A program made the position numbers and the translations under genes. The notes beneath the pieces were generated by a model that saw only the letters and a program-made list of their open reading frames with translations, was not told the origin of the DNA and did not search any database. A DNA stretch of 64,000 nt from Bacteroidaceae bacterium (GTDB taxonomy: Bacteria > Bacteroidota > Bacteroidia > Bacteroidales > Bacteroidaceae): assembly GCA_024688885.1 (NCBI GenBank), contig JAILDV010000048.1, positions 1 to 64,000 on the forward strand, in the 5' to 3' direction. How positions within the stretch are numbered: position 1 is the first letter of the stretch; every line of letters starts with the position of its first letter. Positions 1 through 64,000 of the stretch are shown piece by piece.

Positions 1-255
1 TATTTATATCGTTAAATGAATATAACGTTATTCCGTAATAATTGATATATTGATATAAAGGAATAACGAATTTACATAATATCATATATACAAAGAACTG
101 AAAATCAACAGGAGAAACAGGAAGGGAACAGGAGAGGAGGAGGGCAGAGTGGGGATGAAACTGGAGAAAACGGGGGTGAAGTGTACAAATGACGGGGTAG
201 GGGAGTGGAAAAACAATTTTTTTTGAGTTTTTTTGAAAAAAAAGTCTAAATATTG

Positions 256-285
256 TTTGGAAGTTAAGATAATTTCATATCTTTG
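256..285 (+). promoter_or_regulatory. Promoter for nrdDG
   Basis: TTTG at 256-259 and TATCTTTG at 278-285 are separated by 18 bases. This fits the Bacteroidota sigma-ABfr consensus TTTG/TAnnTTTG. Transcription would begin near 292, leaving a leader of about 310 nt before the nrdD ATG at 601. Confidence 0.65.
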
Positions 286-293
286 CATCCGAA

Positions 294-362
294 AAAAGTT
301 CCCTAAAACGGGAAACTTTTGGAAGGGCTGAAATGAAAAAGTTTCCCGTTTTGGAAAACTTT
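294..362. promoter_or_regulatory. Palindromic element in the nrdD leader
   Basis: A perfect 16-bp inverted repeat pairs AAAACGGGAAACTTTT (305-320) with AAAAGTTTCCCGTTTT (337-352) across 16 bases. Degenerate half-sites flank it: AAAGTTCCC near 296-303 and GGAAAACTTT at 353-362. It starts right after the predicted transcription start. It could be an operator for a dimeric regulator or an RNA hairpin in the leader. It does not resemble the NrdR box known to me. Confidence 0.55.
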
Positions 363-600
363 GCAAGGAGAGAGAAAATGAAAAACAACTGATAGATAGA
401 TAGTTACGAGATGATGAATAAAGAAGAGGTTGAACTACGAAAAACAAAAAGTTGTCCAAAAGTGAGAAAAAAGGTGTAAGAAAGAGAGGAGGAAAAGTGT
501 GGGATGGCTTCACTGGAGTTGGGCAAAATGGAACAACAATCTTTTGCAAAATTAATACACATATACACATATATTATAATAGTACTAATATAGAAGAACA

Positions 601-2700
601 ATGGAAATTAGTAATTTTACCATTACGAAGCGAGACGGCTCGAAAGACAGCTTCTCGTTGGACAAAATCATGAACGCGATTGTGAAGGCGTTCGAGAGTG
701 TGGACGAACCTGCTGACCTTGGCACGATTTCCAAGATCATCAGTCACCTGGACATCAAGGATGACATCAAAGTGGAGGATATTCAGAACCAGGTGGAAGA
801 GGCGTTGATGAAAGAGGGGCATTTCAAGGTGGCGAAGTCATTCATGCTGTACCGTCAGGCACACATGGAGGACCGTGAGACGTTGGCGAAGCTGCAGTTC
901 CTGAGCGACTACTGTGAGAGTGTGAATGCAGCGACCGGTTCGAAGTATGACGCCAATGCGAATGTGGAGCACAAGAACATCGCCACGCTGATTGGCGAGT
1001 TGCCCAAGTCGAACTTCATCCGTCTGAACCGCCGTCTGCTCACCGACCGCATCAAGAAGATGTATGGCAAGGAACTGGCTGACGAGTACATTGACAAGCT
1101 GACACACCACTTCATCTACAAGAATGACGAGACATCGCTGGCTAACTACTGTGCCAGCATCACGATGTATCCTTGGCTCATCGGCGGCACGTTGGCGATT
1201 GGTGGCAACTCGACTGCTCCGACGAATCTGAAGTCGTTTGCCGGCGGATTCATCAACATGGTGTTCATGGTGAGTTCGATGCTGAGCGGTGCTTGCGCCA
1301 CGCCTGAGTTCCTGATGTACATGAACTACTTCATCGGCAAGGAGTATGGCAAGGACTACTACAAGCGTGCCGACGAGCAGGCTGACATGAGTCTGAAGAA
1401 GCGCACCATCGACAAGGTCATCACGGACTACTTTGAGCAGATTGTCTATTCGCTCAATCAGCCCACGGGTGCGCGCAACTACCAGGCTGTGTTCTGGAAT
1501 GTGGCTTACTATGACAAGTATTACTTCCAGAGCATCTTCGGCGAGTTCTACTTCCCCGACGGTTCTCAGCCCGACTGGGAGGGACTCTCCTGGCTGCAGA
1601 AGCGTTTCATGAAGTGGTTCAACCGCGAGAGAACCAAGACGTTGCTGACTTTCCCCGTGGAGACCATGGCGTTGCTGACCGACGAGAATGGCGAGCCCAA
1701 GGACGAGGAGTGGGGCGACTTCACGGCTGAGATGTATGCTGAGGGTCACTCGTTCTTCACCTACATGAGCGACAACGCCGACTCGCTTTCCTCTTGCTGC
1801 CGCCTGAGGAACGAGATCACGGACAACGGCTTCTCCTACACGCTTGGTGCCGGTGGTGTTTCGACTGGTTCGAAGAGTGTGCTGACCATCAACCTGAACC
1901 GTTGCATCCAGCAGGCTGTGAACGAGAAGAAGGACTATCTGGAGGAGTTGGGCAAGGTGATAGACCTCTGCCACAAGGTGCAGTTGGCTTACAACGAGAA
2001 CCTGAAGGACTTGCAGGAGCACGGCATGCTGCCACTCTTTGATGCAGGCTACATCAACATCGGCCGTCAGTACCTGACCATCGGCATCAACGGTCTGGTG
2101 GAGGCTGCCGAGTTCATGGGCTTGAAGATTACGCCCAATCCTGAGTATCAGAAGTTTGTGCAGGGCATCCTCGGTCTCATCGAGAAGTACAACAAGCAGT
2201 ACAGGACGAAGGATGTGATGTTCAACTGCGAGATGATTCCTGCCGAGAACGTGGGCGTGAAGCATGCGAAGTGGGACCGCGAGGACGGTTACTTCGTGCC
2301 ACGCGACTGCTACAACTCCTACTTCTACGTGGTGGAGGACGACTCGCTGAGCATCATCGACAAGTTCAAACTGCATGGTGCTCCCTACATCGAGCACCTC
2401 ACGGGCGGTTCTGCACTGCACATGAACCTGGAGGAGCACCTCTCCAAGCAGCAGTATGCACAGCTGTTGAAGGTGGCTGCCCAGGAAGGTTGCAACTACT
2501 TCACGTTCAACATTCCGAACACTGTCTGCAACGACTGTGGTCACATCGACAAGCGTTACCTGCATGAGTGTCCGAAGTGCGGCAGCAAGAACATCGACTA
2601 CATGACGCGCATCATCGGTTACCTGAAGCGCGTGAGCAACTTCTCACAGCCACGTCAGGAAGAGGCTGCACGTCGATTCTATGCACACGCAAGCGCGTAA
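601..2700 (+). CDS. nrdD: Anaerobic (class III) ribonucleoside-triphosphate reductase
   Basis: Reduces ribonucleoside triphosphates to deoxyribonucleotides in the cytoplasm without oxygen, using a glycyl radical installed by NrdG. At 699 aa it has the family's usual length. An N-terminal ATP-cone (about residues 1-90, beginning MEISNFTITKRDG) is followed by the catalytic barrel. A zinc ribbon at about 643-660 has Cys pairs CNDC and CPKC. The C-terminal radical loop reads RIIGYL, making Gly673 the likely radical site. The ATG at 601 is preceded by an AT-rich leader with a promoter at 256-285. nrdG follows 130 bases downstream on the same strand, and the two are probably co-expressed. Assignment is firm. 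Confidence 0.96.
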   Translation: MEISNFTITKRDGSKDSFSLDKIMNAIVKAFESVDEPADLGTISKIISHLDIKDDIKVEDIQNQVEEALMKEGHFKVAKSFMLYRQAHMEDRETLAKLQFLSDYCESVNAATGSKYDANANVEHKNIATLIGELPKSNFIRLNRRLLTDRIKKMYGKELADEYIDKLTHHFIYKNDETSLANYCASITMYPWLIGGTLAIGGNSTAPTNLKSFAGGFINMVFMVSSMLSGACATPEFLMYMNYFIGKEYGKDYYKRADEQADMSLKKRTIDKVITDYFEQIVYSLNQPTGARNYQAVFWNVAYYDKYYFQSIFGEFYFPDGSQPDWEGLSWLQKRFMKWFNRERTKTLLTFPVETMALLTDENGEPKDEEWGDFTAEMYAEGHSFFTYMSDNADSLSSCCRLRNEITDNGFSYTLGAGGVSTGSKSVLTINLNRCIQQAVNEKKDYLEELGKVIDLCHKVQLAYNENLKDLQEHGMLPLFDAGYINIGRQYLTIGINGLVEAAEFMGLKITPNPEYQKFVQGILGLIEKYNKQYRTKDVMFNCEMIPAENVGVKHAKWDREDGYFVPRDCYNSYFYVVEDDSLSIIDKFKLHGAPYIEHLTGGSALHMNLEEHLSKQQYAQLLKVAAQEGCNYFTFNIPNTVCNDCGHIDKRYLHECPKCGSKNIDYMTRIIGYLKRVSNFSQPRQEEAARRFYAHASA

Positions 2701-2702
2701 AA

Positions 2703-2807
2703 TAATGAGGAAATGAAAGAATGAAAAAATGAAAATTGCCATGCGGCATGTGCGTCACACCGCGCTTGCACTAACTTCATTTTTTCATTCTCTCATTCTA
2801 AGTTTCT
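2703..2807. repeat. Short tandem repeat junction (ATGAAAGA/CATTCTTT type)
   Basis: The nrdD-nrdG gap carries runs of ATGAAAGAATGAAAAA-type heptamers. These are followed by the module TTGCCATGCGGCATG and then the reverse-complement run (TTTTTCATTCTCTCATTC), giving a loose hairpin. The same components recur at more than ten other gene junctions in the window. Confidence 0.6.
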
Positions 2808-2830
2808 AATCTTATAATTATACCAACTTC

Positions 2831-3313
2831 GTGCTTAAATACGTCAATACAGGCATTGTCTTTCAGGAGATTCCCGATGAAGTGACGCTTGCCATCAACA
2901 TATCAGGCTGCCCCTGCCGTTGCCCCGGCTGTCACTCGCAGTATCTGTGGGAAGATATCGGCATGCCGCTCACCACTGACGCCATCGACGAGTTTGTGGA
3001 GAAGAACGGCAAGGACATCACCTGCATCGCCTTCATGGGCGGTGACGCCGAACCACGCCGCATCAACCGTCTGGCACAGTACATCCATGAGGAGTATCCG
3101 AAGCTGAAGGTGGCGTGGTACAGCGGCAGGATGCGCGTGCCACTGGAGGTGAACAAGGACGACTTCGACTACATCAAGATTGGTCCTTACCTCCAGCACC
3201 TCGGTCCGCTCAACAGTCCCACCACCAACCAGCGGCTCTACCGCAACACCCACGACGACTCGTGGGAGGACATCACGAGCCGTTTCTGGAAGAAGGGGGA
3301 AAACCCGTCATAA
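2831..3313 (+). CDS. nrdG: Anaerobic ribonucleotide reductase activating enzyme
   Basis: Radical-SAM activase that generates the glycyl radical on NrdD. It has 160 aa, typical of NrdG. The Cys triad C27-x3-C31-x2-C34 (GCPCRCPGCHS) binds the 4Fe-4S cluster, and an FMGGDAEP stretch near residues 69-76 fits the SAM-binding glycine motif. The start is GTG at 2831; no in-frame ATG lies close upstream and the N-terminus (MLKYVNTGIVFQEIPDE) aligns with the family. It ends 31 bases before a strong bidirectional terminator. Confidence 0.93.
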   Translation: MLKYVNTGIVFQEIPDEVTLAINISGCPCRCPGCHSQYLWEDIGMPLTTDAIDEFVEKNGKDITCIAFMGGDAEPRRINRLAQYIHEEYPKLKVAWYSGRMRVPLEVNKDDFDYIKIGPYLQHLGPLNSPTTNQRLYRNTHDDSWEDITSRFWKKGENPS

Positions 3314-3343
3314 AGACATCCCGCAGACTCACGTGAAGAGCAT

Positions 3344-3383
3344 AAAAGAAGCCCCGTGCAATGATGGTTGCACGTGGCTTCTT
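3344..3383. terminator. Bidirectional terminator between nrdG and the minus operon
   Basis: A 17-bp nearly perfect stem pairs AAAGAAGCC/CGTGCAA (3344-3360) with TTGCACG/GGCTTCTTT (3367-3383) around loop TGATGG. An A-run on one side and a T-run on the other allow it to end both nrdG and the convergent minus-strand operon. Confidence 0.8.
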
Positions 3384-3409
3384 TGTTTTCCTCTCTTTGA
3401 AATGGCGGT

Positions 3410-3805
3410 TCAGGCATGAGCAGCCTTTTCTTCCTCTTCAGCCATCTTAGCCAGCTGTTCCTGCATGTCCTTGAGGAGTGTGGAACGCTCGGCACAAGGC
3501 TCCATGGGAATGAAGAGCCACGTGGCAAGCCATTCTGCCTGATAGCAGCGACCGATGGCACCTTCGATGGAGACGATGTAGAACTGTCCCTCTTTCGGAG
3601 GATGCTGTTCGTCCCATTCCTTGGCGAAGTTGAAGATCTCTATCACGGTGAATATGTTGTCCGTTTCAGGCATGCGCCACACCTGACAGCGCGAGACAGC
3701 CACGGCAAGGGCTTGCATCAGATAGGGGTAGTGACCTGTCATGAATGCCTCCTCTGCCTGCTGGCGGATGAGGTCCTTGTTTGCTTGTTCATTGATTGTA
3801 TCCAT
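3410..3805 (-). CDS. Conserved hypothetical protein (shares a domain with the zinc-ribbon gene at 4759-5325)
   Basis: 131-aa soluble protein with no signal peptide or membrane segment; function not recognised. Residues about 30-125 match residues about 20-110 of the gene at 4759-5325. Shared blocks include QALxVAVxRCxVWR, FYxV(S/T)xxGAIG, EWLxTWxFxPME and ER plus a C-terminal amphipathic helix. It ends in a Glu/Ala-rich helix (KMAEEEEKAAHA). It is the last gene of a six-gene minus operon, 12 bases after its upstream neighbour. The ATG at 3805 is the only reasonable start. Confidence 0.8.
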   Translation of the reverse strand: MDTINEQANKDLIRQQAEEAFMTGHYPYLMQALAVAVSRCQVWRMPETDNIFTVIEIFNFAKEWDEQHPPKEGQFYIVSIEGAIGRCYQAEWLATWLFIPMEPCAERSTLLKDMQEQLAKMAEEEEKAAHA

Positions 3806-3817
3806 GTCGGTTGATGA

Positions 3818-4744
3818 TTAGCGGTTCAACGGAGGTGGGGGTGGGGGACACGAAGTCACAGGAGGAGGGGGAGGCACGGCACCCGATGGGGGTGGGGGAA
3901 CAACACCCGGAGGAGGCGGTGGCACGGCACCCTGACTCGGAGGCACGGGAGCAGCACCCGGAGGAGGCGGTGGCACGGCACCAGTGAGAGCCTTAGCCGT
4001 TGCAGGTTGCTGCTGCGCGTTCTTTGTCACCACAGCGAGGATGAAGCCGACGATGAAGAAGGGGTAGGCGAGCCAGAAGCACCAATGGAGACCGACGAGG
4101 CTGAGACCTACGGCGAGCGTCATGCCCAAGGTCATGCCCGTCAGGAAACGCACGACGGTGATGTGGCGCGGCACCTTTCCCTTCGTGAGGGTGCGGGCAC
4201 CTGAGAAGATGAGTCCGGTGAGGAAACCGCCCTTGTTGCCGATGTTCTGCAGCAGCATCACCGCCGACATGAGACCCACCATGGAGTTCTGCCAACGCTG
4301 GTTGATGTTCATGAACGTGTAGAGCAGCAGGGCGATGCCCACACCCATCAGAAGGGGCGCGATGCCCTTCGCCGTGTCTTTCGACATATTGCTGAACATG
4401 CCTTTCAGACCGCCTGCCACACCCACGAAGGGGGGCTTCTTCTCAAACAGCGGCAGGATGAGCGAGTTGATGAACACCGCCATCACCACCTTGCCGGCAA
4501 TGCCGCCGACAGCACCCATTACACCGCCGAAGAGTCCGCCCTCGGCATAGGAGAGGAAGCTGAGCACCTGCATGGGCCACGGGAAGGGTTTCCAGAGGCT
4601 CGACAGGATGCCGATGATGATCCACACGGCACTGATGGCAATGGTGGGCAGCAGTTTCACGGGATTCCTCAACACCTGCAGCCCCTGTTGGACAGCATTT
4701 TTCAGATATTGGCCTAAGCCTGTCTTGTCTTTTTCTTGTTCCAT
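3818..4744 (-). CDS. Polytopic membrane protein with a proline-rich cytoplasmic-type tail
   Basis: Function not recognised. About 308 aa if read from the ATG at 4744. The first 230 residues hold several hydrophobic helices (for example TIAISAVWIIIGILSSLW and GIAPLLMGVGIALLLYTFM), with Gly-rich turns. Residues about 245-308 are low-complexity Pro/Gly/Ala with repeats of GAVPPPPPG. The open frame extends to a TTG at 4762, but AAGGAGGG at 4759-4752 stands 7 bases before ATG 4744 and suits a ribosome binding site, so I prefer 4744. The tail could bind a partner such as an SH3- or WW-like domain, but that is inference. It lies between the two paralogous soluble genes of the operon. Confidence 0.75.
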   Translation of the reverse strand: MEQEKDKTGLGQYLKNAVQQGLQVLRNPVKLLPTIAISAVWIIIGILSSLWKPFPWPMQVLSFLSYAEGGLFGGVMGAVGGIAGKVVMAVFINSLILPLFEKKPPFVGVAGGLKGMFSNMSKDTAKGIAPLLMGVGIALLLYTFMNINQRWQNSMVGLMSAVMLLQNIGNKGGFLTGLIFSGARTLTKGKVPRHITVVRFLTGMTLGMTLAVGLSLVGLHWCFWLAYPFFIVGFILAVVTKNAQQQPATAKALTGAVPPPPPGAAPVPPSQGAVPPPPPGVVPPPPSGAVPPPPPVTSCPPPPPPLNR

Positions 4745-4758
4745 ACACATTCCCTCCT

Positions 4759-5325
4759 TCAACTAAAGATGAGACTTTTTCCGCACTGGGTGCAGAACCT
4801 GTTTTCCTGCTTCACCCTGGCACCGCAGTAGGGGCAGAAGTTGAGCGCCCGCTTCGGCACTGCCTTTTCCGCCTGCTCCTTCTTCTCCGTCTTTTCAGAC
4901 TTCTCCGACTTTTCCGTCTCGGTGGTTCCAGTCTCTGCCTGCTCTGCCTCCTGACGGTTTTCCGGTTCGGGAGCCTTCTGAGTTGCTGATGCGTCGTGGA
5001 GGTCCTCCTGCATCTTGCGCAGGATGAAGTCGCGCTCCTGGCAGTCTTCCATAGGCACGAACATCCACGTGGTCAGCCATTCCAGTCCCGGGCTGATGCC
5101 GATGGCACCGTCGGTGGTCACCATGTAGAATTTGTGTCCGTCGAGCGGATGCTCCTGATCCACCCTTTGGGCAAATTCAAGGAGTTCCATGGCGGAGTAG
5201 GGCGTTTCTGTCTCCATTTCGCGCCACACCATGCAGCGTGTGACAGCGACGTCGAGTGCTTGGGTGAGGGTGCGGGTATGCATCGGCAGCACTCTGTATC
5301 TCGGTTTTTCCTGTTCTTTTTCCAT
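4759..5325 (-). CDS. Hypothetical protein with C-terminal zinc ribbon
   Basis: 188 aa. Residues about 15-112 are the domain shared with the gene at 3410-3805 (TQALDVAVTRCMVWRE, FYMVTTDGAIG, EWLTTWMFVPMEDCQER). A charged linker of Glu/Lys/Thr (about 115-160) connects it to a zinc ribbon with CPYCG and CTQCG, two CxxC pairs, at the C-terminus. That ribbon form (zinc_ribbon_2/DUF7577-like) is usually a protein-interaction or regulatory knuckle. It sits 21 bases after the large acidic exported protein and directly before the membrane protein gene. Its function is unknown. Confidence 0.8.
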   Translation of the reverse strand: MEKEQEKPRYRVLPMHTRTLTQALDVAVTRCMVWREMETETPYSAMELLEFAQRVDQEHPLDGHKFYMVTTDGAIGISPGLEWLTTWMFVPMEDCQERDFILRKMQEDLHDASATQKAPEPENRQEAEQAETGTTETEKSEKSEKTEKKEQAEKAVPKRALNFCPYCGARVKQENRFCTQCGKSLIFS

Positions 5326-5346
5326 ACTTGTCTGCTCTTTGGTCCG

Positions 5347-8016
5347 TTACTTTTTGCGGTTGGCAGCAAAGCGTGCCGCTGTGTCAGAAAGTTTGTTGAT
5401 TTCCTTGCCGAATTCATACACATCGGAGGCATAATTGCCGCCAGTGAGTTCAAAGATGTTCTTGGCATCCTCGCCCTCGCCGTACTTCACCTGTGAGAAG
5501 GTTTCGTTGACGGCTGCCTCTGCCAGCTTGCCCTTGTCGATGGTGCCTTGGAAGATACCAGCCACCGAAGTCGTCTTGGTGATGAGCTTGGCATTGCCAT
5601 CGCCGAGATCCGACACACGCACGTTGACGCCTTTCATCTTAGGTCCCAACTTGATGTTCGACTTTTTGTTGAGGAAGTTGTTGACCGTCGTTATGACTGA
5701 GTAAGCCTTGTCGTCGTCAGGCACGAGTCCCTTCTTGGCATAATCGACATAGTCCTTAGCCCCTCCCTTCAGGGTTTCGAAACCGGCGTTGACACCCTTT
5801 CCGAACGCGAAACCTGCAGTGTGGCTGCCCACGCCGCTGAAGCCAGCCTTCAAAGCCTTGTCCATGTCACCGCCCGAATTGTAATACTCTTTCGCGCCCG
5901 ACTTCAGGAACTCGGTGCCTGCACCGACGCCGTACTCCATCACCCAGCCGCCGCCATACTTCTTGGAAATGCCCTCAGCCTCGTTCTGAATGACGTTCAG
6001 GGCACCTTCACCTGTGCGCACAGCCACATGTCCGACGGCATCCCAGCCCGACTTGCCCTCTGCCACAGCTTCCGACACACCCACGCCTGTCGACTTGATC
6101 ATGGTGTAGGCGTTCTTCACATGACTGCCGCCCGGGGTGATGGTGGAAAGCACGTTCACACCGATTTCAGCCGTCTTGTCCACCTTCTCCAGATACTGCT
6201 CCTTGTCGTCCCATGCATCCCCTTCGTATTTGTAGGTGCGCGAGTCTATATCGTTCATGACCTGTTCAAATTTCTGTGCCTTCCTCACGGACTCGTAGTC
6301 TGCCTTCGTGTGATACTTGTCAGCCAGTTTCTCCAGGTCTTCCTGCTTCTTCTGTGCCAGTTCCTCCTTTGCCTTCCAGTCGCGGTAGTCCTTCATCTCG
6401 TCGGAATAGCCACGTTCGAGGTCACGCTGGTTCTGGGCTTCCCACTGATCATGCTGCTCCATCTTGTTCACCTGACCTTGGATGTAGTCCTGACGGAGCG
6501 TGTCGGAATTCTCAGCCTCATGTCGCAGCATCTCCCCAATCTCATCGATGTTGTATCGCTGGTTGGGATCGTCCGGATTGGTTGCGCTGTCCGTGTACCA
6601 GGTGCCATCGCCATAGGAGTAGAAATGCTTGTCCTGATTGGTCACCGGACTCTTCATCACGATGTCACCATCTTCCATCTGCTTCAGGTGATCACCGTAA
6701 GGGATGTCAGCAGGGTTGATGCGGTTGGGATCCTCCTGCTCCTCTGTCTCTTCGGCAGGCTCTTTCTCTTCAGCAGGTTCTTTCTCTTCCTCGGATTCAG
6801 ATTCCTCACCCGACTCCTCTTCCTCAGATTCTTCCTCTCTTTCTTCAGGTTCATCCTCAGGCTCATCCTCTTCTTCAAGCTCTTTCTCCTCGGGTTCTTC
6901 TTCTTCCTCCTCGGATTCCTCTTCCTCAGACTCCTCTTCTTCTTCGGATTCTTCCTCTTCCTCAGACTCCTCTTCCTCTTCCTCAGACTCCTCTTCTTCC
7001 TCCTCAGATTCTTCCTCTTCTTCGGATTCTTCTTCCTCTTCTTCGGATTCTTCTTCCTCTTCCTCAGACTCCTCTTCTTCCTCCTTCTCAGATTCCTCCT
7101 CTTCCTCGGATTCCTCTGGTTCTGGTTCCTCCCCTGGCTCTTCTTCTTCCTGTTCCACCTCAGGTTCCTCAGGCTCGTCAGGTTCTATGCCCTCGTCGGA
7201 TGGGAAGTCAGACGGGAAGTCGGGAGTTGACGGTGACGGGGGTGGGGGAGGTGTGGCACCTGCCGCTCCTCCTGCAATGCCGCCACCCACACTGCCGCCG
7301 ACGGCACCGCCTACTGCTCCGCCGACAGCTGCTCCGATACCTGCACCCAGACCGATGGCGGCGGCACCACCGATGACATTGACAATGGCCGAACCGACAG
7401 GACCGGCATGGTCATGCAGTCCTAAGGGGTCGTGCGAACCAGTCAGGTGGTAAATGAAATGATCAAAGGCATCGTGATGATGATCTTCATAGCCGTCACC
7501 GTAGTCATAGCCATAATCATCATCGTGATGGTGGTCTTCGTAACCATAGTCGTCGTCATGGTGGTGGTCTTCGTAACCATAGTCATCATCGTGGTGATGG
7601 TCTTCATCATCATGATGATGTTCCTCGCTGTCCTGCCCCTCCCCTTTCTTCTTCTTTATGTTTTCCATGAGAGAGTGGGCAAGTGATTGGGTCAGTTCTT
7701 CTATTCTCTTGTTCTGTTGTTCATTCAACCTTTGAGCGGCATCAACAGCAGCACGAATGGCTCTATTTTCCTCTTCAGTCTGGTTGGAAGTGCTGCTTCC
7801 CGACTGGTTGGGATTAGGCATGGCGCCTACGTCGTAATCTCTTCTGGAGGAGGGCACGTGTTGGGTTTCATAATGTCCGCCTTGCCCTGCCACATGCAGT
7901 CCCGGTTCCATCACCTTTTTCCTGTCCTGTGCCAGTCCCGGTAACGACACAACGGCTGCAAGCATCAGCAACAGGATGCCCAGCCGTTGTGGGGTTTGTG
8001 TGTATTTCTTTTTCAT
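5347..8016 (-). CDS. Large exported protein with His/Asp repeats, glycine zipper and Glu/Ser tract
   Basis: About 889 aa from the ATG at 8016; the open frame reaches 8073 but the signal peptide begins at MKKKYTQTPQ. Order: signal peptide (1-30, ending GLAQ), a short coiled coil (about 80-120), a His/Asp segment with GYEDHHHDDDY-type repeats (about 130-182), a Gly/Ala zipper (about 205-255, GAAVGGAVGGAVGG), PPPPP, a very long Glu/Ser tract (about 280-430), then a charged helical region and a C-terminal globular domain of about 400 aa. The His/Asp and Glu tracts suggest metal or cation binding; the glycine zipper could insert in a membrane. No known family was recognised for the C-terminal domain. 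The repeats make the reverse strand read as long false frames. Confidence 0.8.
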   Translation of the reverse strand: MKKKYTQTPQRLGILLLMLAAVVSLPGLAQDRKKVMEPGLHVAGQGGHYETQHVPSSRRDYDVGAMPNPNQSGSSTSNQTEEENRAIRAAVDAAQRLNEQQNKRIEELTQSLAHSLMENIKKKKGEGQDSEEHHHDDEDHHHDDDYGYEDHHHDDDYGYEDHHHDDDYGYDYGDGYEDHHHDAFDHFIYHLTGSHDPLGLHDHAGPVGSAIVNVIGGAAAIGLGAGIGAAVGGAVGGAVGGSVGGGIAGGAAGATPPPPPSPSTPDFPSDFPSDEGIEPDEPEEPEVEQEEEEPGEEPEPEESEEEEESEKEEEEESEEEEEESEEEEEESEEEEESEEEEEESEEEEEESEEEEESEEEEESEEEESEEEEEEPEEKELEEEDEPEDEPEEREEESEEEESGEESESEEEKEPAEEKEPAEETEEQEDPNRINPADIPYGDHLKQMEDGDIVMKSPVTNQDKHFYSYGDGTWYTDSATNPDDPNQRYNIDEIGEMLRHEAENSDTLRQDYIQGQVNKMEQHDQWEAQNQRDLERGYSDEMKDYRDWKAKEELAQKKQEDLEKLADKYHTKADYESVRKAQKFEQVMNDIDSRTYKYEGDAWDDKEQYLEKVDKTAEIGVNVLSTITPGGSHVKNAYTMIKSTGVGVSEAVAEGKSGWDAVGHVAVRTGEGALNVIQNEAEGISKKYGGGWVMEYGVGAGTEFLKSGAKEYYNSGGDMDKALKAGFSGVGSHTAGFAFGKGVNAGFETLKGGAKDYVDYAKKGLVPDDDKAYSVITTVNNFLNKKSNIKLGPKMKGVNVRVSDLGDGNAKLITKTTSVAGIFQGTIDKGKLAEAAVNETFSQVKYGEGEDAKNIFELTGGNYASDVYEFGKEINKLSDTAARFAANRKK

Positions 8017-8069
8017 GTATGTCGTGTGTTGAAATGGTTCAAGGATGTTTCCGGAGGGTTCACCGCGCA

Positions 8070-8819
8070 TCAATGCACGTCGATGCCGTCAAACTCCAGC
8101 TCAGAGATGGCAGTGTCCTGATACTTCGTGCCGGGATAGACATCGATAATCTCGAAGCGCAGACGCCATGCGGGTTTCTCGGAATCGTGATAGCCGAAAG
8201 GTCCGAACTTCTCAAGGTCGAACTCCTGCATGCCGCGCACATCCTGCAGGTCGAGGATGCAGATGGGCTTGCTGCGGTAATACACCTTGATGTATTTGGG
8301 ACGTGAGTTGGACTCGTATGCTGTCTTTGACTTCACGTAGCCTGCAAGAATCTTGACACCAGTCACGCGTGGACAAGCACCTGCGAACTCATATTCAATC
8401 CATTCGCCAATACCTTGTCCCTGGGCTCCTTCCACCCATGCCGACTCGTGGTCGAAGTCGTGGGCGTTCTTGGGCAGGTAGTTGAACTTCCCCTGCGACT
8501 TCAGGTGGCTCGATGCCGTGACACGCTGCACCTCCCCGCCGCAGTACCAGCTGCACTTGCCTGAATAGAGTTCTTCGAGGACGGGATTCTCTCCCAATTT
8601 CTCATAGCGGTCCCACATGTTCTGGGGCAGGTCGGCATCTTCTATGCTTGCCTGTTCGTTGAGTGACTTCCACTCTGCCAGCTCTGCGTCCGAAGGCATC
8701 AGCCACACATGTTCGGGCTTCACCATCGGAAGGTTGTTCGCTGAATTGGGATTCGGTCCCTGTGCCTGTGCCGACAGTCCTGCCAGCACCAGTGCCATGC
8801 TCAAAAAAATCTTTTTCAT
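8070..8819 (-). CDS. Exported protein with NADase-type glycan-binding (discoidin-like) domain
   Basis: 249 aa with signal peptide MKKIFLSMALVLAGLSAQAQ. From about residue 85 it matches the NADase-type glycan-binding fold: GKCSWYCGGE, ASSHL, HDFDHESAWVEG, GIGEWIEYEF, NSRPKYIKVYY and a C-terminal SELEFDG. These marks are characteristic of this discoidin-like family and imply binding to a carbohydrate or surface ligand, not catalysis. About 60 residues of unassigned sequence precede the domain. The gene lies 53 bases upstream of the large acidic protein and is probably in the same operon. Confidence 0.82.
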   Translation of the reverse strand: MKKIFLSMALVLAGLSAQAQGPNPNSANNLPMVKPEHVWLMPSDAELAEWKSLNEQASIEDADLPQNMWDRYEKLGENPVLEELYSGKCSWYCGGEVQRVTASSHLKSQGKFNYLPKNAHDFDHESAWVEGAQGQGIGEWIEYEFAGACPRVTGVKILAGYVKSKTAYESNSRPKYIKVYYRSKPICILDLQDVRGMQEFDLEKFGPFGYHDSEKPAWRLRFEIIDVYPGTKYQDTAISELEFDGIDVH

Positions 8820-8879
8820 ATCCGGTTGTTTAATTTAATGCATAATTCATATTGCATATGGTTGAGAGCTGAGTGCCTC

Positions 8880-8922
8880 TTTTCATTCTCTCATTTTTTC
8901 ATTCTTTCATTTCAGCGGAGCG
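8880..8922. repeat. Short tandem repeat junction
   Basis: Run of TTTTCATTCTCTCATTTTTTCATTC-type heptamers ending in CAGCGGAGCGCC, the same composition as the junction repeats elsewhere. It lies between two genes of the minus operon. Confidence 0.55.
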
Positions 8923-8925
8923 CCC

Positions 8926-9468
8926 TCACTCCTCATACACATAAGGGTGTGGGTCGGGTTGGAAGGTCACGGGCTTGTCCAGCACGGTGTATTTCCAGTC
9001 GTACTCAAGTTCGAAAGTGAACGTGGCAGACGTCGGGGTCATGTCGGAGAAGGAGAAGCTCATGGCGTAGGTGCCGGCGTAAGGTCCTTCTTCAAGTAGA
9101 TACTCTATCCATCCGGTGGTGTCGGGTTCGTCGTCGAAGTTGTGCCCTATCCGGAAACCTCCTGCCTCATTATATATATAATACACGTCAGGTTTGTAGT
9201 CGGGGTTCTCCTTGCAGTATTCCTCGTCATACTTCATCGCCTCGACGTAGTGGGTGGTGTCACGCAGGTCATAAATCCTCGTGCTGTCCTCATTGATCCA
9301 AATCTTGTAGATGCTCACTTCCTGACTGGCTTGCTTGGCACCCTTTTCCAAGGAGTCTGCAGCCAGGGAGTCCATATCCGTCACCGTGGCGACCTTCTTT
9401 CCATTCGCGATGCATGCCGTGACCATCATGCCAGTCACGCACATCAGTGCCCAAATAATTTTCTTCAT
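8926..9468 (-). CDS. Small lipoprotein of unknown function
   Basis: About 180 aa from the ATG at 9468 (MKKIIWALMCVTGMMVTAC), with a lipobox VTAC giving Cys19. The mature part begins with a Ser/Asp/Lys linker, then a beta-rich region ending in a C-terminal YVYEE. No known family was recognised. It is the first gene of the minus operon that runs away from the origin, and its likely promoter at 9514-9545 lies right next to the first iteron, so Rep binding might affect its expression. Confidence 0.78.
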   Translation of the reverse strand: MKKIIWALMCVTGMMVTACIANGKKVATVTDMDSLAADSLEKGAKQASQEVSIYKIWINEDSTRIYDLRDTTHYVEAMKYDEEYCKENPDYKPDVYYIYNEAGGFRIGHNFDDEPDTTGWIEYLLEEGPYAGTYAMSFSFSDMTPTSATFTFELEYDWKYTVLDKPVTFQPDPHPYVYEE

Positions 9469-9513
9469 ATTCAACAAGTTTTAATTCAATAGGTAAGGAT
9501 TGCTATTCCGCCA

Positions 9514-9545
9514 CAAAGATAACGACTTTTTCAACATCATCCAAA
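9514..9545 (-). promoter_or_regulatory. Promoter for the minus-strand operon beside the origin
   Basis: Read on the minus strand, TTTG (9545-9542) and TATCTTTG (9521-9514) are 20 bases apart. The first iteron begins 16 bases beyond the upstream box. Confidence 0.6.
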
Positions 9546-9560
9546 TGTTTTAAGAAAAAC

Positions 9561-9901
9561 GTGACAAATTCCAAAGACACTCCAAAGAAGCGTGACAGAT
9601 TCCCAACTGAAATGGAAGTGAAGAGTAGGGGAGTGAAAGGGTGAAGCGTGACAAATTCCCAACAAGGAATGAAGCGGCAGAATAGGCGAAGCGTGACAAA
9701 GACCAAACGTGTCTAACGTGCTGATTGAACGGAAGTGTGACAAATTCCCAATAAGGACTTGGGCTTTAAAATGAAACGGAAAAATGTTTAAGCAAAACCC
9801 GATATATTTTATTTCAATAGAAAGATGATTAAGAATAAATTAGCGATATTTTGCGCAAGTTTTCGCATAACAAAATGCATAAAAGTGTGACAAATTCCCA
9901 A
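9561..9901 (+). repeat. Iteron cluster 1 (six direct copies)
   Basis: Copies start at 9561, 9592, 9648, 9693, 9737 and 9887. Four carry the long form ending in TCCCAA or TCCAAA; the 9592 copy reads GTGACAGATTCCCAA and the 9693 copy GTGACAAAGACCAAA. Spacings are irregular (31, 56, 45, 44, 150). Confidence 0.85.
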
Positions 9902-9908
9902 TACGTTT

Positions 9909-10112
9909 TTGTCACGATGAAAAGCATGTTTGAGCGACAGGGAAGGGCAGGAAAGGCGGGTGGGGGACACTCCATGGTAGAGAGGGGCTAACTGACTCAA
10001 AAACAAAGGTAAAAGTGGAAAGCCAAGGAGGGCTCATAATACAAGTTTGTCACGCAAAAACCGCCTTTTCTGACACGGATTTGTCACGCACTTTTAACCC
10101 GTTTCTGTCACG
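9909..10112 (-). repeat. Inverted iteron cores (four copies)
   Basis: TTGTCAC or CTGTCAC, the reverse complement of the iteron core, occurs at 9909-9915, 10047-10053, 10081-10087 and 10105-10111. Three of them lie within 70 bp. None keeps the CCCAA tail. In known iteron plasmids such inverted half-sites serve initiator dimers; that role here is inference. Confidence 0.7.
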
Positions 10113-10203
10113 CTTCTGGTGCTCATGTTTAAAGAACTTGCATTAAGTGTATGAAAAATAATTGGTTAGACGGATTGTTTGCATCATCATCCAGAGAAAA
10201 AGT

Positions 10204-10323
10204 GTGACAAATTCCCAACACAATCTGCCGCACAAAGGACGGAAAGAAGGGCTGGAAAAAACGTGACAAATACCAAAGAAGCATTGAAAACGAGTGCTTT
10301 AGGATAGTGTGACAAATTCCCAA
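10204..10323 (+). repeat. Iteron cluster 2 (three direct copies)
   Basis: Copies at 10204-10218 and 10309-10323 match GTGACAAATTCCCAA exactly; the copy at 10263-10277 is GTGACAAATACCAAA. The cluster directly precedes the AT-rich block. Confidence 0.85.
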
Positions 10324-10460
10324 CTATATATAAATAGGTATAGAAAGATAACATCCATTTCTTAAAGATGAGAAAGAAAGATCTTTCTTTTTAAATAAAA
10401 ATAAACAAATATATTATATATAGAGTGTCGCAACTGATTGAAAAACAAATAAATGAATAA
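10319..10460. other. AT-rich block, candidate DNA unwinding element
   Basis: About 140 bp of nearly pure A/T (TATATATAAATAGG, then AAATAAAAATAAACAAAT and ATTATATATA) between iteron clusters 2 and 3. Its position inside the iteron array fits the duplex unwinding element of an iteron origin. Confidence 0.6.
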
Positions 10461-10467
10461 CGAAAAC

Positions 10468-10610
10468 GTGACAAAAGGCAAACAAGACAGTGACAAATCC
10501 CCATTGAAAGCGGGACAAAAAGCAAAGATAAATGACTGATAATGTGACAAATACCAAAGACATGAGGGGTAGCGGGACAAAAACCCAACAAAAACGTGAC
10601 AAATTCCAAA
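10468..10610 (+). repeat. Iteron cluster 3 (six direct copies, several divergent)
   Basis: Copies begin at 10468 (GTGACAAAAGGCAAA), 10490 (GTGACAAATCCCCA), 10512 (GGGACAAAAAGCAAA), 10544 (GTGACAAATACCAAA), 10574 (GGGACAAAAACCCAA) and 10596 (GTGACAAATTCCAAA). Spacings of 22, 22, 32, 30 and 22 are tighter than in cluster 1 and close to whole helical turns. Confidence 0.8.
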
Positions 10611-10728
10611 TGGAAGTGTTTCCCCTGCCGACATTGAGAGGTACACCCTTCCTTAAGCCCGATGCATTCCCATGTTGTAACTCGACGCATAAGCATCTGA
10701 AGGAGGGTGTTGCTCTCGCTGACCCACA

Positions 10729-10826
10729 TTTGTCACGAAGAAGGGGGCAGACAGCACTATTTTATCAAGAAAAAAGAGAGAAAATCAAGAAAAATCTTTG
10801 AGAGAAAAAAAAACTTTGTATCTTTG
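10729..10826 (+). promoter_or_regulatory. rep promoter with adjacent inverted iteron core
   Basis: TTTG at 10797-10800 and TATCTTTG at 10819-10826 are 18 bases apart, with the rep ATG at 10858. An inverted core TTTGTCACG at 10729-10737 lies about 60 bp upstream, suited to autoregulation by Rep dimers, which is inferred from other Rep_3 systems. Confidence 0.65.
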
Positions 10827-10857
10827 CAATGTTTTCATTAAAGACCAACCAAAACCA

Positions 10858-12438
10858 ATGAAAGAAGAAACAGAACGGAAACCCGAAGAAGGCAAGAAGG
10901 TGGGAACGGCTGCCGCGCAGAAAACGAAGAAGGCGCAGGACGAGACCATCATGAAGAACCTTCCCCAGAACGTGGAGTGGATCAAGCAGCCCTATGCGCT
11001 GTCGGTCATGCGCGGTGACCTCTCGCTGACGCAGACTCACATCATGGTGGAGCTGATGGGTGCGCTGCAGGTGAAGATCAACGACTTCATCGCCCACATG
11101 GGTGAGGAGGGCAATGCCGTCTTCAAGGAGGAGGACTTCAACGAGAACGGCGTGGCGCATGTGGACGTGAACCTCGCCGCCGTCTCCAACCGCCCCGACT
11201 ACTATGCCGACGTGGAGTCGATGGCTTACCGTCTGATGGGTGCCACCATCAAGCGTCCCGAGGAGGTGGAGGGCATGAAGATGATGAAGCTCTCCCACGT
11301 GTTCGACTCCATCAGCGTGCCCTTCGAGGACAATGAGCGCGGACGCCGCAAGGGGTTCATTCGTTTCTACTTCAACCGTGAGCAGGCGAAGGAAATCTTC
11401 AACTTCACGCGTTACAGCAAATACATCAAGGCGGTGGCGCGCAACTCCTCGAGCCAGTACACCAGCCGTCTCTATATGATCATCACTGCCTACAAGGCAT
11501 TCGGCCGCTGGGAAGTGGACTACAGTGAGCTGCGCAAGATTCTCGGTTTCCTTGCCTACGAGGAGGACGAGAACGGCCAGTGGCGGTGGGTGGAGAAGAA
11601 ATACACGGAGTACCGCCAGTTCAAGCGCCGTGTGCTCAACACCGCCGCCGACGAACTGCGCGACCTGGCAGACAAGGGCGAGGCGGACTGCTACTTCGAC
11701 TTTCAGGAGGTCTATCCTGCCGGAAAGAAGAAGGGCACTCCCGAGAAGATACTCTTCACCATCACCGTCAGCGACCTGGGCAAGGAGCAGAACCATTCGG
11801 CTTCTTTTGCAAAAAAGTTGATAATGGTCGAAGACTTCCTGAAGCAGGACTTCGGTTTCCGCACGTCCGAAATCCGTCAGATGTTGCCGCGCATCAACGA
11901 CGACAATATCGACGTATTCATCGCCAAGATGACGGAGGTGAAGAAGTACATCGACAAGGAAGGTGACAAAATTCTTGACAAGAAGAAGTATGCTTTCACC
12001 GCTCTCCGCAATGTCATCGACGACTTTGAGGATGCCATTGCCGAGGAGGTGCTGGAGGCATATCCAATGTATGCGCAAGAGGACACGGGGATGTATGATG
12101 TGCAAAAATCTTTACAGGAAAAGCATCAGGACGGAGGTGGCAGCACGTCAAAGACGAACGGAAAGAAAGAGGGGGAACGCTCTCCATGGGACGGCATGTC
12201 CTTCACCGACGCTCCTTTCCGCGACGCCCTCACGGCTGCGTTCGGCGCACGCATCTTCACGATGTACCTGATGCAGATCCGTATCATCTCCTACCGTCAG
12301 GAAACGGTGGCGCTGCTCATCCCGCATGAGGAGGTGAGCGACTACATCGACTCGAACAACCTCATCACCCAGTTGAAGGAATGTCTGTCGGGCATCATGG
12401 GCAAGGTGCAGACGGTGAACTACCTGGTGGGGATGTGA
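10858..12438 (+). CDS. Replication initiator protein, Rep_3 (RepB/RepE) family
   Basis: Binds iterons and opens the origin. About 526 aa from the ATG at 10858; the frame extends to 10798 but that start lies inside the promoter. The core fits Rep_3: an N-terminal winged helix (from about 45, MRGDLSLTQTHIMVELMG), then YTSRLYMIITAYKAFGRW with SELRKILGF (about 200-225) and YRQFKRRVLNTAADEL (about 252-267), the usual second winged-helix marks. A Lys/Glu/Ala-rich N-terminal stretch precedes it. A C-terminal extension of roughly 200 aa makes it clearly longer than typical plasmid initiators (250-400 aa). It directly follows the iteron array. Family assignment is firm; the replicon type is inferred. 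Confidence 0.9.
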   Translation: MKEETERKPEEGKKVGTAAAQKTKKAQDETIMKNLPQNVEWIKQPYALSVMRGDLSLTQTHIMVELMGALQVKINDFIAHMGEEGNAVFKEEDFNENGVAHVDVNLAAVSNRPDYYADVESMAYRLMGATIKRPEEVEGMKMMKLSHVFDSISVPFEDNERGRRKGFIRFYFNREQAKEIFNFTRYSKYIKAVARNSSSQYTSRLYMIITAYKAFGRWEVDYSELRKILGFLAYEEDENGQWRWVEKKYTEYRQFKRRVLNTAADELRDLADKGEADCYFDFQEVYPAGKKKGTPEKILFTITVSDLGKEQNHSASFAKKLIMVEDFLKQDFGFRTSEIRQMLPRINDDNIDVFIAKMTEVKKYIDKEGDKILDKKKYAFTALRNVIDDFEDAIAEEVLEAYPMYAQEDTGMYDVQKSLQEKHQDGGGSTSKTNGKKEGERSPWDGMSFTDAPFRDALTAAFGARIFTMYLMQIRIISYRQETVALLIPHEEVSDYIDSNNLITQLKECLSGIMGKVQTVNYLVGM

Positions 12439-12439
12439 G

Positions 12440-12625
12440 GAGTTAGGAGTTAAAGGAGTTAACGACGATACCCATTCAATGAAAATTAGGAATGAGGAAT
12501 TAGGAATTAGGAATTGCCATGCGGGGTGTAAGAATAGCGTCAGCCTAATTGTCAACTGTCAACTGTCAATTGTCAACTCAGCGTAGCGCTCACTTCGGTA
12601 ACTTCATTAACTTCAATTATTCAAA
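12440..12625. repeat. Composite short tandem repeat junction
   Basis: After the rep stop come GAGTTAGGAGTTAAAGGAGTTA units, then AATTAGGAATGAGGAATTAGG, the module TTGCCATGCGGGGTG...GCGTCAGCC, then TTGTCAACTGTCAACTGTCAA units, and AGCGTAGCGCTCAC. It is the longest assembly of the junction repeat family in the window. Confidence 0.7.
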
Positions 12626-12666
12626 ACTTGCAAAACTCATATACATTAATAAATAAAAGGGCAAAA

Positions 12667-13389
12667 ATGAAAAAACTATTCTATTTGATGTGCTTGGCAC
12701 CCCTGGCACTGACAGGGTGCAAGAATGTGCCGCGCATCACCGATGTGATGGACGGTCCAGGCATGGTGAACGAGCAGTTCATGTCGTTGGACAAGATTGA
12801 AAGTGAATGGAAGAGTGCGGACATCCCCGTGCAGAATGGCAGCGAGTGTCCCAGTGTCGTAGACCTGCTGACGGCATTCAACGAGCGTTTCCCGAGTTTT
12901 GGGGTGGATTCGTTGTTGAGAAAGCTCAACGAACCTGACTTCAAAGACGAATACTATGCCGAGGACGGCACGGGCACCATCCAGCATTTCCCTTCGAAGG
13001 AATATGTGCTGCTGTCCAGCGAGACTGATGCCGAGAGTGTGGAGGCGCGTGTCATGCGCCGCGAAAACGGTCACAGTCTGTTCGTGCTCGAGATGTCCAA
13101 ACCCACCGATCCGGTTGTTGACTGCTATGCCTTCTACGACTATGACCCTCAGACCAAGACGCTGACACCCGAGGATGAACCTTGGAAGAAGGTCTCGCCT
13201 GCAATGGAAGGCAACACGCTCATTCCTTCGTGCAATCTTTTCGACGGTGTGTTTCTGATGGGCGAGTTCACTCCCGACGACTCCATTTTTGAAAACCCCA
13301 TCTATTGCCACACGTTTGAGTTCGACGGACAGGACATCGTCTATACCGGCTATCAAGCCAACATCCCTGAAGATGAAGAAGGGGAGTAA
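12667..13389 (+). CDS. Lipoprotein of unknown function
   Basis: About 240 aa from the ATG at 12667, where the signal peptide MKKLFYLMCLAPLALTGC places the lipid Cys at residue 18. The frame upstream to 12628 lacks signal-peptide character. The mature chain is acidic and ends EDEEGE. No family was recognised. It lies 228 bases after rep and 38 bases before another lipoprotein gene, with which it probably forms an operon. Confidence 0.78.
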   Translation: MKKLFYLMCLAPLALTGCKNVPRITDVMDGPGMVNEQFMSLDKIESEWKSADIPVQNGSECPSVVDLLTAFNERFPSFGVDSLLRKLNEPDFKDEYYAEDGTGTIQHFPSKEYVLLSSETDAESVEARVMRRENGHSLFVLEMSKPTDPVVDCYAFYDYDPQTKTLTPEDEPWKKVSPAMEGNTLIPSCNLFDGVFLMGEFTPDDSIFENPIYCHTFEFDGQDIVYTGYQANIPEDEEGE

Positions 13390-13427
13390 ACTAACAAAAC
13401 CTCAATCAATATTTAAACGATATCATC

Positions 13428-14168
13428 ATGAAACAGATTTTCTTGACTTTGTCTGCAGCACTCATGCTGACGGGGTGCAACGGAACCTTCAATGCAAAGG
13501 GTGATGCAGCAGCGTCCGACAGCGACAGCATCGTAAATGCGGCGGACTCTCTCTTGGAACAGGGCTTTGAAGAGGGCGAGGCTGACGGCACCGAGGCACA
13601 GGGGCTCAGCATTTACGACCAGCAGGATTTCGACGACCTCAGCGCACTGCCGTCCAGTGCCGTGGAGCAGGACCGCGTGTTCAACCATGTGCTCTATGTC
13701 AACGAAGAGACGGAGCCCAGCGAGGACGACCCTGCAGGGCTTTACACCGTGTGGGTGGTTGACGAACGATGGGATCAGCTGCGGAGAGTCCTCACCACCA
13801 ATCCCACGGCAGCACCTGCATGGGACCAGATGCAGGGGAAGAATGCCAACGGCGTGGAAGTGCCCATCCATCTGGTGGCTGTGGCATCCTCTGCCCAGTA
13901 TGCATCGTCGGACTACAGGAAGATTGTCGTGGAGGGTTGTCCTGACGGACGCAACACGTGGACTTACATCATCGACCTCGTTGACCGCACTGCCATCCAG
14001 CTGCCGTCCACCGAGGGAGTGCAGGAGATTGACATGGACAAGGACGAGATCATCGCCGCTTCCTACGGCTATTACCCAGCCCCCGACTACGGACGCTACA
14101 CCGTCAACAAGGCTTATTCGCTCGAGGGCAAGTTCCTGAGGCAAGTGGGAGAGCCCCAGCCCGAGTGA
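13428..14168 (+). CDS. Lipoprotein of unknown function
   Basis: 246 aa with lipobox LTGC (Cys17 in MKQIFLTLSAALMLTGC). A Ser/Asp/Ala linker (DAAASDSDSIVNAADS) resembles that of the lipoprotein at 8926-9468. The mature part is acidic with alternating polar and aromatic residues and a Tyr/Pro-rich stretch (YGYYPAPDYGRYTV) near the C-terminus. No family was recognised. It is second in a two-gene unit and is followed by a hairpin terminator. Confidence 0.78.
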   Translation: MKQIFLTLSAALMLTGCNGTFNAKGDAAASDSDSIVNAADSLLEQGFEEGEADGTEAQGLSIYDQQDFDDLSALPSSAVEQDRVFNHVLYVNEETEPSEDDPAGLYTVWVVDERWDQLRRVLTTNPTAAPAWDQMQGKNANGVEVPIHLVAVASSAQYASSDYRKIVVEGCPDGRNTWTYIIDLVDRTAIQLPSTEGVQEIDMDKDEIIAASYGYYPAPDYGRYTVNKAYSLEGKFLRQVGEPQPE

Positions 14169-14204
14169 TGCGGGCTGCATGGTTCGAAGTAAGTTGGAAG
14201 TTTC

Positions 14205-14240
14205 ATGACGGCAAGTCTCCTATGGGTGACTTGCCGTCAT
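14205..14240 (+). terminator. Hairpin terminator after the lipoprotein pair
   Basis: Perfect 13-bp stem ATGACGGCAAGTC (14205-14217) with GACTTGCCGTCAT (14228-14240). The T-run is displaced (TTCTTTTTTTT from 14254), so termination may be partial. Confidence 0.6.
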
Positions 14241-14261
14241 TGCAAAATAAATGTTCTTTTT

Positions 14262-14293
14262 TTTGGAGGAATGAAACAATTGTTGTACCTTTG
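14262..14293 (+). promoter_or_regulatory. Promoter for the metalloprotease-SusCD genes
   Basis: TTTG at 14262-14265 and TACCTTTG at 14286-14293 are 20 bases apart, 22 bases before the ATG at 14316. Confidence 0.7.
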
Positions 14294-14315
14294 CCGAAAT
14301 ATAATACATGATTAA

Positions 14316-16928
14316 ATGAAAAACAAACATATAACGTTGAGACGGATATCGACCTTTGTGTTGATGATGGCAATGCTGATAAGCAATGCTGATGCCTCCG
14401 CAAGCGCAATGCTGAGGGGAAAGAAATCCAAGAAGAACAAGACTGAGGCGGCGCCTCCACCTTCACGCTACAAGACTTTGACAGGACGTGATTCCGTGCA
14501 GATGCAGGGCGTGATGAACGTCATTGAGAAGGGCGACACCATCTATCTTGAATTGCCTGTGAAGTTGTTGGGCAAACCTTTCCTTGTGTCGAACAAGTTA
14601 CAGCAGGTACCCTCTGAACTCAACGAGTCAGCCGCGAACAAGGGTGTGAACTACGAGAACCAGATGGTGCGTTTCGAATGGGACAAGAAGGCGAAGCTCG
14701 TCAGGATGCGTCAGCAGCGTGTCACCCCCGAGGCTCCAGAAGGTTCCTTCCTGGCACAGTCGGTGGCAGACAACTATGTCGACCCCGTTATTGCCAACTT
14801 CAAGGTCGAAGCTGTGGCAGACGATTCCACATCGGTCATCTTCAAGGTCAATGATCTCTTCAATGGCAGGAAGAACGTGCTCAATGACGTGTTCAACGAA
14901 ATCAATATTGGCACCTCGCCCGTCTCCGACCTCTCCCGCATCGTGTCGGTGAAGAGTTACGAGCGCAGTGTGGTGGCTCTCTCCGAACTCACCACCACCG
15001 TGCATGAAGGCAATTCGAAGGTGAACTTGACTGTTGTGGTCAGCACCGCCATCATGCTGCTGCCCGACGAGCCGATGCGTACCCGTCGTGAAGACTGGCG
15101 TGTGGGCTACTTCTCCACACCTGCCCTCATCTATGGTGACCGTCAACAGAAGGTGGAACACGCCAACTACATCACCCGTTGGCGGCTGGTGCCCAGCGAC
15201 ACCTTAGCCTACATGCGTGGAGAATTGGTGGAGCCAGTGCAACCCATCACGTTCTACATCGGTGGTGCTGTTCCCACCCATTTGCGTCCTTATATCACAC
15301 AAGGCATTCTCGACTGGAACAAAGCCTTCGAACGGGCTGGGTTCAAAGATGCCGTGCGTGTCATCGTGCCTGACGACACCCTTGATGTGGAAGGTGACGA
15401 TATGCGTTACTCTGTCCTCACCTATGCTGCCTCCGAGAAGGCAAATGCCATGGGTCCTGCCACTCTTGACCCTCGTACGGGCGAGATTCTGGAAGCGGAC
15501 ATCATTTGGTGGCACAACGTGCAGTCACTCATCAGCGAATGGATTCGTGTGCAGACATCTGCCACCGACCCACGTGCCCGTACCCTCACCTTGCCTGACG
15601 AACTCATCGGCGATGCCGTCCGTTTCGTTGCCTGCCATGAGGTGGGACATTCACTTGGGCTCCGCCATAACATGATTGCTTCGGCAGCCTATTCCACCGA
15701 CTCGCTTCGTTCCGCCACCTTCACCAGCAGGGTGGGGGGCACATCGGCGAGCATCATGGACTATGCCCGTTTCAACTATATCGCCCAGCCTGGCGACGGC
15801 GTGAAAGTCATGTCGCCCAACATCGGTCCCTATGACCTGATGGCAATCGAGTGGGGCTATCGTTGGTTCCCTGCAGGCACCGACGAGAAGAAGGAACTGG
15901 CAGCTTTCCTTGCCCGTCATAAAGGGAAGGAATACCGTTACAGCGAGACACAGGACAGGCGCACTGCCATCGACCCACGAGCTCTCTCTGAAGACCTTGG
16001 CGACGATCCTATCCGTTCAGCCACCCTCGGCATCGAGAATCTCAAGCGTGTCATGCCCAATGTCGTGAACTGGACACGCAACGGTGACCCCGACCAGACT
16101 TACGACAAGGCAGCCGACCTCTACAGCGCTGTCATTTACCAATGGAGCCTGTACCTCTATCATGTCCTTGCCAATGTCGGTGGCATCTACATGGATCGTC
16201 CTGTGTTGGGTGAAACTGTCAGTTCTTCCAACCTTCCTGCAGCCTACACCCATGTGGAGAAAGCTCGCCAGAAGGCATCCGTGCAGTTCCTCCTCGACAA
16301 CGTGCTCAGTTATCAGGAGTGGCTTTTCGGCTCGCCCATCTCCAAGGTGGTCTATCCTTTGCGCAACACCCCCAACGGCACCACCGAACAGGAACCTGCC
16401 CTGCTTTTGAAGAATCAGCAGAACTACATCTTGTGGGATCTCCTCGCTAACGAGCGTCTGGTGCGTATGTATCAGAATGAGTGGGAGAATGGCGACCGTG
16501 CCTTCACTGCTGTGGAGATGATGGACATGGTGCATCAGTCCCTCTTCCGCAAGACTATTGCTGGGCAGAAACTCAACGTCATGGAGCGCAGTCTGCAGAA
16601 GAGTCTGCTCGATGCCCTCATTACTGCGGCAGCCGAGAGCGAAGGCGTGAAGATTAACAAGAGTCTGACAGACAGAAATTCCGCATCCTCTGACTATTTC
16701 GGATGTTACGGAGAATCCGATTCTCTCGATTCCTCCGCACCTCGCACACTGGAGCTCACCATGAAGCAAGTGTCGCGTACTTCCGACGCCATCAGTCTGA
16801 AGCGTGGCGAACTGCTCCGCATCCTCCGTCTCTGCAAGAGCAAGGCAAGCACGGGTGACACAGCCACACAGATGCACTACGATGACATGGCGTTGCGCAT
16901 CCAGACGGCGCTGGGACTGAACAAATAA
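14316..16928 (+). CDS. Exported zinc-dependent metalloprotease (DUF4953/DUF5117/DUF5118 family)
   Basis: 870 aa with an N-terminal hydrophobic signal segment. The zincin signature HEVGHSLGLRHN sits at about residues 441-452, with Glu as the catalytic base and the extended HExxHxxGxxH ligands of metzincin-like enzymes; a Met-containing SIMDYARFNY follows, as expected of a Met-turn. The long N-terminal part (about 50-330) is the DUF5118/DUF5117 region and the C-terminus the DUF4953 region. It likely cleaves proteins or peptides in the periplasm or at the surface. SusC and SusD genes follow 95 bases downstream on the same strand, so it may process nutrients for that transporter. Substrate is unknown. 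Confidence 0.9.
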   Translation: MKNKHITLRRISTFVLMMAMLISNADASASAMLRGKKSKKNKTEAAPPPSRYKTLTGRDSVQMQGVMNVIEKGDTIYLELPVKLLGKPFLVSNKLQQVPSELNESAANKGVNYENQMVRFEWDKKAKLVRMRQQRVTPEAPEGSFLAQSVADNYVDPVIANFKVEAVADDSTSVIFKVNDLFNGRKNVLNDVFNEINIGTSPVSDLSRIVSVKSYERSVVALSELTTTVHEGNSKVNLTVVVSTAIMLLPDEPMRTRREDWRVGYFSTPALIYGDRQQKVEHANYITRWRLVPSDTLAYMRGELVEPVQPITFYIGGAVPTHLRPYITQGILDWNKAFERAGFKDAVRVIVPDDTLDVEGDDMRYSVLTYAASEKANAMGPATLDPRTGEILEADIIWWHNVQSLISEWIRVQTSATDPRARTLTLPDELIGDAVRFVACHEVGHSLGLRHNMIASAAYSTDSLRSATFTSRVGGTSASIMDYARFNYIAQPGDGVKVMSPNIGPYDLMAIEWGYRWFPAGTDEKKELAAFLARHKGKEYRYSETQDRRTAIDPRALSEDLGDDPIRSATLGIENLKRVMPNVVNWTRNGDPDQTYDKAADLYSAVIYQWSLYLYHVLANVGGIYMDRPVLGETVSSSNLPAAYTHVEKARQKASVQFLLDNVLSYQEWLFGSPISKVVYPLRNTPNGTTEQEPALLLKNQQNYILWDLLANERLVRMYQNEWENGDRAFTAVEMMDMVHQSLFRKTIAGQKLNVMERSLQKSLLDALITAAAESEGVKINKSLTDRNSASSDYFGCYGESDSLDSSAPRTLELTMKQVSRTSDAISLKRGELLRILRLCKSKASTGDTATQMHYDDMALRIQTALGLNK

Positions 16929-17023
16929 AAAAAGAAGCCATGCGGGGAGAAAGAATGATTGGAAGAGTGGTAGAAATGAAAGAGAGAGAAGGGGGATGAT
17001 AGTATATAATAAAGTATAATAAG

Positions 17024-20000
17024 ATGAATATGAAAAGACTTTTGATGCTCTTGTTGATGGTGCCTTTTGCCATCCTTTCGATGGTGGCACAGGAGCGTAC
17101 CATCACAGGCACCGTGATGGACGGTGAGTTCAAGGGAGAACCACTTATCGGTGCAAACATCACCGTGGGTGAAGGCACCTCCAAAGGCACTGTGACCGAC
17201 ATGAACGGCCATTTCACCCTCACCGTCCTTGCCTCCATCAAGAAGATAACCGTCAGTTATATGGGTTATGAACCCAAGACCATCGCCTTGAAGCCCAATC
17301 AGGACAAGTATGACGTGACGTTGTATGCTGCCTCCAAGGGTCTCGGCGAGGTCGTTGTCACGGGTTATCAGCAGATTGACCGCCGCAAACTCACCGCCGC
17401 CGTTTCCGAAGTGAAGATTAGCGACGAGACGGTCGGTGCCATCAAGAACATCGACCAGGCACTGGCAGGTCAGGTGGCAGGTCTTTCTTCCGTATCTACC
17501 ACAGGTGCACCGGGTGCACCAGCCAAGATACGCATTCGTGGAACCGCCTCCATCAATGGCGTGCAGGAACCCCTCTGGGTGCTCGACGGCATTCCGATGG
17601 AGGGCAATGAGATTCCTGCCATCGAAAATCTCAATGACATAGACGACATCTATCAGACCAGCATCGCAGGTCTCAATCCGGCTGACATCGACAACATCAC
17701 CGTGCTGAAGGATGCCGCCGCCACTGCCATCTATGGTGCGCGTGCCGCCAACGGTGTCATAGTCATCACCACCAAGAAGGGAAAGATAGGACGACCCGTC
17801 GTGAACTTCTCTGCCAAATTCACCTACAGCCCCCGCACCAGCATCGACCGTCTCCATCTGCTCAATGCCAATGAGAAGGTCGATCTTGAGCTTGGACTTT
17901 TGCACAGCGGTTATAACTACCGTGAACATAAGGGTGAAGTGGCGAACATCCTCGACGAACTGGGCGAGTTCAACACCTACAAGACAGGCGGTTGGGATGC
18001 TCTCTCTGCACAAGCTCAGCAGCGCATCAACCGTCTCCGCACCATCAAAACCGACTGGAACGACATACTCTTCCGCAATGTTTTCAATCAGGAGTACAAC
18101 GCCAGTGTGAGCGGTGGCAGCGACAATGCCCACTACTATGTGTCGGCAGGTTACTACGACGAGCAGGGCAACGTGAAGGGAGTGAAGAACAACCGTTTCA
18201 ACATCACCCTGAAGACCGACTTCCGCCTGAACAAGATGCTGAAGATTGGTGCCAGCCTTTTCGCTAACCAGCGCAAGCAGAACAGTTACATGACCGACAC
18301 GGGCGGCTTCACCAATCCCGTCTATTACTCGCGCATGGCAAATCCTTACTTTGAGCCCTACGACGATGAAGGTCATTACAACTATGATGTAAATGTACAA
18401 GGTCGTGAGAATGAAGCACCTGACTTCAATATATTCGAGGAACGCTATAACACTTCCAAGCAGCGAAAAGACCGTTCCGTCATGGCGATATTTGATGCTG
18501 AACTCAAGTTCAACCAGCACTTGAAACTCACCTCCCAATACGGTCTGCAGCACGACAACTACACGTTGACACGCTATGCAGGCAACGACTCCTATGCCAT
18601 GCGCAAGGCAAAGGCATACGCCACCTACATGATTGACGGTGAGCGCAAGACCATCTTCCCCGAAGGTGGCATGAACAAGAACACCGAAGGGCACACCGAC
18701 CAGTGGACATGGAAGGCGATGCTTGAATGGAACCAGCGCTTTGCCGAGAAACATGATGTGGAACTGATGGGCGGTACAGAGGTGCGCCATGTGGAATCCA
18801 AGTTCCTCACCTCCACGGCTTACGGCTACGATGCCCGCACCCTCACCACGCAGCCCGTCCTCTTCCCCACGGAAAGCATCGGACAGCGTTATCCACTCTA
18901 TGAAGAGGCACATCAGGAGAACGCTTATGTGTCTTGGTTTGCTACTGGTTCCTATACCTACAACCACCGCTACACGCTCGGCAGCTCCGTTCGTTTCGAC
19001 GGCAGTGACGTGTTCGGTGTGGCAAAGAAATACCGTTACCTGCCCCTCTATTCCTTCAGTGGACTCTGGAGAGTAGGGGAGGAGAAGTTCATGGAAAATG
19101 CCAAGTGGCTCGACGAACTCAATCTCCGTGCCTCTTACGGTTTGCAAGGCAACATCGACAAGAACACCTCGCCCTATCTCATCGGCACGTTCAACCGCAC
19201 CACCGTCTTGCCGGGCACCGTTGAGACCGTCATCTCGGCAGAGACAGCGCCTAACCCCAACCTCAAGTGGGAAAAGACCAAGAACGTGAACGTGGGACTG
19301 GACATGGCGTTCCTCCACAATCGCATCCGATTCACCGTCGATTACTACTACCGACGTTCCACCGACCTCATCTCCTCACGGCAGCTGCCTCTTGAGACAG
19401 GCTTTGCCATGACCACTATCAACTGGGCATCGATGGAGAATACAGGTTGGGAATTTGCTCTCAACACGAGCAATATTTCCACCAAAAACTTCACTTGGAC
19501 GACCAGCCTGAACTTGGGTCTTAATAAGAACAAGATTCTCAACGAGACGGTGGCGGAAAACTCCACCTATCCCGGACGTGAAGGTCATCCTGTGGGTGCC
19601 ATCTTCGCTTACAAGACTGCAGGCATCGATGCCGACGGCTACCCGCTCTTCCGTGCCAAGGACGGCACCGTGCAGAGTGCCGAGGAGTTCTTCCAGCTCA
19701 ACCGCTTCGGAGCCTCCACTCTCACCGCCGAACAGCAGCGCGACCTCTACACCTACATCGGCACAGACGAACCGAAGGTCAGCGGCGGCTTCATCAACAA
19801 CTTTGAATATAAAGACTGGCAACTCTCCCTCAACTTCATGTTCAATCTCGGCATGAAGGTGCGCGTGCAGCCCAACTACTCACCCACCTATTATGACCGA
19901 GGGCTCAACACGAATCAGGAGATACTGAGCCGTTTCGGTGGACCGAATGGCAATGACGGGCAGTCTGCGGCTTATCCCGCACTCCTCGCCTCCACGCCCG

Positions 20001-20293
20001 AGCGAGCTTCTGCCTACACCCATTTCTCTGAGTACCAGACTTTCTCCATGCTCGATGTGTGGGTGCGCAACCGCAACTACTGCCGCCTGCAGTCCATCCG
20101 CCTCGGCTACCGCATCCCCAAGAAGGTGCTCCAGCCTGTCGGCATCACCTCTGCCAGCGTCTCCCTCGAAGGGCGCAACCTCATCGTCTGCGGCAGCAGC
20201 TACCGCAACTATCTCGACCCCGAGACGATGGGCAACCCCTACGCACAACCAGTGCCCAAGAGCATCATCTTCGGCGTGAACGTGAACTTCTAA
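17024..20293 (+). CDS. SusC/RagA-family TonB-dependent outer membrane transporter
   Basis: 1089 aa. Signal peptide (MKRLLMLLLMVPFAILSMVAQ; ATG 17024 or the second ATG at 17030), a carboxypeptidase-like regulatory domain (about 25-100, TITGTVMDGEFKGEPLIGAN), then the plug with VVVTGYQ, the family signature PLWVLDGIPMEGN and ITVLKDAAATAIYGARAANG, and a 22-strand barrel ending VNVNF. Imports large ligands with SusD as lid, powered by TonB-ExbBD. The partner SusD lies 52 bases downstream. The neighbouring protease hints at a peptide or protein ligand; no glycoside hydrolase is present, so a glycan substrate is not supported here. Confidence 0.95.
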   Translation: MNMKRLLMLLLMVPFAILSMVAQERTITGTVMDGEFKGEPLIGANITVGEGTSKGTVTDMNGHFTLTVLASIKKITVSYMGYEPKTIALKPNQDKYDVTLYAASKGLGEVVVTGYQQIDRRKLTAAVSEVKISDETVGAIKNIDQALAGQVAGLSSVSTTGAPGAPAKIRIRGTASINGVQEPLWVLDGIPMEGNEIPAIENLNDIDDIYQTSIAGLNPADIDNITVLKDAAATAIYGARAANGVIVITTKKGKIGRPVVNFSAKFTYSPRTSIDRLHLLNANEKVDLELGLLHSGYNYREHKGEVANILDELGEFNTYKTGGWDALSAQAQQRINRLRTIKTDWNDILFRNVFNQEYNASVSGGSDNAHYYVSAGYYDEQGNVKGVKNNRFNITLKTDFRLNKMLKIGASLFANQRKQNSYMTDTGGFTNPVYYSRMANPYFEPYDDEGHYNYDVNVQGRENEAPDFNIFEERYNTSKQRKDRSVMAIFDAELKFNQHLKLTSQYGLQHDNYTLTRYAGNDSYAMRKAKAYATYMIDGERKTIFPEGGMNKNTEGHTDQWTWKAMLEWNQRFAEKHDVELMGGTEVRHVESKFLTSTAYGYDARTLTTQPVLFPTESIGQRYPLYEEAHQENAYVSWFATGSYTYNHRYTLGSSVRFDGSDVFGVAKKYRYLPLYSFSGLWRVGEEKFMENAKWLDELNLRASYGLQGNIDKNTSPYLIGTFNRTTVLPGTVETVISAETAPNPNLKWEKTKNVNVGLDMAFLHNRIRFTVDYYYRRSTDLISSRQLPLETGFAMTTINWASMENTGWEFALNTSNISTKNFTWTTSLNLGLNKNKILNETVAENSTYPGREGHPVGAIFAYKTAGIDADGYPLFRAKDGTVQSAEEFFQLNRFGASTLTAEQQRDLYTYIGTDEPKVSGGFINNFEYKDWQLSLNFMFNLGMKVRVQPNYSPTYYDRGLNTNQEILSRFGGPNGNDGQSAAYPALLASTPERASAYTHFSEYQTFSMLDVWVRNRNYCRLQSIRLGYRIPKKVLQPVGITSASVSLEGRNLIVCGSSYRNYLDPETMGNPYAQPVPKSIIFGVNVNF

Positions 20294-20345
20294 TAACAAC
20301 ATAGAAATTCTAGACAAACCTGGAAAATCCTATAACAACTAAAAG

Positions 20346-21713
20346 ATGAAAAGAAACACCCTCATATTAGCCCTCGTAGCATTGGCAGTTCTCCTTCTGT
20401 CCTCCTGCGACGACTTTCTCGACATCACCCCCACAGGCAAGGTTATAGCCGAGACAGGGGAGGAGTACCGTGCCTTGCTGACCAACGAGTACAAGTATTT
20501 CTCCAAAGACCGCTACTTGACCACCGTGCGCACCGATGAAATGCTGATGGACAAGAAGAAGACCTCCTCCACCGACCTCGATGCCTACCTGGATCTCTGG
20601 AGGTGGAAGGACGAGAACCCTTCGCCCACTACCAGCTACTTCATGTGGCGCAACTACTACCATACCATCTACATCGCCAACTACGTCATCGAGCACCGTG
20701 ACGAAATCACCCACGCCACGCGCGACGAGGTGAACCAGCTCGTGGGCGAAAGCTACATGCTCCGTGCCTACAGTCATTTCCTGCTCGTCAGTCTTTTTGC
20801 CGAGCCTTACACCCACTGTCAGCCAGCCGCCACACGCGGAGTGCCCATGCAGTTGGAGGCTGATGTCAATGCCATACCAGCCAGCAGCAGTGTGGAAACC
20901 GTCTATCAGCAGGTGCTCAGCGATGTTGCCGAGGCAGAGAAACTCCTGACTGTGGAGAAATGGGAAGAAGGCAAGAACTACCGCTTCAACAAGATTTCTG
21001 CACAGGCACTCCGCGCCCGTACTTATTTATATATGGGCGAATGGCAGAAAGCCCTCATGGCTGCCAAGGCGGTCATGGAGGCACACGGCGAGCTGGAGGA
21101 CATGAACACCTCCAAGACACTGCCCAACAGTTACAAGTCTGTGGAGAGCATCGTGGCATTGGAGAAGTTCAGCAGCAACCTCTTCACCGTCATCAACCTG
21201 CCCAACCCCGACTTCATCAACCTCTACCGCACAGGCGACCAGCGCCGCACGAAGTTCTACAAGCGCGTCACCTCCTCCTCCTACGACCTGTCGAAGGGTG
21301 GGGACGACGAGTTCTCTTGTTCCTTCCGCAGTGCTGAAGCTTACCTCACGGCTGCTGAGTGTGCCGCCCGTCTGGGCAACACTGCCGATGCCATCGACTA
21401 CCTCAAGCCGTTGCTGCAGAAGCGTCTTAACGCCGATGCCTTCACCACTGCTTCCGACCTCATGGCAGACATGACGCAGGAGGAACTGACACAGGAAATC
21501 CTCGACGAGCGTGCCCGCGAACTCGCTTTCGAGGGACACCGCTGGTACGACCTTCGCCGCACCACACAACCAGCCCTCACCCGCACCTACGACGACGAGA
21601 CCTTCACCCTCACCCCCGAGAAGTACACCATGCGCTTCCCCACCGAGGCAGTGGAGTCCAACCCCGAAATTGAGAGATGGGAAGAAGGTAGCGCTTCGCT
21701 AAATGATAAATGA
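20346..21713 (+). CDS. SusD/RagB-family surface lipoprotein
   Basis: 455 aa. Lipobox LSSC puts the lipid on Cys21, followed by DDFLDITPTGK, acidic residues typical of the Bacteroidota surface-export signal and the common SusD start. The TPR-like helical body includes RAYSHFLLVSLFAEPY, and the C-terminal RARELAFEGHRWYDLRR is diagnostic. It caps the SusC barrel. The last residues (about GSASLNDK) are encoded by the junction repeat GCGCTTCGCTAAATGATAAA, so the C-terminus appears to have been rewritten by repeat DNA. Confidence 0.93.
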   Translation: MKRNTLILALVALAVLLLSSCDDFLDITPTGKVIAETGEEYRALLTNEYKYFSKDRYLTTVRTDEMLMDKKKTSSTDLDAYLDLWRWKDENPSPTTSYFMWRNYYHTIYIANYVIEHRDEITHATRDEVNQLVGESYMLRAYSHFLLVSLFAEPYTHCQPAATRGVPMQLEADVNAIPASSSVETVYQQVLSDVAEAEKLLTVEKWEEGKNYRFNKISAQALRARTYLYMGEWQKALMAAKAVMEAHGELEDMNTSKTLPNSYKSVESIVALEKFSSNLFTVINLPNPDFINLYRTGDQRRTKFYKRVTSSSYDLSKGGDDEFSCSFRSAEAYLTAAECAARLGNTADAIDYLKPLLQKRLNADAFTTASDLMADMTQEELTQEILDERARELAFEGHRWYDLRRTTQPALTRTYDDETFTLTPEKYTMRFPTEAVESNPEIERWEEGSASLNDK

Positions 21714-21838
21714 CAAATGATAAATGATAAAGAAGGCGCTTCGCTGAAATGAAAGAATGAAGGAATGAAAGAATGAAAAGTTGCTCGCCAATTGCTACAT
21801 TCAATTCCTCATTCCTCATTCCTAATTCCTAATTTAAA
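21690..21838. repeat. Short tandem repeat junction overlapping the susD 3' end
   Basis: AGCGCTTCGCTAAATGATAAA, further AATGATAA units, GGCGCTTCGCTGAAATG, ATGAAAGA/ATGAAGGA units and then ATTCCTCATTCCTAATTCC units. The first copy lies inside the susD reading frame. Confidence 0.65.
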
Positions 21839-21885
21839 AAAGATTATTAGTTAACCATAGTATTCATTATTAAAACAGTTAGTTT

Positions 21886-23847
21886 ATGAAGAAAATTTTA
21901 CTTATGTTGGTGGCATTCGTAGCCACAATGAGTGCATTTGCACAGAACGACAATGATTTAGACATCAAAAAAGGCTGGTCAGCCGCCTTCAAACCAGTTG
22001 CAGAAGCAGACGATTTGAATGGTGTGCATGTCGCACAGGCTGGCGACGGCTCTGTGTATGTGTCCAGCAAACAGAACGTTTCGTTCAATTTCGCTGGTAA
22101 GGCTGTGGCTCAGCCCGAAGTGGCAAAATCCAGTGTCATCGTGAAGTATGACAAGGAGGGTAAGGAGCAGTGGGCTATCACATTTGACGGTGACGCAACT
22201 GTGACTGCCATGACGGCTGATGAAGACGGAACGCTTTATGCAACGGGCATATTCTTCGAAAATGTGAGATATGTCGGCACTGACGATGTGCTCAGCAGCA
22301 TCGAGAGCCCAGACGCAGTTTCCGCTTTCGTTACAAAAGTGAACAAGGATGGTCAGTTTGTATCGATGAAGACGCTCACACCTTCAGGTAATTTGGAAGT
22401 GGTAACGTCTGATTTTCCTTTCTATCTTCCAGATGAGGAACCTATTGATATCAGACCAAACAAGATCCAGATTGATGGAGATAAAGTCTATGTGTCTGCC
22501 ACTTATAAGGGAGATGTAGCTGAACTTGGTTGGAAAGGTGCTTACGTTGTCAACTACGACTTCGGCATGTATATGGACAATAGGAGTGCAGGTGTGTTCT
22601 CTCTTGACAAGAATGATTTCGCAAATGTTGCCAATGTAGCATATGTGCAGTCAACAGGCACTATCTCTGAAACACAAAACTATCCAGAGGCAGTCAACTT
22701 TGTTGCCAACAACGGTACGGTGTATGTAGGCTTCTTCGGCTTTGGTAATCTCACCATTACTTCTGCAGCTGGCAACAAGGACATCGCTTTCGAAAGTGAC
22801 GGTGATGGTAACAATGAGCATGGTTTTGTACTTGCAACAGTAGGAAGCACACTGACAACAAAGGTGTTCAATGCCGCAAAGCATGACAAGGTAGCTAAGC
22901 CATACAATGTGGCAATGCAGATGGCAGGCAATGACATCATCATTGCTGGTACATTCTACGGCGCACTGCCTTTCGACAACAGGTTGTCCACTGGTGACAT
23001 GGCTAATGCAGCATTTGTCACATCTGTCAAGAAAGATGGTACTGTGAACTGGGCAAACATTGTGGAGAAGGAGTCTAAGATGGCATCCATGCTGGCGACA
23101 GGCGAAGAAATTCACGTCAGCACCAATGTGGCAACTTTCATTGTCAAGACATCTACAGGTGCCATCTCTTTGGATGGTGATGCTCCTGCTGAGGGCGACG
23201 AAGTGATTGTTATTGCCGATGCAGCAGGATGGGACAACCAATATGTAGCCTTAGTCGTTGCGGATGAAAACGAAGTGACAGTCATCTCTAAGGACATGAA
23301 CGAGGACGATGAACTTGAAGAAGGCCTCATCGAGATTGCCCAGAGCCAGGGTAAGGAGTACGATGATTTTAAACGTGCTGAATTGGTGGAAGGTGAGAAA
23401 TATAACACCTACACAGTTACCGATGACCTTCAGATTGCCATCAAGATGATGAACGTCGATGTGAAGGATTGCGACTACGTGGTGGTGAAGTTTGCCGAGC
23501 CAGTGGCTGCCGGTTGGAAACTCGCATTCTGGTCTAACCAAGACCTCACCGATATTCCAGAAGGTGCTAAAGAATACAAGTATGTCTTTGCCGATGATCC
23601 TAAGTGCGGTGTTACAGATGGTGTTCTGCCACAAATCTGCATGATGACCTTCTACGGTGGTTACACAGCTCCTCTGGAGGCAAAGGTTGTGGGCATCTAC
23701 AAGCACTCTACAGAAGCAAATGCTGTTGAGGCTATCGAAGCGCCCGCAAAGACCAACGGTCAGCGCTACAACCTCGCTGGTCAGCCTGTTGATGAAAACT
23801 ACAAGGGCTTCGTCATCATCGACGGCAAGACCTACTATGTGAAGTAA
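21886..23847 (+). CDS. Secreted protein with repeat-propeller-like region and Prevotella-type C-terminal tail
   Basis: 653 aa with signal peptide MKKILLMLVAFVATMSAFAQ. The middle holds segments like SVIVKYDKEGKEQWAITFDG and GTLYATGIFFENV, resembling SBBP/beta-propeller repeats, and acidic loops (about 440-500). The last 40 residues (GQRYNLAGQPV, then GFVIIDGKTYYVK) match a C-terminal module common on exported Prevotella proteins, which may be a type IX secretion signal; that role is inferred. It follows SusC-SusD and may bind the same nutrient. A strong terminator follows. Its function is otherwise unknown. Confidence 0.75.
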   Translation: MKKILLMLVAFVATMSAFAQNDNDLDIKKGWSAAFKPVAEADDLNGVHVAQAGDGSVYVSSKQNVSFNFAGKAVAQPEVAKSSVIVKYDKEGKEQWAITFDGDATVTAMTADEDGTLYATGIFFENVRYVGTDDVLSSIESPDAVSAFVTKVNKDGQFVSMKTLTPSGNLEVVTSDFPFYLPDEEPIDIRPNKIQIDGDKVYVSATYKGDVAELGWKGAYVVNYDFGMYMDNRSAGVFSLDKNDFANVANVAYVQSTGTISETQNYPEAVNFVANNGTVYVGFFGFGNLTITSAAGNKDIAFESDGDGNNEHGFVLATVGSTLTTKVFNAAKHDKVAKPYNVAMQMAGNDIIIAGTFYGALPFDNRLSTGDMANAAFVTSVKKDGTVNWANIVEKESKMASMLATGEEIHVSTNVATFIVKTSTGAISLDGDAPAEGDEVIVIADAAGWDNQYVALVVADENEVTVISKDMNEDDELEEGLIEIAQSQGKEYDDFKRAELVEGEKYNTYTVTDDLQIAIKMMNVDVKDCDYVVVKFAEPVAAGWKLAFWSNQDLTDIPEGAKEYKYVFADDPKCGVTDGVLPQICMMTFYGGYTAPLEAKVVGIYKHSTEANAVEAIEAPAKTNGQRYNLAGQPVDENYKGFVIIDGKTYYVK

Positions 23848-23867
23848 TTCAACCCAATCAATGAATC

Positions 23868-23918
23868 GTTGGACAAGACGATTGCCTCTCTCGGGCAGTT
23901 GTCTTGTCCAACTTTTTT
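23868..23918 (+). terminator. Rho-independent terminator
   Basis: 12-bp stem GTTGGACAAGAC (23868-23879) with GTCTTGTCCAAC (23901-23912), an inner GCC/GGC pairing and a six-T tail. It closes the protease-SusCD-secreted protein region. Confidence 0.85.
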
Positions 23919-24453
23919 ATGCCTATGAATGACTTGAATTGTTAAAAATGCTTGTGCATCTGAAAATTCTTTCCAAAAGATTTTGCAGTGTCATCAGAAT
24001 GCCATTACTTTGCAAGTTGGTAACGTCATCTGAAAACAACAAAACCAAAAAACAGAGAAACGTCCCCTCAAGAAGTGCCGACGCTCGACGGCGGTAGAAC
24101 CATCAATTAGACTCATTTTTTATTTATTCATAGACAACCATGTGGCAGTCCATCCTTTGGACTGGCTCACTGCTCCTGCGCGCCTCTCGTCCCCACAGCA
24201 TCCAGCGGTTTACCCTCTGCCTGCTTTCCTCCCTCCATGCCTCGCTCCCTGCGCTCAGCGGTTTCCTGCCTCCTGCTTTCCTCCCTCCATGCCTCGCTCC
24301 CTGCGCTCAGCGGTTTCCTGCCTCCTCCTCTCCTCCCTCCATGCCTCGCTCCCTGCGTCCAGCGGTTTACCCGCTGTCTCCTCTCCTCCCGACCCCGTGT
24401 CACCCCCACTAAAGCACAACAAAATCTCTTAACCACATAAAAACTTTCTACCT
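23919..24453. other. Intergenic region with 52-bp tandem repeats
   Basis: The 535 bases before the AAA gene hold no credible gene. A weak promoter-like TTACTTTG lies near 24005. A C/T-rich tandem repeat fills 24203-24393. Open frames there on both strands are created by the repeat. Confidence 0.6.
24203..24393. repeat. 52-bp tandem repeat, three and a half copies
   Basis: Units start with CAGCGGTTT at 24203, 24256, 24308 and 24360 (periods 53, 52, 52). Each has TCCTCCCTCCATGCCTCGC in the middle, and the last is partial. A related CAGCGGTTCCCCCGCTG occurs within the AAA gene at about 24742. Confidence 0.85.
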
Positions 24454-25707
24454 ATGGGACTTTTAGACATTCTTCACTTGGACACCAAAGAAAAAATGGA
24501 ACTTTTACTCAAAAGGCTCTATGAAAACGAACAGACCCACTTAGCTGTCAACAGCATCCTCCTCGAGATGGAAGAAGAACCCGACCCTTCCGACCTCGAT
24601 GACGACGATGATGACTATTCCGACGAAGACGACCAACCCGATTTCCCCGAAGACGCTTTCCCCGACCTTCTCGACGATCCCAACGACCCCTTATTCTCCC
24701 TCGTCGCTCCCACCTCCCCCTTCTCTTCCTCCCCTGCAAACAGCGGTTCCCCCGCTGCCACCACCCCCACATCCTCCTCTCTTCCTCCCAAACCCACCGT
24801 CACCGACCTCACTGGCGAGAAGCACGAACTCCGCGTCGAAATGCTCCCCCTCCTTCCCAACCCCGAAGCCGAACTGGACAAGCTCCTCGGCTGTGACAAC
24901 ATCCGCCGTCAGATAGAGCACCTCACCGCCCTCACCCGCTACAACGCCCAGATGAAGGATGTGGCACCCGACGTTCCGCCCCATCAGGTGTCCCTCCATG
25001 CCGTCTTTCAGGGAGCACCGGGCACAGGCAAGACCACACTCTGCAAAATCTATGCCTCCATGTTGCACAAGGCAGGTGCACTGAGCCGAGGACACGTGGT
25101 GGTGGCAAACCGTTCCACCTTCATCGGCACCCGTTGGGGCGACGAGGAAGTGACTGTGGCAGAGACCTTGAAGGCAGCGAGGGGTGGGGTGCTGATGATA
25201 GATGAGGCTTATCAGCTGGTGACGAACCACCCCAACGACCCGGGACGCCTCATCTTGCAGCTGATGATGCCGATGCTGGCAGACGAGCAGAACCGTGACA
25301 TCGCTGTCGTGCTCTGTGGCTACAAGGGACTGATGCAGTCGCTGCTCGACCAGAACGAGGGATTGCGTTCCCGTTTCGTCAACGTGTTCGACTTCCCTGA
25401 GTTCAACATCTCACAACTGCTCGAAATCAGTCGCCGCCGCTACCGTCAGTATCAGTACCACTTCACCCGTCAGGCATGGACATGCTACCGCGACATCATC
25501 CGTAAGGGCTATGAACAACGTGACAAGAAGACTTGGGGCAATGCCCGTTTCGTGGCAAACCTGCTCGACGAGGTGTACATCCACCACGCACAGCGCATCA
25601 CAGACAGCCACATCACCGACCGTCGCCAGTTCCTCACCATCACCGCTGCCGACATCCGTCCCATCACCCTGGCGCCCACCACATCGAACCGCCGCATCGG
25701 ATTCTGA
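24454..25707 (+). CDS. AAA+ ATPase, CbbX/SpoVK-like
   Basis: 417 aa. Residues 1-40 form a helix, 41-80 a strongly acidic stretch (Asp runs), and 85-115 a Ser/Thr/Pro linker. The AAA+ module follows: Walker A GAPGTGKTT (187-195), Walker B GVLMIDEAY (245-253), sensor region IAVVLCGYKG and the arginine-finger context GLRSRF. It fits the CbbX/CfxQ group, whose known members remodel Rubisco or serve type VII secretion; neither partner is seen here, so the client protein is unknown. The gene stands alone, with a tandem repeat upstream and the 113-bp dispersed repeat 30 bases downstream. Confidence 0.88.
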   Translation: MGLLDILHLDTKEKMELLLKRLYENEQTHLAVNSILLEMEEEPDPSDLDDDDDDYSDEDDQPDFPEDAFPDLLDDPNDPLFSLVAPTSPFSSSPANSGSPAATTPTSSSLPPKPTVTDLTGEKHELRVEMLPLLPNPEAELDKLLGCDNIRRQIEHLTALTRYNAQMKDVAPDVPPHQVSLHAVFQGAPGTGKTTLCKIYASMLHKAGALSRGHVVVANRSTFIGTRWGDEEVTVAETLKAARGGVLMIDEAYQLVTNHPNDPGRLILQLMMPMLADEQNRDIAVVLCGYKGLMQSLLDQNEGLRSRFVNVFDFPEFNISQLLEISRRRYRQYQYHFTRQAWTCYRDIIRKGYEQRDKKTWGNARFVANLLDEVYIHHAQRITDSHITDRRQFLTITAADIRPITLAPTTSNRRIGF

Positions 25708-25736
25708 TTCATTCATCTCACAGAAACTGTTGTGAG

Positions 25737-25849
25737 CACTAGTGCGCACCGTGCGCGTGTCATTTCACGCACCCAGCGCATAATATTTCGTTCTTCCAGC
25801 GCATGTTATTTCGCGCTGGAAGGCGATAATTGACACTCAACGAGTTAGG
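25737..25849 (+). repeat. 113-bp dispersed repeat, copy A
   Basis: Begins CACTAGTGCGCACC and ends AACGAGTTAGG. It contains two direct 17-bp units (CAGCGCATnnTATTTCG) and a hairpin CCAGCGC-10 nt-GCGCTGG. It starts 30 bases after the AAA gene stop. It is near-identical to copy B (two mismatches seen) and diverged from copy C. Confidence 0.85.
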
Positions 25850-26027
25850 GAAAATGCGGTTCACAAATCATTCTTATGTCTTTTATGATTGCGAAAACAT
25901 CGAAAAACACGAAAAATGCGAAAATGCGCCCCTTCTGGGCAGGGTTGACTCACACAGAACCTTCAGCTCGACGTAGTCAAAAACAGAAATTCACGGAAAT
26001 ATTTTTTTGAACACGGATGCGGATTTC

Positions 26028-26150
26028 ATTCTTTCATTTCCTCATTTTTTCATTTAGCGCAGTGCCTTCATTCTTTCATTTTTTCATTCTTTCATTTTTA
26101 AAACACACCCCTTCAGGATGATTAAGCAGATTCAGCGGATTATCACATCT
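26028..26150. repeat. Junction heptamers plus fragment of the CCGCTCAAT family
   Basis: TTCATTCTTTCATTTCCTC-type units, AGCGCAGTGCC, more CATTCTTT units, then CCCCTTCAGGATGATTAAGC and AGATTCAGCGGATT. Two repeat families abut here. Confidence 0.55.
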
Positions 26151-26294
26151 TTTTTGTCTGTGCTGATAAACGATTTCTCTACTCACGAACATATTAAAGT
26201 CAAACTTGAACGTATGAATGTCTTATCTTTGATAATCAAATACATATATTTATCATAAATTTTGCTTTTTCAATGCATATTTTTCTTGATTTCC

Positions 26295-26326
26295 TTTGGT
26301 GCTTACAGAAAAAAGTGCTACCTTTG
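26295..26326 (+). promoter_or_regulatory. Promoter for the DUF4248 gene
   Basis: TTTG at 26295-26298 and TACCTTTG at 26319-26326 are 20 bases apart. The leader to the ATG at 26434 is about 100 nt. Confidence 0.65.
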
Positions 26327-26433
26327 TATCGTAATACTAAAAACACTCAACTATCAACTCACACCCGCAGGGTTCTCCCCATTACGGTGAAGATGTCCGT
26401 AGGACAGAGAGAGTCTTTAATTATTAAATACAA

Positions 26434-26664
26434 ATGGACAGATATGAATATGACATGGACATTGTATCCATGACCAAACGCGAACTGGCAATGATGTATG
26501 CACCCGACCTCACACCCCATGCTGCTGTGAACCGTCTGATGCATTGGATTAACTACCACCCGACACTGACACAGGAGCTGCTCGCAACAGGTTACCGCAA
26601 AACAGCAAGGGTGCTCACCGCCAAGCAGGTTCACTTGATTGTTGAACGACTGGGCGAACCCTAA
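26434..26664 (+). CDS. DUF4248 domain protein
   Basis: 76 aa, full length for the family. Diagnostic blocks are KRELAMMYAPD, AVNRLMHWI, and TGYRKTARVLTAKQVHLIVERLGEP. The helical pattern resembles a small DNA-binding or adaptor protein. In other Bacteroidota it is usually followed by HU-like, smalltalk and amidase genes; here those relatives lie 18-20 kb away (44.6-46.4 kb). The exact molecular role is unknown. Confidence 0.88.
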   Translation: MDRYEYDMDIVSMTKRELAMMYAPDLTPHAAVNRLMHWINYHPTLTQELLATGYRKTARVLTAKQVHLIVERLGEP

Positions 26665-27087
26665 GAAAAAACATCCGCTCAATCCGCTCAATCGTTCCGC
26701 AGGAACTTGTTTATAAAAACATACCCCTTCTCCCTTCCCTCACGTCGCCCAAGGTGTTCTTTCAGTGCCATCTGTGCAAAGTGTACCCTTCTTTATCATT
26801 TATCATTTCTCATTTAGCGCAGCGCCGCGCCGCGAAGCGCCAAATTGCAAAGTCGAGATTGCAAAATAGCCTCATCAAGCAAAAACCTATACCTTTATGT
26901 ACCATTTTTTAAGAAATATTCACGTTGCCAGATGAAAAAGCGATACCTTTGTCGAATATTAAGCACAGGCGCGTGTGCGTGAGTGCTAAGAGACAACCCT
27001 TCATGGAGCAGTTAATATATAATGCAAAGTGAACACTCAATGATTAACAAAGACGAGTAAAGACAAAACAAATTATTAATAAAAAAT
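26665..27087. other. Intergenic region with two repeat families and a promoter
   Basis: Holds a CCGCTCAAT-GTTCC hairpin family copy (26668-26735), junction repeats with AGCGCAGCGCC (26790-26850) and a probable promoter element TACCTTTG at 26944-26951. No gene is seen. Confidence 0.6.
26668..26735 (+). repeat. CCGCTCAAT / GTTCC-hairpin repeat
   Basis: ATCCGCTCAATCCGCTCAATC, then the hairpin GTTCCGCAGGAAC, CTTGTTTATAAAAACATACCCC. Close relatives are at 30308-30382 and, inverted, at 40217-40330. Confidence 0.75.
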
Positions 27088-30000
27088 ATGAAGAATACAA
27101 TGAAAATGAAGAGCTTACTTTCATTCTTCGTGCCCGCAGCAATGATGTCGCTGATGGTGGCAGGTTGTAGCGATTATGACAACGGCTATGACTCGAACGC
27201 GATTAAGTTCAATGAAGAGTTCCGCAAGGCGTATGGCGACATTGACCCTGAGCAGGACTGGAACCTCGCCGAGCGTGGCACCGTGACCGTCTCCACCATG
27301 AAGGAGTCGGAAGTGAAAATCTATGCACTCCGCGGCAATGAATACGTCCTCGTCGGTGACTACGAAGGAGTGAAGGGCACTAAAATGCTGGGCTTCGACA
27401 TGGTTGAGGGCACCAACAGCATCATGGTGACCGATGGTGTGACTGCCGAGAAGACCGTGTCTGGAGGCGTGGTGACATTTGGCGGCACACGTACCGTGAG
27501 ACCTGATGGCACGTACGATGGCGTGACCATTACCAAACTCACCAGCGATGTGGAAATCAACGGCGAAACCTTCCCACAGTACAGAACCTACACGAACGAC
27601 GAGGTGACCGGTATGCTGACTACAGTGCCACAGAGCGAAAACAACATCGCAAAAGTGACTTCCGACTTCACTTACGTATCCACGGGTTCCTTCATCATCT
27701 ATCCTTTCTTTTGGTACACCGGCTCACAGAACACACTTGGCGTCTATTATACTGACGAGAAAGGCAATGATCACGAGGTGGACATCTATGAGTCGAAAGG
27801 CTCGAGATGGGGCTGGAGTGACAGCAACAACACTGGCGAACTCTGGTATTCGATGGGTGAGACGAATGTTGTGACGGATGATTTTGTGAATGGCACCAAT
27901 TCAGGCACAACAAAGGGTGGCTGGACGATGAAAAGTATCGACAATGTCGATGACTATTGCGGATGGCAAGTGAAGAGTAACGTGCAGGATGATCAAAAAG
28001 ATGAATCCGGCATCGTTGGACCGTTCATGGAAATCTGGAGACCTAATAGTCCTCTAGTGAGTCTTGGCACCATCACTGTCGAGAAGGAGTTCACAGTTTC
28101 CAAAAACGTGGAATGCATCGTCGAAGTGTCTGCCCGTCTGAGAAACCAGGCGCAGAGCTCTATTGGCGGTGGACAAATCATCTTCTCTGCCAATGGCAAA
28201 AGTGTGGATATCACCGCTCCTGGCAACAACACCCAAGGTGTATATAACAACCAGGGTCTTCTCTATACCAACCAGAACGGCAAGAAAAAAGTTTTTGTGA
28301 AGTGTACATCAGACAGCAACGGCAAAATCAAGGCTAAGTTTGAGTTGAAGGGTGTGGATGCCAACTGGTTCTCCTTCAAAGACCTGAAGATTACTTCTTA
28401 TAATAAAAACCTGCCGACACCCTCGCCGGATGATATCAATACTCCTACAGGTAATTCAGAGTTCCCAGGTGTAAATCCTATACCTTACAACGGCGATAGC
28501 GGCGGACCCGATGATGTCTATGCTGCTTTCTACAAAGGACAGGGCATCAGGGTGGACATCCCTGCAGGAACCAAGTTCGGTATGTATCTTAGGAAGACAG
28601 ATGATTCTGGAACTTACACGTTCTACTCGGAAAGTTCGAAAAATGTAAAAGATACAAGATTGCACGACAAGTATTGTTATGCTTCCACCTTCTATAATGG
28701 TGATCAAATGTTCATTGGTTTGGAGGACTGGCCAAATGGCGACAGCGACCTGAACGACCTCGTGCTCGCCTTCTCAGGTGCCAAGCCCATCATCATCAAT
28801 GAAGAGGCTGAAAGCTGGCTTATGGTCTGCGAGGACTTGGGTGGTTCATTCGATACTGACTACAACGACGTCATCTTCAAGGTGGATCACGTGAGTGGTA
28901 AAGAAACAGCCAAGGTGACTGCAATGGCTGCAGGTGGTACATTGGCTTCTTACATTGTGCTCAACAATGGCTCCAACCCACAGGTTGTCGGCGAGATTCA
29001 CCAGATGCTTGGTGCGGCTCCAGAGAAGAGCGGTGCCTATACACCAATTAATGCAACTAGCCGCTATGAGGCGGTAGGTAGTGAGGTAGAGATTCCTGTG
29101 CCCAGCAATTTCACGATGGCATATAGCACTGAAGTAGACCAAGCAGGTGTCAATATGGGTGGTTTCGAAATCCGCACATTGAATTCTGGTGAAGAGCCTG
29201 CACCTACAAACGCTACGGTGAATGACCTCTCTAACAGCCAGGTCTCTGTCATTGCAGCTCCAGACCCGGGTTCGGCTCCATATATGCTCTGTCTGCCTTA
29301 CACTTACACCAAGGAAGAGGACGGTAAGATTAACACCTATGTGTGGGCATGGCCACAAGAGCTTTGCACCATCTGCTCTGCGACCTACTCAAATGGTAAG
29401 TATAGCGGCAGCAACGGTGGTGCATACCTTGACTTCGGTGCATGGGTAAGCAGCTATAGCGATAATCGTGATTGGTACAAAAATCCAAATCCTGCAGGTG
29501 CTATGATTGTAGAGAAACTGCTTCTGAAGTCGGAAAATAAACAGCAGGGTGGTTTGCAGACTTTGCAACTTGGCAATAGGAAGGAATCTATCACGGTTAA
29601 ACCAGGAACTCAGGTCAACCTCTTTGATAACTTGATAAACTATATTGAAGGCACCTACACTGTCACCTATTCAGGTGATATGGGCAATGGTACAATAACT
29701 AACCCAGACAAGTGGACGCCATATAATGAAGGCCGTCGCACCATAACTGTTACCCGTGAAGCGGATGACACCTACGAAGAGGCTACAACATCATTCACAT
29801 TTATAGTGACAAGTGATAAAGGTACATTGATAACGCAATTATCGGGAACAACAACTGAAAATATTTGGAGTACCCAATCATATAAAGTTCCTGCAAGTGT
29901 CTTTAATGGTGCAACCTCTATTGTCATAACATTTGAAGGAAGCGCTTATACATACTGGATCAATGATGGTCGTTTATGGACTGCATACGAGGAGAATGGA

Positions 30001-30120
30001 ACTGCATCAACATATACGATACCTAATGACCATTTGCAGCATGTAATAGAAAATGGACTTATTGTTGGCATGAAGAGTGCCTTTGACACTACGCAGGTGT
30101 ATGTGAAGATTACCAAGTAG
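27088..30120 (+). CDS. LruC-like surface lipoprotein (paralogue 1)
   Basis: 1010 aa. Lipobox VAGC (Cys27) is followed by SDYDNGY, acidic residues typical of surface-exported lipoproteins in this phylum. An N-terminal domain (NEEFRKAYGDIDPEQDWNLAER) is shared with the next gene. About residues 500-570 carry NGDSDLNDLVLAFSG and about 575-600 CEDLGGSFDTDYNDVIFKV, calcium-binding-like loops of DUF4114/DUF4842 (LruC) proteins. A lineage-specific central region (about 250-470) and a C-terminal Ig-like part with a cadherin-like TREADDTYEEA segment are also present. Likely an adhesin or matrix protein at the cell surface. It stands alone between promoter and terminator. Confidence 0.85.
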   Translation: MKNTMKMKSLLSFFVPAAMMSLMVAGCSDYDNGYDSNAIKFNEEFRKAYGDIDPEQDWNLAERGTVTVSTMKESEVKIYALRGNEYVLVGDYEGVKGTKMLGFDMVEGTNSIMVTDGVTAEKTVSGGVVTFGGTRTVRPDGTYDGVTITKLTSDVEINGETFPQYRTYTNDEVTGMLTTVPQSENNIAKVTSDFTYVSTGSFIIYPFFWYTGSQNTLGVYYTDEKGNDHEVDIYESKGSRWGWSDSNNTGELWYSMGETNVVTDDFVNGTNSGTTKGGWTMKSIDNVDDYCGWQVKSNVQDDQKDESGIVGPFMEIWRPNSPLVSLGTITVEKEFTVSKNVECIVEVSARLRNQAQSSIGGGQIIFSANGKSVDITAPGNNTQGVYNNQGLLYTNQNGKKKVFVKCTSDSNGKIKAKFELKGVDANWFSFKDLKITSYNKNLPTPSPDDINTPTGNSEFPGVNPIPYNGDSGGPDDVYAAFYKGQGIRVDIPAGTKFGMYLRKTDDSGTYTFYSESSKNVKDTRLHDKYCYASTFYNGDQMFIGLEDWPNGDSDLNDLVLAFSGAKPIIINEEAESWLMVCEDLGGSFDTDYNDVIFKVDHVSGKETAKVTAMAAGGTLASYIVLNNGSNPQVVGEIHQMLGAAPEKSGAYTPINATSRYEAVGSEVEIPVPSNFTMAYSTEVDQAGVNMGGFEIRTLNSGEEPAPTNATVNDLSNSQVSVIAAPDPGSAPYMLCLPYTYTKEEDGKINTYVWAWPQELCTICSATYSNGKYSGSNGGAYLDFGAWVSSYSDNRDWYKNPNPAGAMIVEKLLLKSENKQQGGLQTLQLGNRKESITVKPGTQVNLFDNLINYIEGTYTVTYSGDMGNGTITNPDKWTPYNEGRRTITVTREADDTYEEATTSFTFIVTSDKGTLITQLSGTTTENIWSTQSYKVPASVFNGATSIVITFEGSAYTYWINDGRLWTAYEENGTASTYTIPNDHLQHVIENGLIVGMKSAFDTTQVYVKITK

Positions 30121-30155
30121 CCTTAACTGGTTCAATACATTGACAATAACTCAAA

Positions 30156-30188
30156 CAGAAGCCCTGGCATTCATTGCCAGGGCTTCTG
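30156..30188 (+). terminator. Rho-independent hairpin after paralogue 1
   Basis: Perfect 14-bp stem CAGAAGCCCTGGCA (30156-30169) with TGCCAGGGCTTCTG (30175-30188), followed by ATATTTTG. Confidence 0.75.
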
Positions 30189-30587
30189 ATATTTTGATGT
30201 TCCACTTTTTCCAGTGGTATTCTCAAAATTTGAGGGGAGGGGTGACCACACGGTCGTCCCTCTTCTTTTTCTTTTTCCTCCCTCTCATTCCCTGCGGGAA
30301 CCGCACAAAAATCCGCTCAATCCGCTCAATCGTTCCGCAGGAACTTGTCTATATAACATACCGCTTCGCGATGATTAAACGGATGTGAATGGCGTTCTTT
30401 CTGTGCTCTGAAGCGGTCAATCTGAGGTCTTTTTTGTAAAAAGCAGCATTATTTTCATTTTTTTCTGCATTTTTTCTCACTTTTCTTGTTTGTTTTTCAA
30501 GAAGTTCCTATATTTGCATATTAACAGTACGCGTATATGCGCGTTAACCTTAAGCACAGAGTAATCAACCTATTAACCATAAAGATT
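30189..30587. other. Intergenic region between the two tandem lipoprotein genes
   Basis: Carries the CCGCTCAAT-GTTCC repeat (30308-30382), a T/C-rich stretch and a promoter (TTTG 30489-30492, TATATTTG 30509-30516, spacing 16). No gene is seen. Confidence 0.6.
30308..30382 (+). repeat. CCGCTCAAT / GTTCC-hairpin repeat
   Basis: AATCCGCTCAATCCGCTCAATC, hairpin GTTCCGCAGGAAC, TTGTCTATATAACATACC and GATGATTAAACGGATG. Its first 40 bases match 26668-26735 almost exactly. Confidence 0.75.
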
Positions 30588-33434
30588 ATGAAAACTCAGA
30601 AAAACCTATCATTCATGGTGCCGCTGGCAGTGGCAGCAATGATCCTTGCGGGATGTAGTGATTATGACAACGGCTACACAGAAAAGGAAATGAAATTCAA
30701 TGTGGACTTTAACCACGAGTTCGGCTCTTACGACGAAACACAGGACTGGAACCTCGCTGAACGTGCAAATGTAACTGTGACCACTTCGGAACGTAAGGAC
30801 ATCAATGTCTATACTGAGAAGGAAGGCTCGTTTGTGCAGGTGGGTGCGTTCAAGAATGTGGCGGGTACGAAGAAGTTGGAGTTTGAGGTGATTGAGGACA
30901 TGACGAACCTTGTGGTGAGCGACGGCGACGTGGCTCTCCGTGCCGTGACAGGCGGAACGGTCAATTTCGACAACATGACCTCTGTGGGTGGCGAGGAGTT
31001 AGGCACTCGTGGCGGCGAGTATGTGGACCGCAACCTGTGGTCAAAGAATTATGTGGTGCCAGCCAATATCACCGACGCTGAACGTGAGGCTGTTGTGGCT
31101 GAGTTCAGCAAGCAGCACTATGGTGCCTACAACGAGGTGCTGGTGCCTTGGACAGAACTGTTCGTGCAACAGGTGTATAAGGGTGAGGCAGAGTATTATG
31201 ATGCCTTCAACCAGGAGACTGGCGTGGCAAGCAACAAGATGAACCACCTGCTGATTTGGGACAGTTCGGCAGGCGAAGGTTCATTTGATGGTGGCTACAT
31301 CCACATCAACGACTTCAACAACGGCGACCAGCAGACAGTGGCATACGACGACAACGACACGGAGCAGCAGCACCCCATCATCGGTCTGACCCTCATGCGT
31401 GGCATTGACCCGACGGATTGCCCCACTGAGGACGTGACCATCGAAGGTGTGACGAAGCATTGGGTGAAGCAGTTTGAATATCATAATGCACAGAGCGACG
31501 AATACCAACCTACATACATCATGAAGCGTGTGACTTGGACGGAGAACGGCGTGACGAAGTCGGGTCTCTACCTCGGTTTCGACTTCTACGCTCAGAAGCG
31601 TGCTGACCAGCCTGCCGACAAGAACATGGACGTGGAGCGCGACTGGATTTTCAACGACTGGATCATCAAGATTTCGCAGAGCATCAATTCAGTGGTGCCG
31701 GTGAGCGAGCTGCAGAACGCAACTCCTGCTGCCTGGATTTTGGCAGGTGAGGACCTCGGCGGCGGTTTCGACATCGACTACAATGACGTGGTGGTGAAGG
31801 TGGAGCGTCTAGCTGGCGAGAACAAGGTGCATGTCACTCCGTTGGCTGCCGGCGGTACACTCGCATCCTACCTCTTCTTCGGGCAGACCTGCATCGGTGA
31901 GATTCACCAGTTGCTCGATGCCAGCTCGGCACGAAGCGGCAGTTATCAGCCCATCAACCTCAGCGGTGACCTGCATGTGCCTACCCAGAAAGTGGAAGTG
32001 ACCGTGGATAAGGATTGGGGTCTGACCCAAGACATCAGCAAGGCGAACAACATGGGTGGTTTCACCATCCGCGTGTTGCCTGCAGGCACAGAACCGATGG
32101 CAAAGGTGCTCAACTATAACGACCCGGCCTTCGACAAGGCTACCACCGTGAAGGCTCCTCAGCAGGGAGAGGCACCATATATCATCTGTGTGCCATACGC
32201 TTACAAACTCACGAACTATCCTGAATCAGGACTGTCGGAGGCCACCGTGTGGGGATGGCCAGGCGAGCTCGTCAACATTGCCTCTGTCTATGAGGAATTT
32301 GAGGATTGGGCGCGTGATAAGGCTGCCAAGAAGGATTGGTACTCCAAGCCAGCGGCACAGGGCTTCGTTTCCACGCAGAAGTTCACTCGCATAAGATTCG
32401 GTGAGCAGCCTGCCAAGATGACCGGTTTCCAGATTCAGGAGACAGGCAATCCTAATGCCGACGTGACCTTCTACAACCAGGTTCCGAGCGTCTATCCAGA
32501 GGTGAAGCAGCCAGTGGCAACCCTTGCACTGAAGCAGGAAGGCGACATCTACGTGACCGTGGGCGAAACCATCGACCTCCTCAACTACGTCAACACGAAC
32601 TATCCAGACAAGGTGTTCTGCGTATCGACCAGCGAAGGCGAACAAGAACCAGTGGCAGGCTCCTTCACCAAGTTTAAGACGTTGCAGGCGAACCACCGCA
32701 CCCTCATGCACATCAGAATTGCCACTCCTGGTGGTCTGCTCAATGTGGATGTTTATGTGAACAGCGGCACCAGCAGCGCAGACAGCGGCAAGAAGCACAA
32801 CAGCATCACCCTCTACGACAATGGCACCCCTGTCTATAACATTCCTACCATCGCAGCGGGCGAGACCAAGACCTACACCATCACTTCCAACGGCTCAGGC
32901 AGTTATTCGGTAGTGGGAAGCGAGTACTTCACGGCTTCCGTCAGCGGCAACACGCTGACCATCACCGGTGTGAAGGCAGGTCAGGCTAACCTGATTCTCA
33001 CCCAGGCTGCCGACGACACTTACAAGGCTGCAACCGGCACTTACTGGCTCACTGCAACAGGTAGTCAGGAGCAGACGGGTGACGACGAGGGTGACGCGCC
33101 AAGCGGAGAAGATATACTTGTGGATAAGACAAACCGTCATGAATACATATTTACATTGGACGGCAATAGTGATGGCACGTATAATGTGAAATATGGAGGA
33201 AAGGCAGTATTGTATCATGTAAAAACGCTCACACTGAAATGGTCTGAGGCGAATAGTTATGCTCAGTTCAGGATTTTCAGACCTTGGGGTCAAATCGCTA
33301 CTCCGACAGGTGAGTCTGGTTCATACACAATCAGTAATTTGAATATCTTTAGTCCATATGGTGAAGAACGAGAAATACATATTCTTTGGAATAATAATAA
33401 TGATGGAGTATTCAAGTTGAAGATAAGTGAATAA
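30588..33434 (+). CDS. LruC-like surface lipoprotein (paralogue 2)
   Basis: About 948 aa from the ATG at 30588, where MKTQKNLSFMVPLAVAAMILAGC gives the lipid Cys23 followed by SDYDNGY. The N-terminal FNHEFGSYDETQDWNLAER matches paralogue 1. CEDLGGGFDIDYNDVVVKV-type residues (GEDLGGGFDIDYNDVV) and the DUF4842 block GGTLASY...GEIHQLLDA identify the LruC-like core. The C-terminus has an Ig/BACON-like domain (about 720-850) and a terminal beta region. The frame upstream of 30588 lacks a signal peptide. It likely acts at the surface; no ligand can be named. Confidence 0.85.
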   Translation: MKTQKNLSFMVPLAVAAMILAGCSDYDNGYTEKEMKFNVDFNHEFGSYDETQDWNLAERANVTVTTSERKDINVYTEKEGSFVQVGAFKNVAGTKKLEFEVIEDMTNLVVSDGDVALRAVTGGTVNFDNMTSVGGEELGTRGGEYVDRNLWSKNYVVPANITDAEREAVVAEFSKQHYGAYNEVLVPWTELFVQQVYKGEAEYYDAFNQETGVASNKMNHLLIWDSSAGEGSFDGGYIHINDFNNGDQQTVAYDDNDTEQQHPIIGLTLMRGIDPTDCPTEDVTIEGVTKHWVKQFEYHNAQSDEYQPTYIMKRVTWTENGVTKSGLYLGFDFYAQKRADQPADKNMDVERDWIFNDWIIKISQSINSVVPVSELQNATPAAWILAGEDLGGGFDIDYNDVVVKVERLAGENKVHVTPLAAGGTLASYLFFGQTCIGEIHQLLDASSARSGSYQPINLSGDLHVPTQKVEVTVDKDWGLTQDISKANNMGGFTIRVLPAGTEPMAKVLNYNDPAFDKATTVKAPQQGEAPYIICVPYAYKLTNYPESGLSEATVWGWPGELVNIASVYEEFEDWARDKAAKKDWYSKPAAQGFVSTQKFTRIRFGEQPAKMTGFQIQETGNPNADVTFYNQVPSVYPEVKQPVATLALKQEGDIYVTVGETIDLLNYVNTNYPDKVFCVSTSEGEQEPVAGSFTKFKTLQANHRTLMHIRIATPGGLLNVDVYVNSGTSSADSGKKHNSITLYDNGTPVYNIPTIAAGETKTYTITSNGSGSYSVVGSEYFTASVSGNTLTITGVKAGQANLILTQAADDTYKAATGTYWLTATGSQEQTGDDEGDAPSGEDILVDKTNRHEYIFTLDGNSDGTYNVKYGGKAVLYHVKTLTLKWSEANSYAQFRIFRPWGQIATPTGESGSYTISNLNIFSPYGEEREIHILWNNNNDGVFKLKISE

Positions 33435-33460
33435 ATCCAAATCGCTCATATACAAATCAG

Positions 33461-33497
33461 GAGAGGCGACCCCAACAAGGTCGCCTCTCTTGTTTTT
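33461..33497 (+). terminator. Rho-independent terminator after paralogue 2
   Basis: 11-bp stem GAGAGGCGACC (33461-33471) with GGTCGCCTCTC (33479-33489) and a TTGTTTTTG tail. Confidence 0.82.
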
Positions 33498-33649
33498 GTT
33501 AACAAAGTTTTTCATGAATTCTTTTTCCTGGGTTCACATTAGTCAATTAAAGTCCTTTGTTTTTCGAAAAGCCGCTTGCAGTAAAATATTCGCATTTCTA
33601 TAGGAATTGCTTCATCGTATTTTCGTTGACTTATAAAAATGAGAATAAA

Positions 33650-33681
33650 TTTGGTTATTAACTCACTTAGTCGTAACTTTG
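33650..33681 (+). promoter_or_regulatory. Promoter for the exchanger gene
   Basis: TTTG at 33650-33653 and TAACTTTG at 33674-33681, 20 bases apart. The ATG at 33701 is about 13 bases after the predicted start. Confidence 0.7.
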
Positions 33682-33700
33682 CAAACGATTTACAAAGATT

Positions 33701-34678
33701 ATGTGGCTTAACATCTTATACATCATTCTCGGTTTCGTTCTCCTAATGAAGGGAGGCGACTTCTTGATTGACGGGGCAGTGGCTATTGCACAGCGGGCAA
33801 AGCTGAGCGCGATGGTCATTGGCATTACCGTGGTGGGTTTCGGCACGTCGATGCCGGAGTTGCTGGTATCGACACAGGCAGCGTGGATAGGGTCTTCAGG
33901 ACTTGCCATTGGCAATGTGGCAGGGTCGAACATCGCCAACATCGCCCTCATCCTCGGTGTGACGGCACTGATTTGTCCCTTGCCGTCGCAGCGCACGATG
34001 ATGAGGATTGACATCCCCTTCATGCTGTTCGCCATGGTGCTGTTCATCGTGATGGCGATGACCGACGACACCATCCATCGGTGGCAAGGCATCACGATGG
34101 TGCTCCTGCTTGTGGCGTTCATCACCTGGGAGGTGCAGCGTTCGCGCAAGAAGACCAAGCGGGCTGAGGCGCAAGGCGAGGTGGAAGTGGTGGAGAAACC
34201 CTCCATGCCCCTGTGGCGTGCCATCCTCTACGTGCTGGTGTCGCTGGCGGCGATGGTGTGGGGTGCCGACCTGCTCATTGGTGGTTCCAGTGCCATTGCC
34301 ATGGAGTTGGGCAACTACTTCGGCGTGTCGAAAGAAGAGATGGAGCGCATCATCGGGCTCACCGTGGTGGCTGTGGGCACGTCGCTGCCCGAGTTGTTCG
34401 CCTCGGTGATGGCGGCACGCAAGGGTGAGACCGACATGGCGGTGGGCAACATCATCGGCTCCGTGTCGTTCAACATCCTTTCGGTGGTGGGAGTGGCTGC
34501 TGCCATCACACCAATCCACGATGCGTGGAAGCCCTTCGCCATCGACTATGCGGTGATGCTGGGCTTGGGTCTGGTGCTGTGGCTCTTCTTGCAGACGCAC
34601 CACAAGATTGTGCGCTACGAAGGTGCCATCCTGCTGACCATCTATTGCCTTTACATCGCCAAGACGCTGATGGTGTAG
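33701..34678 (+). CDS. Calcium/sodium antiporter (CaCA family, YrbG-like)
   Basis: 325 aa inner membrane protein with about ten helices in two inverted halves. Each half carries the alpha-repeat: GFGTSMPELLVS with GNVAGSNIANI in the first, and VGTSLPELFAS with GNIIGSVSFNIL in the second. The acidic Glu of each repeat coordinates the cation. A charged cytoplasmic loop (about 145-170, RSRKKTKRAEAQGEVEVVEK) separates the halves. It exchanges Ca2+ for Na+ or H+. Single-gene unit with its own promoter. Confidence 0.92.
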   Translation: MWLNILYIILGFVLLMKGGDFLIDGAVAIAQRAKLSAMVIGITVVGFGTSMPELLVSTQAAWIGSSGLAIGNVAGSNIANIALILGVTALICPLPSQRTMMRIDIPFMLFAMVLFIVMAMTDDTIHRWQGITMVLLLVAFITWEVQRSRKKTKRAEAQGEVEVVEKPSMPLWRAILYVLVSLAAMVWGADLLIGGSSAIAMELGNYFGVSKEEMERIIGLTVVAVGTSLPELFASVMAARKGETDMAVGNIIGSVSFNILSVVGVAAAITPIHDAWKPFAIDYAVMLGLGLVLWLFLQTHHKIVRYEGAILLTIYCLYIAKTLMV

Positions 34679-34689
34679 GAGAGACTTTG

Positions 34690-34860
34690 AAAAATGAAAG
34701 AATGAAAAAATGAGGAAATGAAAAAAGCTAACTCTTTAACTATCACAAAGTGAGCAAGGTGTCGGCTTTAACTCCTTCACTCCTCTAACTCCTTAACTCC
34801 CACAAGGTGATTAAGGTATCGGCTTTAACTCCTTCACTCCTCTAACTCCTTAACTCCTAA
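34690..34860. repeat. Junction heptamers plus 60-bp tandem duplication
   Basis: AATGAAAGAATGAAAAAATG units are followed by two copies of a roughly 60-bp unit (about 34738-34796 and 34797-34856). Each copy contains AAGGTnTCGGCTTTAACTCC, TTCACTCCTCTAACTCC and TTAACTCC. The unit itself is built from TAACTCCTT heptamers. Confidence 0.7.
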
Positions 34861-34895
34861 ATCAACAATAATTTCAAAACCAATAAAAAAAGAAT

Positions 34896-35468
34896 ATGGA
34901 TACAATTGGATTGATTGTCATGGTGATCGTACTCGTTCTCGTGATTGGGGGCATCTTCGGCTACATCAAGACACAGCGTGAGCTGGTGAACTTGGACGAG
35001 AAGTGCAAGAACGCACTGAGTCAGATTGAGGTGCAACTCAATTCACGTTGGGATGCGCTGATGTCGTTGGCAAAGGCTGCCACTTCCTATGCCCAGCATG
35101 AGGCAGAGACCTTGGCTGCCACTATCGCTGCACGTCGTGGTGTGGAAATCCACACGGCAGCCGACGTGAACGAGCAGCAGGACGCTTTCTCAGAAGTGCT
35201 TAGCCGCCTGATGGCTGTGAACGAGGCTTATCCGGAACTGAAGGCTTCTGGTCTGTATGAGAAGACGATGAGCAGCATCAATTCGTATGAGGACAACGTA
35301 CGCATGGCACGTATGATCTACAACGACACGACTACACGCTTCAACCGTTACGTGCGTCAGTGGCCATCGAGCATGGTGGCTGGACAGCTGCACTTTGTGG
35401 CAAGAGACTACCTGACTGTGGACAACAAGGGCAAGAAGGACATGCCGGAATTGTTTGGAGCCGAATGA
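34896..35468 (+). CDS. lemA: LemA family membrane protein
   Basis: 190 aa. One N-terminal membrane helix (IGLIVMVIVLVLVIGGIFGYI) and then a helical LemA domain with VNLDEKCKNALSQIEVQLNSRWD and NRYVRQWPSSMVAG, the family's conserved ends. Members are helical-bundle envelope proteins of uncertain function. The stop codon overlaps the start of the DUF2207 gene by four bases (ATGA), so the two are translationally coupled; this pairing is common. Confidence 0.9.
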   Translation: MDTIGLIVMVIVLVLVIGGIFGYIKTQRELVNLDEKCKNALSQIEVQLNSRWDALMSLAKAATSYAQHEAETLAATIAARRGVEIHTAADVNEQQDAFSEVLSRLMAVNEAYPELKASGLYEKTMSSINSYEDNVRMARMIYNDTTTRFNRYVRQWPSSMVAGQLHFVARDYLTVDNKGKKDMPELFGAE

Positions 35469-37453
35469 AAAAGCTACTGATTGCTGGAATCTTGTGTCTG
35501 TTGGGCATCGCAGGTCTTCCCGCCTTTGCCCAGCATCAGATTGACTCCGTGTTTATCCTGGTGGATCTGATGGATGACGGTAGTGCCCGTGTGCGGGAAC
35601 GCCGTGATTGTCAGGTGAGTGAGCAGGGTACGGAGGGCTTCATCACGTTCAACAACATGGGCGACATCGAGGTGAAGGACCTGCAGATGTTCGACGAGGA
35701 TAATGTTGACTATACAGTGGAGGAAGAATGGGACGTGAATCGCAGCCGTGAGGAGAAAACGAGACGTTGTGGTTATCACCGCACCTCCGAAGGCGTGGAA
35801 GTTTGCTGGGGCATCGGCAAGGCTGGAAAGCGCCGATACTACATTTTTTACACGCTGACGAACCTGGTGAAGTCCTACGACGACTTTGACGGTTTTTGCC
35901 ATTCATTCTACGAAGCAGCCAATTCGCCTGCCGCATTTGCCATGGTGAATGTCATCATGGATGTGGACTCGCTCTCGAAGAAGGATGCCCGTCTTTGGAC
36001 TTTCGGCTATGACGGTTGGAAAGGACATTGCAGCAATTATGTTTGGGCTCGTACAGAGGAGGGTGCTCCCATGCGCAATGGTGATGCCATCATCATGCTT
36101 ATGGAAATCAAAAAGGGGCTCCTGCACCCGACCGTCAAAAAGGAGGGTACGTTCAAGGAACTAGTGAAACGTCCTGCCCTTGAGGGTAGTGAATACGATA
36201 TTGAAGTGGCGTTGGGCGACACGCTTGAGGATGGCACCCTGCGCAGTTCGCTGATGGGCGGTCAAGTCGGTTCTGGACACGAAGGAAGTCCCGTACACAG
36301 TTATTCATTCAATCAAGAGGAAGATGGCGGCGGCTTCAACTGGGGACTCATTGGCGGTTTCCTGCTCATCCTCGGACTCATCGGTTGGGCAGCCAAAGGC
36401 ACGATTGCCTCAGACATTGCCTTCAAGAAGCGTCAGAAGCAGCGTTTTGCTGACCTGACCAAACTGATGGGCGGTAAGAAATGGGACGAACTGCCTTACT
36501 GGCGTGAGCTGCCGATGCAGGGCAACTTGCTCAGTTCGAGTGCTGTGCTGGCTACCGTGATGCATATTCTGAGATTGTCGAAGAACAACCCCATCAAGGG
36601 CATTGATTTCACGGTGCAGCATCTGTATGAGGCATTTATCCTCCGTATGTTCTATCAAGGTGGCATCACCCTCGACTATGACACTGACAAGCATGGCAAG
36701 AACCGGCAGCTCTTCCGTATCCATGAACCGGTGAAACCTGCGAAGAAACCGGAACTGGATGTGACGAAAAATGCAGAATCTTCATTCTCCCTCTATGGTT
36801 CCCGTCGTCGAGTGGCACAGGAACTCTATCAGGGTTTGATTCGCGACGAGGGCATCCAGTATCTGTTGCACGACCTCCTTTACAAGGCGGCGAATGAGGA
36901 TCATCTCCTGCAGCCTGACGAACTGAGGGCGTATGTGAAGAAGAACATCGAGCAGCTGCGTCCGATGGCGGATGTGCTCTACAATGTCATCGCCCTCCGC
37001 AAGGACGACAATGCTCTTCGGGCGGAGGAGGTGCAGCAGGTGGTGGGCTTTGTCCATTATCTCCAGGACTTCTCGCTGGTGCAGGAACGCCACATCGAGG
37101 AGGTGAATCTTTGGAAGGAGTATCTCGTCTTTGCTTCTTTCTACGGCATTGCCGACCAGGTGCGCCGAGACATGAAGAAGGTGGCGCCCGACACGACCAA
37201 ACTCGACGAACTCATCCCGCCACATCAGGTGGTGGAGGACTTCAAGCCGATCACTACGGCACTGAACACCTCACTCTATGCGGCGTATGTCTACGAAACT
37301 GCCTACGAGCGTGAACAACGTCGTTCCTACTCGAGCAGTAGCAGTGGCAGCAGCAGTTCACGCAGTTATTCGAGCAGCAGCGGTGGTAGCGGACACAGCA
37401 GCTATTCCGGTGGTGGCGGTCACTCTGGTGGCGGCGGCAGCGGATTTAGATAA
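35465..37453 (+). CDS. DUF2207 family membrane protein
   Basis: About 662 aa from the ATG at 35465 inside the lemA stop (ATGA overlap). The longer frame from 35360 lies in the lemA coding region and is rejected. A signal peptide (MKKLLIAGILCLLGIAGLPAFAQ) precedes the exported DUF2207 domain (about 25-270), a membrane helix (about 300-320, WGLIGGFLLILGLIGWAA), a cytoplasmic helical region and a Ser/Gly-rich tail ending GGGGHSGGGGSGFR, the usual end of this family. It probably works with LemA in the envelope; function is unknown. Confidence 0.88.
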   Translation: MKKLLIAGILCLLGIAGLPAFAQHQIDSVFILVDLMDDGSARVRERRDCQVSEQGTEGFITFNNMGDIEVKDLQMFDEDNVDYTVEEEWDVNRSREEKTRRCGYHRTSEGVEVCWGIGKAGKRRYYIFYTLTNLVKSYDDFDGFCHSFYEAANSPAAFAMVNVIMDVDSLSKKDARLWTFGYDGWKGHCSNYVWARTEEGAPMRNGDAIIMLMEIKKGLLHPTVKKEGTFKELVKRPALEGSEYDIEVALGDTLEDGTLRSSLMGGQVGSGHEGSPVHSYSFNQEEDGGGFNWGLIGGFLLILGLIGWAAKGTIASDIAFKKRQKQRFADLTKLMGGKKWDELPYWRELPMQGNLLSSSAVLATVMHILRLSKNNPIKGIDFTVQHLYEAFILRMFYQGGITLDYDTDKHGKNRQLFRIHEPVKPAKKPELDVTKNAESSFSLYGSRRRVAQELYQGLIRDEGIQYLLHDLLYKAANEDHLLQPDELRAYVKKNIEQLRPMADVLYNVIALRKDDNALRAEEVQQVVGFVHYLQDFSLVQERHIEEVNLWKEYLVFASFYGIADQVRRDMKKVAPDTTKLDELIPPHQVVEDFKPITTALNTSLYAAYVYETAYEREQRRSYSSSSSGSSSSRSYSSSSGGSGHSSYSGGGGHSGGGGSGFR

Positions 37454-37454
37454 G

Positions 37455-37535
37455 TTGACAGTTGACAATTGACAGTTAGGCTGACGCGATGCTTCATCCT
37501 GCATGGCAACTCCTAATTCCTAACTCCTAACTAAA
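37455..37535. repeat. Short tandem repeat junction
   Basis: GTTGACAGTTGACAATTGACAG units, the module GGCTGACGCGATG...GCATGGC, then AACTCCTAATTCCTAACTCC units. The same arrangement is found at 44424-44500 and 45828-45918. Confidence 0.7.
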
Positions 37536-37546
37536 ATAAAAGAACT

Positions 37547-38200
37547 ATGGATATAGAAAGAATTGTAGAAGGATCGTTGAAGAACTGGTTGGTCGGTCTT
37601 CTGATTGTGCTTGGTGTGAGTGTGGCAGCATTTGTGTTCACGCCTGCACCACCTGATTCGATTGTGACACTCGATGATGCAGGTGACACCATCGCCACAA
37701 TAGCAGGCACCATCTGTGGCATCCTCTGCTGTCCAGGTCTCCTGTGCATCTTCATCAAGAAGTGGCGTTTCCCTATGGTCATCATCGCGTCGTTCGTGCT
37801 GCTGCTGTTCTTGGCGGCGGTGTGTCTTGACCACGCCTACAACAACCTGAACTATGCGTTGGCAAAGGACAAGACTCCAGTGGAACGTCCCTGTGTCATC
37901 ACGCACCACAACCACAACGTGTCCACGAGTGTGCACCGTGACAGTCGGGTAGGGAAGGATGTGTTTGGCAACGAGAAAGAATACGTGACCGAGCATACGG
38001 AGACAACAGACAAATATGAAGTGAGGTTCCGTTTCCTCGATGAGGGAGAGCACGCCACTGAACATACCATCAGCAACGACACTCCCTACGCATTTTACAA
38101 CCGTGTGTATCAAGGCGACACCTGTGTAGCATACATCCTGACGGGTGCCCTTGGCAGGGATTATGTGTATGACATGGTGGTGAAGAAGAGGGGAAGATGA
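37547..38200 (+). CDS. Hypothetical membrane protein
   Basis: 217 aa with three likely membrane helices: about 12-31 (WLVGLLIVLGVSVAAFVF), about 50-66 (including GTICGILCCPGLLCIF) and about 73-92 (MVIIASFVLLLFLAAVCL). A soluble C-terminal beta-rich domain follows (about 100-217, YVTEHTETTDKYEVRFRF), a little like DUF3592 proteins. It lies 93 bases after the DUF2207 gene and may belong to the same unit, closed by a strong terminator. Confidence 0.75.
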   Translation: MDIERIVEGSLKNWLVGLLIVLGVSVAAFVFTPAPPDSIVTLDDAGDTIATIAGTICGILCCPGLLCIFIKKWRFPMVIIASFVLLLFLAAVCLDHAYNNLNYALAKDKTPVERPCVITHHNHNVSTSVHRDSRVGKDVFGNEKEYVTEHTETTDKYEVRFRFLDEGEHATEHTISNDTPYAFYNRVYQGDTCVAYILTGALGRDYVYDMVVKKRGR

Positions 38201-38210
38201 TTTCATAAGA

Positions 38211-38248
38211 AAAGGGATTTGACATCATCGTCAAATCCCTTTCTTTTT
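38211..38248 (+). terminator. Rho-independent terminator
   Basis: 13-bp perfect stem AAAGGGATTTGAC (38211-38223) with GTCAAATCCCTTT (38230-38242), followed by CTTTTT. Confidence 0.85.
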
Positions 38249-38791
38249 CCTTCGCTCCCTCTCTTGCTTCTACTTCCATGAAGGAAAGCAATCCTAACCA
38301 AAACCTTTTTACTCAAACTATTGATAAAAACCAAAATTCTACTGATAGGATTAAAAACATTTTTTACTTTCTACTAACCATTTCCTTTAACTTTACTTCT
38401 GTGCATCTTCGCCCGCTGGCGACAGATGTATTTCCTGTACCTTTATTATATATCAACCAGCTCTGTCTTTAGTGTGGGAGATTCAGTTCTCCGTTACTCC
38501 GTCTCAGTGGAGCCTTCTGTTAAACTTTGACTCCCGTTCCAGCAAGAGGTTATCACTAATCCCTTGAAGGTTCGGGAGTCTACCTATTTCCATTAAAAAC
38601 TATTCCGATATCGTTAGGACTTATCCTCTGGGGATGTTATGAATTACTATTTACTACTGTTTTACAAAGATTTGGGCAAAATATTCGGAGTAAGCCCGTA
38701 TCGAAATTTCCTATTGTTTTTTTGGAACAATTTACAGGTTTTTTGTGAATTTCAGAATATATGATTTAGTGCTAAAATGGTCCGGATTTAT
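38249..38791. other. Intergenic region with a hairpin-rich segment
   Basis: 540 bases with no credible gene. The middle (38471-38640) is much richer in GC than its surroundings and folds into several hairpins; the flanks are AT-rich. Confidence 0.55.
38471..38640. ncRNA. Candidate structured RNA (strand uncertain)
   Basis: Successive stems: GGAGA/TCTCC (38477-38492), CTCC/GGAG (38497-38512), GACTCCCG/CGGGAGTC (38529-38536 with 38573-38580) enclosing CAAGAGG/CCCTTG (38543-38549 with 38561-38566), and ATCC/GGAT near 38623-38635. The nested long stem suggests a folded RNA or a decayed mobile-element end. No known RNA family was recognised and no clear promoter was found. Confidence 0.3.
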
Positions 38792-39604
38792 TTATCTGGA
38801 TGCGAGAACATTTGCATTAGCGTCTCCTGAGAATCGGTTGTCCTTCCAGTTACCTGCGATGACCTTACCGGTTGCTGTCGTGTAAGTACCGATGCCGTTA
38901 CGCATATCCTCTTTGAATTGTCCTGTATAAGTTGCGCCTGAAGCCCAAACGAACGTGCCCTGACCTTCAATGTAGGAGTTGCAGAACTGGCCTTCATAGA
39001 CGTTACCGTTTGCATAGGTGTACTTGCCGAGACCTTCCTTCTCACCGTTTACCCACTGACCTGCATACACGTCACCGTTGTTGTGATAGTATGTGCCGTA
39101 GCCGTTGCGCTGGTTGTTCTCGTAGTGACCTACATACTTGTCACCGTTAGCGGCTGTGAAGATGCCTTCGCCTACACGTACATCATCTACCCACTCACCT
39201 TCGTATGTGTCGCCGTTTGCCCATGTGAGCTTACCATGACCATTGCGCTTGCCGTTCTTCCACTCACCCTCGTAAGTGTTGCAACGCTCTGCATAGAATG
39301 CGCTGCCGAAACCGTCCTGCTTGCCGTCCTTGAAGTCACCCTGATAGATGTCGCCATCCACCCATGAGTAACGTCCGTAGCCGTCAATCTGGCCATTCAC
39401 GAAGTTACCTTCGAAGCGGTCGCCGTTTTTCCACTCATACACGCCTTTACCGTGCATTTTACCGTCCTTCTTGTTACCGGTGTACTTACCAGAATTGTTC
39501 AGATCTGGATTACGCTGTGCCGCGTCGTCCTGTCCCTGTGCCATGATGCTGTTGTAAGCACCGAATGACAAGAATGCTAAGACTGTTAAGATGAACTTCT
39601 TCAT
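38792..39604 (-). CDS. Exported MORN-repeat protein
   Basis: 270 aa with signal peptide MKKFILTVLAFLSFGAYNSIMAQ. Nine full MORN repeats of about 23 residues (YxGxWxNGxxxGxGxxxxxNGD; for example TYEGEWVDD and VYAGQWVNG) and one partial fill residues about 38-260. MORN repeats form an elongated beta sheet and often bind lipids or proteins. No enzyme domain is attached. Expressed from its own promoter at 39741-39772 with a leader of about 130 nt. The specific role is unknown. Confidence 0.88.
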   Translation of the reverse strand: MKKFILTVLAFLSFGAYNSIMAQGQDDAAQRNPDLNNSGKYTGNKKDGKMHGKGVYEWKNGDRFEGNFVNGQIDGYGRYSWVDGDIYQGDFKDGKQDGFGSAFYAERCNTYEGEWKNGKRNGHGKLTWANGDTYEGEWVDDVRVGEGIFTAANGDKYVGHYENNQRNGYGTYYHNNGDVYAGQWVNGEKEGLGKYTYANGNVYEGQFCNSYIEGQGTFVWASGATYTGQFKEDMRNGIGTYTTATGKVIAGNWKDNRFSGDANANVLASR

Positions 39605-39740
39605 AACTATGCCCTTTCTTTTAAGTAGTTATAGATTTGGTTTGATATGTTGTTTAATTAGCCTCTTAGGTTGAAGCGATTTTTGTTGGTTTAATTGGTT
39701 TTGTCTTTTGTTTTGTCAACATTTTTTGTTTTTGACATTG

Positions 39741-39772
39741 CAAAGTTACCGATTATGTTTCCTACTACCAAA
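39741..39772 (-). promoter_or_regulatory. Promoter for the MORN gene
   Basis: On the minus strand, TTTG (39772-39769) and TAACTTTG (39748-39741) are 20 bases apart. Confidence 0.65.
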
Positions 39773-40091
39773 TAAAAAATATACAAAATATCATGAAAAA
39801 GTAAATAAGTTGCAATTTCGCAAGTAAAAGTACACAATATATCCATTTTTGATAATTTTAGCGTGATAAAAAGCGGTGTTTTGAATCAAAAAGCGGAAAC
39901 ATAACAGGAATTAATCATGAATCACCGCCAATTATCGCCACTTTCATGTACAATTCTATACTATAATATATAATACATGGATACATATAGGGTACAAAAT
40001 GTTTCCTTTTGTGAATCATAACAAGGATACAAAATGTTTCCTATTTATTGCTAACTCACTCGTTATCATATGTAAACATAACAAGACATTT

Positions 40092-40660
40092 CGAAAGTAA
40101 TAATATGAGGTTGCGCCGTGGGAGCCGAAAGAATAATATGAAAAAACAAATAAAAATAGATAAAAAAGAAGAACACTTGTACAATCCTCTGTATGGATTT
40201 GAATACATCCTATAAATCTGCTGAATCAGCTTAATCATCCCAAAGGGGTATGTTTTTAAATAAACAAGTTCCTGCGGAACGATTGAACGGAGATTTTAAT
40301 TTTTAACCACAGATTGAGCGGATTAAACAGTTTTTCGCTTATGGGTAAGCCATTACTCGGATTGATTCTGATTACTCGGATTAGAGCCTCGCACGGCTCT
40401 TGCAACCATCCGGATGGGCTTTCGCCAAGAAAGCGGGAATCTGCTCAATCTGTCATAATCGGGGATAAATAAATCTGTTAAATCGGCTAAATCTGTGGTT
40501 TTATTACTTGCGAGTGTATTTTGTTTAAGACAGACACAGGTGTTTACGAGTGAGCCTATTTTTTTATATTTTTTCTTTTTAATCAAGTTCTTGGGAGCTT
40601 TGCCCCAAGCACCTTCGGCGATTTGCCGCAATAAAGCACATTCTTTTATGCCGACTCTCG
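40092..40660. repeat. Split relative of the inverted-arm element
   Basis: GTTGCGCCGTGGGAGCCGAAAGAATAAT-type sequence at 40111-40138 (read in shorter blocks: TTGCGCCG, GCCGAAAGAATAAT) resembles the left arm of 45661-45818, and CCTTCGGCGATTTGCCGCAATAAAGCA-type sequence at 40612-40638 (TTGCCGCAATAAAGCA) plus TTCTTTTATGCCGA resembles its right arm. About 450 bases with other repeats lie between the arms. Confidence 0.55.
40217..40330 (-). repeat. CCGCTCAAT / GTTCC-hairpin repeat (inverted copy)
   Basis: CTTAATCATCC, GGGGTATGTTTTTAAATAA, hairpin GTTCCTGCGGAAC, GATTGAACGGAG, then GATTGAGCGGATT. It is the reverse complement of the copies at 26668 and 30308. Confidence 0.7.
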
Positions 40661-40663
40661 TTA

Positions 40664-40697
40664 TAATAAAAAAACTGCTGACGAATCGCCAGCAGTT
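40664..40697 (-). terminator. purN terminator
   Basis: Read on the minus strand: AACTGCTG (40697-40690), 9-nt loop, CAGCAGTT (40680-40673), then TTTTTTATT. Confidence 0.75.
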
Positions 40698-40721
40698 CAT
40701 ATTATCTTCTTTGAATAATGT

Positions 40722-41306
40722 TCAGACTATGTTGTTTTTGATGACTTGTTCAATCACGATGGGGAAATGCTTCATCTCCAGTTCGTGTACTTTTTCAGCT
40801 ATGTCCTCAGGCGTGTCGTTAGGATCGAGCTTGACAGAGAACTGCGCGATGTGTTCTCCTGCATCCAGTTCGGGGTTGACGAAGTGGATGGTGATGCCAC
40901 TGACAGTTTCGCCTGCAGCTTTTACCGCCTCATGCACATGATGTCCCCACATGCCCTTGCCACCAAATTTGGGAAGGAGGGCAGGGTGGATGTTGATGAT
41001 CCTGTTCGGGAACTGGTCAATCAGGTAGGTAGGTATCTTAGGGAGGAAACCTGCGAGAATGATATAATCGCAACCGCGCACAGTCTGGATGACGAGTCGT
41101 GGTTCGTCGATGAATTGCTGTCGGGTGATGACTGTAGTGGGCACGCCAAGTTTTTCGGCACGTACAAGTGCATAGGCATCAGCACGGCTGCTCACAACAA
41201 TGGGAATCTGTACTTCGTCAGGTTTGTTCTGGAAGTAGCGGATGATGTTTTCGCAGTTTGTGCCTCCTCCAGTCACGAAGATGGCGAGTTTGATGGGTTC
41301 GCTCAT
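40722..41306 (-). CDS. purN: Phosphoribosylglycinamide formyltransferase
   Basis: Transfers a formyl group from 10-formyl-tetrahydrofolate to GAR in purine synthesis. 194 aa, standard length. Phosphate-binding VTGGGTNCENI near the N-terminus; catalytic Asn105 and His107 in NIHPALLP, and Asp148 in ELDAGEH; GGKGMWGHHVHEAV is the usual substrate loop. It lies 26 bases after the DUF1232 gene and is probably transcribed with it. Confidence 0.95.
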   Translation of the reverse strand: MSEPIKLAIFVTGGGTNCENIIRYFQNKPDEVQIPIVVSSRADAYALVRAEKLGVPTTVITRQQFIDEPRLVIQTVRGCDYIILAGFLPKIPTYLIDQFPNRIINIHPALLPKFGGKGMWGHHVHEAVKAAGETVSGITIHFVNPELDAGEHIAQFSVKLDPNDTPEDIAEKVHELEMKHFPIVIEQVIKNNIV

Positions 41307-41332
41307 GTCAATTTCTCTATTTCTGATGTGTT

Positions 41333-41803
41333 TTATCCAATTTCTGAAGGAGGAATCTCCTCAAAATCGATGTCTTCAATCTCCAGCGCCTTTGCTTCTG
41401 CTGCCTTGGCATCCTCTTCGCGTTGACGACGACTCAGGAAGAAACGGTAGCGATCCAGTTCGTCGGCAAATTCGTGGGTTGCCCACACGAGGATGGCAGC
41501 ATCGTCAATCAGTCCGATGGCTGGCATGAAGTCGGGCATGACGTCGGCAGGTGTGACCACATAGACAAGCGCACCCACTATGACCGTGAGGTTGAGGAAG
41601 TTGTACTCCTTGTATTTGCCGGTGAACACATCACGAATGTACTGACAGATGAAGAGAAACTCGTCTTTCACTGCCTTAAGTCCATCCTTGGTGGCATATT
41701 TCTTTGCCGACGTGAACAGCTCCTTGAGCTTGCTCGGATGCATGGCGTAGTAGCGGCCTGCGGCTGCCCATCCGCCTTTCTTGAAGTATTTTGTATAGTC
41801 CAT
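41333..41803 (-). CDS. DUF1232 (YkvA-like) membrane-associated protein
   Basis: 156 aa. The DUF1232 core is NLTVIVGALVYVVTPADVMPDFMPAIGLIDDAAIL in sense, with the diagnostic PADVMPDFMP and GLIDDA at about 93-110, flanked by helices. A Glu-rich C-terminus (EDIDFEEIPPSEIG) follows. The family's role is unknown. It is upstream of purN in the same unit; a TATCTTTG box on the minus strand (41853-41846) is the likely promoter, divergent from that of the next gene. Confidence 0.85.
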   Translation of the reverse strand: MDYTKYFKKGGWAAAGRYYAMHPSKLKELFTSAKKYATKDGLKAVKDEFLFICQYIRDVFTGKYKEYNFLNLTVIVGALVYVVTPADVMPDFMPAIGLIDDAAILVWATHEFADELDRYRFFLSRRQREEDAKAAEAKALEIEDIDFEEIPPSEIG

Positions 41804-41917
41804 ACCCGTCCTTACTTTTTAAGTACGTGTCATCGATTTCTTTTGCAAAGATACATAAAAATCTTGATTCCACTGACAGACAACCGAAAAAAACACCGAT
41901 TATTGGAAAAAAATCAC

Positions 41918-41925
41918 TAACTTTG
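41918..41925 (+). promoter_or_regulatory. -7 box giving a probable leaderless transcript
   Basis: TAACTTTG at 41918-41925 ends only five bases before the ATG at 41931. Transcription would start at or within a few bases of the start codon. No good TTTG box lies at the expected distance upstream. Confidence 0.5.
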
Positions 41926-41930
41926 CCACC

Positions 41931-42269
41931 ATGAAAGTCATCTACAACCGTTTCATTCCTTTTGGCACTTACCATGGCCTCAACCTTTTCGGCATTGTTT
42001 TTGTGCAGCGCCGGTGGGGGAGGATGGAACCGCACGAACTGAACCATGAGTTCATCCACACATGTCAGCAATGGGAAATGACCTATGTGCTTTTCTATTT
42101 GTGGTATGTGGTTGAGTTCCTGGTGCGGCTGGTTCAGTATGGATTCCGAGCTGAGAAGGCATACTACAACATCAGTTTCGAAAGGGAAGCGTATGCCAAC
42201 GAACGCAACATGGATTATCTGCATGAGCGTCGTTTGATGGCATGGACACGCTATCTCAGGCATTCATGA
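41931..42269 (+). CDS. Small putative metallopeptidase-like membrane protein (HExxH)
   Basis: 112 aa. HEFIH at residues 39-43 is a zinc-site motif (NHEFIHTCQQWEM), and a later Glu in FEREAYANE (about 82-90) could be the third ligand. A hydrophobic helix (about 50-70, YVLFYLWYVVEFLVRLV) lies between them. Similar short proteins with HERIH and FEREAYANE are widespread in Bacteroidota, but I know of no assigned function. The start is fixed by a promoter box just upstream. Confidence 0.75.
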   Translation: MKVIYNRFIPFGTYHGLNLFGIVFVQRRWGRMEPHELNHEFIHTCQQWEMTYVLFYLWYVVEFLVRLVQYGFRAEKAYYNISFEREAYANERNMDYLHERRLMAWTRYLRHS

Positions 42270-42364
42270 CTCGCTTTTTCCCGTTCTTCATGTTAAAAAA
42301 CGAAGAAAATTGTGTCGTAAACAAAAAAAAGTGTTGAAAACGACAAAAAAATTCTTGCTATCTT

Positions 42365-42395
42365 TTTGTATTTTAGTCTATTTGTCTTAACTTTG
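42365..42395 (+). promoter_or_regulatory. Promoter for the HU gene
   Basis: TTTG at 42365-42368 and TAACTTTG at 42388-42395 are 19 bases apart, with a leader of about 80 nt. Confidence 0.7.
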
Positions 42396-42483
42396 CATTC
42401 GTTTTCGGGGTTTTAATGACCTTTGACAACATTACACATTATATATATATATAGACAATCAACAATAAAAATCAATAAGAATT

Positions 42484-42753
42484 ATGACTAAAGCAGAAAT
42501 TGTTGCTGAAATCAGCAAGATGACAGGAGTGGAGAGAGAAAAGTCTCTCAAAGTGGTAGAAGCCATGATGGCTATTGTCAAGGATAAGACTGCCGGCGGC
42601 GAGGACATTTTCCTCCGTGGTTTCGGTACATTCACTACAAAGACCCGTGCAGCTAAGGTGGGTCGCCTCATCAAGGAGAACAAGTCAGTCGTTGTGCCAG
42701 CGCACAAGATTCCTTACTTCAAACCTTGCGAGGACTACAAGAACATGTTCTAA
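42484..42753 (+). CDS. hup: HU family DNA-binding protein
   Basis: 89 aa nucleoid protein with the HU/IHF fold: N-terminal helices (MTKAEIVAEISKMTGVERE), the GFGTF turn and a DNA-intercalating beta arm around residues 52-74, KIPYFKPCEDYK at the end. It bends and packs DNA as a dimer and can assist origin opening by iteron initiators. Strong promoter and terminator frame the gene as a single unit. The replicon carries a second, more distant HU-like gene at 45947. Confidence 0.93.
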   Translation: MTKAEIVAEISKMTGVEREKSLKVVEAMMAIVKDKTAGGEDIFLRGFGTFTTKTRAAKVGRLIKENKSVVVPAHKIPYFKPCEDYKNMF

Positions 42754-42774
42754 TTCCAAGGAACATACAATAAT

Positions 42775-42815
42775 GATGGAGGCACTGCTGATTCCCAGCG
42801 GTGCCTCCATCCATT
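42775..42815 (+). terminator. Rho-independent terminator after HU
   Basis: Stem GATGGAGGCAC (42775-42785) with GTGCCTCCATC (42801-42811), extended inside by GCTG/CAGC, then CATTTTAAT. Confidence 0.8.
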
Positions 42816-42827
42816 TTAATATTGCGC

Positions 42828-42868
42828 TTCGCTGAAATGAAAAAATGAAGAAATGAAAGAATGAACAA
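42828..42868. repeat. Short tandem repeat junction
   Basis: GCGCTTCGCTGAAATG followed by AAAAAATGAAGAAATG and AAAGAATG units. Confidence 0.55.
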
Positions 42869-42928
42869 TGATCATTCGTTATATCCTTGAGCTATTTAAC
42901 ATAACAGTTGTTCCATACATATAAAACA

Positions 42929-43041
42929 CCTAACTCGTTGAGTGTCAATTATCGCCTTACAGCGCGAAATAACATGCGCTGGAAGAACGAAATATTATGC
43001 GCTGGGTGCATGAAATGACACGCGCACGGTGCGCACTAGTG
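42929..43041 (-). repeat. 113-bp dispersed repeat, copy B
   Basis: Read on the minus strand it begins CACTAGTGCGCACC at 43041 and ends AACGAGTTAGG at 42929. Only two differences from copy A are seen (TCATGCACC for TCACGCACC, and GCTGTAAGG for GCTGGAAGG). It starts 12 bases after the rmuC stop, in the same relation to its upstream gene as copy A. Confidence 0.85.
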
Positions 43042-43053
43042 AAAAAAAACAGT

Positions 43054-44421
43054 TTAACGTGACGAGTCAACTTCCAACTGTGGCACATCATCGATGTCTA
43101 CAATCTGCGGCAGCGGGTTCTTGTCGCTCTGCTTTGCCCCTAACTTCTGCAGTTTGGCACAGGTGGTGAGGATGCTTTGTCCTGTGGGCGCCAGCTTACG
43201 TCCGCCATCCTCGTATGCCTTGGCGGCACGTTCGAGTGCGGTGCCGATGTCCTCGTATTTCTTCATGAACTGTCCCACTCGGTCGAGCAGTTCGTTGGCA
43301 AGGGCATAGACTTTCTCGTGGTTCTGTGCCTGGGCGATTTGTGTCCATGTGAGGTTAATGATGCGCAAGGCGGCAAAGAGTGTCTGTTCGTCGGCGATGA
43401 ACACATTCTGTGCCATGGCGTTGCGCCAGAGGTCGGGTTGTGCGTTGAGGGCTGTCCACAAGGCAGCCGAATGCGGCACAAACATGATGACATAGTCCAT
43501 GCGTGCCTTGGGAGGCTGGATATAGGTGGAATAATCCTTGGTGGAAAGTTCGCGTACATGTGCCTTCAGGCTGTCGATGTGTGCCTTCAGAAGCCGCTTG
43601 CGTTCCTCTTCGGTGGCGGCGTTGGAATAGTCCATGAAGGCGGTGAGCGACACCTTCGAGTCGATGATGACCTCGCGTCGCTGGTCGAGGTGCAGGATGA
43701 CATCGGGACGGAGCGTGGAACCATGTTCGTTGCGCACGATATTGCCCGCTGCATCGCGGATGTACGGTTGCGTGTCGTAGTGGATGCCGCGTTTCAGTCC
43801 TTGACTCTCCAAGAGTTCGTCGAGGATGGTCTCGCCCCAATCGCCCTGCACGCGGTTGCCGAGTCGGAACGTGCGGTTCAGTTCGTCGGCACTCTTCATT
43901 GCCGCTTCACTCTGCCGCATCATGTTCTCGATGTTCGCCTTCATCTCACCGCCCATCTGCGTCTGCTTCTCCGTGTTCTCCGCCATCACCTGCTTCATCT
44001 GGTCGATGGTTTCGCGCAGGGGGTTGACAATCTGTCCGAGGTTCTGGTTGCTGGCATCGGCAAATTCCTTCTGCCGCTGTTTCAGCATCTCGTCAGTCGC
44101 CACCTTCATCTGGGCGGAGACCTTCTCCATCGTTTCGTCAAACTGCCGTTGCTGTGCACGAAGTGCCTCCTGATGCACCCTATCCTTCTCTTCAAGCGTC
44201 TGCTGGAAATTCCTGTCTTTCTCCTGCAGCGCATTCTGATGGGCGCGTTCTCTCTCCTGCATAAGCGATGAGGCTTTCTCCTTCTCCGTGTTCAGTTGCG
44301 ACTCCAGCACATGCACTTGTGCTGCGACTTTTCCGTTACGCCCCTGCAAGACAAGTGCGGTGATGAGTGCACCGACCAGCGCACCCGACAAGATAGCGAT
44401 GATGATAATGACTGCGTTCAT
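43054..44421 (-). CDS. rmuC: DNA recombination protein RmuC family
   Basis: 455 aa. N-terminal membrane helix (AVIIIIAILSGALVGALITALVL), a long coiled coil (about 35-175), then the RmuC nuclease-like domain with QGDWGETILDELLESQGL, VIIDSKVSLTAF and YVIMFVPHSAAL. Known family members restrain DNA inversion and rearrangement. Length is usual. A TATATTTG box on the minus strand at 44510-44503 is the likely promoter, and a junction repeat occupies the leader. Confidence 0.93.
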   Translation of the reverse strand: MNAVIIIIAILSGALVGALITALVLQGRNGKVAAQVHVLESQLNTEKEKASSLMQERERAHQNALQEKDRNFQQTLEEKDRVHQEALRAQQRQFDETMEKVSAQMKVATDEMLKQRQKEFADASNQNLGQIVNPLRETIDQMKQVMAENTEKQTQMGGEMKANIENMMRQSEAAMKSADELNRTFRLGNRVQGDWGETILDELLESQGLKRGIHYDTQPYIRDAAGNIVRNEHGSTLRPDVILHLDQRREVIIDSKVSLTAFMDYSNAATEEERKRLLKAHIDSLKAHVRELSTKDYSTYIQPPKARMDYVIMFVPHSAALWTALNAQPDLWRNAMAQNVFIADEQTLFAALRIINLTWTQIAQAQNHEKVYALANELLDRVGQFMKKYEDIGTALERAAKAYEDGGRKLAPTGQSILTTCAKLQKLGAKQSDKNPLPQIVDIDDVPQLEVDSSR

Positions 44422-44423
44422 GT

Positions 44424-44500
44424 TAAGTTGACAATTGACAGTTGACAGTTAGGCTGACGCGGTGTGCGCACTTGCCGGATGGCAATTCCTAACTTTTTCC
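44424..44500. repeat. Short tandem repeat junction in the rmuC leader
   Basis: GTTGACAATTGACAGTTGACAG units, the module GGCTGACGCGGTGTGCGCAC...GGATGGC and AATTCCTAAC. Confidence 0.7.
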
Positions 44501-44654
44501 TGCAAATATACGTTTTTTTTCGGACATCGGCCATCAGTATCCAAAAAATAATGAGATGACCGTGCGGGAAGGTACATGAACGTATCACATCGCACAACCG
44601 GCGCAGCAAGATGTTGTACCTTTGCATCGCTTTAACAAAAACACACATGACACT

Positions 44655-44771
44655 ATGAACAAAGACATCTGGAAATTGATCGAAATCTTAATCACCATCC
44701 TTAAATTCATCATTAACTACTATGACACGAGGACAACGCAATCACAACCCACTGAACATCCGGAGGAGTGA
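44655..44771 (+). CDS. Smalltalk-like small membrane peptide
   Basis: 38 aa, beginning MNKDIWKLIEILITILKF, with one amphipathic or membrane helix and a polar tail ending TEHPEE. Size, MNKxxWK start and position before a lysis-type gene match the Bacteroidota smalltalk family. It overlaps the P5-like gene by 50 bases in another frame. A TACCTTTG box at 44617-44624 lies 30 bases upstream. The role of the family is unknown. Confidence 0.65.
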   Translation: MNKDIWKLIEILITILKFIINYYDTRTTQSQPTEHPEE

Positions 44772-45129
44772 CCGCACCCGATGGCTGGGACAACTGAAAC
44801 AGCAACGCGACCGTGAGTTCGTACAATTCCAAAGCGATCTCTTCGGACTCCGCGCCGCCTTCCGCATCCTGCACACGTACATCAAACTGCACCACCTCCA
44901 CACGCTCAAGGACATCATCTACCGCTGGGCACCGCCTGAGGACGGCAACAACACCCTCACGTACATCAACACCGTGAGCGAACGCAGCGGCATCCGACCG
45001 TTCGAACTACTCGACTGGGACAACGAGGCGGCACTCGTCGCCATCGTCTGTGCCATGGCATTCGTGGAAAGCCGCATGACCGACATCGACGTGGGACTGG
45101 TGAAACGGGCATATCTGCTCGCCTGCTGA
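44722..45129 (+). CDS. Phage structural protein P5-like / lysis-cassette protein
   Basis: 135 aa. RGQRNHNPLNIRRSDRTRWLG at the N-terminus is the mark of the P5-like family (RNxNPxNIRxS...W.G), followed by FGLRAAFRILHTYI and a helical lysozyme-like pattern (PPEDGNNTLTYI). Relatives occur in prophages and in Bacteroidota DUF4248/smalltalk cassettes and may act on peptidoglycan. It overlaps the smalltalk-like gene. No phage capsid or tail genes lie nearby. Confidence 0.75.
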   Translation: MTRGQRNHNPLNIRRSDRTRWLGQLKQQRDREFVQFQSDLFGLRAAFRILHTYIKLHHLHTLKDIIYRWAPPEDGNNTLTYINTVSERSGIRPFELLDWDNEAALVAIVCAMAFVESRMTDIDVGLVKRAYLLAC

Positions 45130-45243
45130 ACAGATAAAACCACTGAATAAGCTCTGATTAAGGAACGAATATGAAAGATTGATGAAGATTGGCTCGGCGA
45201 AGCCAATCTTATAAAATTATTTTGAGAAGTACACAAGTAAACC

Positions 45244-45654
45244 ATGAACATCCAACTTATCCGTTATCATCAATCTCCACAAGGCATCCACAGCCAGCTC
45301 ATGGTGAACGGCACACCCTTCTGTCATGCCCACGAACAAGGAAGCAGCCTGCGTTCAAACAACCAATTGTCCGCGGGCACATATCGGTGTAAATGCTTTG
45401 CCTCTGTTCTCTCACCGATGACATTGAAGGTGTGCCGTCAGCGAGGCAAAGCTGTCATGATGTTCGGCTGGGATGCCAACCGTCAGTGGCAGGTCGGCGT
45501 GATTCTGCTTGGTCACGCTGACCCTACCCTGCCCCCCGAGGAACAGGAACTCACTCGCCAGCAGGAAGCTTTCGATGCCTTCACACAACACGTGTATGAG
45601 GCTTACGCAATGGGCGAACCCATCACGCTGGAAGTTAGTTTAATGCATAATTGA
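45244..45654 (+). CDS. DUF5675-like protein (divergent)
   Basis: 136 aa. The N-terminus (NIQLIRYHQSPQGIHSQLMVNGTPFCHA in sense) and SAGTYRCKC resemble the DUF5675 pattern of a short polar gate followed by (I/S)PAGTY. The second half (EEQELTRQQEAFDAF) also fits, though His/Gly residues usual in the family centre are reduced. DUF5675 proteins sit in phage or cassette lysis modules and are related in fold to peptidoglycan-active L,D-transpeptidases in some views. Assignment is tentative. Confidence 0.5.
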   Translation: MNIQLIRYHQSPQGIHSQLMVNGTPFCHAHEQGSSLRSNNQLSAGTYRCKCFASVLSPMTLKVCRQRGKAVMMFGWDANRQWQVGVILLGHADPTLPPEEQELTRQQEAFDAFTQHVYEAYAMGEPITLEVSLMHN

Positions 45655-45660
45655 ACGTGA

Positions 45661-45818
45661 GTTCGGTATAAGAAGTTGCGCCGTTGGCGCCGAAAGAATA
45701 ATAGATAAAAACAAATAAAAATAGATAAAAAGATCATGTTTTTTTATATTTTCACCTGTTTTTATCTATTATTCTTTCGGCGGCTTGCCGCAATAAAGCA
45801 TTTTCTTTTATACCGAAC
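45661..45818. repeat. 158-bp inverted-arm element (MITE-like or large hairpin)
   Basis: Outer ends GTTCGGTATA (45661-45670) and TATACCGAAC (45809-45818) are perfect complements. Inner arms of 26 bp pair exactly (45688-45713 with 45757-45782; CGCCGAAAGAATAATAG side). Between the two paired blocks the arms carry GTTGCGCCG and TTGCCGCAATAAAGC. No coding capacity. A split relative lies at 40092-40660. Confidence 0.75.
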
Positions 45819-45827
45819 TGACATTAA

Positions 45828-45918
45828 TTGAGAATTGACAATTGACAGTTAGGCTGACGCGATGTGCGCACTCGCCGCATGGCAATTCCTCATTCCTCAT
45901 TCCTAATTCCTCATTTTT
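45828..45918. repeat. Short tandem repeat junction
   Basis: AATTGAGAATTGACAATTGACAG units, GGCTGACGCGATGTGCGCAC...GCATGGC and ATTCCTCATTCCTAATTCC units. Confidence 0.7.
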
Positions 45919-45946
45919 ATTAACCCTTTAAAATCTAATTGTAATT

Positions 45947-46363
45947 ATGGGACTTCAGTATCGTAAAACAAAGATGACACTCAACTTCCGTGAAGAGAAG
46001 CCACAAGTGTACAAACTCCGTCAGCTCACCTACCCCGCTGTGACCACTTCGCAGCTTGTGGCAGAGTGTGCCAACTCCTGCAGCGTCAATCCGTCACAGA
46101 CCAAGGCAGTCATTGACGCACTCGTCAACCGCCTCGTCCACTACATGGCCATCGGTCATGGTGTCAAGATGGGCGACTTCGGCTCTTTCAAGCCCACCTT
46201 CAACTCCAAGACCGTAAAGGTGCTGGATGACCTCGACGGTGACGAAGCCATCAAGACCATCAAAGTGAAGAAAATCCAGTTCTACCCTGGCAAGGCATTC
46301 AAGGACATGCTCGATGAACTCAGCATCACCTCTGCCAGTGAAGACTTGGATGTGAAGGAGTAA
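45947..46363 (+). CDS. HU-like DNA-binding protein (HU-HIG type)
   Basis: 138 aa. It starts YRKTKMTLNFREEKPQVYKLR, then HU-type helices (TSQLVAECANSCSVNPSQTKAVIDAL in sense) and GVKMGDFGSFKPTF, corresponding to the HU GxFG turn. The long extension and a C-terminal KKIQFYPGKAFKDMLDEL fit the Bacteroidota HU-like family found in DUF4248/smalltalk/amidase cassettes. It likely binds DNA as an architectural protein. Confidence 0.85.
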   Translation: MGLQYRKTKMTLNFREEKPQVYKLRQLTYPAVTTSQLVAECANSCSVNPSQTKAVIDALVNRLVHYMAIGHGVKMGDFGSFKPTFNSKTVKVLDDLDGDEAIKTIKVKKIQFYPGKAFKDMLDELSITSASEDLDVKE

Positions 46364-46377
46364 GCCAACGGACACAA

Positions 46378-46412
46378 AAAAGCGGACCCGATGTGATGTC
46401 GGGCCCGCTTTT
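46378..46412. terminator. Bidirectional terminator
   Basis: 14-bp stem with one mismatch: AAAAGCGG-A-CCCGA (46378-46391) and TCGGG-C-CCGCTTTT (46399-46412). It serves the HU-like gene and the convergent lipoprotein gene. Confidence 0.82.
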
Positions 46413-46434
46413 AGCGTTTGTATATGATGTTAAA

Positions 46435-48333
46435 TCATTTATAGAGTTTTGTTTCGTCAACGTCTGTTCTTGTCCAGTCGCTTTCGTTACCAAAACCAGC
46501 TGTACCGTTCTGATTCTGTACCCACTCTGCAAAGTGAGGATAAGCCCACTCAATCTGCTGATACTCTTTTGTCCAGCGTACATCAACTGGCATACAGATC
46601 TTTTGAGGAGCAAGGCTCTCACCGAAACTCTGACGGCCAGATGGACTTGGTAGGATCATTGTTGTTACCTTATCTGCACCACGCTCCACCTTATCTGGAC
46701 TCGTCACACTAATCACGATGTTGTCAGGATTAGTGGATTCTACTCGTACCATATCTAATGTTACAGGGTCGTGAGTGGCGCCAGTGCCAACATTGACAGG
46801 GCTGTATGTGCCATTTGACGATAACGTGCCACCCATCAATTCGTGAGCATCATACTTGGTGCCATCAAAGTTTGTGATGTAGATTGGCAATGTACCACCA
46901 ACTGCCTGGAGGGTGATGGTGGCAGTCCACTTGCCGTCGCCTACAGGTGTCCATGTCTCACCATTGTCTTCCGATTCCTCTTCACGTGTATATTTCACAT
47001 CGAACACAAGGTCGTTGAAGTCGAAGTCGAAAGTAGAACCAAGGTCCTCACACATCACACGACGCTCAATAGTGCGTGTACGGGTGGTCTGCTTGTAGAA
47101 CTCAGGATTACCCGGAGAAAGTTTCACAATCCAGTTGCTGTAAACATAATCGCGTTCTACATCTGTCTTCTTATATTGCTCGCCTACATCATTGTATTTA
47201 TGCAGCTCATAGTCAAAACCAAGATACCAACCGTCGTAGTTCAAACCCGTACGGGGTCCTTTGAATTTCAGGTGAACGAGCACATAGTTCTGATAGTCTT
47301 GAGTATCATTGGAGTTATGGAAAGAGAAACTGGTCGTGAACCCTTCACCATTTTTATACACCACCGTCTGACCGTTTGTATTCTGAGAAGGACCTTCGCT
47401 GGTCCAGTACTTCAACGTACGGTTCGGATAGGTCGTCTTGCTGTTCACCAGCGCCGTGGTGTCAGTCGCTGTGGCAGGTGCATTCCGAGCAATCGGATTG
47501 GCCTTCTGCTTGTTCAGGTTGTTGTTATGCTCCCAAAAGTCGCTTCCATCCGATTCTTTTGTCTTTACTGAGAAATAGTCCATGCCATAGCTGATGCTTT
47601 CAGCGTTCTCATTGCGTACAAAAGAATTATCAGACTTATTGTATAGTTTGACGGGGACTGCTCTACCGTTTCCGTCATAATCTATCCAATCTCCATCAGG
47701 ATAAGTCACGCGGTCGAAATCCTGAGAGATATCCTGTACGAAGTACTCCGTGAAAGGAGGTGTATCAGAAGTGATATTTGGATGAGTGCGGAACCACCAA
47801 GATACATATTCAATTTCTTCGTCTGTCACATCACCGGCAGGCTGCACCTGCTGGTTCTGCAACTTAGACTTTATGCCTGCTTCATCATAAGTTCGCACAT
47901 CTGTTCCCTGCCCATTCTCATCAACATAATACTTACCATCCACGGTTGATGGGAAACCTGGGATGATGTAACCTTCCTTGGTGGTGTACTCATAATAGTG
48001 TGAACCATTAGCGTTTTGAGTATCTGTACCAACTGCTGTCGTCACACCGACCACTGTATTATTCTCTTTTATAGCTACTGCCCAGTTGTTGCGTTCCACT
48101 TGTACGGCACGTGTACCCATTTCCTCCATCTCAGCCAATTCGCCGAAACCCCATGTGTGGTTGGGATCCATTTCGCCGTAACGCTCAACGAAGTTGGCGG
48201 TGTACTCTTGGATTGTTTCGATTTCGGCATCCGTCAAATCAACTGCATTCTCGGACATGCCTGGGTCATAATCACTGCAGGCTGCCAACATTGCAAGGGC
48301 AGCCATTGCTGAAAGATAATGCTTAATGTTCAT
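46435..48333 (-). CDS. LruC-like surface lipoprotein (paralogue 3)
   Basis: About 632 aa from the ATG at 48333 (MNIKHYLSAMAALAMLAAC, lipid Cys19, then SDYDPGM). The N-terminal TANFVERYGEMDPNHTWGFGE corresponds to the DPEQDWNLAE region of paralogues 1 and 2. CEDLGSTFDFDFNDLVFDVKY is the calcium-loop block, and the DUF4842-like C-terminus has GGTLPIYI, HELMGG and QKICMPVDVRW. It lacks the C-terminal Ig-like domains of the other two. Promoter at 48528-48562 (minus), leader about 190 nt. Confidence 0.85.
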   Translation of the reverse strand: MNIKHYLSAMAALAMLAACSDYDPGMSENAVDLTDAEIETIQEYTANFVERYGEMDPNHTWGFGELAEMEEMGTRAVQVERNNWAVAIKENNTVVGVTTAVGTDTQNANGSHYYEYTTKEGYIIPGFPSTVDGKYYVDENGQGTDVRTYDEAGIKSKLQNQQVQPAGDVTDEEIEYVSWWFRTHPNITSDTPPFTEYFVQDISQDFDRVTYPDGDWIDYDGNGRAVPVKLYNKSDNSFVRNENAESISYGMDYFSVKTKESDGSDFWEHNNNLNKQKANPIARNAPATATDTTALVNSKTTYPNRTLKYWTSEGPSQNTNGQTVVYKNGEGFTTSFSFHNSNDTQDYQNYVLVHLKFKGPRTGLNYDGWYLGFDYELHKYNDVGEQYKKTDVERDYVYSNWIVKLSPGNPEFYKQTTRTRTIERRVMCEDLGSTFDFDFNDLVFDVKYTREEESEDNGETWTPVGDGKWTATITLQAVGGTLPIYITNFDGTKYDAHELMGGTLSSNGTYSPVNVGTGATHDPVTLDMVRVESTNPDNIVISVTSPDKVERGADKVTTMILPSPSGRQSFGESLAPQKICMPVDVRWTKEYQQIEWAYPHFAEWVQNQNGTAGFGNESDWTRTDVDETKLYK

Positions 48334-48713
48334 AACATTCATTATTATATATTGTTATTGATAAAATTCAAATTTGATTAGTACTCAACTGATTTTGTGC
48401 TGTATGTCACCATACTTAGAGGCACTTGTTTTTGGATTTCGTATTTCTGCGACTTGGGAATCACCTATTATTACATCCTGCCGCTTTCATCTCATCTGTT
48501 TTTCGATGCATTTATACGATTTCGATGCAAAGATACAAACATTTTAATAAATAATATACAAAAAATATGTGTGTTTTTATGTTATTGAGAAACTTTTTAT
48601 CCTTTTTTGTCCATTTTGTTTTTTTAACTAAAGAAAATGCGTACCTTTGTATCGCTTTGGAGAGAAAAACAAAACAAGCTAACGAAGAAAAAAACTAAAC
48701 AATATCTAACCAG
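48334..48713. other. Divergent intergenic region
   Basis: AT-rich. Holds the paralogue 3 promoter on the minus strand (TTTG 48562-48559, TATCTTTG 48535-48528, spacing 23) and a plus promoter (TTTG 48615-48618, TACCTTTG 48642-48649, spacing 23). Nothing else is seen. Confidence 0.55.
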
Positions 48714-49814
48714 ATGAAAAAGATAATTATACTCGCACTTTTGGCTACCGTCCTGACACCACTCCAGGCACAAGACCTGGAAGCCGTGCAGAAAGCTGCC
48801 GAAGAGGCACGAAAAGCAGAACAAAGGGCTGAGGAGGCAAGAAAGAATGCCGAAGAGGCTGCCAAGAGAGTGGAAGAGGCAAGAAAGAAAGCCGGCAAGG
48901 AGGCAAGAACCAGAACGGGTGTCAGCACCATGCCGACGGAGGATTTCATGCGCATCGTGGAAGAGCAGCAGCGCATGAAGGAGAAGGCGCAAGAGAAGCG
49001 GCAAGGAAAAATCGGCAGAACTGCCACCGACTCGCTCCGATGGGTGAAGAACCAAATCAAACTGCACACATGGCCGCGCAAGTGGTTCGTGGGTGGCAAC
49101 CTATCTGCCAACCTCTGTGTGGGCGATAACATCACCGACCACCCACCCTTCCGCTATTTCGGCGATGCCATGGGATTGGGCATCGAGGGTTTCTGTGGTC
49201 TCTATTTTGACCGTAAGATTGGCGCACGTGCAGGACTGGGTGTCCACAACGTGAAGAACCGTGTGGACTATGAAACCGTGGATCAGGCATGGCACGGCTC
49301 ACAAATGATGAGGACTGATGCCAACGGCAACAAGATTCCTCTCTATACTGACAATGGTTTCTTCCGCTTTACTGCCCTGGAACTCTACGCCGATGTCCTC
49401 TTCGACGTGACGGGTGTGGCACTGACCAACAAGTTCTACCCCATGCACGTGCAAGTGGTCATGGGTGTGGGCATGATGACTTCTACCGCAAAGAAACTGA
49501 AGCATCCGGGTGAACTGAACTCACTGGAACAGACGCCTGTTGACCCCGAGAATCCTGACAAAGCACGCTTCTACATCGTGGATGGTCATACAACGGGCGC
49601 AGCTACCTTTGAATCACGTGTAAGAGACAACGGCATCCATGTCGGCATTGAAGGACGTCTTGGCTTGATGTTCGACTACCGCTTCAGCAAGAAGTGTGCC
49701 GCCAACCTCGAACTGATGACAACTGTCACGGATGATAAGTTTGAGGGCATCAAGTACGACGAGCCTTTTGACATCCTCGTCAAGGTTTCTGGTGGCGTGA
49801 AGTATTACTTCTAA
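48714..49814 (+). CDS. Outer membrane beta-barrel protein with N-terminal coiled coil
   Basis: 366 aa. Signal peptide (MKKIIILALLATVLTPLQAQ), then an Ala/Glu/Lys coiled coil (about 22-100; heptads like EEARKNAEEAAKRVEEARK) and from about residue 120 a porin-type domain of alternating strands (WFVGGNLSANLCVG, GAATFESRV) ending VSGGVKYYF with a C-terminal Phe, the barrel-insertion signal. The coiled coil would span the periplasm and might contact peptidoglycan. Function is unknown. Confidence 0.82.
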   Translation: MKKIIILALLATVLTPLQAQDLEAVQKAAEEARKAEQRAEEARKNAEEAAKRVEEARKKAGKEARTRTGVSTMPTEDFMRIVEEQQRMKEKAQEKRQGKIGRTATDSLRWVKNQIKLHTWPRKWFVGGNLSANLCVGDNITDHPPFRYFGDAMGLGIEGFCGLYFDRKIGARAGLGVHNVKNRVDYETVDQAWHGSQMMRTDANGNKIPLYTDNGFFRFTALELYADVLFDVTGVALTNKFYPMHVQVVMGVGMMTSTAKKLKHPGELNSLEQTPVDPENPDKARFYIVDGHTTGAATFESRVRDNGIHVGIEGRLGLMFDYRFSKKCAANLELMTTVTDDKFEGIKYDEPFDILVKVSGGVKYYF

Positions 49815-49838
49815 TATCAGTTTTGGAAGTTAAATACC

Positions 49839-50285
49839 TTATTTCAGATTTTCCAAAGTTTCTTCCAAGTCGCTGAAGTCTCCCTTCAAGCTGACCGCAA
49901 TGGCTTGTGGCTTCTTATAAACCACCATCACCACACGGGTTGGGTCTTTCTTTGACTGCATCACTGTGACATCGCGACCGTCATCCTTGGTGGAGAGCAC
50001 GGTCTTGAATCCTTTGCCGGAAAGCTGTGCGGGCAACTTTGTACCTAACTTCTTGCCAGCCTTATCGCCGCGTGAGACAAGAATCTTCATGTTCTCAATA
50101 CGCTCCACCATCTGAGCAAGACCTGGCACGTCGAACTGGTCGAGCGGCACACGCTCAAGCATGTTCTTCGTCACATACGTGGTGTTCATGTCACCCATGG
50201 CGCTGTACTTCTCAAATACATCGTCCTGTGCACTCATCGTCAGTGCGGCGAAGAGCACAGCCATTGTCATAATCAATCTGTTCAT
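49839..50285 (-). CDS. DUF4252 family exported protein
   Basis: 148 aa with signal peptide MNRLIMTMAVLFAALTMSAQ. The DUF4252 body is recognised from DDVFEKYSAMGDMNTTYVTKNML in sense, IENMKILVSR and VVYKKPQAIAVSLKGDFS. Family members are small exported proteins of unknown role, often near regulatory genes. Its promoter (TAACTTTG on the minus strand at 50330-50323) is back to back with that of the M23 peptidase. Confidence 0.85.
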   Translation of the reverse strand: MNRLIMTMAVLFAALTMSAQDDVFEKYSAMGDMNTTYVTKNMLERVPLDQFDVPGLAQMVERIENMKILVSRGDKAGKKLGTKLPAQLSGKGFKTVLSTKDDGRDVTVMQSKKDPTRVVMVVYKKPQAIAVSLKGDFSDLEETLENLK

Positions 50286-50393
50286 TTCCTTTGTTTTTTA
50301 GATTGTACCTATAAATTGGGCGCAAAGTTAGGAGTTTTTCAACAAATGAGAAAATATTTTCGTAACTTTGCAGGCGGAAAGGATTCATGACGA

Positions 50394-51002
50394 ATGAAAA
50401 CAAGACTTTTTACGCTCATGGCACTCACGGCGGTGACATTGCTGCTGACCGGATGCTTCTCGTCGCGCAAGGGAACAAAGGGCGGCAATACGGTGCTGAC
50501 AACGGAAGACCCGTTTGCCAAGACAGATGAGGTGACCATCAACTTCAAGAAATTCAAGGGGAAAGACTGGCACTACCCGTTGGAGGGTGCAAAGGTCATC
50601 AGTCCCTTTGGTGGCAAGCGTCCCAACCATAAGGGCACCGACATCAAGACCAAGGCGAAGGACAAGGTGAAGGTAGCATTCGATGGCACAGTCACATTCG
50701 CCGGCGTAATGAGCGGCTACGGCAACGCGGTTTTTGTCAGTCACCCTAGCGGACTGGAAACACGCTATGCCCACAACTCGAAGAACATTGCTAAGAAGGG
50801 TGAGAAAGTGAAGGCTGGCGACGTGGTGGCACTGGAGGGAAAGACGGGCAACGCCACGACCGAGCATGTCCATTTCGAGACTCGCATTGGCGGTCAGGCA
50901 TTCGACAGTGAACTCATTTTCGACCACAAGAAAAACACATTGCGTGACGTGAAACTGACAGCGAAGAAACACAATGGAACTGTGGAAGTGAAAGTAAAAT
51001 AA
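50394..51002 (+). CDS. M23 (LytM) family peptidase lipoprotein
   Basis: 202 aa. Lipobox LTGC (Cys20). The M23 domain (about 60-180) has the zinc ligands HxxxD in NHKGTD and HxH in EHVHFE, with ISPFG and GYGNAVFV typical of this fold, so it probably cleaves peptidoglycan cross-links, or activates an amidase. The usual N-terminal coiled coil is absent. The GTPase gene follows 14 bases downstream, suggesting co-transcription and a shared need for zinc. -7 box TAACTTTG at 50363-50370. Confidence 0.9.
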   Translation: MKTRLFTLMALTAVTLLLTGCFSSRKGTKGGNTVLTTEDPFAKTDEVTINFKKFKGKDWHYPLEGAKVISPFGGKRPNHKGTDIKTKAKDKVKVAFDGTVTFAGVMSGYGNAVFVSHPSGLETRYAHNSKNIAKKGEKVKAGDVVALEGKTGNATTEHVHFETRIGGQAFDSELIFDHKKNTLRDVKLTAKKHNGTVEVKVK

Positions 51003-51016
51003 AACTATATAATAAT

Positions 51017-52324
51017 ATGGCAATGAAAGAAATACCAGTCCTGTTATTGACAGGATATCTGGGCAGTGGAAAGACAACGCTGCTCAACCGCATACTCGGC
51101 AACCGCAAGGGCATTAAGTTTGCCGTCATCGTCAACGACATCGGCGAAGTGAACATCGACGCTGACCTCATCCAACAGGGTGGCATCGTCGATCAGAAAG
51201 ACGACTCGCTCGTGGCACTGCAGAACGGCTGCATCTGCTGCACGCTGAAGATGGACCTTGTGGAACAACTCACCGACCTGGTGAAGATGCAGCAGTTTGA
51301 CTACATCGTGATCGAGGCATCGGGCATCTGCGAACCTGCCCCCATCGCCCAGACCATCTGCTCCATCCCGACCATGGAACCCAAATACTGGATGAACGGA
51401 CTGGCTCGTCTCGACTGCATCGTCACCGTGGTGGATGCCCTCCGCATGAAGGATGAATTCGGCTCGGGCACGTCGCTTCAGAAGCCCAACATCGCTGAAG
51501 AGGACATCGAAAACCTGGTCATCCAACAAATCGAGTTCTGCAACATCGTCCTGCTCAACAAGGCTGCCGAAGTGGAACCGCAAGAGCTGGCACGCATCAA
51601 GCAGATTGTTCGCGCCATCCAACCCAAGGCGGACATCATCGAATGTAACTACGGCGACGTGGACTTCGACAAGATCCTGAACACGGGCATGTTCGACTTT
51701 GACAAAGTGGCAACCTCCGCTGCATGGATTGAAGCGGTGGAAGGCGAACATCACGACGAGGATGACGATGACGAAGAAGAAGAACATCATCATCACGAAG
51801 AAGATGAGCATCACCACCATGACCATGATGACGATGATGATGACGGAGAAGATGAGTACTCCCACAATGCCCATCATGCCCATGAAAGCCATGGCCACCA
51901 TCACGAGCATCACCATCATCATCACCACGATGAAGGCGAAGCAGAAGAATACGGCATCGGCACCTACGTCTATTTTGCCCGCCGCCCCATGAAACTCGGT
52001 ATGTTTGACGATTTCGTGGCACGTCTGTGGCCCAAGAACATCATCCGTGCCAAGGGCATCTGCTGGTTCAAGGGTGAGGAAGACATTTGCTACCTCTTCG
52101 AACAAGCAGGCAAGCAGTTCTCGCTCAAGAACTGCGGACAGTGGTACGCCACCATGCCGAAAGACCAACTCGACCGTCTCATGGCCGCTGAACCCAAACT
52201 CAAGGCTGACTGGGACGACACCTATGGTGACCGCATGCAGAAACTCGTCTTCATCGGCCAACATATGGACAAGGACATGAAACACTTCCTGAAGGAGATG
52301 CTGGATGCTTGTCTGGCAGAGTGA
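51017..52324 (+). CDS. COG0523/CobW-family GTPase with His-rich arm
   Basis: 435 aa metallochaperone GTPase. P-loop GYLGSGKT (13-20), the family mark CICC at residues 72-75, switch-II region IEASGICEPAP, and a guanine-recognition NK at 181-182. A His/Asp/Glu insert fills about 244-308 (over 30 His), placed between the G domain and the CobW C-terminal domain (about 315-435). Such arms bind zinc, nickel or cobalt. ATG 51017 or the next at 51023 could start it. Pairing with a zinc peptidase suggests zinc delivery, as inference. Confidence 0.9.
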   Translation: MAMKEIPVLLLTGYLGSGKTTLLNRILGNRKGIKFAVIVNDIGEVNIDADLIQQGGIVDQKDDSLVALQNGCICCTLKMDLVEQLTDLVKMQQFDYIVIEASGICEPAPIAQTICSIPTMEPKYWMNGLARLDCIVTVVDALRMKDEFGSGTSLQKPNIAEEDIENLVIQQIEFCNIVLLNKAAEVEPQELARIKQIVRAIQPKADIIECNYGDVDFDKILNTGMFDFDKVATSAAWIEAVEGEHHDEDDDDEEEEHHHHEEDEHHHHDHDDDDDDGEDEYSHNAHHAHESHGHHHEHHHHHHHDEGEAEEYGIGTYVYFARRPMKLGMFDDFVARLWPKNIIRAKGICWFKGEEDICYLFEQAGKQFSLKNCGQWYATMPKDQLDRLMAAEPKLKADWDDTYGDRMQKLVFIGQHMDKDMKHFLKEMLDACLAE

Positions 52325-52331
52325 CCCATAC

Positions 52332-52375
52332 AAAAAATGGCGGTCATTCCATCACGGAATGACCGCCATTTTTTT
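52332..52375 (+). terminator. Rho-independent terminator
   Basis: Perfect stem ATGGCGGTCATTCC (52337-52350) with GGAATGACCGCCAT (52356-52369) and seven T; the A-run on the other side lets it also stop the convergent glycosyltransferases. Confidence 0.88.
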
Positions 52376-52457
52376 GTTGCAACGTTACGATTCCTTATGG
52401 GATGGCGGTGATTTCTGATGACTGATGATAACTTTTCCTATTTCCGAAACATGAAAT

Positions 52458-53603
52458 TCAGCGGGAATTTCTTTTCGAAGACTTTTTTGCCAGCAACTCC
52501 CGGAAGAGTTGCATCCACCTTTGTGCAATATCCTCAATCCTGTACTTCTCCGATTCTTTGAGTCCAGCCTGCCCCATCTGTTTGCGGAGCGGTTCGTCTT
52601 CGATGAGTTGGCACACACGCTCGGCAAAAGTCTCCTCGTCGCCCACCGCCACGAGGTAACCTGTCCGCCCATCTTCGATGAGATCTCTCGGTCCTGTGGG
52701 GCACATGTAGGAAACGGCTGGAATGCCTACCGACATGCCCTCAATCAACACCAAGGGCAATCCTTCATGCTTGGAGGATAGCAGATACATGGATGCCTGG
52801 CTCATCTTTTTCAGCGGCTCAGCAGTGTAGCCCATCAGACAGACTTTCCCTTCCAGCCCAGACTCCTCAATCTGTTGGCGCAAGGCAGCCTCCAACTCTC
52901 CCTTTCCCCATATCTCCAGCCGCCAGTCGGGATGCTTCTCTGCCACCCTGCCCCAGATGCGGATGAGGGAAGAAAAATCTTTCAGGGGTACCAAACGCCC
53001 CATAGTTATGGCAGTCTTGTTTTCGCAGGTGGATTTCTCCTCGCACACCGACGTGATGGGGTTGGGCATCACCAAGACATTCTTCCAGCCCTTCCAGTTT
53101 CGTTCCTTGTCTTCCTCGGTCAAAATCACGATGTGGTCATAACCTTTTATCTTCCAGTGATAATCGTACATCTCGCCCATCCATGCCAATAAATTCCCTT
53201 TCAGACTCGTGTTGTCTTTTCTGCGATAGTTTTTCTCAAAATGCACTTCGCGAATCAGCACGGGTTTTGAGACCAGTTTCAACGAAGGAATCACTCCTTT
53301 CTCATACTGCCCCATGGCAATGACAACATCAGGCTTAATTTCGTTCAGCACTTTCTCCAAGCGTTGCTTATACAAGCGCAATTTCTGAAAAAGTGCCAAA
53401 GTCCCCTGCATGGTGAAATAGTTCACACCCAAGTCCACCAGATGCACACCCTGCAGGGGGATGACTGGGTCATGAGGGGCATCGCTCACAGCAATCCACA
53501 CCTCGTTGTCTGGCATCTTCGCCAAAGCATTCGCCTTGACAATGGTGACAATCTCTGTGCCTCCCATCAGGCAAACAGAATTGATACAATAAACTATTCT
53601 CAT
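52458..53603 (-). CDS. Glycosyltransferase family 4 (GT-B), copy 1
   Basis: About 381 aa from the ATG at 53603. That start matches the homologue at 54864-56027 (RIVYCINSV versus NIVYCIDAV), and a TAACTTTG promoter box at 53634-53627 (minus) lies between this ATG and the longer frame's start. GT-B fold with GTEIVTIVKANALA N-terminally and the donor-binding SKHEGLPLVLIEGMSVGIP (about 290-308) C-terminally. It transfers a sugar from a nucleotide sugar to a surface glycan. It is the distal member of a duplicated GT4+GT2 set. Confidence 0.88.
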   Translation of the reverse strand: MRIVYCINSVCLMGGTEIVTIVKANALAKMPDNEVWIAVSDAPHDPVIPLQGVHLVDLGVNYFTMQGTLALFQKLRLYKQRLEKVLNEIKPDVVIAMGQYEKGVIPSLKLVSKPVLIREVHFEKNYRRKDNTSLKGNLLAWMGEMYDYHWKIKGYDHIVILTEEDKERNWKGWKNVLVMPNPITSVCEEKSTCENKTAITMGRLVPLKDFSSLIRIWGRVAEKHPDWRLEIWGKGELEAALRQQIEESGLEGKVCLMGYTAEPLKKMSQASMYLLSSKHEGLPLVLIEGMSVGIPAVSYMCPTGPRDLIEDGRTGYLVAVGDEETFAERVCQLIEDEPLRKQMGQAGLKESEKYRIEDIAQRWMQLFRELLAKKSSKRNSR

Positions 53604-53703
53604 CTCCGAATACAAATTTTGTTCCACAAAGTTAAAACCTTTCTGCGGAATCAAGCAAGAAAAGGAAATACTTTTTTGCAAAAATCATGCCGGGCAAAGA
53701 GAA

Positions 53704-54738
53704 TCAGTGCCCTACAATCATCTTCCTCACACGCCCTTCAAACACATAGGTATAAAGCCAATAAGTGAGGCGATAAATGGGGTAAGAACGGAGGGAACGG
53801 TTTTTCAGCCACTCAATGGTGCGTCCCAGCAGCGTGGGGTCCTTCTGCCTCTCCAGCAGGGCAATCCCTCTTGGCCGAAGAATACGGGTGTAGCGCGACC
53901 ATTCATCGCGGGTGAGGGAAATGTGGCACAACTTGTTCCTGAAAAACTCATGCAAAAAGGTAAGATTTCGCCATGCCACAGGTTCAAGGTCAGGTTTCTC
54001 TTCCGACTCCAGATAATGGTACATGAGGCTCATGTGGTGGTAGAGGTCGTTGAGTTGCACAAGAACACGCTCTTTGTCCAACGTATGCATGATGGAACTT
54101 CCATTGTTCTGTTCGTATCGATTCACATCGCAAGAAACAATGACGAGCCGAGGATGAAGACGGAAGAGATAAAAGTGGAACATATTGTCTTCAAGCACCA
54201 CAATATCAAACTTGAGATGATGCTCTAAGAGGAAATCATGACGGTAGAACTTAGACCACACATAAGGTAGATTTTCCTTGTTGTAAGCCTCCGTCCCGTC
54301 GCCATCGAACAATATCTCCCCGTCGGGCTTGGCATCGGGGTCAACGAGCGTCGCTCCATCGGTGAAGACCATCTTGTACTGGAAGTGCAGCACGTCGGGC
54401 TTCTTTTCCGCACAGAAATGGTCGTAGAGATAGCGGAAGGCACCGCCTATCACGTAGTCATCGCTGTCGATGAAAATGAGGTATTCGCCCCGGGCGAGGA
54501 GCATGCCGGTGTTGCGCGCGGCACTGAGTCCGCCGTTTTTCTGGGTCACTACATTGATGAGATCGGGGTACTTCCTCTCATAGTCTGCCAGAATCTTGCC
54601 GCAGCCGTCGGGCGAGCCGTCGTTCACGCATATAATCTCATACTCCCCCACTTCCATGCCTTGACGCAGAAGAGAGTCAAGGCAACGGGGAAGGAACTTC
54701 TCCACGTTATAGACGGGAACGATGACGGATAGCTTCAT
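53704..54738 (-). CDS. Glycosyltransferase family 2 (GT-A), copy 1
   Basis: 344 aa. MKLSVIVPVYNVEKFLPRC, CVNDGSPDGC and the metal-binding IDSDDYV (DXD) give a GT-A fold, followed by LSAARNTGM in between and a helical C-terminus. The first 35 residues are almost the same as those of copy 2 (56045-57076). A TATCTTTG box on the minus strand at 54778-54771 suggests its own promoter. It likely adds a sugar to the same glycan as its neighbours. Confidence 0.9.
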   Translation of the reverse strand: MKLSVIVPVYNVEKFLPRCLDSLLRQGMEVGEYEIICVNDGSPDGCGKILADYERKYPDLINVVTQKNGGLSAARNTGMLLARGEYLIFIDSDDYVIGGAFRYLYDHFCAEKKPDVLHFQYKMVFTDGATLVDPDAKPDGEILFDGDGTEAYNKENLPYVWSKFYRHDFLLEHHLKFDIVVLEDNMFHFYLFRLHPRLVIVSCDVNRYEQNNGSSIMHTLDKERVLVQLNDLYHHMSLMYHYLESEEKPDLEPVAWRNLTFLHEFFRNKLCHISLTRDEWSRYTRILRPRGIALLERQKDPTLLGRTIEWLKNRSLRSYPIYRLTYWLYTYVFEGRVRKMIVGH

Positions 54739-54770
54739 GTGACTATTCTTTGTCTTTTTTTAAGAATGTA

Positions 54771-54778
54771 CAAAGATA
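54771..54778 (-). promoter_or_regulatory. -7 box for GT2 copy 1
   Basis: TATCTTTG on the minus strand, 33 bases from the start codon. The same box stands before GT2 copy 2 (57108-57101), with a matching TGTACAAAGATAC context. Confidence 0.5.
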
Positions 54779-54863
54779 CAACATTCTTTTTTATTGGCAA
54801 GCATAATACCGAAAAAAATCAATGAAAAAATGGTACAGAGACTAGCCATAGACGATTATCAGT

Positions 54864-56027
54864 CTATGTTTTAGGCTTTTCCCCTCTCTTCTCTGCCAGG
54901 GTTTCCTGAAACAACGTCATCCAGCGCTGGATGATGTTGTCCATTTTATATTTCTCTGACTCTTTGAGTGCCGCACTGCCCATCGTCTTGCGCAACTCCT
55001 CGTTCTCAATGAGTTCACACACCCGTTCCACGAAGGCGTCCTCGTCATGCAACGGAACCAGATAGCCTGTTTCGCCATCTTTCACCAGATAGCTAATTCC
55101 GCCAGGACAGTTGTAAACCACCGTGGGAATCCCCACTGACATGGCTTCAAGGGTGACCAGCGAGAAACTTTCAGAAAGGGAGGTCAACACCATCAGTGAT
55201 CCCTGACTCATTGCCTCACCCATCTCGGTAGTGTACCCCATCAAATGAACATGCTTCCCCATGCCCATTTCCTCAATCTGTTGCTCTAATTGTTTCTGTG
55301 CGTCACCGATGCCCCAAATTTGCAGTTCCCAATCAGGATGACGCCTAACAACCTTCGACCAGATGTTGATGAGTCCGGAGAAGTTTTTCATGCGGACCAG
55401 ACGACCTGCCGTGACAGCCAACTTGGCATTACCCTCACTTATCAAGCCTGTCCAGTGTGTAATGGGATTCGGCATGACAACCAGCTTGTCCCAATTTTTC
55501 CACATGCCAGATCTCTCCCGCTCACTCAGCACCGCTACTCTATCGTAGGCACGGGTCTTCCAATGAAAGTCGTACCATTCTCCATAGAGGGCAATCATTT
55601 TCCTGATCAGTCCTTTGGCAGAATTAAAGTTGTAATGGCGGTCGTAATGTAGTTCTCTGATGAAGACGGGATTGGATGAGAGTTTTATTGTGGGTAAGAA
55701 TATCTTGGTCAGGACACCCGACGAGATGACGATGTCCGGCATGACGTTCTCCAGGAATTCCGTCAGTTTTTGTTTGTGGAGCTTACGGGTCTTCTGCAAG
55801 TCGATGATGGCGCGGACAAGACCTTCATGGTCATGCTCATAATAGCGGACACCCAGATCGGTCACAGACACATTCTTCAGACGATGCATCAATGAACGGG
55901 GGTTGCCTGCCGTCACCACCCACACCCTGTTGCCCGGAATCTCAGCCAAAGCATTTGCCTTGGCTATCGTCACGATGTCTGTTCCTGACAAACTATAAAC
56001 TGCGTCTATACAATATACGATGTTCAT
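54864..56027 (-). CDS. Glycosyltransferase family 4 (GT-B), copy 2
   Basis: 387 aa. NIVYCIDAVYSLSGTDIVTI at the N-terminus and SLSESFSLVTLEAMSVGIP plus GETGYLVPLHDEDAFVERV at the C-terminus define a GT4 enzyme. It matches copy 1 along its whole length. It lies 17 bases after GT2 copy 2 and is probably in the same transcript. Confidence 0.9.
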   Translation of the reverse strand: MNIVYCIDAVYSLSGTDIVTIAKANALAEIPGNRVWVVTAGNPRSLMHRLKNVSVTDLGVRYYEHDHEGLVRAIIDLQKTRKLHKQKLTEFLENVMPDIVISSGVLTKIFLPTIKLSSNPVFIRELHYDRHYNFNSAKGLIRKMIALYGEWYDFHWKTRAYDRVAVLSERERSGMWKNWDKLVVMPNPITHWTGLISEGNAKLAVTAGRLVRMKNFSGLINIWSKVVRRHPDWELQIWGIGDAQKQLEQQIEEMGMGKHVHLMGYTTEMGEAMSQGSLMVLTSLSESFSLVTLEAMSVGIPTVVYNCPGGISYLVKDGETGYLVPLHDEDAFVERVCELIENEELRKTMGSAALKESEKYKMDNIIQRWMTLFQETLAEKRGEKPKT

Positions 56028-56044
56028 TTGTGTTTGTAATGCTA

Positions 56045-57076
56045 TTATTGCTTCTTTCTCAGCATGACCGGACGAATCAACTTAAAGAATAAGAAAGTAC
56101 GTACAAAATAAAAAAGCAGATAGAACAGGTAAGATTGACCTGTCCATTTTTTCATCTTGCCTAACCACCGAGCACTTAGTGTGGCACTGGTCGGTACGGG
56201 TTCGAAGGGAGGTGTGCTCTGCATTTTCAGACGGAAAGACTCCCAATCCTTTCTGCTGATCAGCACCATCACTAACTTCTTGTGGTACACATTCAGCATG
56301 TTATTGATGGCACGGTTGGTTCCCGCTTCCATCTTCATGGTTTCGGCATCCATCCTGTCACGCATGTAATCAATGTTGGTGAACATGGCATGCATCGTCT
56401 TCAACGCCTTCTGCTTATCCGTGGTGCGTTGGATGGATTGCTCATTGCCCAATTCATAACGGCACACGTTGCTGCTGACGATGCGTGTGTGGGGGTTCAT
56501 GCGAAACACGTCAAAATTGAATATCTCATCTTGACTGGAAAAAATCTGCGACATGATCTGATGCTCTTCTATAAAGGAACACTTGTAGAACTTCGACCAG
56601 ACAAAAGGTAAGGGCCAGCGATTATATGCATCCACACCATCACCGTCAAAAGTGATTTCGCCATCAGGCTTGGCTTGAGGGTCAAACAACGCCTTCCCAT
56701 CCGTATAGATGTGCGTGTGTCCGTAACACAATACATCAGGCTTGTCTTGACAGAAATGTTCCAGCAAATACGGATAAGCATTGTCTATGATGTAGTCATC
56801 GCTGTCAAGATAAGTCACATACTCACCTTGAGCCATGGCAGTTCCTGTGTTTCTTGCACCGCCTAACCCCTGATTCTCCTGTGTGATGACCTTGAAGATG
56901 TCGGGATATTTCTTCTCATACTCTGCCAGAATGGCTGCACAATTGTCAGGCGAACCATCGTTCACGCAGATAACCTCCCACTCCCCCACTTCCATGCCCT
57001 GACGCAAGAGGGAGTCGAGGCAGCGGGGAAGGAACTTCTCCACGTTATAGACGGGAACGATGACAGACAGTTTCAT
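56045..57076 (-). CDS. Glycosyltransferase family 2 (GT-A), copy 2
   Basis: 343 aa. Same N-terminus as copy 1, with CVNDGSPDNC, GGARNTGTAM and the DXD block YLDSDDYI. The C-terminus is helical and ends basic (RPVMLRKKQ) after an aromatic stretch (YLFYLLFYFVRTFLFFKLI) that may dip into the membrane. First gene of the GT set. No flippase, polymerase or nucleotide-sugar gene is nearby, so the glycan is unidentified. Confidence 0.9.
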   Translation of the reverse strand: MKLSVIVPVYNVEKFLPRCLDSLLRQGMEVGEWEVICVNDGSPDNCAAILAEYEKKYPDIFKVITQENQGLGGARNTGTAMAQGEYVTYLDSDDYIIDNAYPYLLEHFCQDKPDVLCYGHTHIYTDGKALFDPQAKPDGEITFDGDGVDAYNRWPLPFVWSKFYKCSFIEEHQIMSQIFSSQDEIFNFDVFRMNPHTRIVSSNVCRYELGNEQSIQRTTDKQKALKTMHAMFTNIDYMRDRMDAETMKMEAGTNRAINNMLNVYHKKLVMVLISRKDWESFRLKMQSTPPFEPVPTSATLSARWLGKMKKWTGQSYLFYLLFYFVRTFLFFKLIRPVMLRKKQ

Positions 57077-57122
57077 TAGGTTGGTTTCTTATATTGTGTA
57101 CAAAGATACGACTTTTATCTGT

Positions 57123-57157
57123 AAAAGCGAGAAAAGGAAAACCCTTTTCTCGCTTTT
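57123..57157. terminator. Strong hairpin with T-run upstream of the GT promoter
   Basis: AAAAGCGAGAAAAGG (57123-57137) pairs with CCTTTTCTCGCTTTT (57143-57157), followed by TTTT. It resembles a bidirectional terminator, yet no gene reads into it from the left; it may insulate the divergent promoters. Confidence 0.5.
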
Positions 57158-57224
57158 TTTTGTGTTTTTACGTTTCAATATTCGTTTTCCATGCTTTTCA
57201 AGGTGAAATGGTCCTCCAGAACGG

Positions 57225-57329
57225 GCACGGTGCGCGTGTCATTTCACGCACCCAGCGCGAAATATTTCGTTATTACAGCGTGTGTTATTTCGTGCTGGAA
57301 GACGGTGTTTGAGGGTCAACGGGTTACGG
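57225..57329 (+). repeat. Dispersed repeat, copy C (diverged)
   Basis: GCACGGTGCGCGTGTCATTTC and CACGCACCCAGCGCGAAAT match copies A and B, while later parts differ (TTACAGCGTGTG, GTGTTTGAGGGTCAACGGG). It lies 130 bp upstream of the parA start codon. Confidence 0.75.
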
Positions 57330-57399
57330 AAGTCGGGAAGCACAACAAACCGAAAGTCAAGCCAAACAATATCATTATAAAATAATTTCGTCTAAATGT

Positions 57400-57430
57400 T
57401 TTGTTGTTTTGAAAAAAAGTGGTAACTTTG
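57400..57430 (+). promoter_or_regulatory. parA promoter
   Basis: TTTG at 57400-57403 and TAACTTTG at 57423-57430 are 19 bases apart; the ATG is at 57461. Confidence 0.7.
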
Positions 57431-57460
57431 CCATCGATTCTACTTGACAACGAAACGTTT

Positions 57461-58270
57461 ATGACGAAAATCATCAGTTTTCTGAACCATAAGGGCGGCG
57501 TGGCAAAGACGACCACGTGCGCCAATCTTGCCACGGCTTTGTGGATTTTAGGCAAGAAGGTGCTCATCATCGACACTGACCAGCAGTGCAACCTGTCGGG
57601 TGTGTTGGGTTTCTCGCAGAAGGAGGGCGACCCCACCCTGAGCGAGTGGCTGAAAGAGCCTGTGCCTGCACCTATATATATAAGGTATGACGGACTGGAG
57701 TACATCCCTGCCTCGAAGGCGCTGCGCAACATGGAGGCAGAACTGCTGAACAAGCGGAGCCGTGAGACGATTCTGGCACGGAAACTGGAACAGGTGAAGG
57801 GCGAGTATGACTATGTGGTGATTGACTGTGCGCCAGGCGACTCGGTGCTGAACGACAACGCCCTGTCGGCTTCTGATGCCGTCATCATCCCGACAGAGTG
57901 CAGCGGTTTCTCGTTGCAAGGCATGCAGAACCTGCTTTTAGCCATTAAAGAGATACAACAGGAAATCAACCCTAACTTAAAGATTGACGGTTACTTACTG
58001 GTAAAGTATGACAAGCAGACGAAGATAGCCAAGGAGGTGAGCCGTTACTTTGAGAAGCAGAGCGAAGTGCCCACGCTGAAGACGCGCATCAGGAAATGCG
58101 TGAAGTTTGACGAGAGTCCGCTGGGTCACCAGACCATCTTTGAGTACGCGCCCGACAGCAACGGTGCTGAGGACTACATGCGGTTGGCAGAAGAGCTGAC
58201 AGGCGAAAAGCGTCCAAAGGACTGGAAGAAGAAAGCCATCAAGGCTGAAGAAGAGAACAACGAAGAATAG
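57461..58270 (+). CDS. parA: ParA-family partition ATPase
   Basis: About 269 aa from the ATG at 57461. MTKIISFLNHKGGVAKTT includes the deviant Walker A (KGGVAKTT, 11-18); DYVVIDCAPGDS is the Walker B region. The longer frame starts inside the promoter. It lacks the N-terminal DNA-binding domain of type Ia ParA proteins, so it fits the short type Ib or Soj-like class. It would drive segregation of the replicon with the DUF3408-like partner, 24 bases downstream. Confidence 0.92.
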   Translation: MTKIISFLNHKGGVAKTTTCANLATALWILGKKVLIIDTDQQCNLSGVLGFSQKEGDPTLSEWLKEPVPAPIYIRYDGLEYIPASKALRNMEAELLNKRSRETILARKLEQVKGEYDYVVIDCAPGDSVLNDNALSASDAVIIPTECSGFSLQGMQNLLLAIKEIQQEINPNLKIDGYLLVKYDKQTKIAKEVSRYFEKQSEVPTLKTRIRKCVKFDESPLGHQTIFEYAPDSNGAEDYMRLAEELTGEKRPKDWKKKAIKAEEENNEE

Positions 58271-58294
58271 AGAACAAGCAAAAACCAAAACCAT

Positions 58295-58720
58295 ATGGCA
58301 ACCAACAAACGTAAAGACCTCGGCATCGGCACTTTCCTCGACGAGGTGAAGGCAGACCAGACGAGCACCCAGCGCATCAGCGCACCCGACCTTGAACCAG
58401 AGGCTGCACCACAACAGCCCGCAGCACCCTATTATGATGCTGCGCCCACACAAACCCGCAATGTGCCCTACCCTTCTGTCGGACGTCCTGCAAAGAAGCA
58501 GTCGCTGTTGAGCAAGAAGCTCGCCAAGCTCGTCTATATAGATGACGAGACTGAACTGCAGCTGCGTCTCATCAAGACCTTCCAGAACTACGACTACAAA
58601 GAGGTCATCTTCACAGCCATCCACGAGTTCATGGAGCACCACTACCGCGACATGCGCCTCGATGAGAGCGGTGCCAAGAAGGTGGACAAAATCATCAAGG
58701 AATACAAAACTCGCTCATGA
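58295..58720 (+). CDS. DUF3408-like partition partner (ParB-type adaptor)
   Basis: 141 aa. Residues 1-75 are a disordered Pro/Ala-rich linker, and residues about 80-140 a basic helical domain (SKKLAKLVYIDDETELQLRLI, then EFMEHHYRDMRLDESGAKKVDKI). The layout resembles DUF3408 proteins that follow ParA-type genes on Bacteroidota mobile elements. A DNA-binding, centromere-recognising role is inferred from the position. No canonical ParB fold is seen. The next gene starts 4 bases later. Confidence 0.75.
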   Translation: MATNKRKDLGIGTFLDEVKADQTSTQRISAPDLEPEAAPQQPAAPYYDAAPTQTRNVPYPSVGRPAKKQSLLSKKLAKLVYIDDETELQLRLIKTFQNYDYKEVIFTAIHEFMEHHYRDMRLDESGAKKVDKIIKEYKTRS

Positions 58721-58724
58721 GCCT

Positions 58725-60035
58725 ATGAAGAAGACACTCGCATGCCTCTTGCTCGCGTTGACAGCGTCCGTCATGGCAGAGGGAAGAACTGTGATTCTCT
58801 ATCAAACCGCCACTGACTCCATCGCCGCCGACACGACCAAGAACGACACCACGAAGACTTCGCTGCTGCAACGTCTTCAGGAGAAGAAAGAGCAGATAGC
58901 CCAGAACATACAGGAGAAAATCGACTCGCTCAAGCCAAAGGCAGAAGAGGCGATGATCAAGGCAGACAGCATCCTCGACGTGAGAAACGCCAAGATTACC
59001 ACCGACACGCTCTGGGTGGCACGTCCGCAAGAGACCTGGACGTTCCGTGCCAAGACAGACGTGTTTGGCGACATGATGCACATCCGTGCGGTTGATATGG
59101 GCGGAAATAAAGGTAACTATTACCTCAATGCCGACCCAAAGGTGACCCTTGGCATTATGGCAAACTACCGAGGCATCTCCGCGTCTTTTTCCTTATCACC
59201 CAGCAAGATGCTCAGCGACATCTCCGACATGATGTCCGCAATCAATTACTACAGCAACACCTTCGGCATAGACTTCACCTTTGAGAAGGTCGATGCATTC
59301 CGTGGACGTACTAGTTTGACATCAAACACGCACAAACTTGCCAACACGAACATGCGACTCTTCGCATTGGCAGGTTATTATGTGTTCAATGGCAAGAAAT
59401 TCTCATTGCCAGCCGTGTTCAACAGCACATGGGTGCAGAAACGCTCGGCAGGCAGTTTCCTTGTGCAGGCAGGCTTCAATACCGGACGCATCAAGATTGG
59501 CGACAACCTTGACCCCGACCATGATTTCGCCTCCTCGCTCAACCGCATCGACATCAACTCTTTCACCATCGGAGCAGGTTACGGCTACAACCTGGTGGCA
59601 GGAAAGCATTGGCTCATTCATGGTACGGTACAGCCCAGTCTGATGATATGGCAAAACTACAAACTTCACACCACAGACAAAGAAGGTAACGAAGAAGTGA
59701 ACAAGATGGACAGTGGACCTTTCAACTTCTTTCTTGTCGGTCGCCTTGGCGCCATCTATTCATGGGACCGCTACTTCATCGGACTCACCTCTGTCGTTCA
59801 GCACTCCAAGAGTGGCAAGGACAGCGACTTCGCCCTGCGTGACACACAATGGCAGGCACGTGCCTTCTTCGGATGGCGAATACACACTAAACTGCACCGC
59901 CGTCCAGAACCTGTGAAGAAACGTCGTCGCACTACGACCAGAAAGACCGCCACATCTGCTAAAGCCAAAACCACAACGACAGCAGCCAAAAAGTCTGCCA
60001 CCACCACAAAAAAGACAACAACCACAAAGAAATAA
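58725..60035 (+). CDS. DUF4421 outer membrane barrel with basic C-terminal tail
   Basis: About 436 aa from the ATG at 58725 (signal peptide MKKTLACLLLALTASVMA); the longer frame runs through the previous gene. A helical segment (about 40-80, LLQRLQEKKEQIAQNIQEKI) precedes the DUF4421 barrel (about 100-395; VFGDMMHIRAVDMGG, GIMANYRGISASFSL). The last 45 residues are Lys/Thr/Ala-rich (KTATSAKAKTTTTAAKKS), like a histone-H1 tail. The gene begins 4 bases after the partition partner and ends 4 bases before the nitroreductase, so all four genes share a transcript. Confidence 0.85.
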   Translation: MKKTLACLLLALTASVMAEGRTVILYQTATDSIAADTTKNDTTKTSLLQRLQEKKEQIAQNIQEKIDSLKPKAEEAMIKADSILDVRNAKITTDTLWVARPQETWTFRAKTDVFGDMMHIRAVDMGGNKGNYYLNADPKVTLGIMANYRGISASFSLSPSKMLSDISDMMSAINYYSNTFGIDFTFEKVDAFRGRTSLTSNTHKLANTNMRLFALAGYYVFNGKKFSLPAVFNSTWVQKRSAGSFLVQAGFNTGRIKIGDNLDPDHDFASSLNRIDINSFTIGAGYGYNLVAGKHWLIHGTVQPSLMIWQNYKLHTTDKEGNEEVNKMDSGPFNFFLVGRLGAIYSWDRYFIGLTSVVQHSKSGKDSDFALRDTQWQARAFFGWRIHTKLHRRPEPVKKRRRTTTRKTATSAKAKTTTTAAKKSATTTKKTTTTKK

Positions 60036-60039
60036 TCTT

Positions 60040-60552
60040 ATGACATTTCAACAATTAGCACAAAAACGATATTCCGTACGCTCATACAGCGATCAGCCCG
60101 TCAGTGACGAGCAGCTCAACTACGTCCTTGAGTGCGCTCGCATCGCCCCATCAGCTGTAAACTTCCAACCCTGGCATTTCTACATTGCCCGCACCGATGA
60201 GGCTTTGGAGAAGGTTCGTCAGACTTATCCACGCGACTGGTTCGCCACCGCACCCATTGTCATTGTCGGTTGCATCCGTCACGACCAGTCATGGCACCGT
60301 CCCACTGACCAGAAGGACCACGGCGACATCGACATAGCCATCGCCACCGAGCACATCTGCCTTGCAGCAGCTGAGCAGGGACTTGGCACTTGCTGGGTGT
60401 GCAACTTTGATGCGTCACTCTGTCACCAGTTGCTCAACCTTCCCGCAGAAGAAGAGGCAGCCGTCCTCATCCCTATCGGGCACCTTGCTGCCGATGCTGC
60501 ACCGCGACCCACGACTCGCAAACCGATGGAAGAAATCATCACTGAAATCTGA
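60040..60552 (+). CDS. Nitroreductase family FMN-dependent oxidoreductase
   Basis: 170 aa. KRYSVRSYSDQPVSDEQL and ECARIAPSAVNFQPWHFYI form the FMN-binding N-terminus; GLGTCWVCNFD and IPIGHLAADAAPRPTTRKP the C-terminal part. Reduces nitro compounds, quinones or similar substrates with NAD(P)H; the physiological substrate cannot be told. It is last in the parA operon, just before a strong terminator. Confidence 0.92.
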   Translation: MTFQQLAQKRYSVRSYSDQPVSDEQLNYVLECARIAPSAVNFQPWHFYIARTDEALEKVRQTYPRDWFATAPIVIVGCIRHDQSWHRPTDQKDHGDIDIAIATEHICLAAAEQGLGTCWVCNFDASLCHQLLNLPAEEEAAVLIPIGHLAADAAPRPTTRKPMEEIITEI

Positions 60553-60593
60553 TTTCTCCCCTTTCACCATATAGATTACACCTATTTATATAT

Positions 60594-60633
60594 AATGAGG
60601 GTACGTCATACTTTGACGTACCCTCATTTTTTT
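60594..60633 (+). terminator. Rho-independent terminator of the parA operon
   Basis: Perfect 15-bp stem AATGAGGGTACGTCA (60594-60608) with TGACGTACCCTCATT (60614-60628), then TTTTT. Confidence 0.9.
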
Positions 60634-60680
60634 ACGACAGTTCATTTCTTAAACCTCGTCACTTCCGATATCGCATCATC

Positions 60681-63215
60681 TTACTCATTCACCAGCACCT
60701 TTCCGTCCTGCGTCATTCCCTCCACACTGATGTACATCTCCTCGCACGTGGAGTTGTTGAAGAACTCCACTTTGGCTTTGCCCTCGGCATCGGTGGTGAT
60801 GTCCGGCTGCCACCAGATGGTGCGGCGGAAGTCCGCCATTGGAGGTATCACGCTATAGTCCTCCGTCTTGAACGTGGAGGCCTGGTTGAAGCCTTGGAAG
60901 TAGGTGCGGCGGAGTCCCTTGTTGCCTTCAGCGTAGAACTTAATGTGTTCATAGAGGTAGATATTTACTGAATTATTCATTACGCGAGGGTCAGCAGGAA
61001 CAATGTAGATTGATTTCACGTCATCCAACCACATCTCTGTTGGATCGGGAGACGAATTCCTTTCTCCATTGGACACAATCCAATTAATCCGCTTTCCGTC
61101 ATATCGAGGCATATACGTATTATTCTCATAATACTCAAAAAGAGAATTCTTCTGTTTTAAGAAACTGAACAGATAAGGAGTTTCTTCCCCCCTGTCGAGG
61201 ATATTATCCAATTCCCTGTCAGCATCGTAATACAATGTCGCATATTGACGACCGTACGCCTCGTTTTTCCATCTCCAGTCATCATTGGTGAAGTATCGCC
61301 TCTTCGCCTTCACCGTCACGTTCTGCAACACATGCTCTTTCTGGGTGATAGGAACAAATACATCTTCTTCATTCAGTTCCTCGAAAGGATTCTTCACGAA
61401 AGTGTTGGGTGCAAGCGGATGCAAGATGTCCGCCTCTGTGGGTGTGATGAATCTCGGAGTGGGCGAGAACTGCCTGTCGATTCCTACATAATAGGTCTTC
61501 AACTGATCGGTCTTTTTCTTTGTATTCCGGGCCGTATAGATGCACATCCTCCATTCCCCATCCACGAACGGCATCTTGAAGGCATAGTTGCCTAACGAAT
61601 CCGTCTTGGTATCGCCAATCAGACTTTGCCCCTCTTTGTTGTAAAGAATAGCTTGCAAATGAACGCCACCAACAGGATTGCGTTTTCTATACGCTCTCAG
61701 TTGTCCGTTCAGATAGAACTGGTCTTCTATCGGTTGTGCCTTTCGGAAGATATATCTCTCCGACATCAGCCGCCAGTCATATCTGCGCCATCCTTGTGTC
61801 ATCATCAGCAGGTCGGCGTTCTTTCGGTGTTCCGCATCGTCTGCCTCGAAATAATAACTGATGTTTGGGATAAATCCTTTCACTTCTGAAGACAGCAGCA
61901 TCCATGTCTTCATGTTTCCCTGCTTCCCGTTGGTCATCGTATGAGCATCCATCGCAGAGAAGGACAGGTTGGCATTGGGTTTCGTTTGCAGTTCCAACTC
62001 CACCTTGCCGCAAGGTTTCAGTTTCTGTGTGATGGCTGTGACACGTATGCTGTCTGATTTGTCAGGTTTCGGGCACAAGAAAAACAGCCTCTCCGCCATG
62101 ATGGCACCCCTGCTGTCAAACACTGTCATCTGGTTCACCCCTCCAGGCATCGCTTGCCTGTCCAGTTCCATCTCTATCAGAGGGGCGGCTGTAAGTGTGT
62201 CGCAACGAAGGATGTTGCCGTTGTTCATGATGACGTATCCAAGCATACTGCCACAGATGCCGTCGCTGCATTGGAGGGTGGCAAGCATCTGCTCACTCAC
62301 GACATCCACATGTAGGGCACATCCTTCTTTCTTCACTTGTGGCATCGGAAAGAACTGCACCCCTTTTCGTTTTGGAATTCCCTTTCTGTTCGCAGGTCTG
62401 AGATTCTGCATTTGAAAAGTCAATCCGCTCGTATCGGGCACAATCTCAAACACCCCCCTCCCGAGTGAGTCCGTCTCAACGGTTGCAAGAATGTCTCCCT
62501 TCTCGTTCATCACGAAGCCGTCGCTCTCATAAGGTCTTCCGTTGTCATCCACCGCCATCATCGCCACCCGACATCGTTTCCCTGCAATCATGTCACCGCC
62601 TTCTGGATAGAACTGCACACTGATGGTCTTCATCAGGTTGCGGATGTCTATTCCATTGTCCATTGTGTTCACGTAGAGCGAATCCCCACGGTCTCGGTTG
62701 TTCGGTTCCCTAAATTTGTAAAGTCCGTTATTGATGTTTAAATCGGAGTAATCACCCTCGGTCTTGGGCTTCTTGAACACAGGGAAGACCCGTGAGAAGA
62801 CGGCGTTAGTGCCCCAGTTCGTCATGTAGCGCGTGTAAGCACGCACTTCATAGAAGCCCGATCCAAGCAGAGAATCCAATTGTAGCTCCCCATGTGAAAC
62901 GCCCAAAGAATCAATGGCATATTTGCGCGTCTTGATGATGTCACCGCTGGGGTTGAGCAACTCCACGTACAGCACCTTGCTCAAATCAGAAGCGTGTCCA
63001 TCATACGTCCTCGTCACGTATGCCTTGAACCACAGCGTCTCGTTCTCGAAGTAGCCCATGTTGTCGAAGTGAAGGTACACCTTCTCCTGCGGCACCACCT
63101 TGTTGAAGTTCATCGCCTTCTGTATGTACGACAGGATGCGCGCCGTCTCCTCGCTCTGCGCATGGAGAGGCAGGGCGAGAAGCACAAGGAATAATATGTA
63201 TATCAGACGCTTCAT
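60681..63215 (-). CDS. Exported MG2/alpha-2-macroglobulin-like domain protein
   Basis: 844 aa with signal peptide MKRLIYILFLVLLALPLHAQ. Residues about 40-150 form an MG2-type domain (VPQEKVYLHFDNMGYFENETLWF in sense; GSGFYEVRAYTRYM). Further beta domains follow, one with FYPEGGDMIAGKRCRVAM (about 200) and a segment MNNSVNIYLYEHIKFY near residue 760. It ends with a short domain (ADFRRTIWWQPDI, then ISVEGMTQDGKVLVNE). Similar Bacteroidota proteins are exported and large, but of unknown function. A TAACTTTG box at 63257-63250 (minus) is the likely promoter. Confidence 0.82.
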   Translation of the reverse strand: MKRLIYILFLVLLALPLHAQSEETARILSYIQKAMNFNKVVPQEKVYLHFDNMGYFENETLWFKAYVTRTYDGHASDLSKVLYVELLNPSGDIIKTRKYAIDSLGVSHGELQLDSLLGSGFYEVRAYTRYMTNWGTNAVFSRVFPVFKKPKTEGDYSDLNINNGLYKFREPNNRDRGDSLYVNTMDNGIDIRNLMKTISVQFYPEGGDMIAGKRCRVAMMAVDDNGRPYESDGFVMNEKGDILATVETDSLGRGVFEIVPDTSGLTFQMQNLRPANRKGIPKRKGVQFFPMPQVKKEGCALHVDVVSEQMLATLQCSDGICGSMLGYVIMNNGNILRCDTLTAAPLIEMELDRQAMPGGVNQMTVFDSRGAIMAERLFFLCPKPDKSDSIRVTAITQKLKPCGKVELELQTKPNANLSFSAMDAHTMTNGKQGNMKTWMLLSSEVKGFIPNISYYFEADDAEHRKNADLLMMTQGWRRYDWRLMSERYIFRKAQPIEDQFYLNGQLRAYRKRNPVGGVHLQAILYNKEGQSLIGDTKTDSLGNYAFKMPFVDGEWRMCIYTARNTKKKTDQLKTYYVGIDRQFSPTPRFITPTEADILHPLAPNTFVKNPFEELNEEDVFVPITQKEHVLQNVTVKAKRRYFTNDDWRWKNEAYGRQYATLYYDADRELDNILDRGEETPYLFSFLKQKNSLFEYYENNTYMPRYDGKRINWIVSNGERNSSPDPTEMWLDDVKSIYIVPADPRVMNNSVNIYLYEHIKFYAEGNKGLRRTYFQGFNQASTFKTEDYSVIPPMADFRRTIWWQPDITTDAEGKAKVEFFNNSTCEEMYISVEGMTQDGKVLVNE

Positions 63216-63436
63216 GGGTTGTTACTACTTATATAACGAATAAGAGAGGCAAAGTTAAACAAAAAAAGAAGTTTTTTATTGATTATTTTTGCTTTTCTAT
63301 CTCTATATTCCCCTTTTTTCGGAAAATGTATAATCAAAGGAGCCACTTTTTTAGGGAAAGGGCGTTTTTAAAACATTTCAGCTACAAATTATAGCGTGTT
63401 TTGACGATGTGGCAATGAATGAAGTGTGGGAAAGGA

Positions 63437-63475
63437 ATAAAAACGCCCCCAACCATGAAGTGATGGTAGGAGGCG
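63437..63475 (-). terminator. Probable terminator after the PIN gene
   Basis: On the minus strand a stem CGCCTCC-type hairpin (63475-63444, inner CCAT/ATGG) is followed by GTTTTTATT. It stands about 13 bases after the PIN gene stop. Confidence 0.55.
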
Positions 63476-63487
63476 GAAGGGGGGGTG

Positions 63488-63901
63488 TTAGAGATATAAC
63501 ATCATTGCCTTGAAGTCTGCAAGCTTGATGATTTTTGTCTGATTGTGCTGACCGAGGTCGGTTAAGTCGGCATCACCACTGATGATATAGTCAGCACCTA
63601 TAGTGTCGGCTAATGAAAGCAGGTAGAGGTCTTTGGGATCACGGACAGCAGATGGGGGCACCTCCGTCTCTATAACGGTAAACCGACAGAAAGCATTGAT
63701 GATAGCAAACAGATTTTCTACGTCGGAGGGATTGACACGCTTGCGGATTTTGTCACGACTGACTACATCGCGGATTTCCTCAATGAGCCGGCTGCAAACA
63801 TACACATCGAAGCGCAAATCGGTCAACATCCGACGCACCAGTTGTGTTTGATGGCCGATAAGGAATGATACCCAGAGATTGGTGTCAAGGATAACCTTCA
63901 T
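63488..63901 (-). CDS. PIN-domain toxin of a type II toxin-antitoxin pair (COG1569 group)
   Basis: 137 aa. KVILDTNLWVSFLIG has the first PIN acidic residue (Asp6), EEIRDVV a middle one, and RDPKDLYLLSLADTIGADYIISGDADL the C-terminal Asp cluster. PIN proteins cut RNA, often tRNA or mRNA. The start follows the antitoxin stop by three bases, as usual in such pairs. Confidence 0.87.
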   Translation of the reverse strand: MKVILDTNLWVSFLIGHQTQLVRRMLTDLRFDVYVCSRLIEEIRDVVSRDKIRKRVNPSDVENLFAIINAFCRFTVIETEVPPSAVRDPKDLYLLSLADTIGADYIISGDADLTDLGQHNQTKIIKLADFKAMMLYL

Positions 63902-63904
63902 ACG

Positions 63905-64000
63905 TTACTTGGTGTATCGTATGGCTTTGACCTCGTCCATGATTTCCTCTTCGCTGAGGATGGGAGTGATAGGACGACTGCTGATGAAGCGGTCGAGAAG
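63905..64000 (-). CDS. Antitoxin partner of the PIN toxin, C-terminal end only
   Basis: The last 31 codons, running off the window (reading LLDRFISSRPITPILSEEE and ending IRYTK). The gene order, spacing of three bases and helix-rich acidic end match antitoxins that precede COG1569 PIN genes. The N-terminal DNA-binding part lies outside the window. Confidence 0.65.
   Translation of the reverse strand, partial: LLDRFISSRPITPILSEEEIMDEVKAIRYTK

Follow-up and report, generated by a model that had tools for sequence, protein, structure and literature searches.

A two-module iteron array as the probable replication origin of an nrdD-bearing, most likely extrachromosomal replicon in an uncultured rumen Prevotella relative

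The window, by which we mean the whole stretch of DNA that was analysed, comprises bases 1–64,000 (64,000 nucleotides) of the 65,252-base contig C17 from the genome of an uncultured rumen Prevotella relative (3.03 Mb in 68 contigs, 98% complete). It contains an array of repeats built on the core GTGACAAA, followed downstream by the gene of a Rep_3-type initiator, together with a partition gene and the gene of a class III ribonucleotide reductase (RNR). The features are listed below, with direct and inverted copies placed by the first base of their core.

9561–9751, plus strand: module A, cluster 1, five direct iterons (9561, 9592, 9648, 9693, 9737), with counterparts in relatives
9752–9886: AT block 1, 72% AT, between two direct iterons 150 bases apart
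9887–9915: dyad of a direct (9887) and an inverted (9908) core facing each other, 21 bases start to start
10046–10111, minus strand: three inverted copies (10046, 10080, 10104), 34 and 24 bases apart, the first 138 bases past the inverted core of the dyad
10204–10323, plus strand: module A, cluster 2, direct iterons at 10204, 10263 and 10309
10324–10466: AT block 2, 143 bases, 79% AT, the proposed unwinding element
10468–10610, plus strand: module B, cluster 3, six tight direct iterons 22–32 bases apart (10468, 10490, 10512, 10544, 10574, 10596), the proposed site of initiator action
10729–10736, minus strand: single inverted copy at −130 from rep, the proposed rep operator
10797–10826, plus strand: candidate rep promoter, TTTG-N18-TATCTTTG
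10858–12438, plus strand: rep, encoding a 526-residue Rep_3-type initiator
12190–12435, plus strand: predicted DnaA-domain-I/DciA-like C-terminal domain of Rep, residues 445–526 approximately
57419–58270, plus strand: gene of a ParA-type partition ATPase (AAA_31)
601–2700, plus strand: nrdD, class III RNR, the sole NRDD match found in the genome
2831–3313, plus strand: probable nrdG activase gene, with a 4Fe-4S Fer4_12 match and named by its position

A preliminary description of the locus had proposed about 15 direct copies in three clusters, and a recount of the positions bears this out, with 15 direct copies on the plus strand, 12 of them exact 8-mers and three with one mismatch. The tight spacing of 22–32 bases given for cluster 3 was measured as 22, 22, 32, 30 and 22, and the AT block of about 140 bp between clusters 2 and 3 is also present; that description named one such block, and the array holds a second, AT block 1, stretches of which are conserved in relatives. 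The five inverted cores are there as counted, the one at 10104 with one mismatch, but the statement that they carry only TTGTCAC does not hold, since by eye they have a common flank, GTGACAAAnnnG(T/G)(A/G)T(T/C) on their own strand, as against TTCCCAA at the direct copies. The GTGACAAAnnnG-type flank was also seen by eye at many inverted copies of relatives. The full array of 15 direct and five inverted GTGACAAA-type repeats spans positions 9561–10736.

The array is far above chance. The exact 8-mer occurs 16 times on the two strands of positions 9546–10857 and four times in the remaining 63,941 bases of the contig. Over 500 shuffles that preserved dinucleotides, the segment averaged 0.096 occurrences and never had more than 3. 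The pattern GTGACAAATTCCCAA, allowing up to two mismatches, occurs 20 times in the 3.03-Mb genome, 11 of these in the array segment, and all eight genomic occurrences with 0 or 1 mismatch fall there; its backwards control pattern occurs once in the genome. No tRNA genes were found, and other kinds of element were considered and rejected: there is no Rfam match at gathering level for a structured RNA, and no match in the phage collection for a phage origin. No DnaA box was found within 9546–10857 at up to one mismatch, and an exact box occurs in only one of the nine regions compared (G041).

These nine regions comprise our own, those of seven further genomes of the same genus (g1) and that of RUG112, whose Rep orthologues are 73–96% identical to ours by tblastn. 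The same kind of array precedes rep in all eight orthologues, with 12–18 exact copies each, counted within 2.5 kb 5′ of rep (1.5 kb in G009). Its internal distances are also kept. The two iterons bounding AT block 1 lie 150 bases apart in G029, G032, G041 and RUG112 as well, and 151 in G009, while the facing dyad of 21 bases is found in 7/9 regions, the exceptions being G009 and G007, the latter with 185 bases read as N. The inverted copies follow at spacings of 138, 34 and 24 bases in G029 and G015; in our contig and RUG112 the 138 and 34 bases separate exact copies, with our third copy, 24 bases on, carrying one mismatch; G002 has 138, 23 and 24, and the sums of the spacings are preserved in G032 and G041. 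The last inverted copy stands at −130 or −131 from rep in six of the nine regions, and in G029 and G041 the DNA between module B and this copy is hundreds of bases longer. The remaining regions have it at −147 (G002), at −220 (G009) or not nearby (G007), and these are regions in which either the start of rep is harder to place or the copy is displaced. The motif ATCTTTG of the candidate rep promoter, which we take to be a promoter from its likeness to the Bacteroidota promoter pattern, is conserved in eight aligned regions.

In G015, an insert with a 262-codon open frame comes between module A and a unit made up of AT block 2, rep and the module B that lies between them. This insertion, together with the fixed spacings and the −130 copy, leads us to a two-module reading, in which that unit would be the minimal origin, module A would have a regulatory function and be separable from it, and the operator of rep would be the −130 copy. 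The layered control suggested earlier fits this layout, the 21-base dyad and the −130 copy, and the further idea of strong, weak and dimer sites is a use to which the copies may be put. The figure of 3–7 iterons for a typical plasmid origin, against which the array was set in the preliminary description, is that description's own.

The large array is not a universal trait of the family. We surveyed 23 regions at more distant Reps, comparing the best 9-mer family in each with 12 shuffles, and seven were clearly above the shuffles (E2-28, G010, G026, G008, G016, G044 and G021) and three borderline (G019, G145 and G400), whereas 13 had no 9-mer excess (P. nigrescens, G424, G084, G326, G346, G414, G267, pBF9343, G001, G035, G024, G182 and G087).

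The initiator itself matches Rep3_C above the Pfam cut-off (24.4 bits versus 21.1) and Rep3_N just below it (21.2 versus 22.4); its best relative of solved structure is the R6K pi protein (E 0.0093), and it is about 27% identical to Reps of Bacteroides plasmids. It is also long. Reps of the Bacteroides plasmid type have open frames of about 386 codons, and their matches stop near query residue 397. By open frames rather than genes, all 21 g1 matches have 491–600 codons, and frames of at least 490 codons are found, partly by eye, for 10/11 matches in g9 and only 3/62 in g5 (the genus including P. nigrescens, G301), g3 and g12 together, some of these 62 being fragments.

For the last 85 residues of Rep, the predicted fold resembles that of two helicase-recruiting modules, DnaA domain I and DciA. 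When the C-terminal part alone was modelled with five orthologues, AlphaFold2 returned a pLDDT of 89.5 and a pTM of 0.78 (four of five models at pLDDT 88–90, one at 52), with the predicted order helix-helix-strand-strand-helix-helix-strand; the full-length model (pLDDT 57.5, pTM 0.33) is too poor for use, and shows the same C-terminal elements. In a Foldseek search of 350,542 PDB chains with the C-terminal model, the first six rows were all entries of DnaA domain I or DciA, namely 4tps (B. subtilis DnaA domain I, two chains, TM 0.62–0.70, the others of the six being lower), 7ykm (DciA), 2e0g (the N-terminal domain of E. coli DnaA) and 8a3v (V. cholerae DnaB–DciA complex, two chains of 148–149 residues, TM 0.31–0.47, presumably DciA). 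Further DnaA N-terminal domains, 2wp0 (two chains) and 2jmp, came at ranks 11, 21 and 42. The best E was 3.4e-3, and none of the 350,542 chains matched with E <0.001.

The Pfam family DnaA_N (PF11638) scores 11.3 bits on our domain (E 0.28), below its cut-off of 24.6, and gives such sub-threshold matches in two of five Rep fragments, ours and that of G024 (E 0.18), whose Reps are 24% identical overall; the G024 fragment matches NAD_synthase slightly better (E 0.096). With hhalign, a combined profile compared with Bacteroidota DnaA reached 79.8% and a score of 32.35, as against at most 20.95 for decoys, and three separate profiles reached 24%, 29% and 4%. With each of the four profiles the real score stayed above all 150 column-shuffled decoys, by a thin margin for two of them (24.14 versus 22.16 and 18.41 versus 17.87). 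Sliding windows are the better control, since column-shuffled decoys lose the order of secondary structure. In these the score peaks at the first domain of DnaA for all three profiles tried, the margin being smaller for our own type (23.7 versus 20.3), and in the reverse test it peaks at the Rep C-terminus (23.5 versus at most 11.5 elsewhere).

DciA is a helicase loader. DnaA domain I serves dimerization and contacts DnaB and DiaA, according to the available part of PMC10797057, and from these roles in helicase contact we propose that Rep itself may bring the helicase. The predicted fold and the lack of a DnaA box in the segment suggest that initiation may proceed without DnaA bound at the array. 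Alternatively, the site could be an ordinary iteron origin, in which the KH-like C-terminal fold has another job, such as dimerization or single-strand binding, and host DnaA is brought in through protein contact, as happens in other iteron plasmids. The DnaA_N score below the Pfam cut-off and the modest Foldseek E are compatible with this, as is the dimerization that DnaA domain I itself mediates (PMC10797057, same part). However, the Foldseek list is headed exclusively by entries of DnaA domain I and DciA, the segment has no DnaA box, and the long Reps run throughout g1 and g9, so that we consider the ordinary origin a serious but somewhat unlikely alternative to a helicase-recruiting Rep. 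Among the open-access matches listed, as far as their titles and abstract openings go, there is no fusion of Rep_3 with DnaA domain I.

The contig is most likely an extrachromosomal circle. In two relatives, G032 and RUG112, its right end is joined to its left end. The contig of G032 has an exact 99-base overlap at its ends and ours is collinear across the join (our 59.9 kb, then about 4 kb, then our 0.1 kb), which makes the G032 contig a circle close to 54.4 kb in length. In RUG112, a match to our 61.5–63.3 kb is followed by about 25 kb absent from our contig and then by a match to our 1–26.7 kb. This additional stretch of the RUG112 contig (L186, G428:C93) holds a 3,635-codon open frame at 9233–20137. 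The ParA-type gene would supply a plasmid-type partition function beside rep and the iterons, and none of 40 proteins scanned with Pfam matched conjugation or relaxase families. The replicon also carries a SusC/SusD-like pair, scanned with NCBIfam only and outside that set of 40, and three glycosyltransferase genes (window positions 17024–21713 and 52458–56027).

The contig could instead belong to the main chromosome, with rep and its iterons as the remnant of an integrated plasmid or a silent second origin. Our contig has no terminal overlap and a weak GC skew, and Rep does occur on a 3.1-Mb contig in G389 and, together with NrdD and dnaA, on one of 3.3 Mb in G412. Against such a placement stand the G032 circle with which our contig is collinear, the bridging of our contig's ends in RUG112, and the intact and conserved state of iterons and rep, and with the genomic distribution of NrdD described below we find it quite improbable. 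An extrachromosomal circle is by size not a chromid here: at 65 kb assembled, or about 2% of the genome, and 54.4 kb in the relative, it lies below 0.1 Mb and below 5% of the genome, the limits quoted for large plasmids in the accessible portion of PMC12456017. Its GC content is 49.8%, compared with 47.5% in 12 pieces (61,930 bases) of other contigs, with values between 39 and 56%.

GC skew gives mixed support to the array as the origin. On the G032 circle only 2 of 218 start points do better than the array, and none of 2000 block shuffles reaches the observed skew range, whereas on our contig 20 of 262 start points do better and the range barely exceeds the shuffles (5%). In G041, a possibly unclosed contig with 10,709 N, 225 of 255 start points beat the array, and on the 568-kb replicon of P. 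nigrescens, where Rep is at 473 kb, the skew is lowest at 180 kb and highest near 424 kb. We therefore set GC skew aside as a general origin test, as it performs well in the G032 circle alone and is weak or contrary elsewhere. The missing skew minimum at our array, and a number of sites (about 20) that would exceed the needs of initiation, could be taken to mean that the repeats serve chiefly in incompatibility or partition, with the origin elsewhere on the replicon. This is very unlikely in view of the rep gene, AT blocks and tight iterons that adjoin one another, and of the G032 skew contrast, which is near its best at the array. It is very probable that the array works as the origin of a replicon. 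The iteron origin put forward in the preliminary description is well supported by comparison (rep downstream, arrays in 8/8 orthologues, a circular relative, a ParA gene), and its interpretation as a whole is upheld in part.

The nrdD gene is the only NRDD (PF13597) match in our genome of 68 contigs, and exactly one such match, always on the Rep contig, is found in each of G000, G029, G032 and G041. In a search that covered RNR large subunits, the class I/II family (PF02867) had no match in the 45 g1 genomes, compared with 11 of 14 control genomes. If the sole RNR found lies on the replicon, the cell could not lose that replicon, which would account for its elaborate copy control. Among the open-access matches listed, titles and abstract openings include no sole RNR on a Bacteroidota plasmid.

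Within g1, a profile search finds Rep in 20 of the 45 genomes, including the weak addition G013. Of the 19 Rep-bearing genomes known before this addition, eight have NrdD on the Rep contig; among these, the NrdD match of G010 is truncated where its contig stops, and G035 carries a further NrdD on a different contig. Ten have the two genes on different contigs, their Rep contigs being at most 45 kb, and in G016, where NrdD has no match, the contig bearing Rep is 135 kb long. In G036 (98% complete, no Rep match), nrdDG lie beside a block that in our genome is located on another contig, C36. Given these 8/19, the case of G036 and the 13/45 genomes without NrdD, location of nrdD on the Rep replicon was rejected as a rule for g1. 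NrdD is absent from 13/45 bins as against 1/45 for dnaA (p 7.6e-4), and from four versus none of the 14 best bins (p 0.10). Loss of a separate replicon in binning would produce such a shortfall, as would other causes. For the chromosomal placement considered above, the position of nrdDG in G036 is a point in favour and this deficit relative to dnaA a point against.

Some observations on individual genomes may be added. Between nrdD and the nrdG match of G036 (L189, 13462–13514) lies a stretch of about 53 bases, a dispersed repeat that matches dozens of places across our genome at 83–98% identity. In G015, contig C27 carries both a Rep of the same type as ours (L058, 5546–7198) and an NrdD of a different type (G015:C27:11647–13512), which scores 653.9 bits to PF13597 versus 343.4 for our type and resembles the NrdD of G276 and G284; judged from sequence, this suggests that the RNR was replaced on the same kind of replicon. 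Two Bac_DnaA_C matches each occur in G043 (C29:6235–6441 and C37:29925–30104, the latter below the family cut-off) and in G039 (both above it).

The link to nrdD could also be incidental, with another RNR hidden in an assembly gap or of a type outside PF13597 and PF02867. A draft of 68 contigs at 98% completeness and a search of large subunits leave room for this, and 13/45 g1 genomes have neither NrdD nor PF02867. The uniform lack of PF02867 in g1, compared with its presence in 11/14 controls, and the single NRDD match on the Rep contig in four genomes argue against it, and we hold an incidental link to be unlikely.

In the plasmids R6K and F, the Rep gene lies past direct repeats and AT-rich DNA, and a DnaA box is common, though not universal, in the origins of model iteron plasmids. 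The present locus differs from R6K, F and the pBF9343 type in having about 20 sites in two modules and two site classes, no DnaA box in the segment, and an additional C-terminal DnaA-I/DciA-like domain. In common with R6K and F (Rep_3, pi/RepE-type), it has a Rep gene of the winged-helix kind preceded by direct repeats and an AT-rich stretch, as described in the available part of PMC10797057. A likeness also exists to V. cholerae ori2, which has minimal and separable regulatory parts, several classes of initiator site and autorepression by RctB, the last of which may apply here (PMC6090056, in the portion at hand). This likeness is one of origin layout; in contrast to our segment ori2 has a DnaA box, again from that portion of PMC6090056, and our replicon is far smaller than chromosome 2. 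The predicted fold of the Rep C-terminus is that of DciA and DnaA domain I, here fused behind a plasmid-type winged-helix initiator.

The second chromosomes of P. intermedia and P. nigrescens likewise carry a Rep_3-type gene. For P. intermedia, the accessible text of PMC4755523 reports a Rep_3-superfamily protein, no iteron-like repeats near it and an origin that is unknown. We compared 16 Rep-bearing g5 genomes, chosen for being in 2–6 contigs, and in 11 of them Rep and NrdD lie on one contig without dnaA (the exceptions are G208, G311, G382, G412 and G421). These second replicons differ from ours in that their Reps match at about 24–29% identity and mostly in shorter frames, that the seven upstream regions surveyed on g5 second replicons, other than that of G400, have no clear iterons, and that 14/16 of the genomes also have a class I/II RNR, versus 0/45 in g1. 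On the 568-kb replicon of P. nigrescens (L146), Cas2 and a type II Cas9 are encoded at 9217–14112, about 6 kb from the Rep gene. The megaplasmid of relapsing-fever Borrelia differs in being linear, in its replication system and in carrying an RNR of class Ib. It is similar to our replicon in having RNR genes, nrdF/E/I, in a plasmid region with partition genes (PMC10580987, as far as the available part goes). Chromids, including that of Prevotella fusca, are discussed in PMC12456017, where the word "ribonucleotide" is absent from the main text as far as it was accessible.

Drawing on the repeats, their conservation and spacings, the gene content, the predicted fold and the circular map of the relatives, we propose the following mechanism. 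Rep, made from the gene at 10858, would bind the direct iterons through its winged helices, and at module B would melt AT block 2. Its C-terminal DnaA-domain-I/DciA-like part would then recruit the replicative helicase, so that DnaA need not bind the origin. Module A may titrate or pair Rep as a separable control part, and at the single inverted copy at −130 Rep may repress its own promoter. That positions 9561–10857 are the origin of a circular extrachromosomal replicon of at least 65 kb, working in this manner, is in our judgement probable.

Relative to known Rep_3 iteron origins, the extra domain of the initiator and the cargo suggest novelty. We put forward, more tentatively and with the balance tilted somewhat against it, that an initiator made independent of DnaA by acquiring a DnaA-domain-I/DciA-like module for helicase recruitment, and the capture of the sole RNR, made a plasmid of about 55–100 kb indispensable, in which case the replicon would control the dNTP supply that the cell needs for all of its replication. 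The origin described here is defined and conserved, and the part of its initiator that may bind the helicase could be removed. For the second chromosomes of Prevotella, as presented in the accessible text of PMC4755523, the locus offers the same broad protein family with a readable origin. It could serve as a test case for helicase loading by plasmid initiators in the absence of DnaA, and for how small plasmids turn indispensable.
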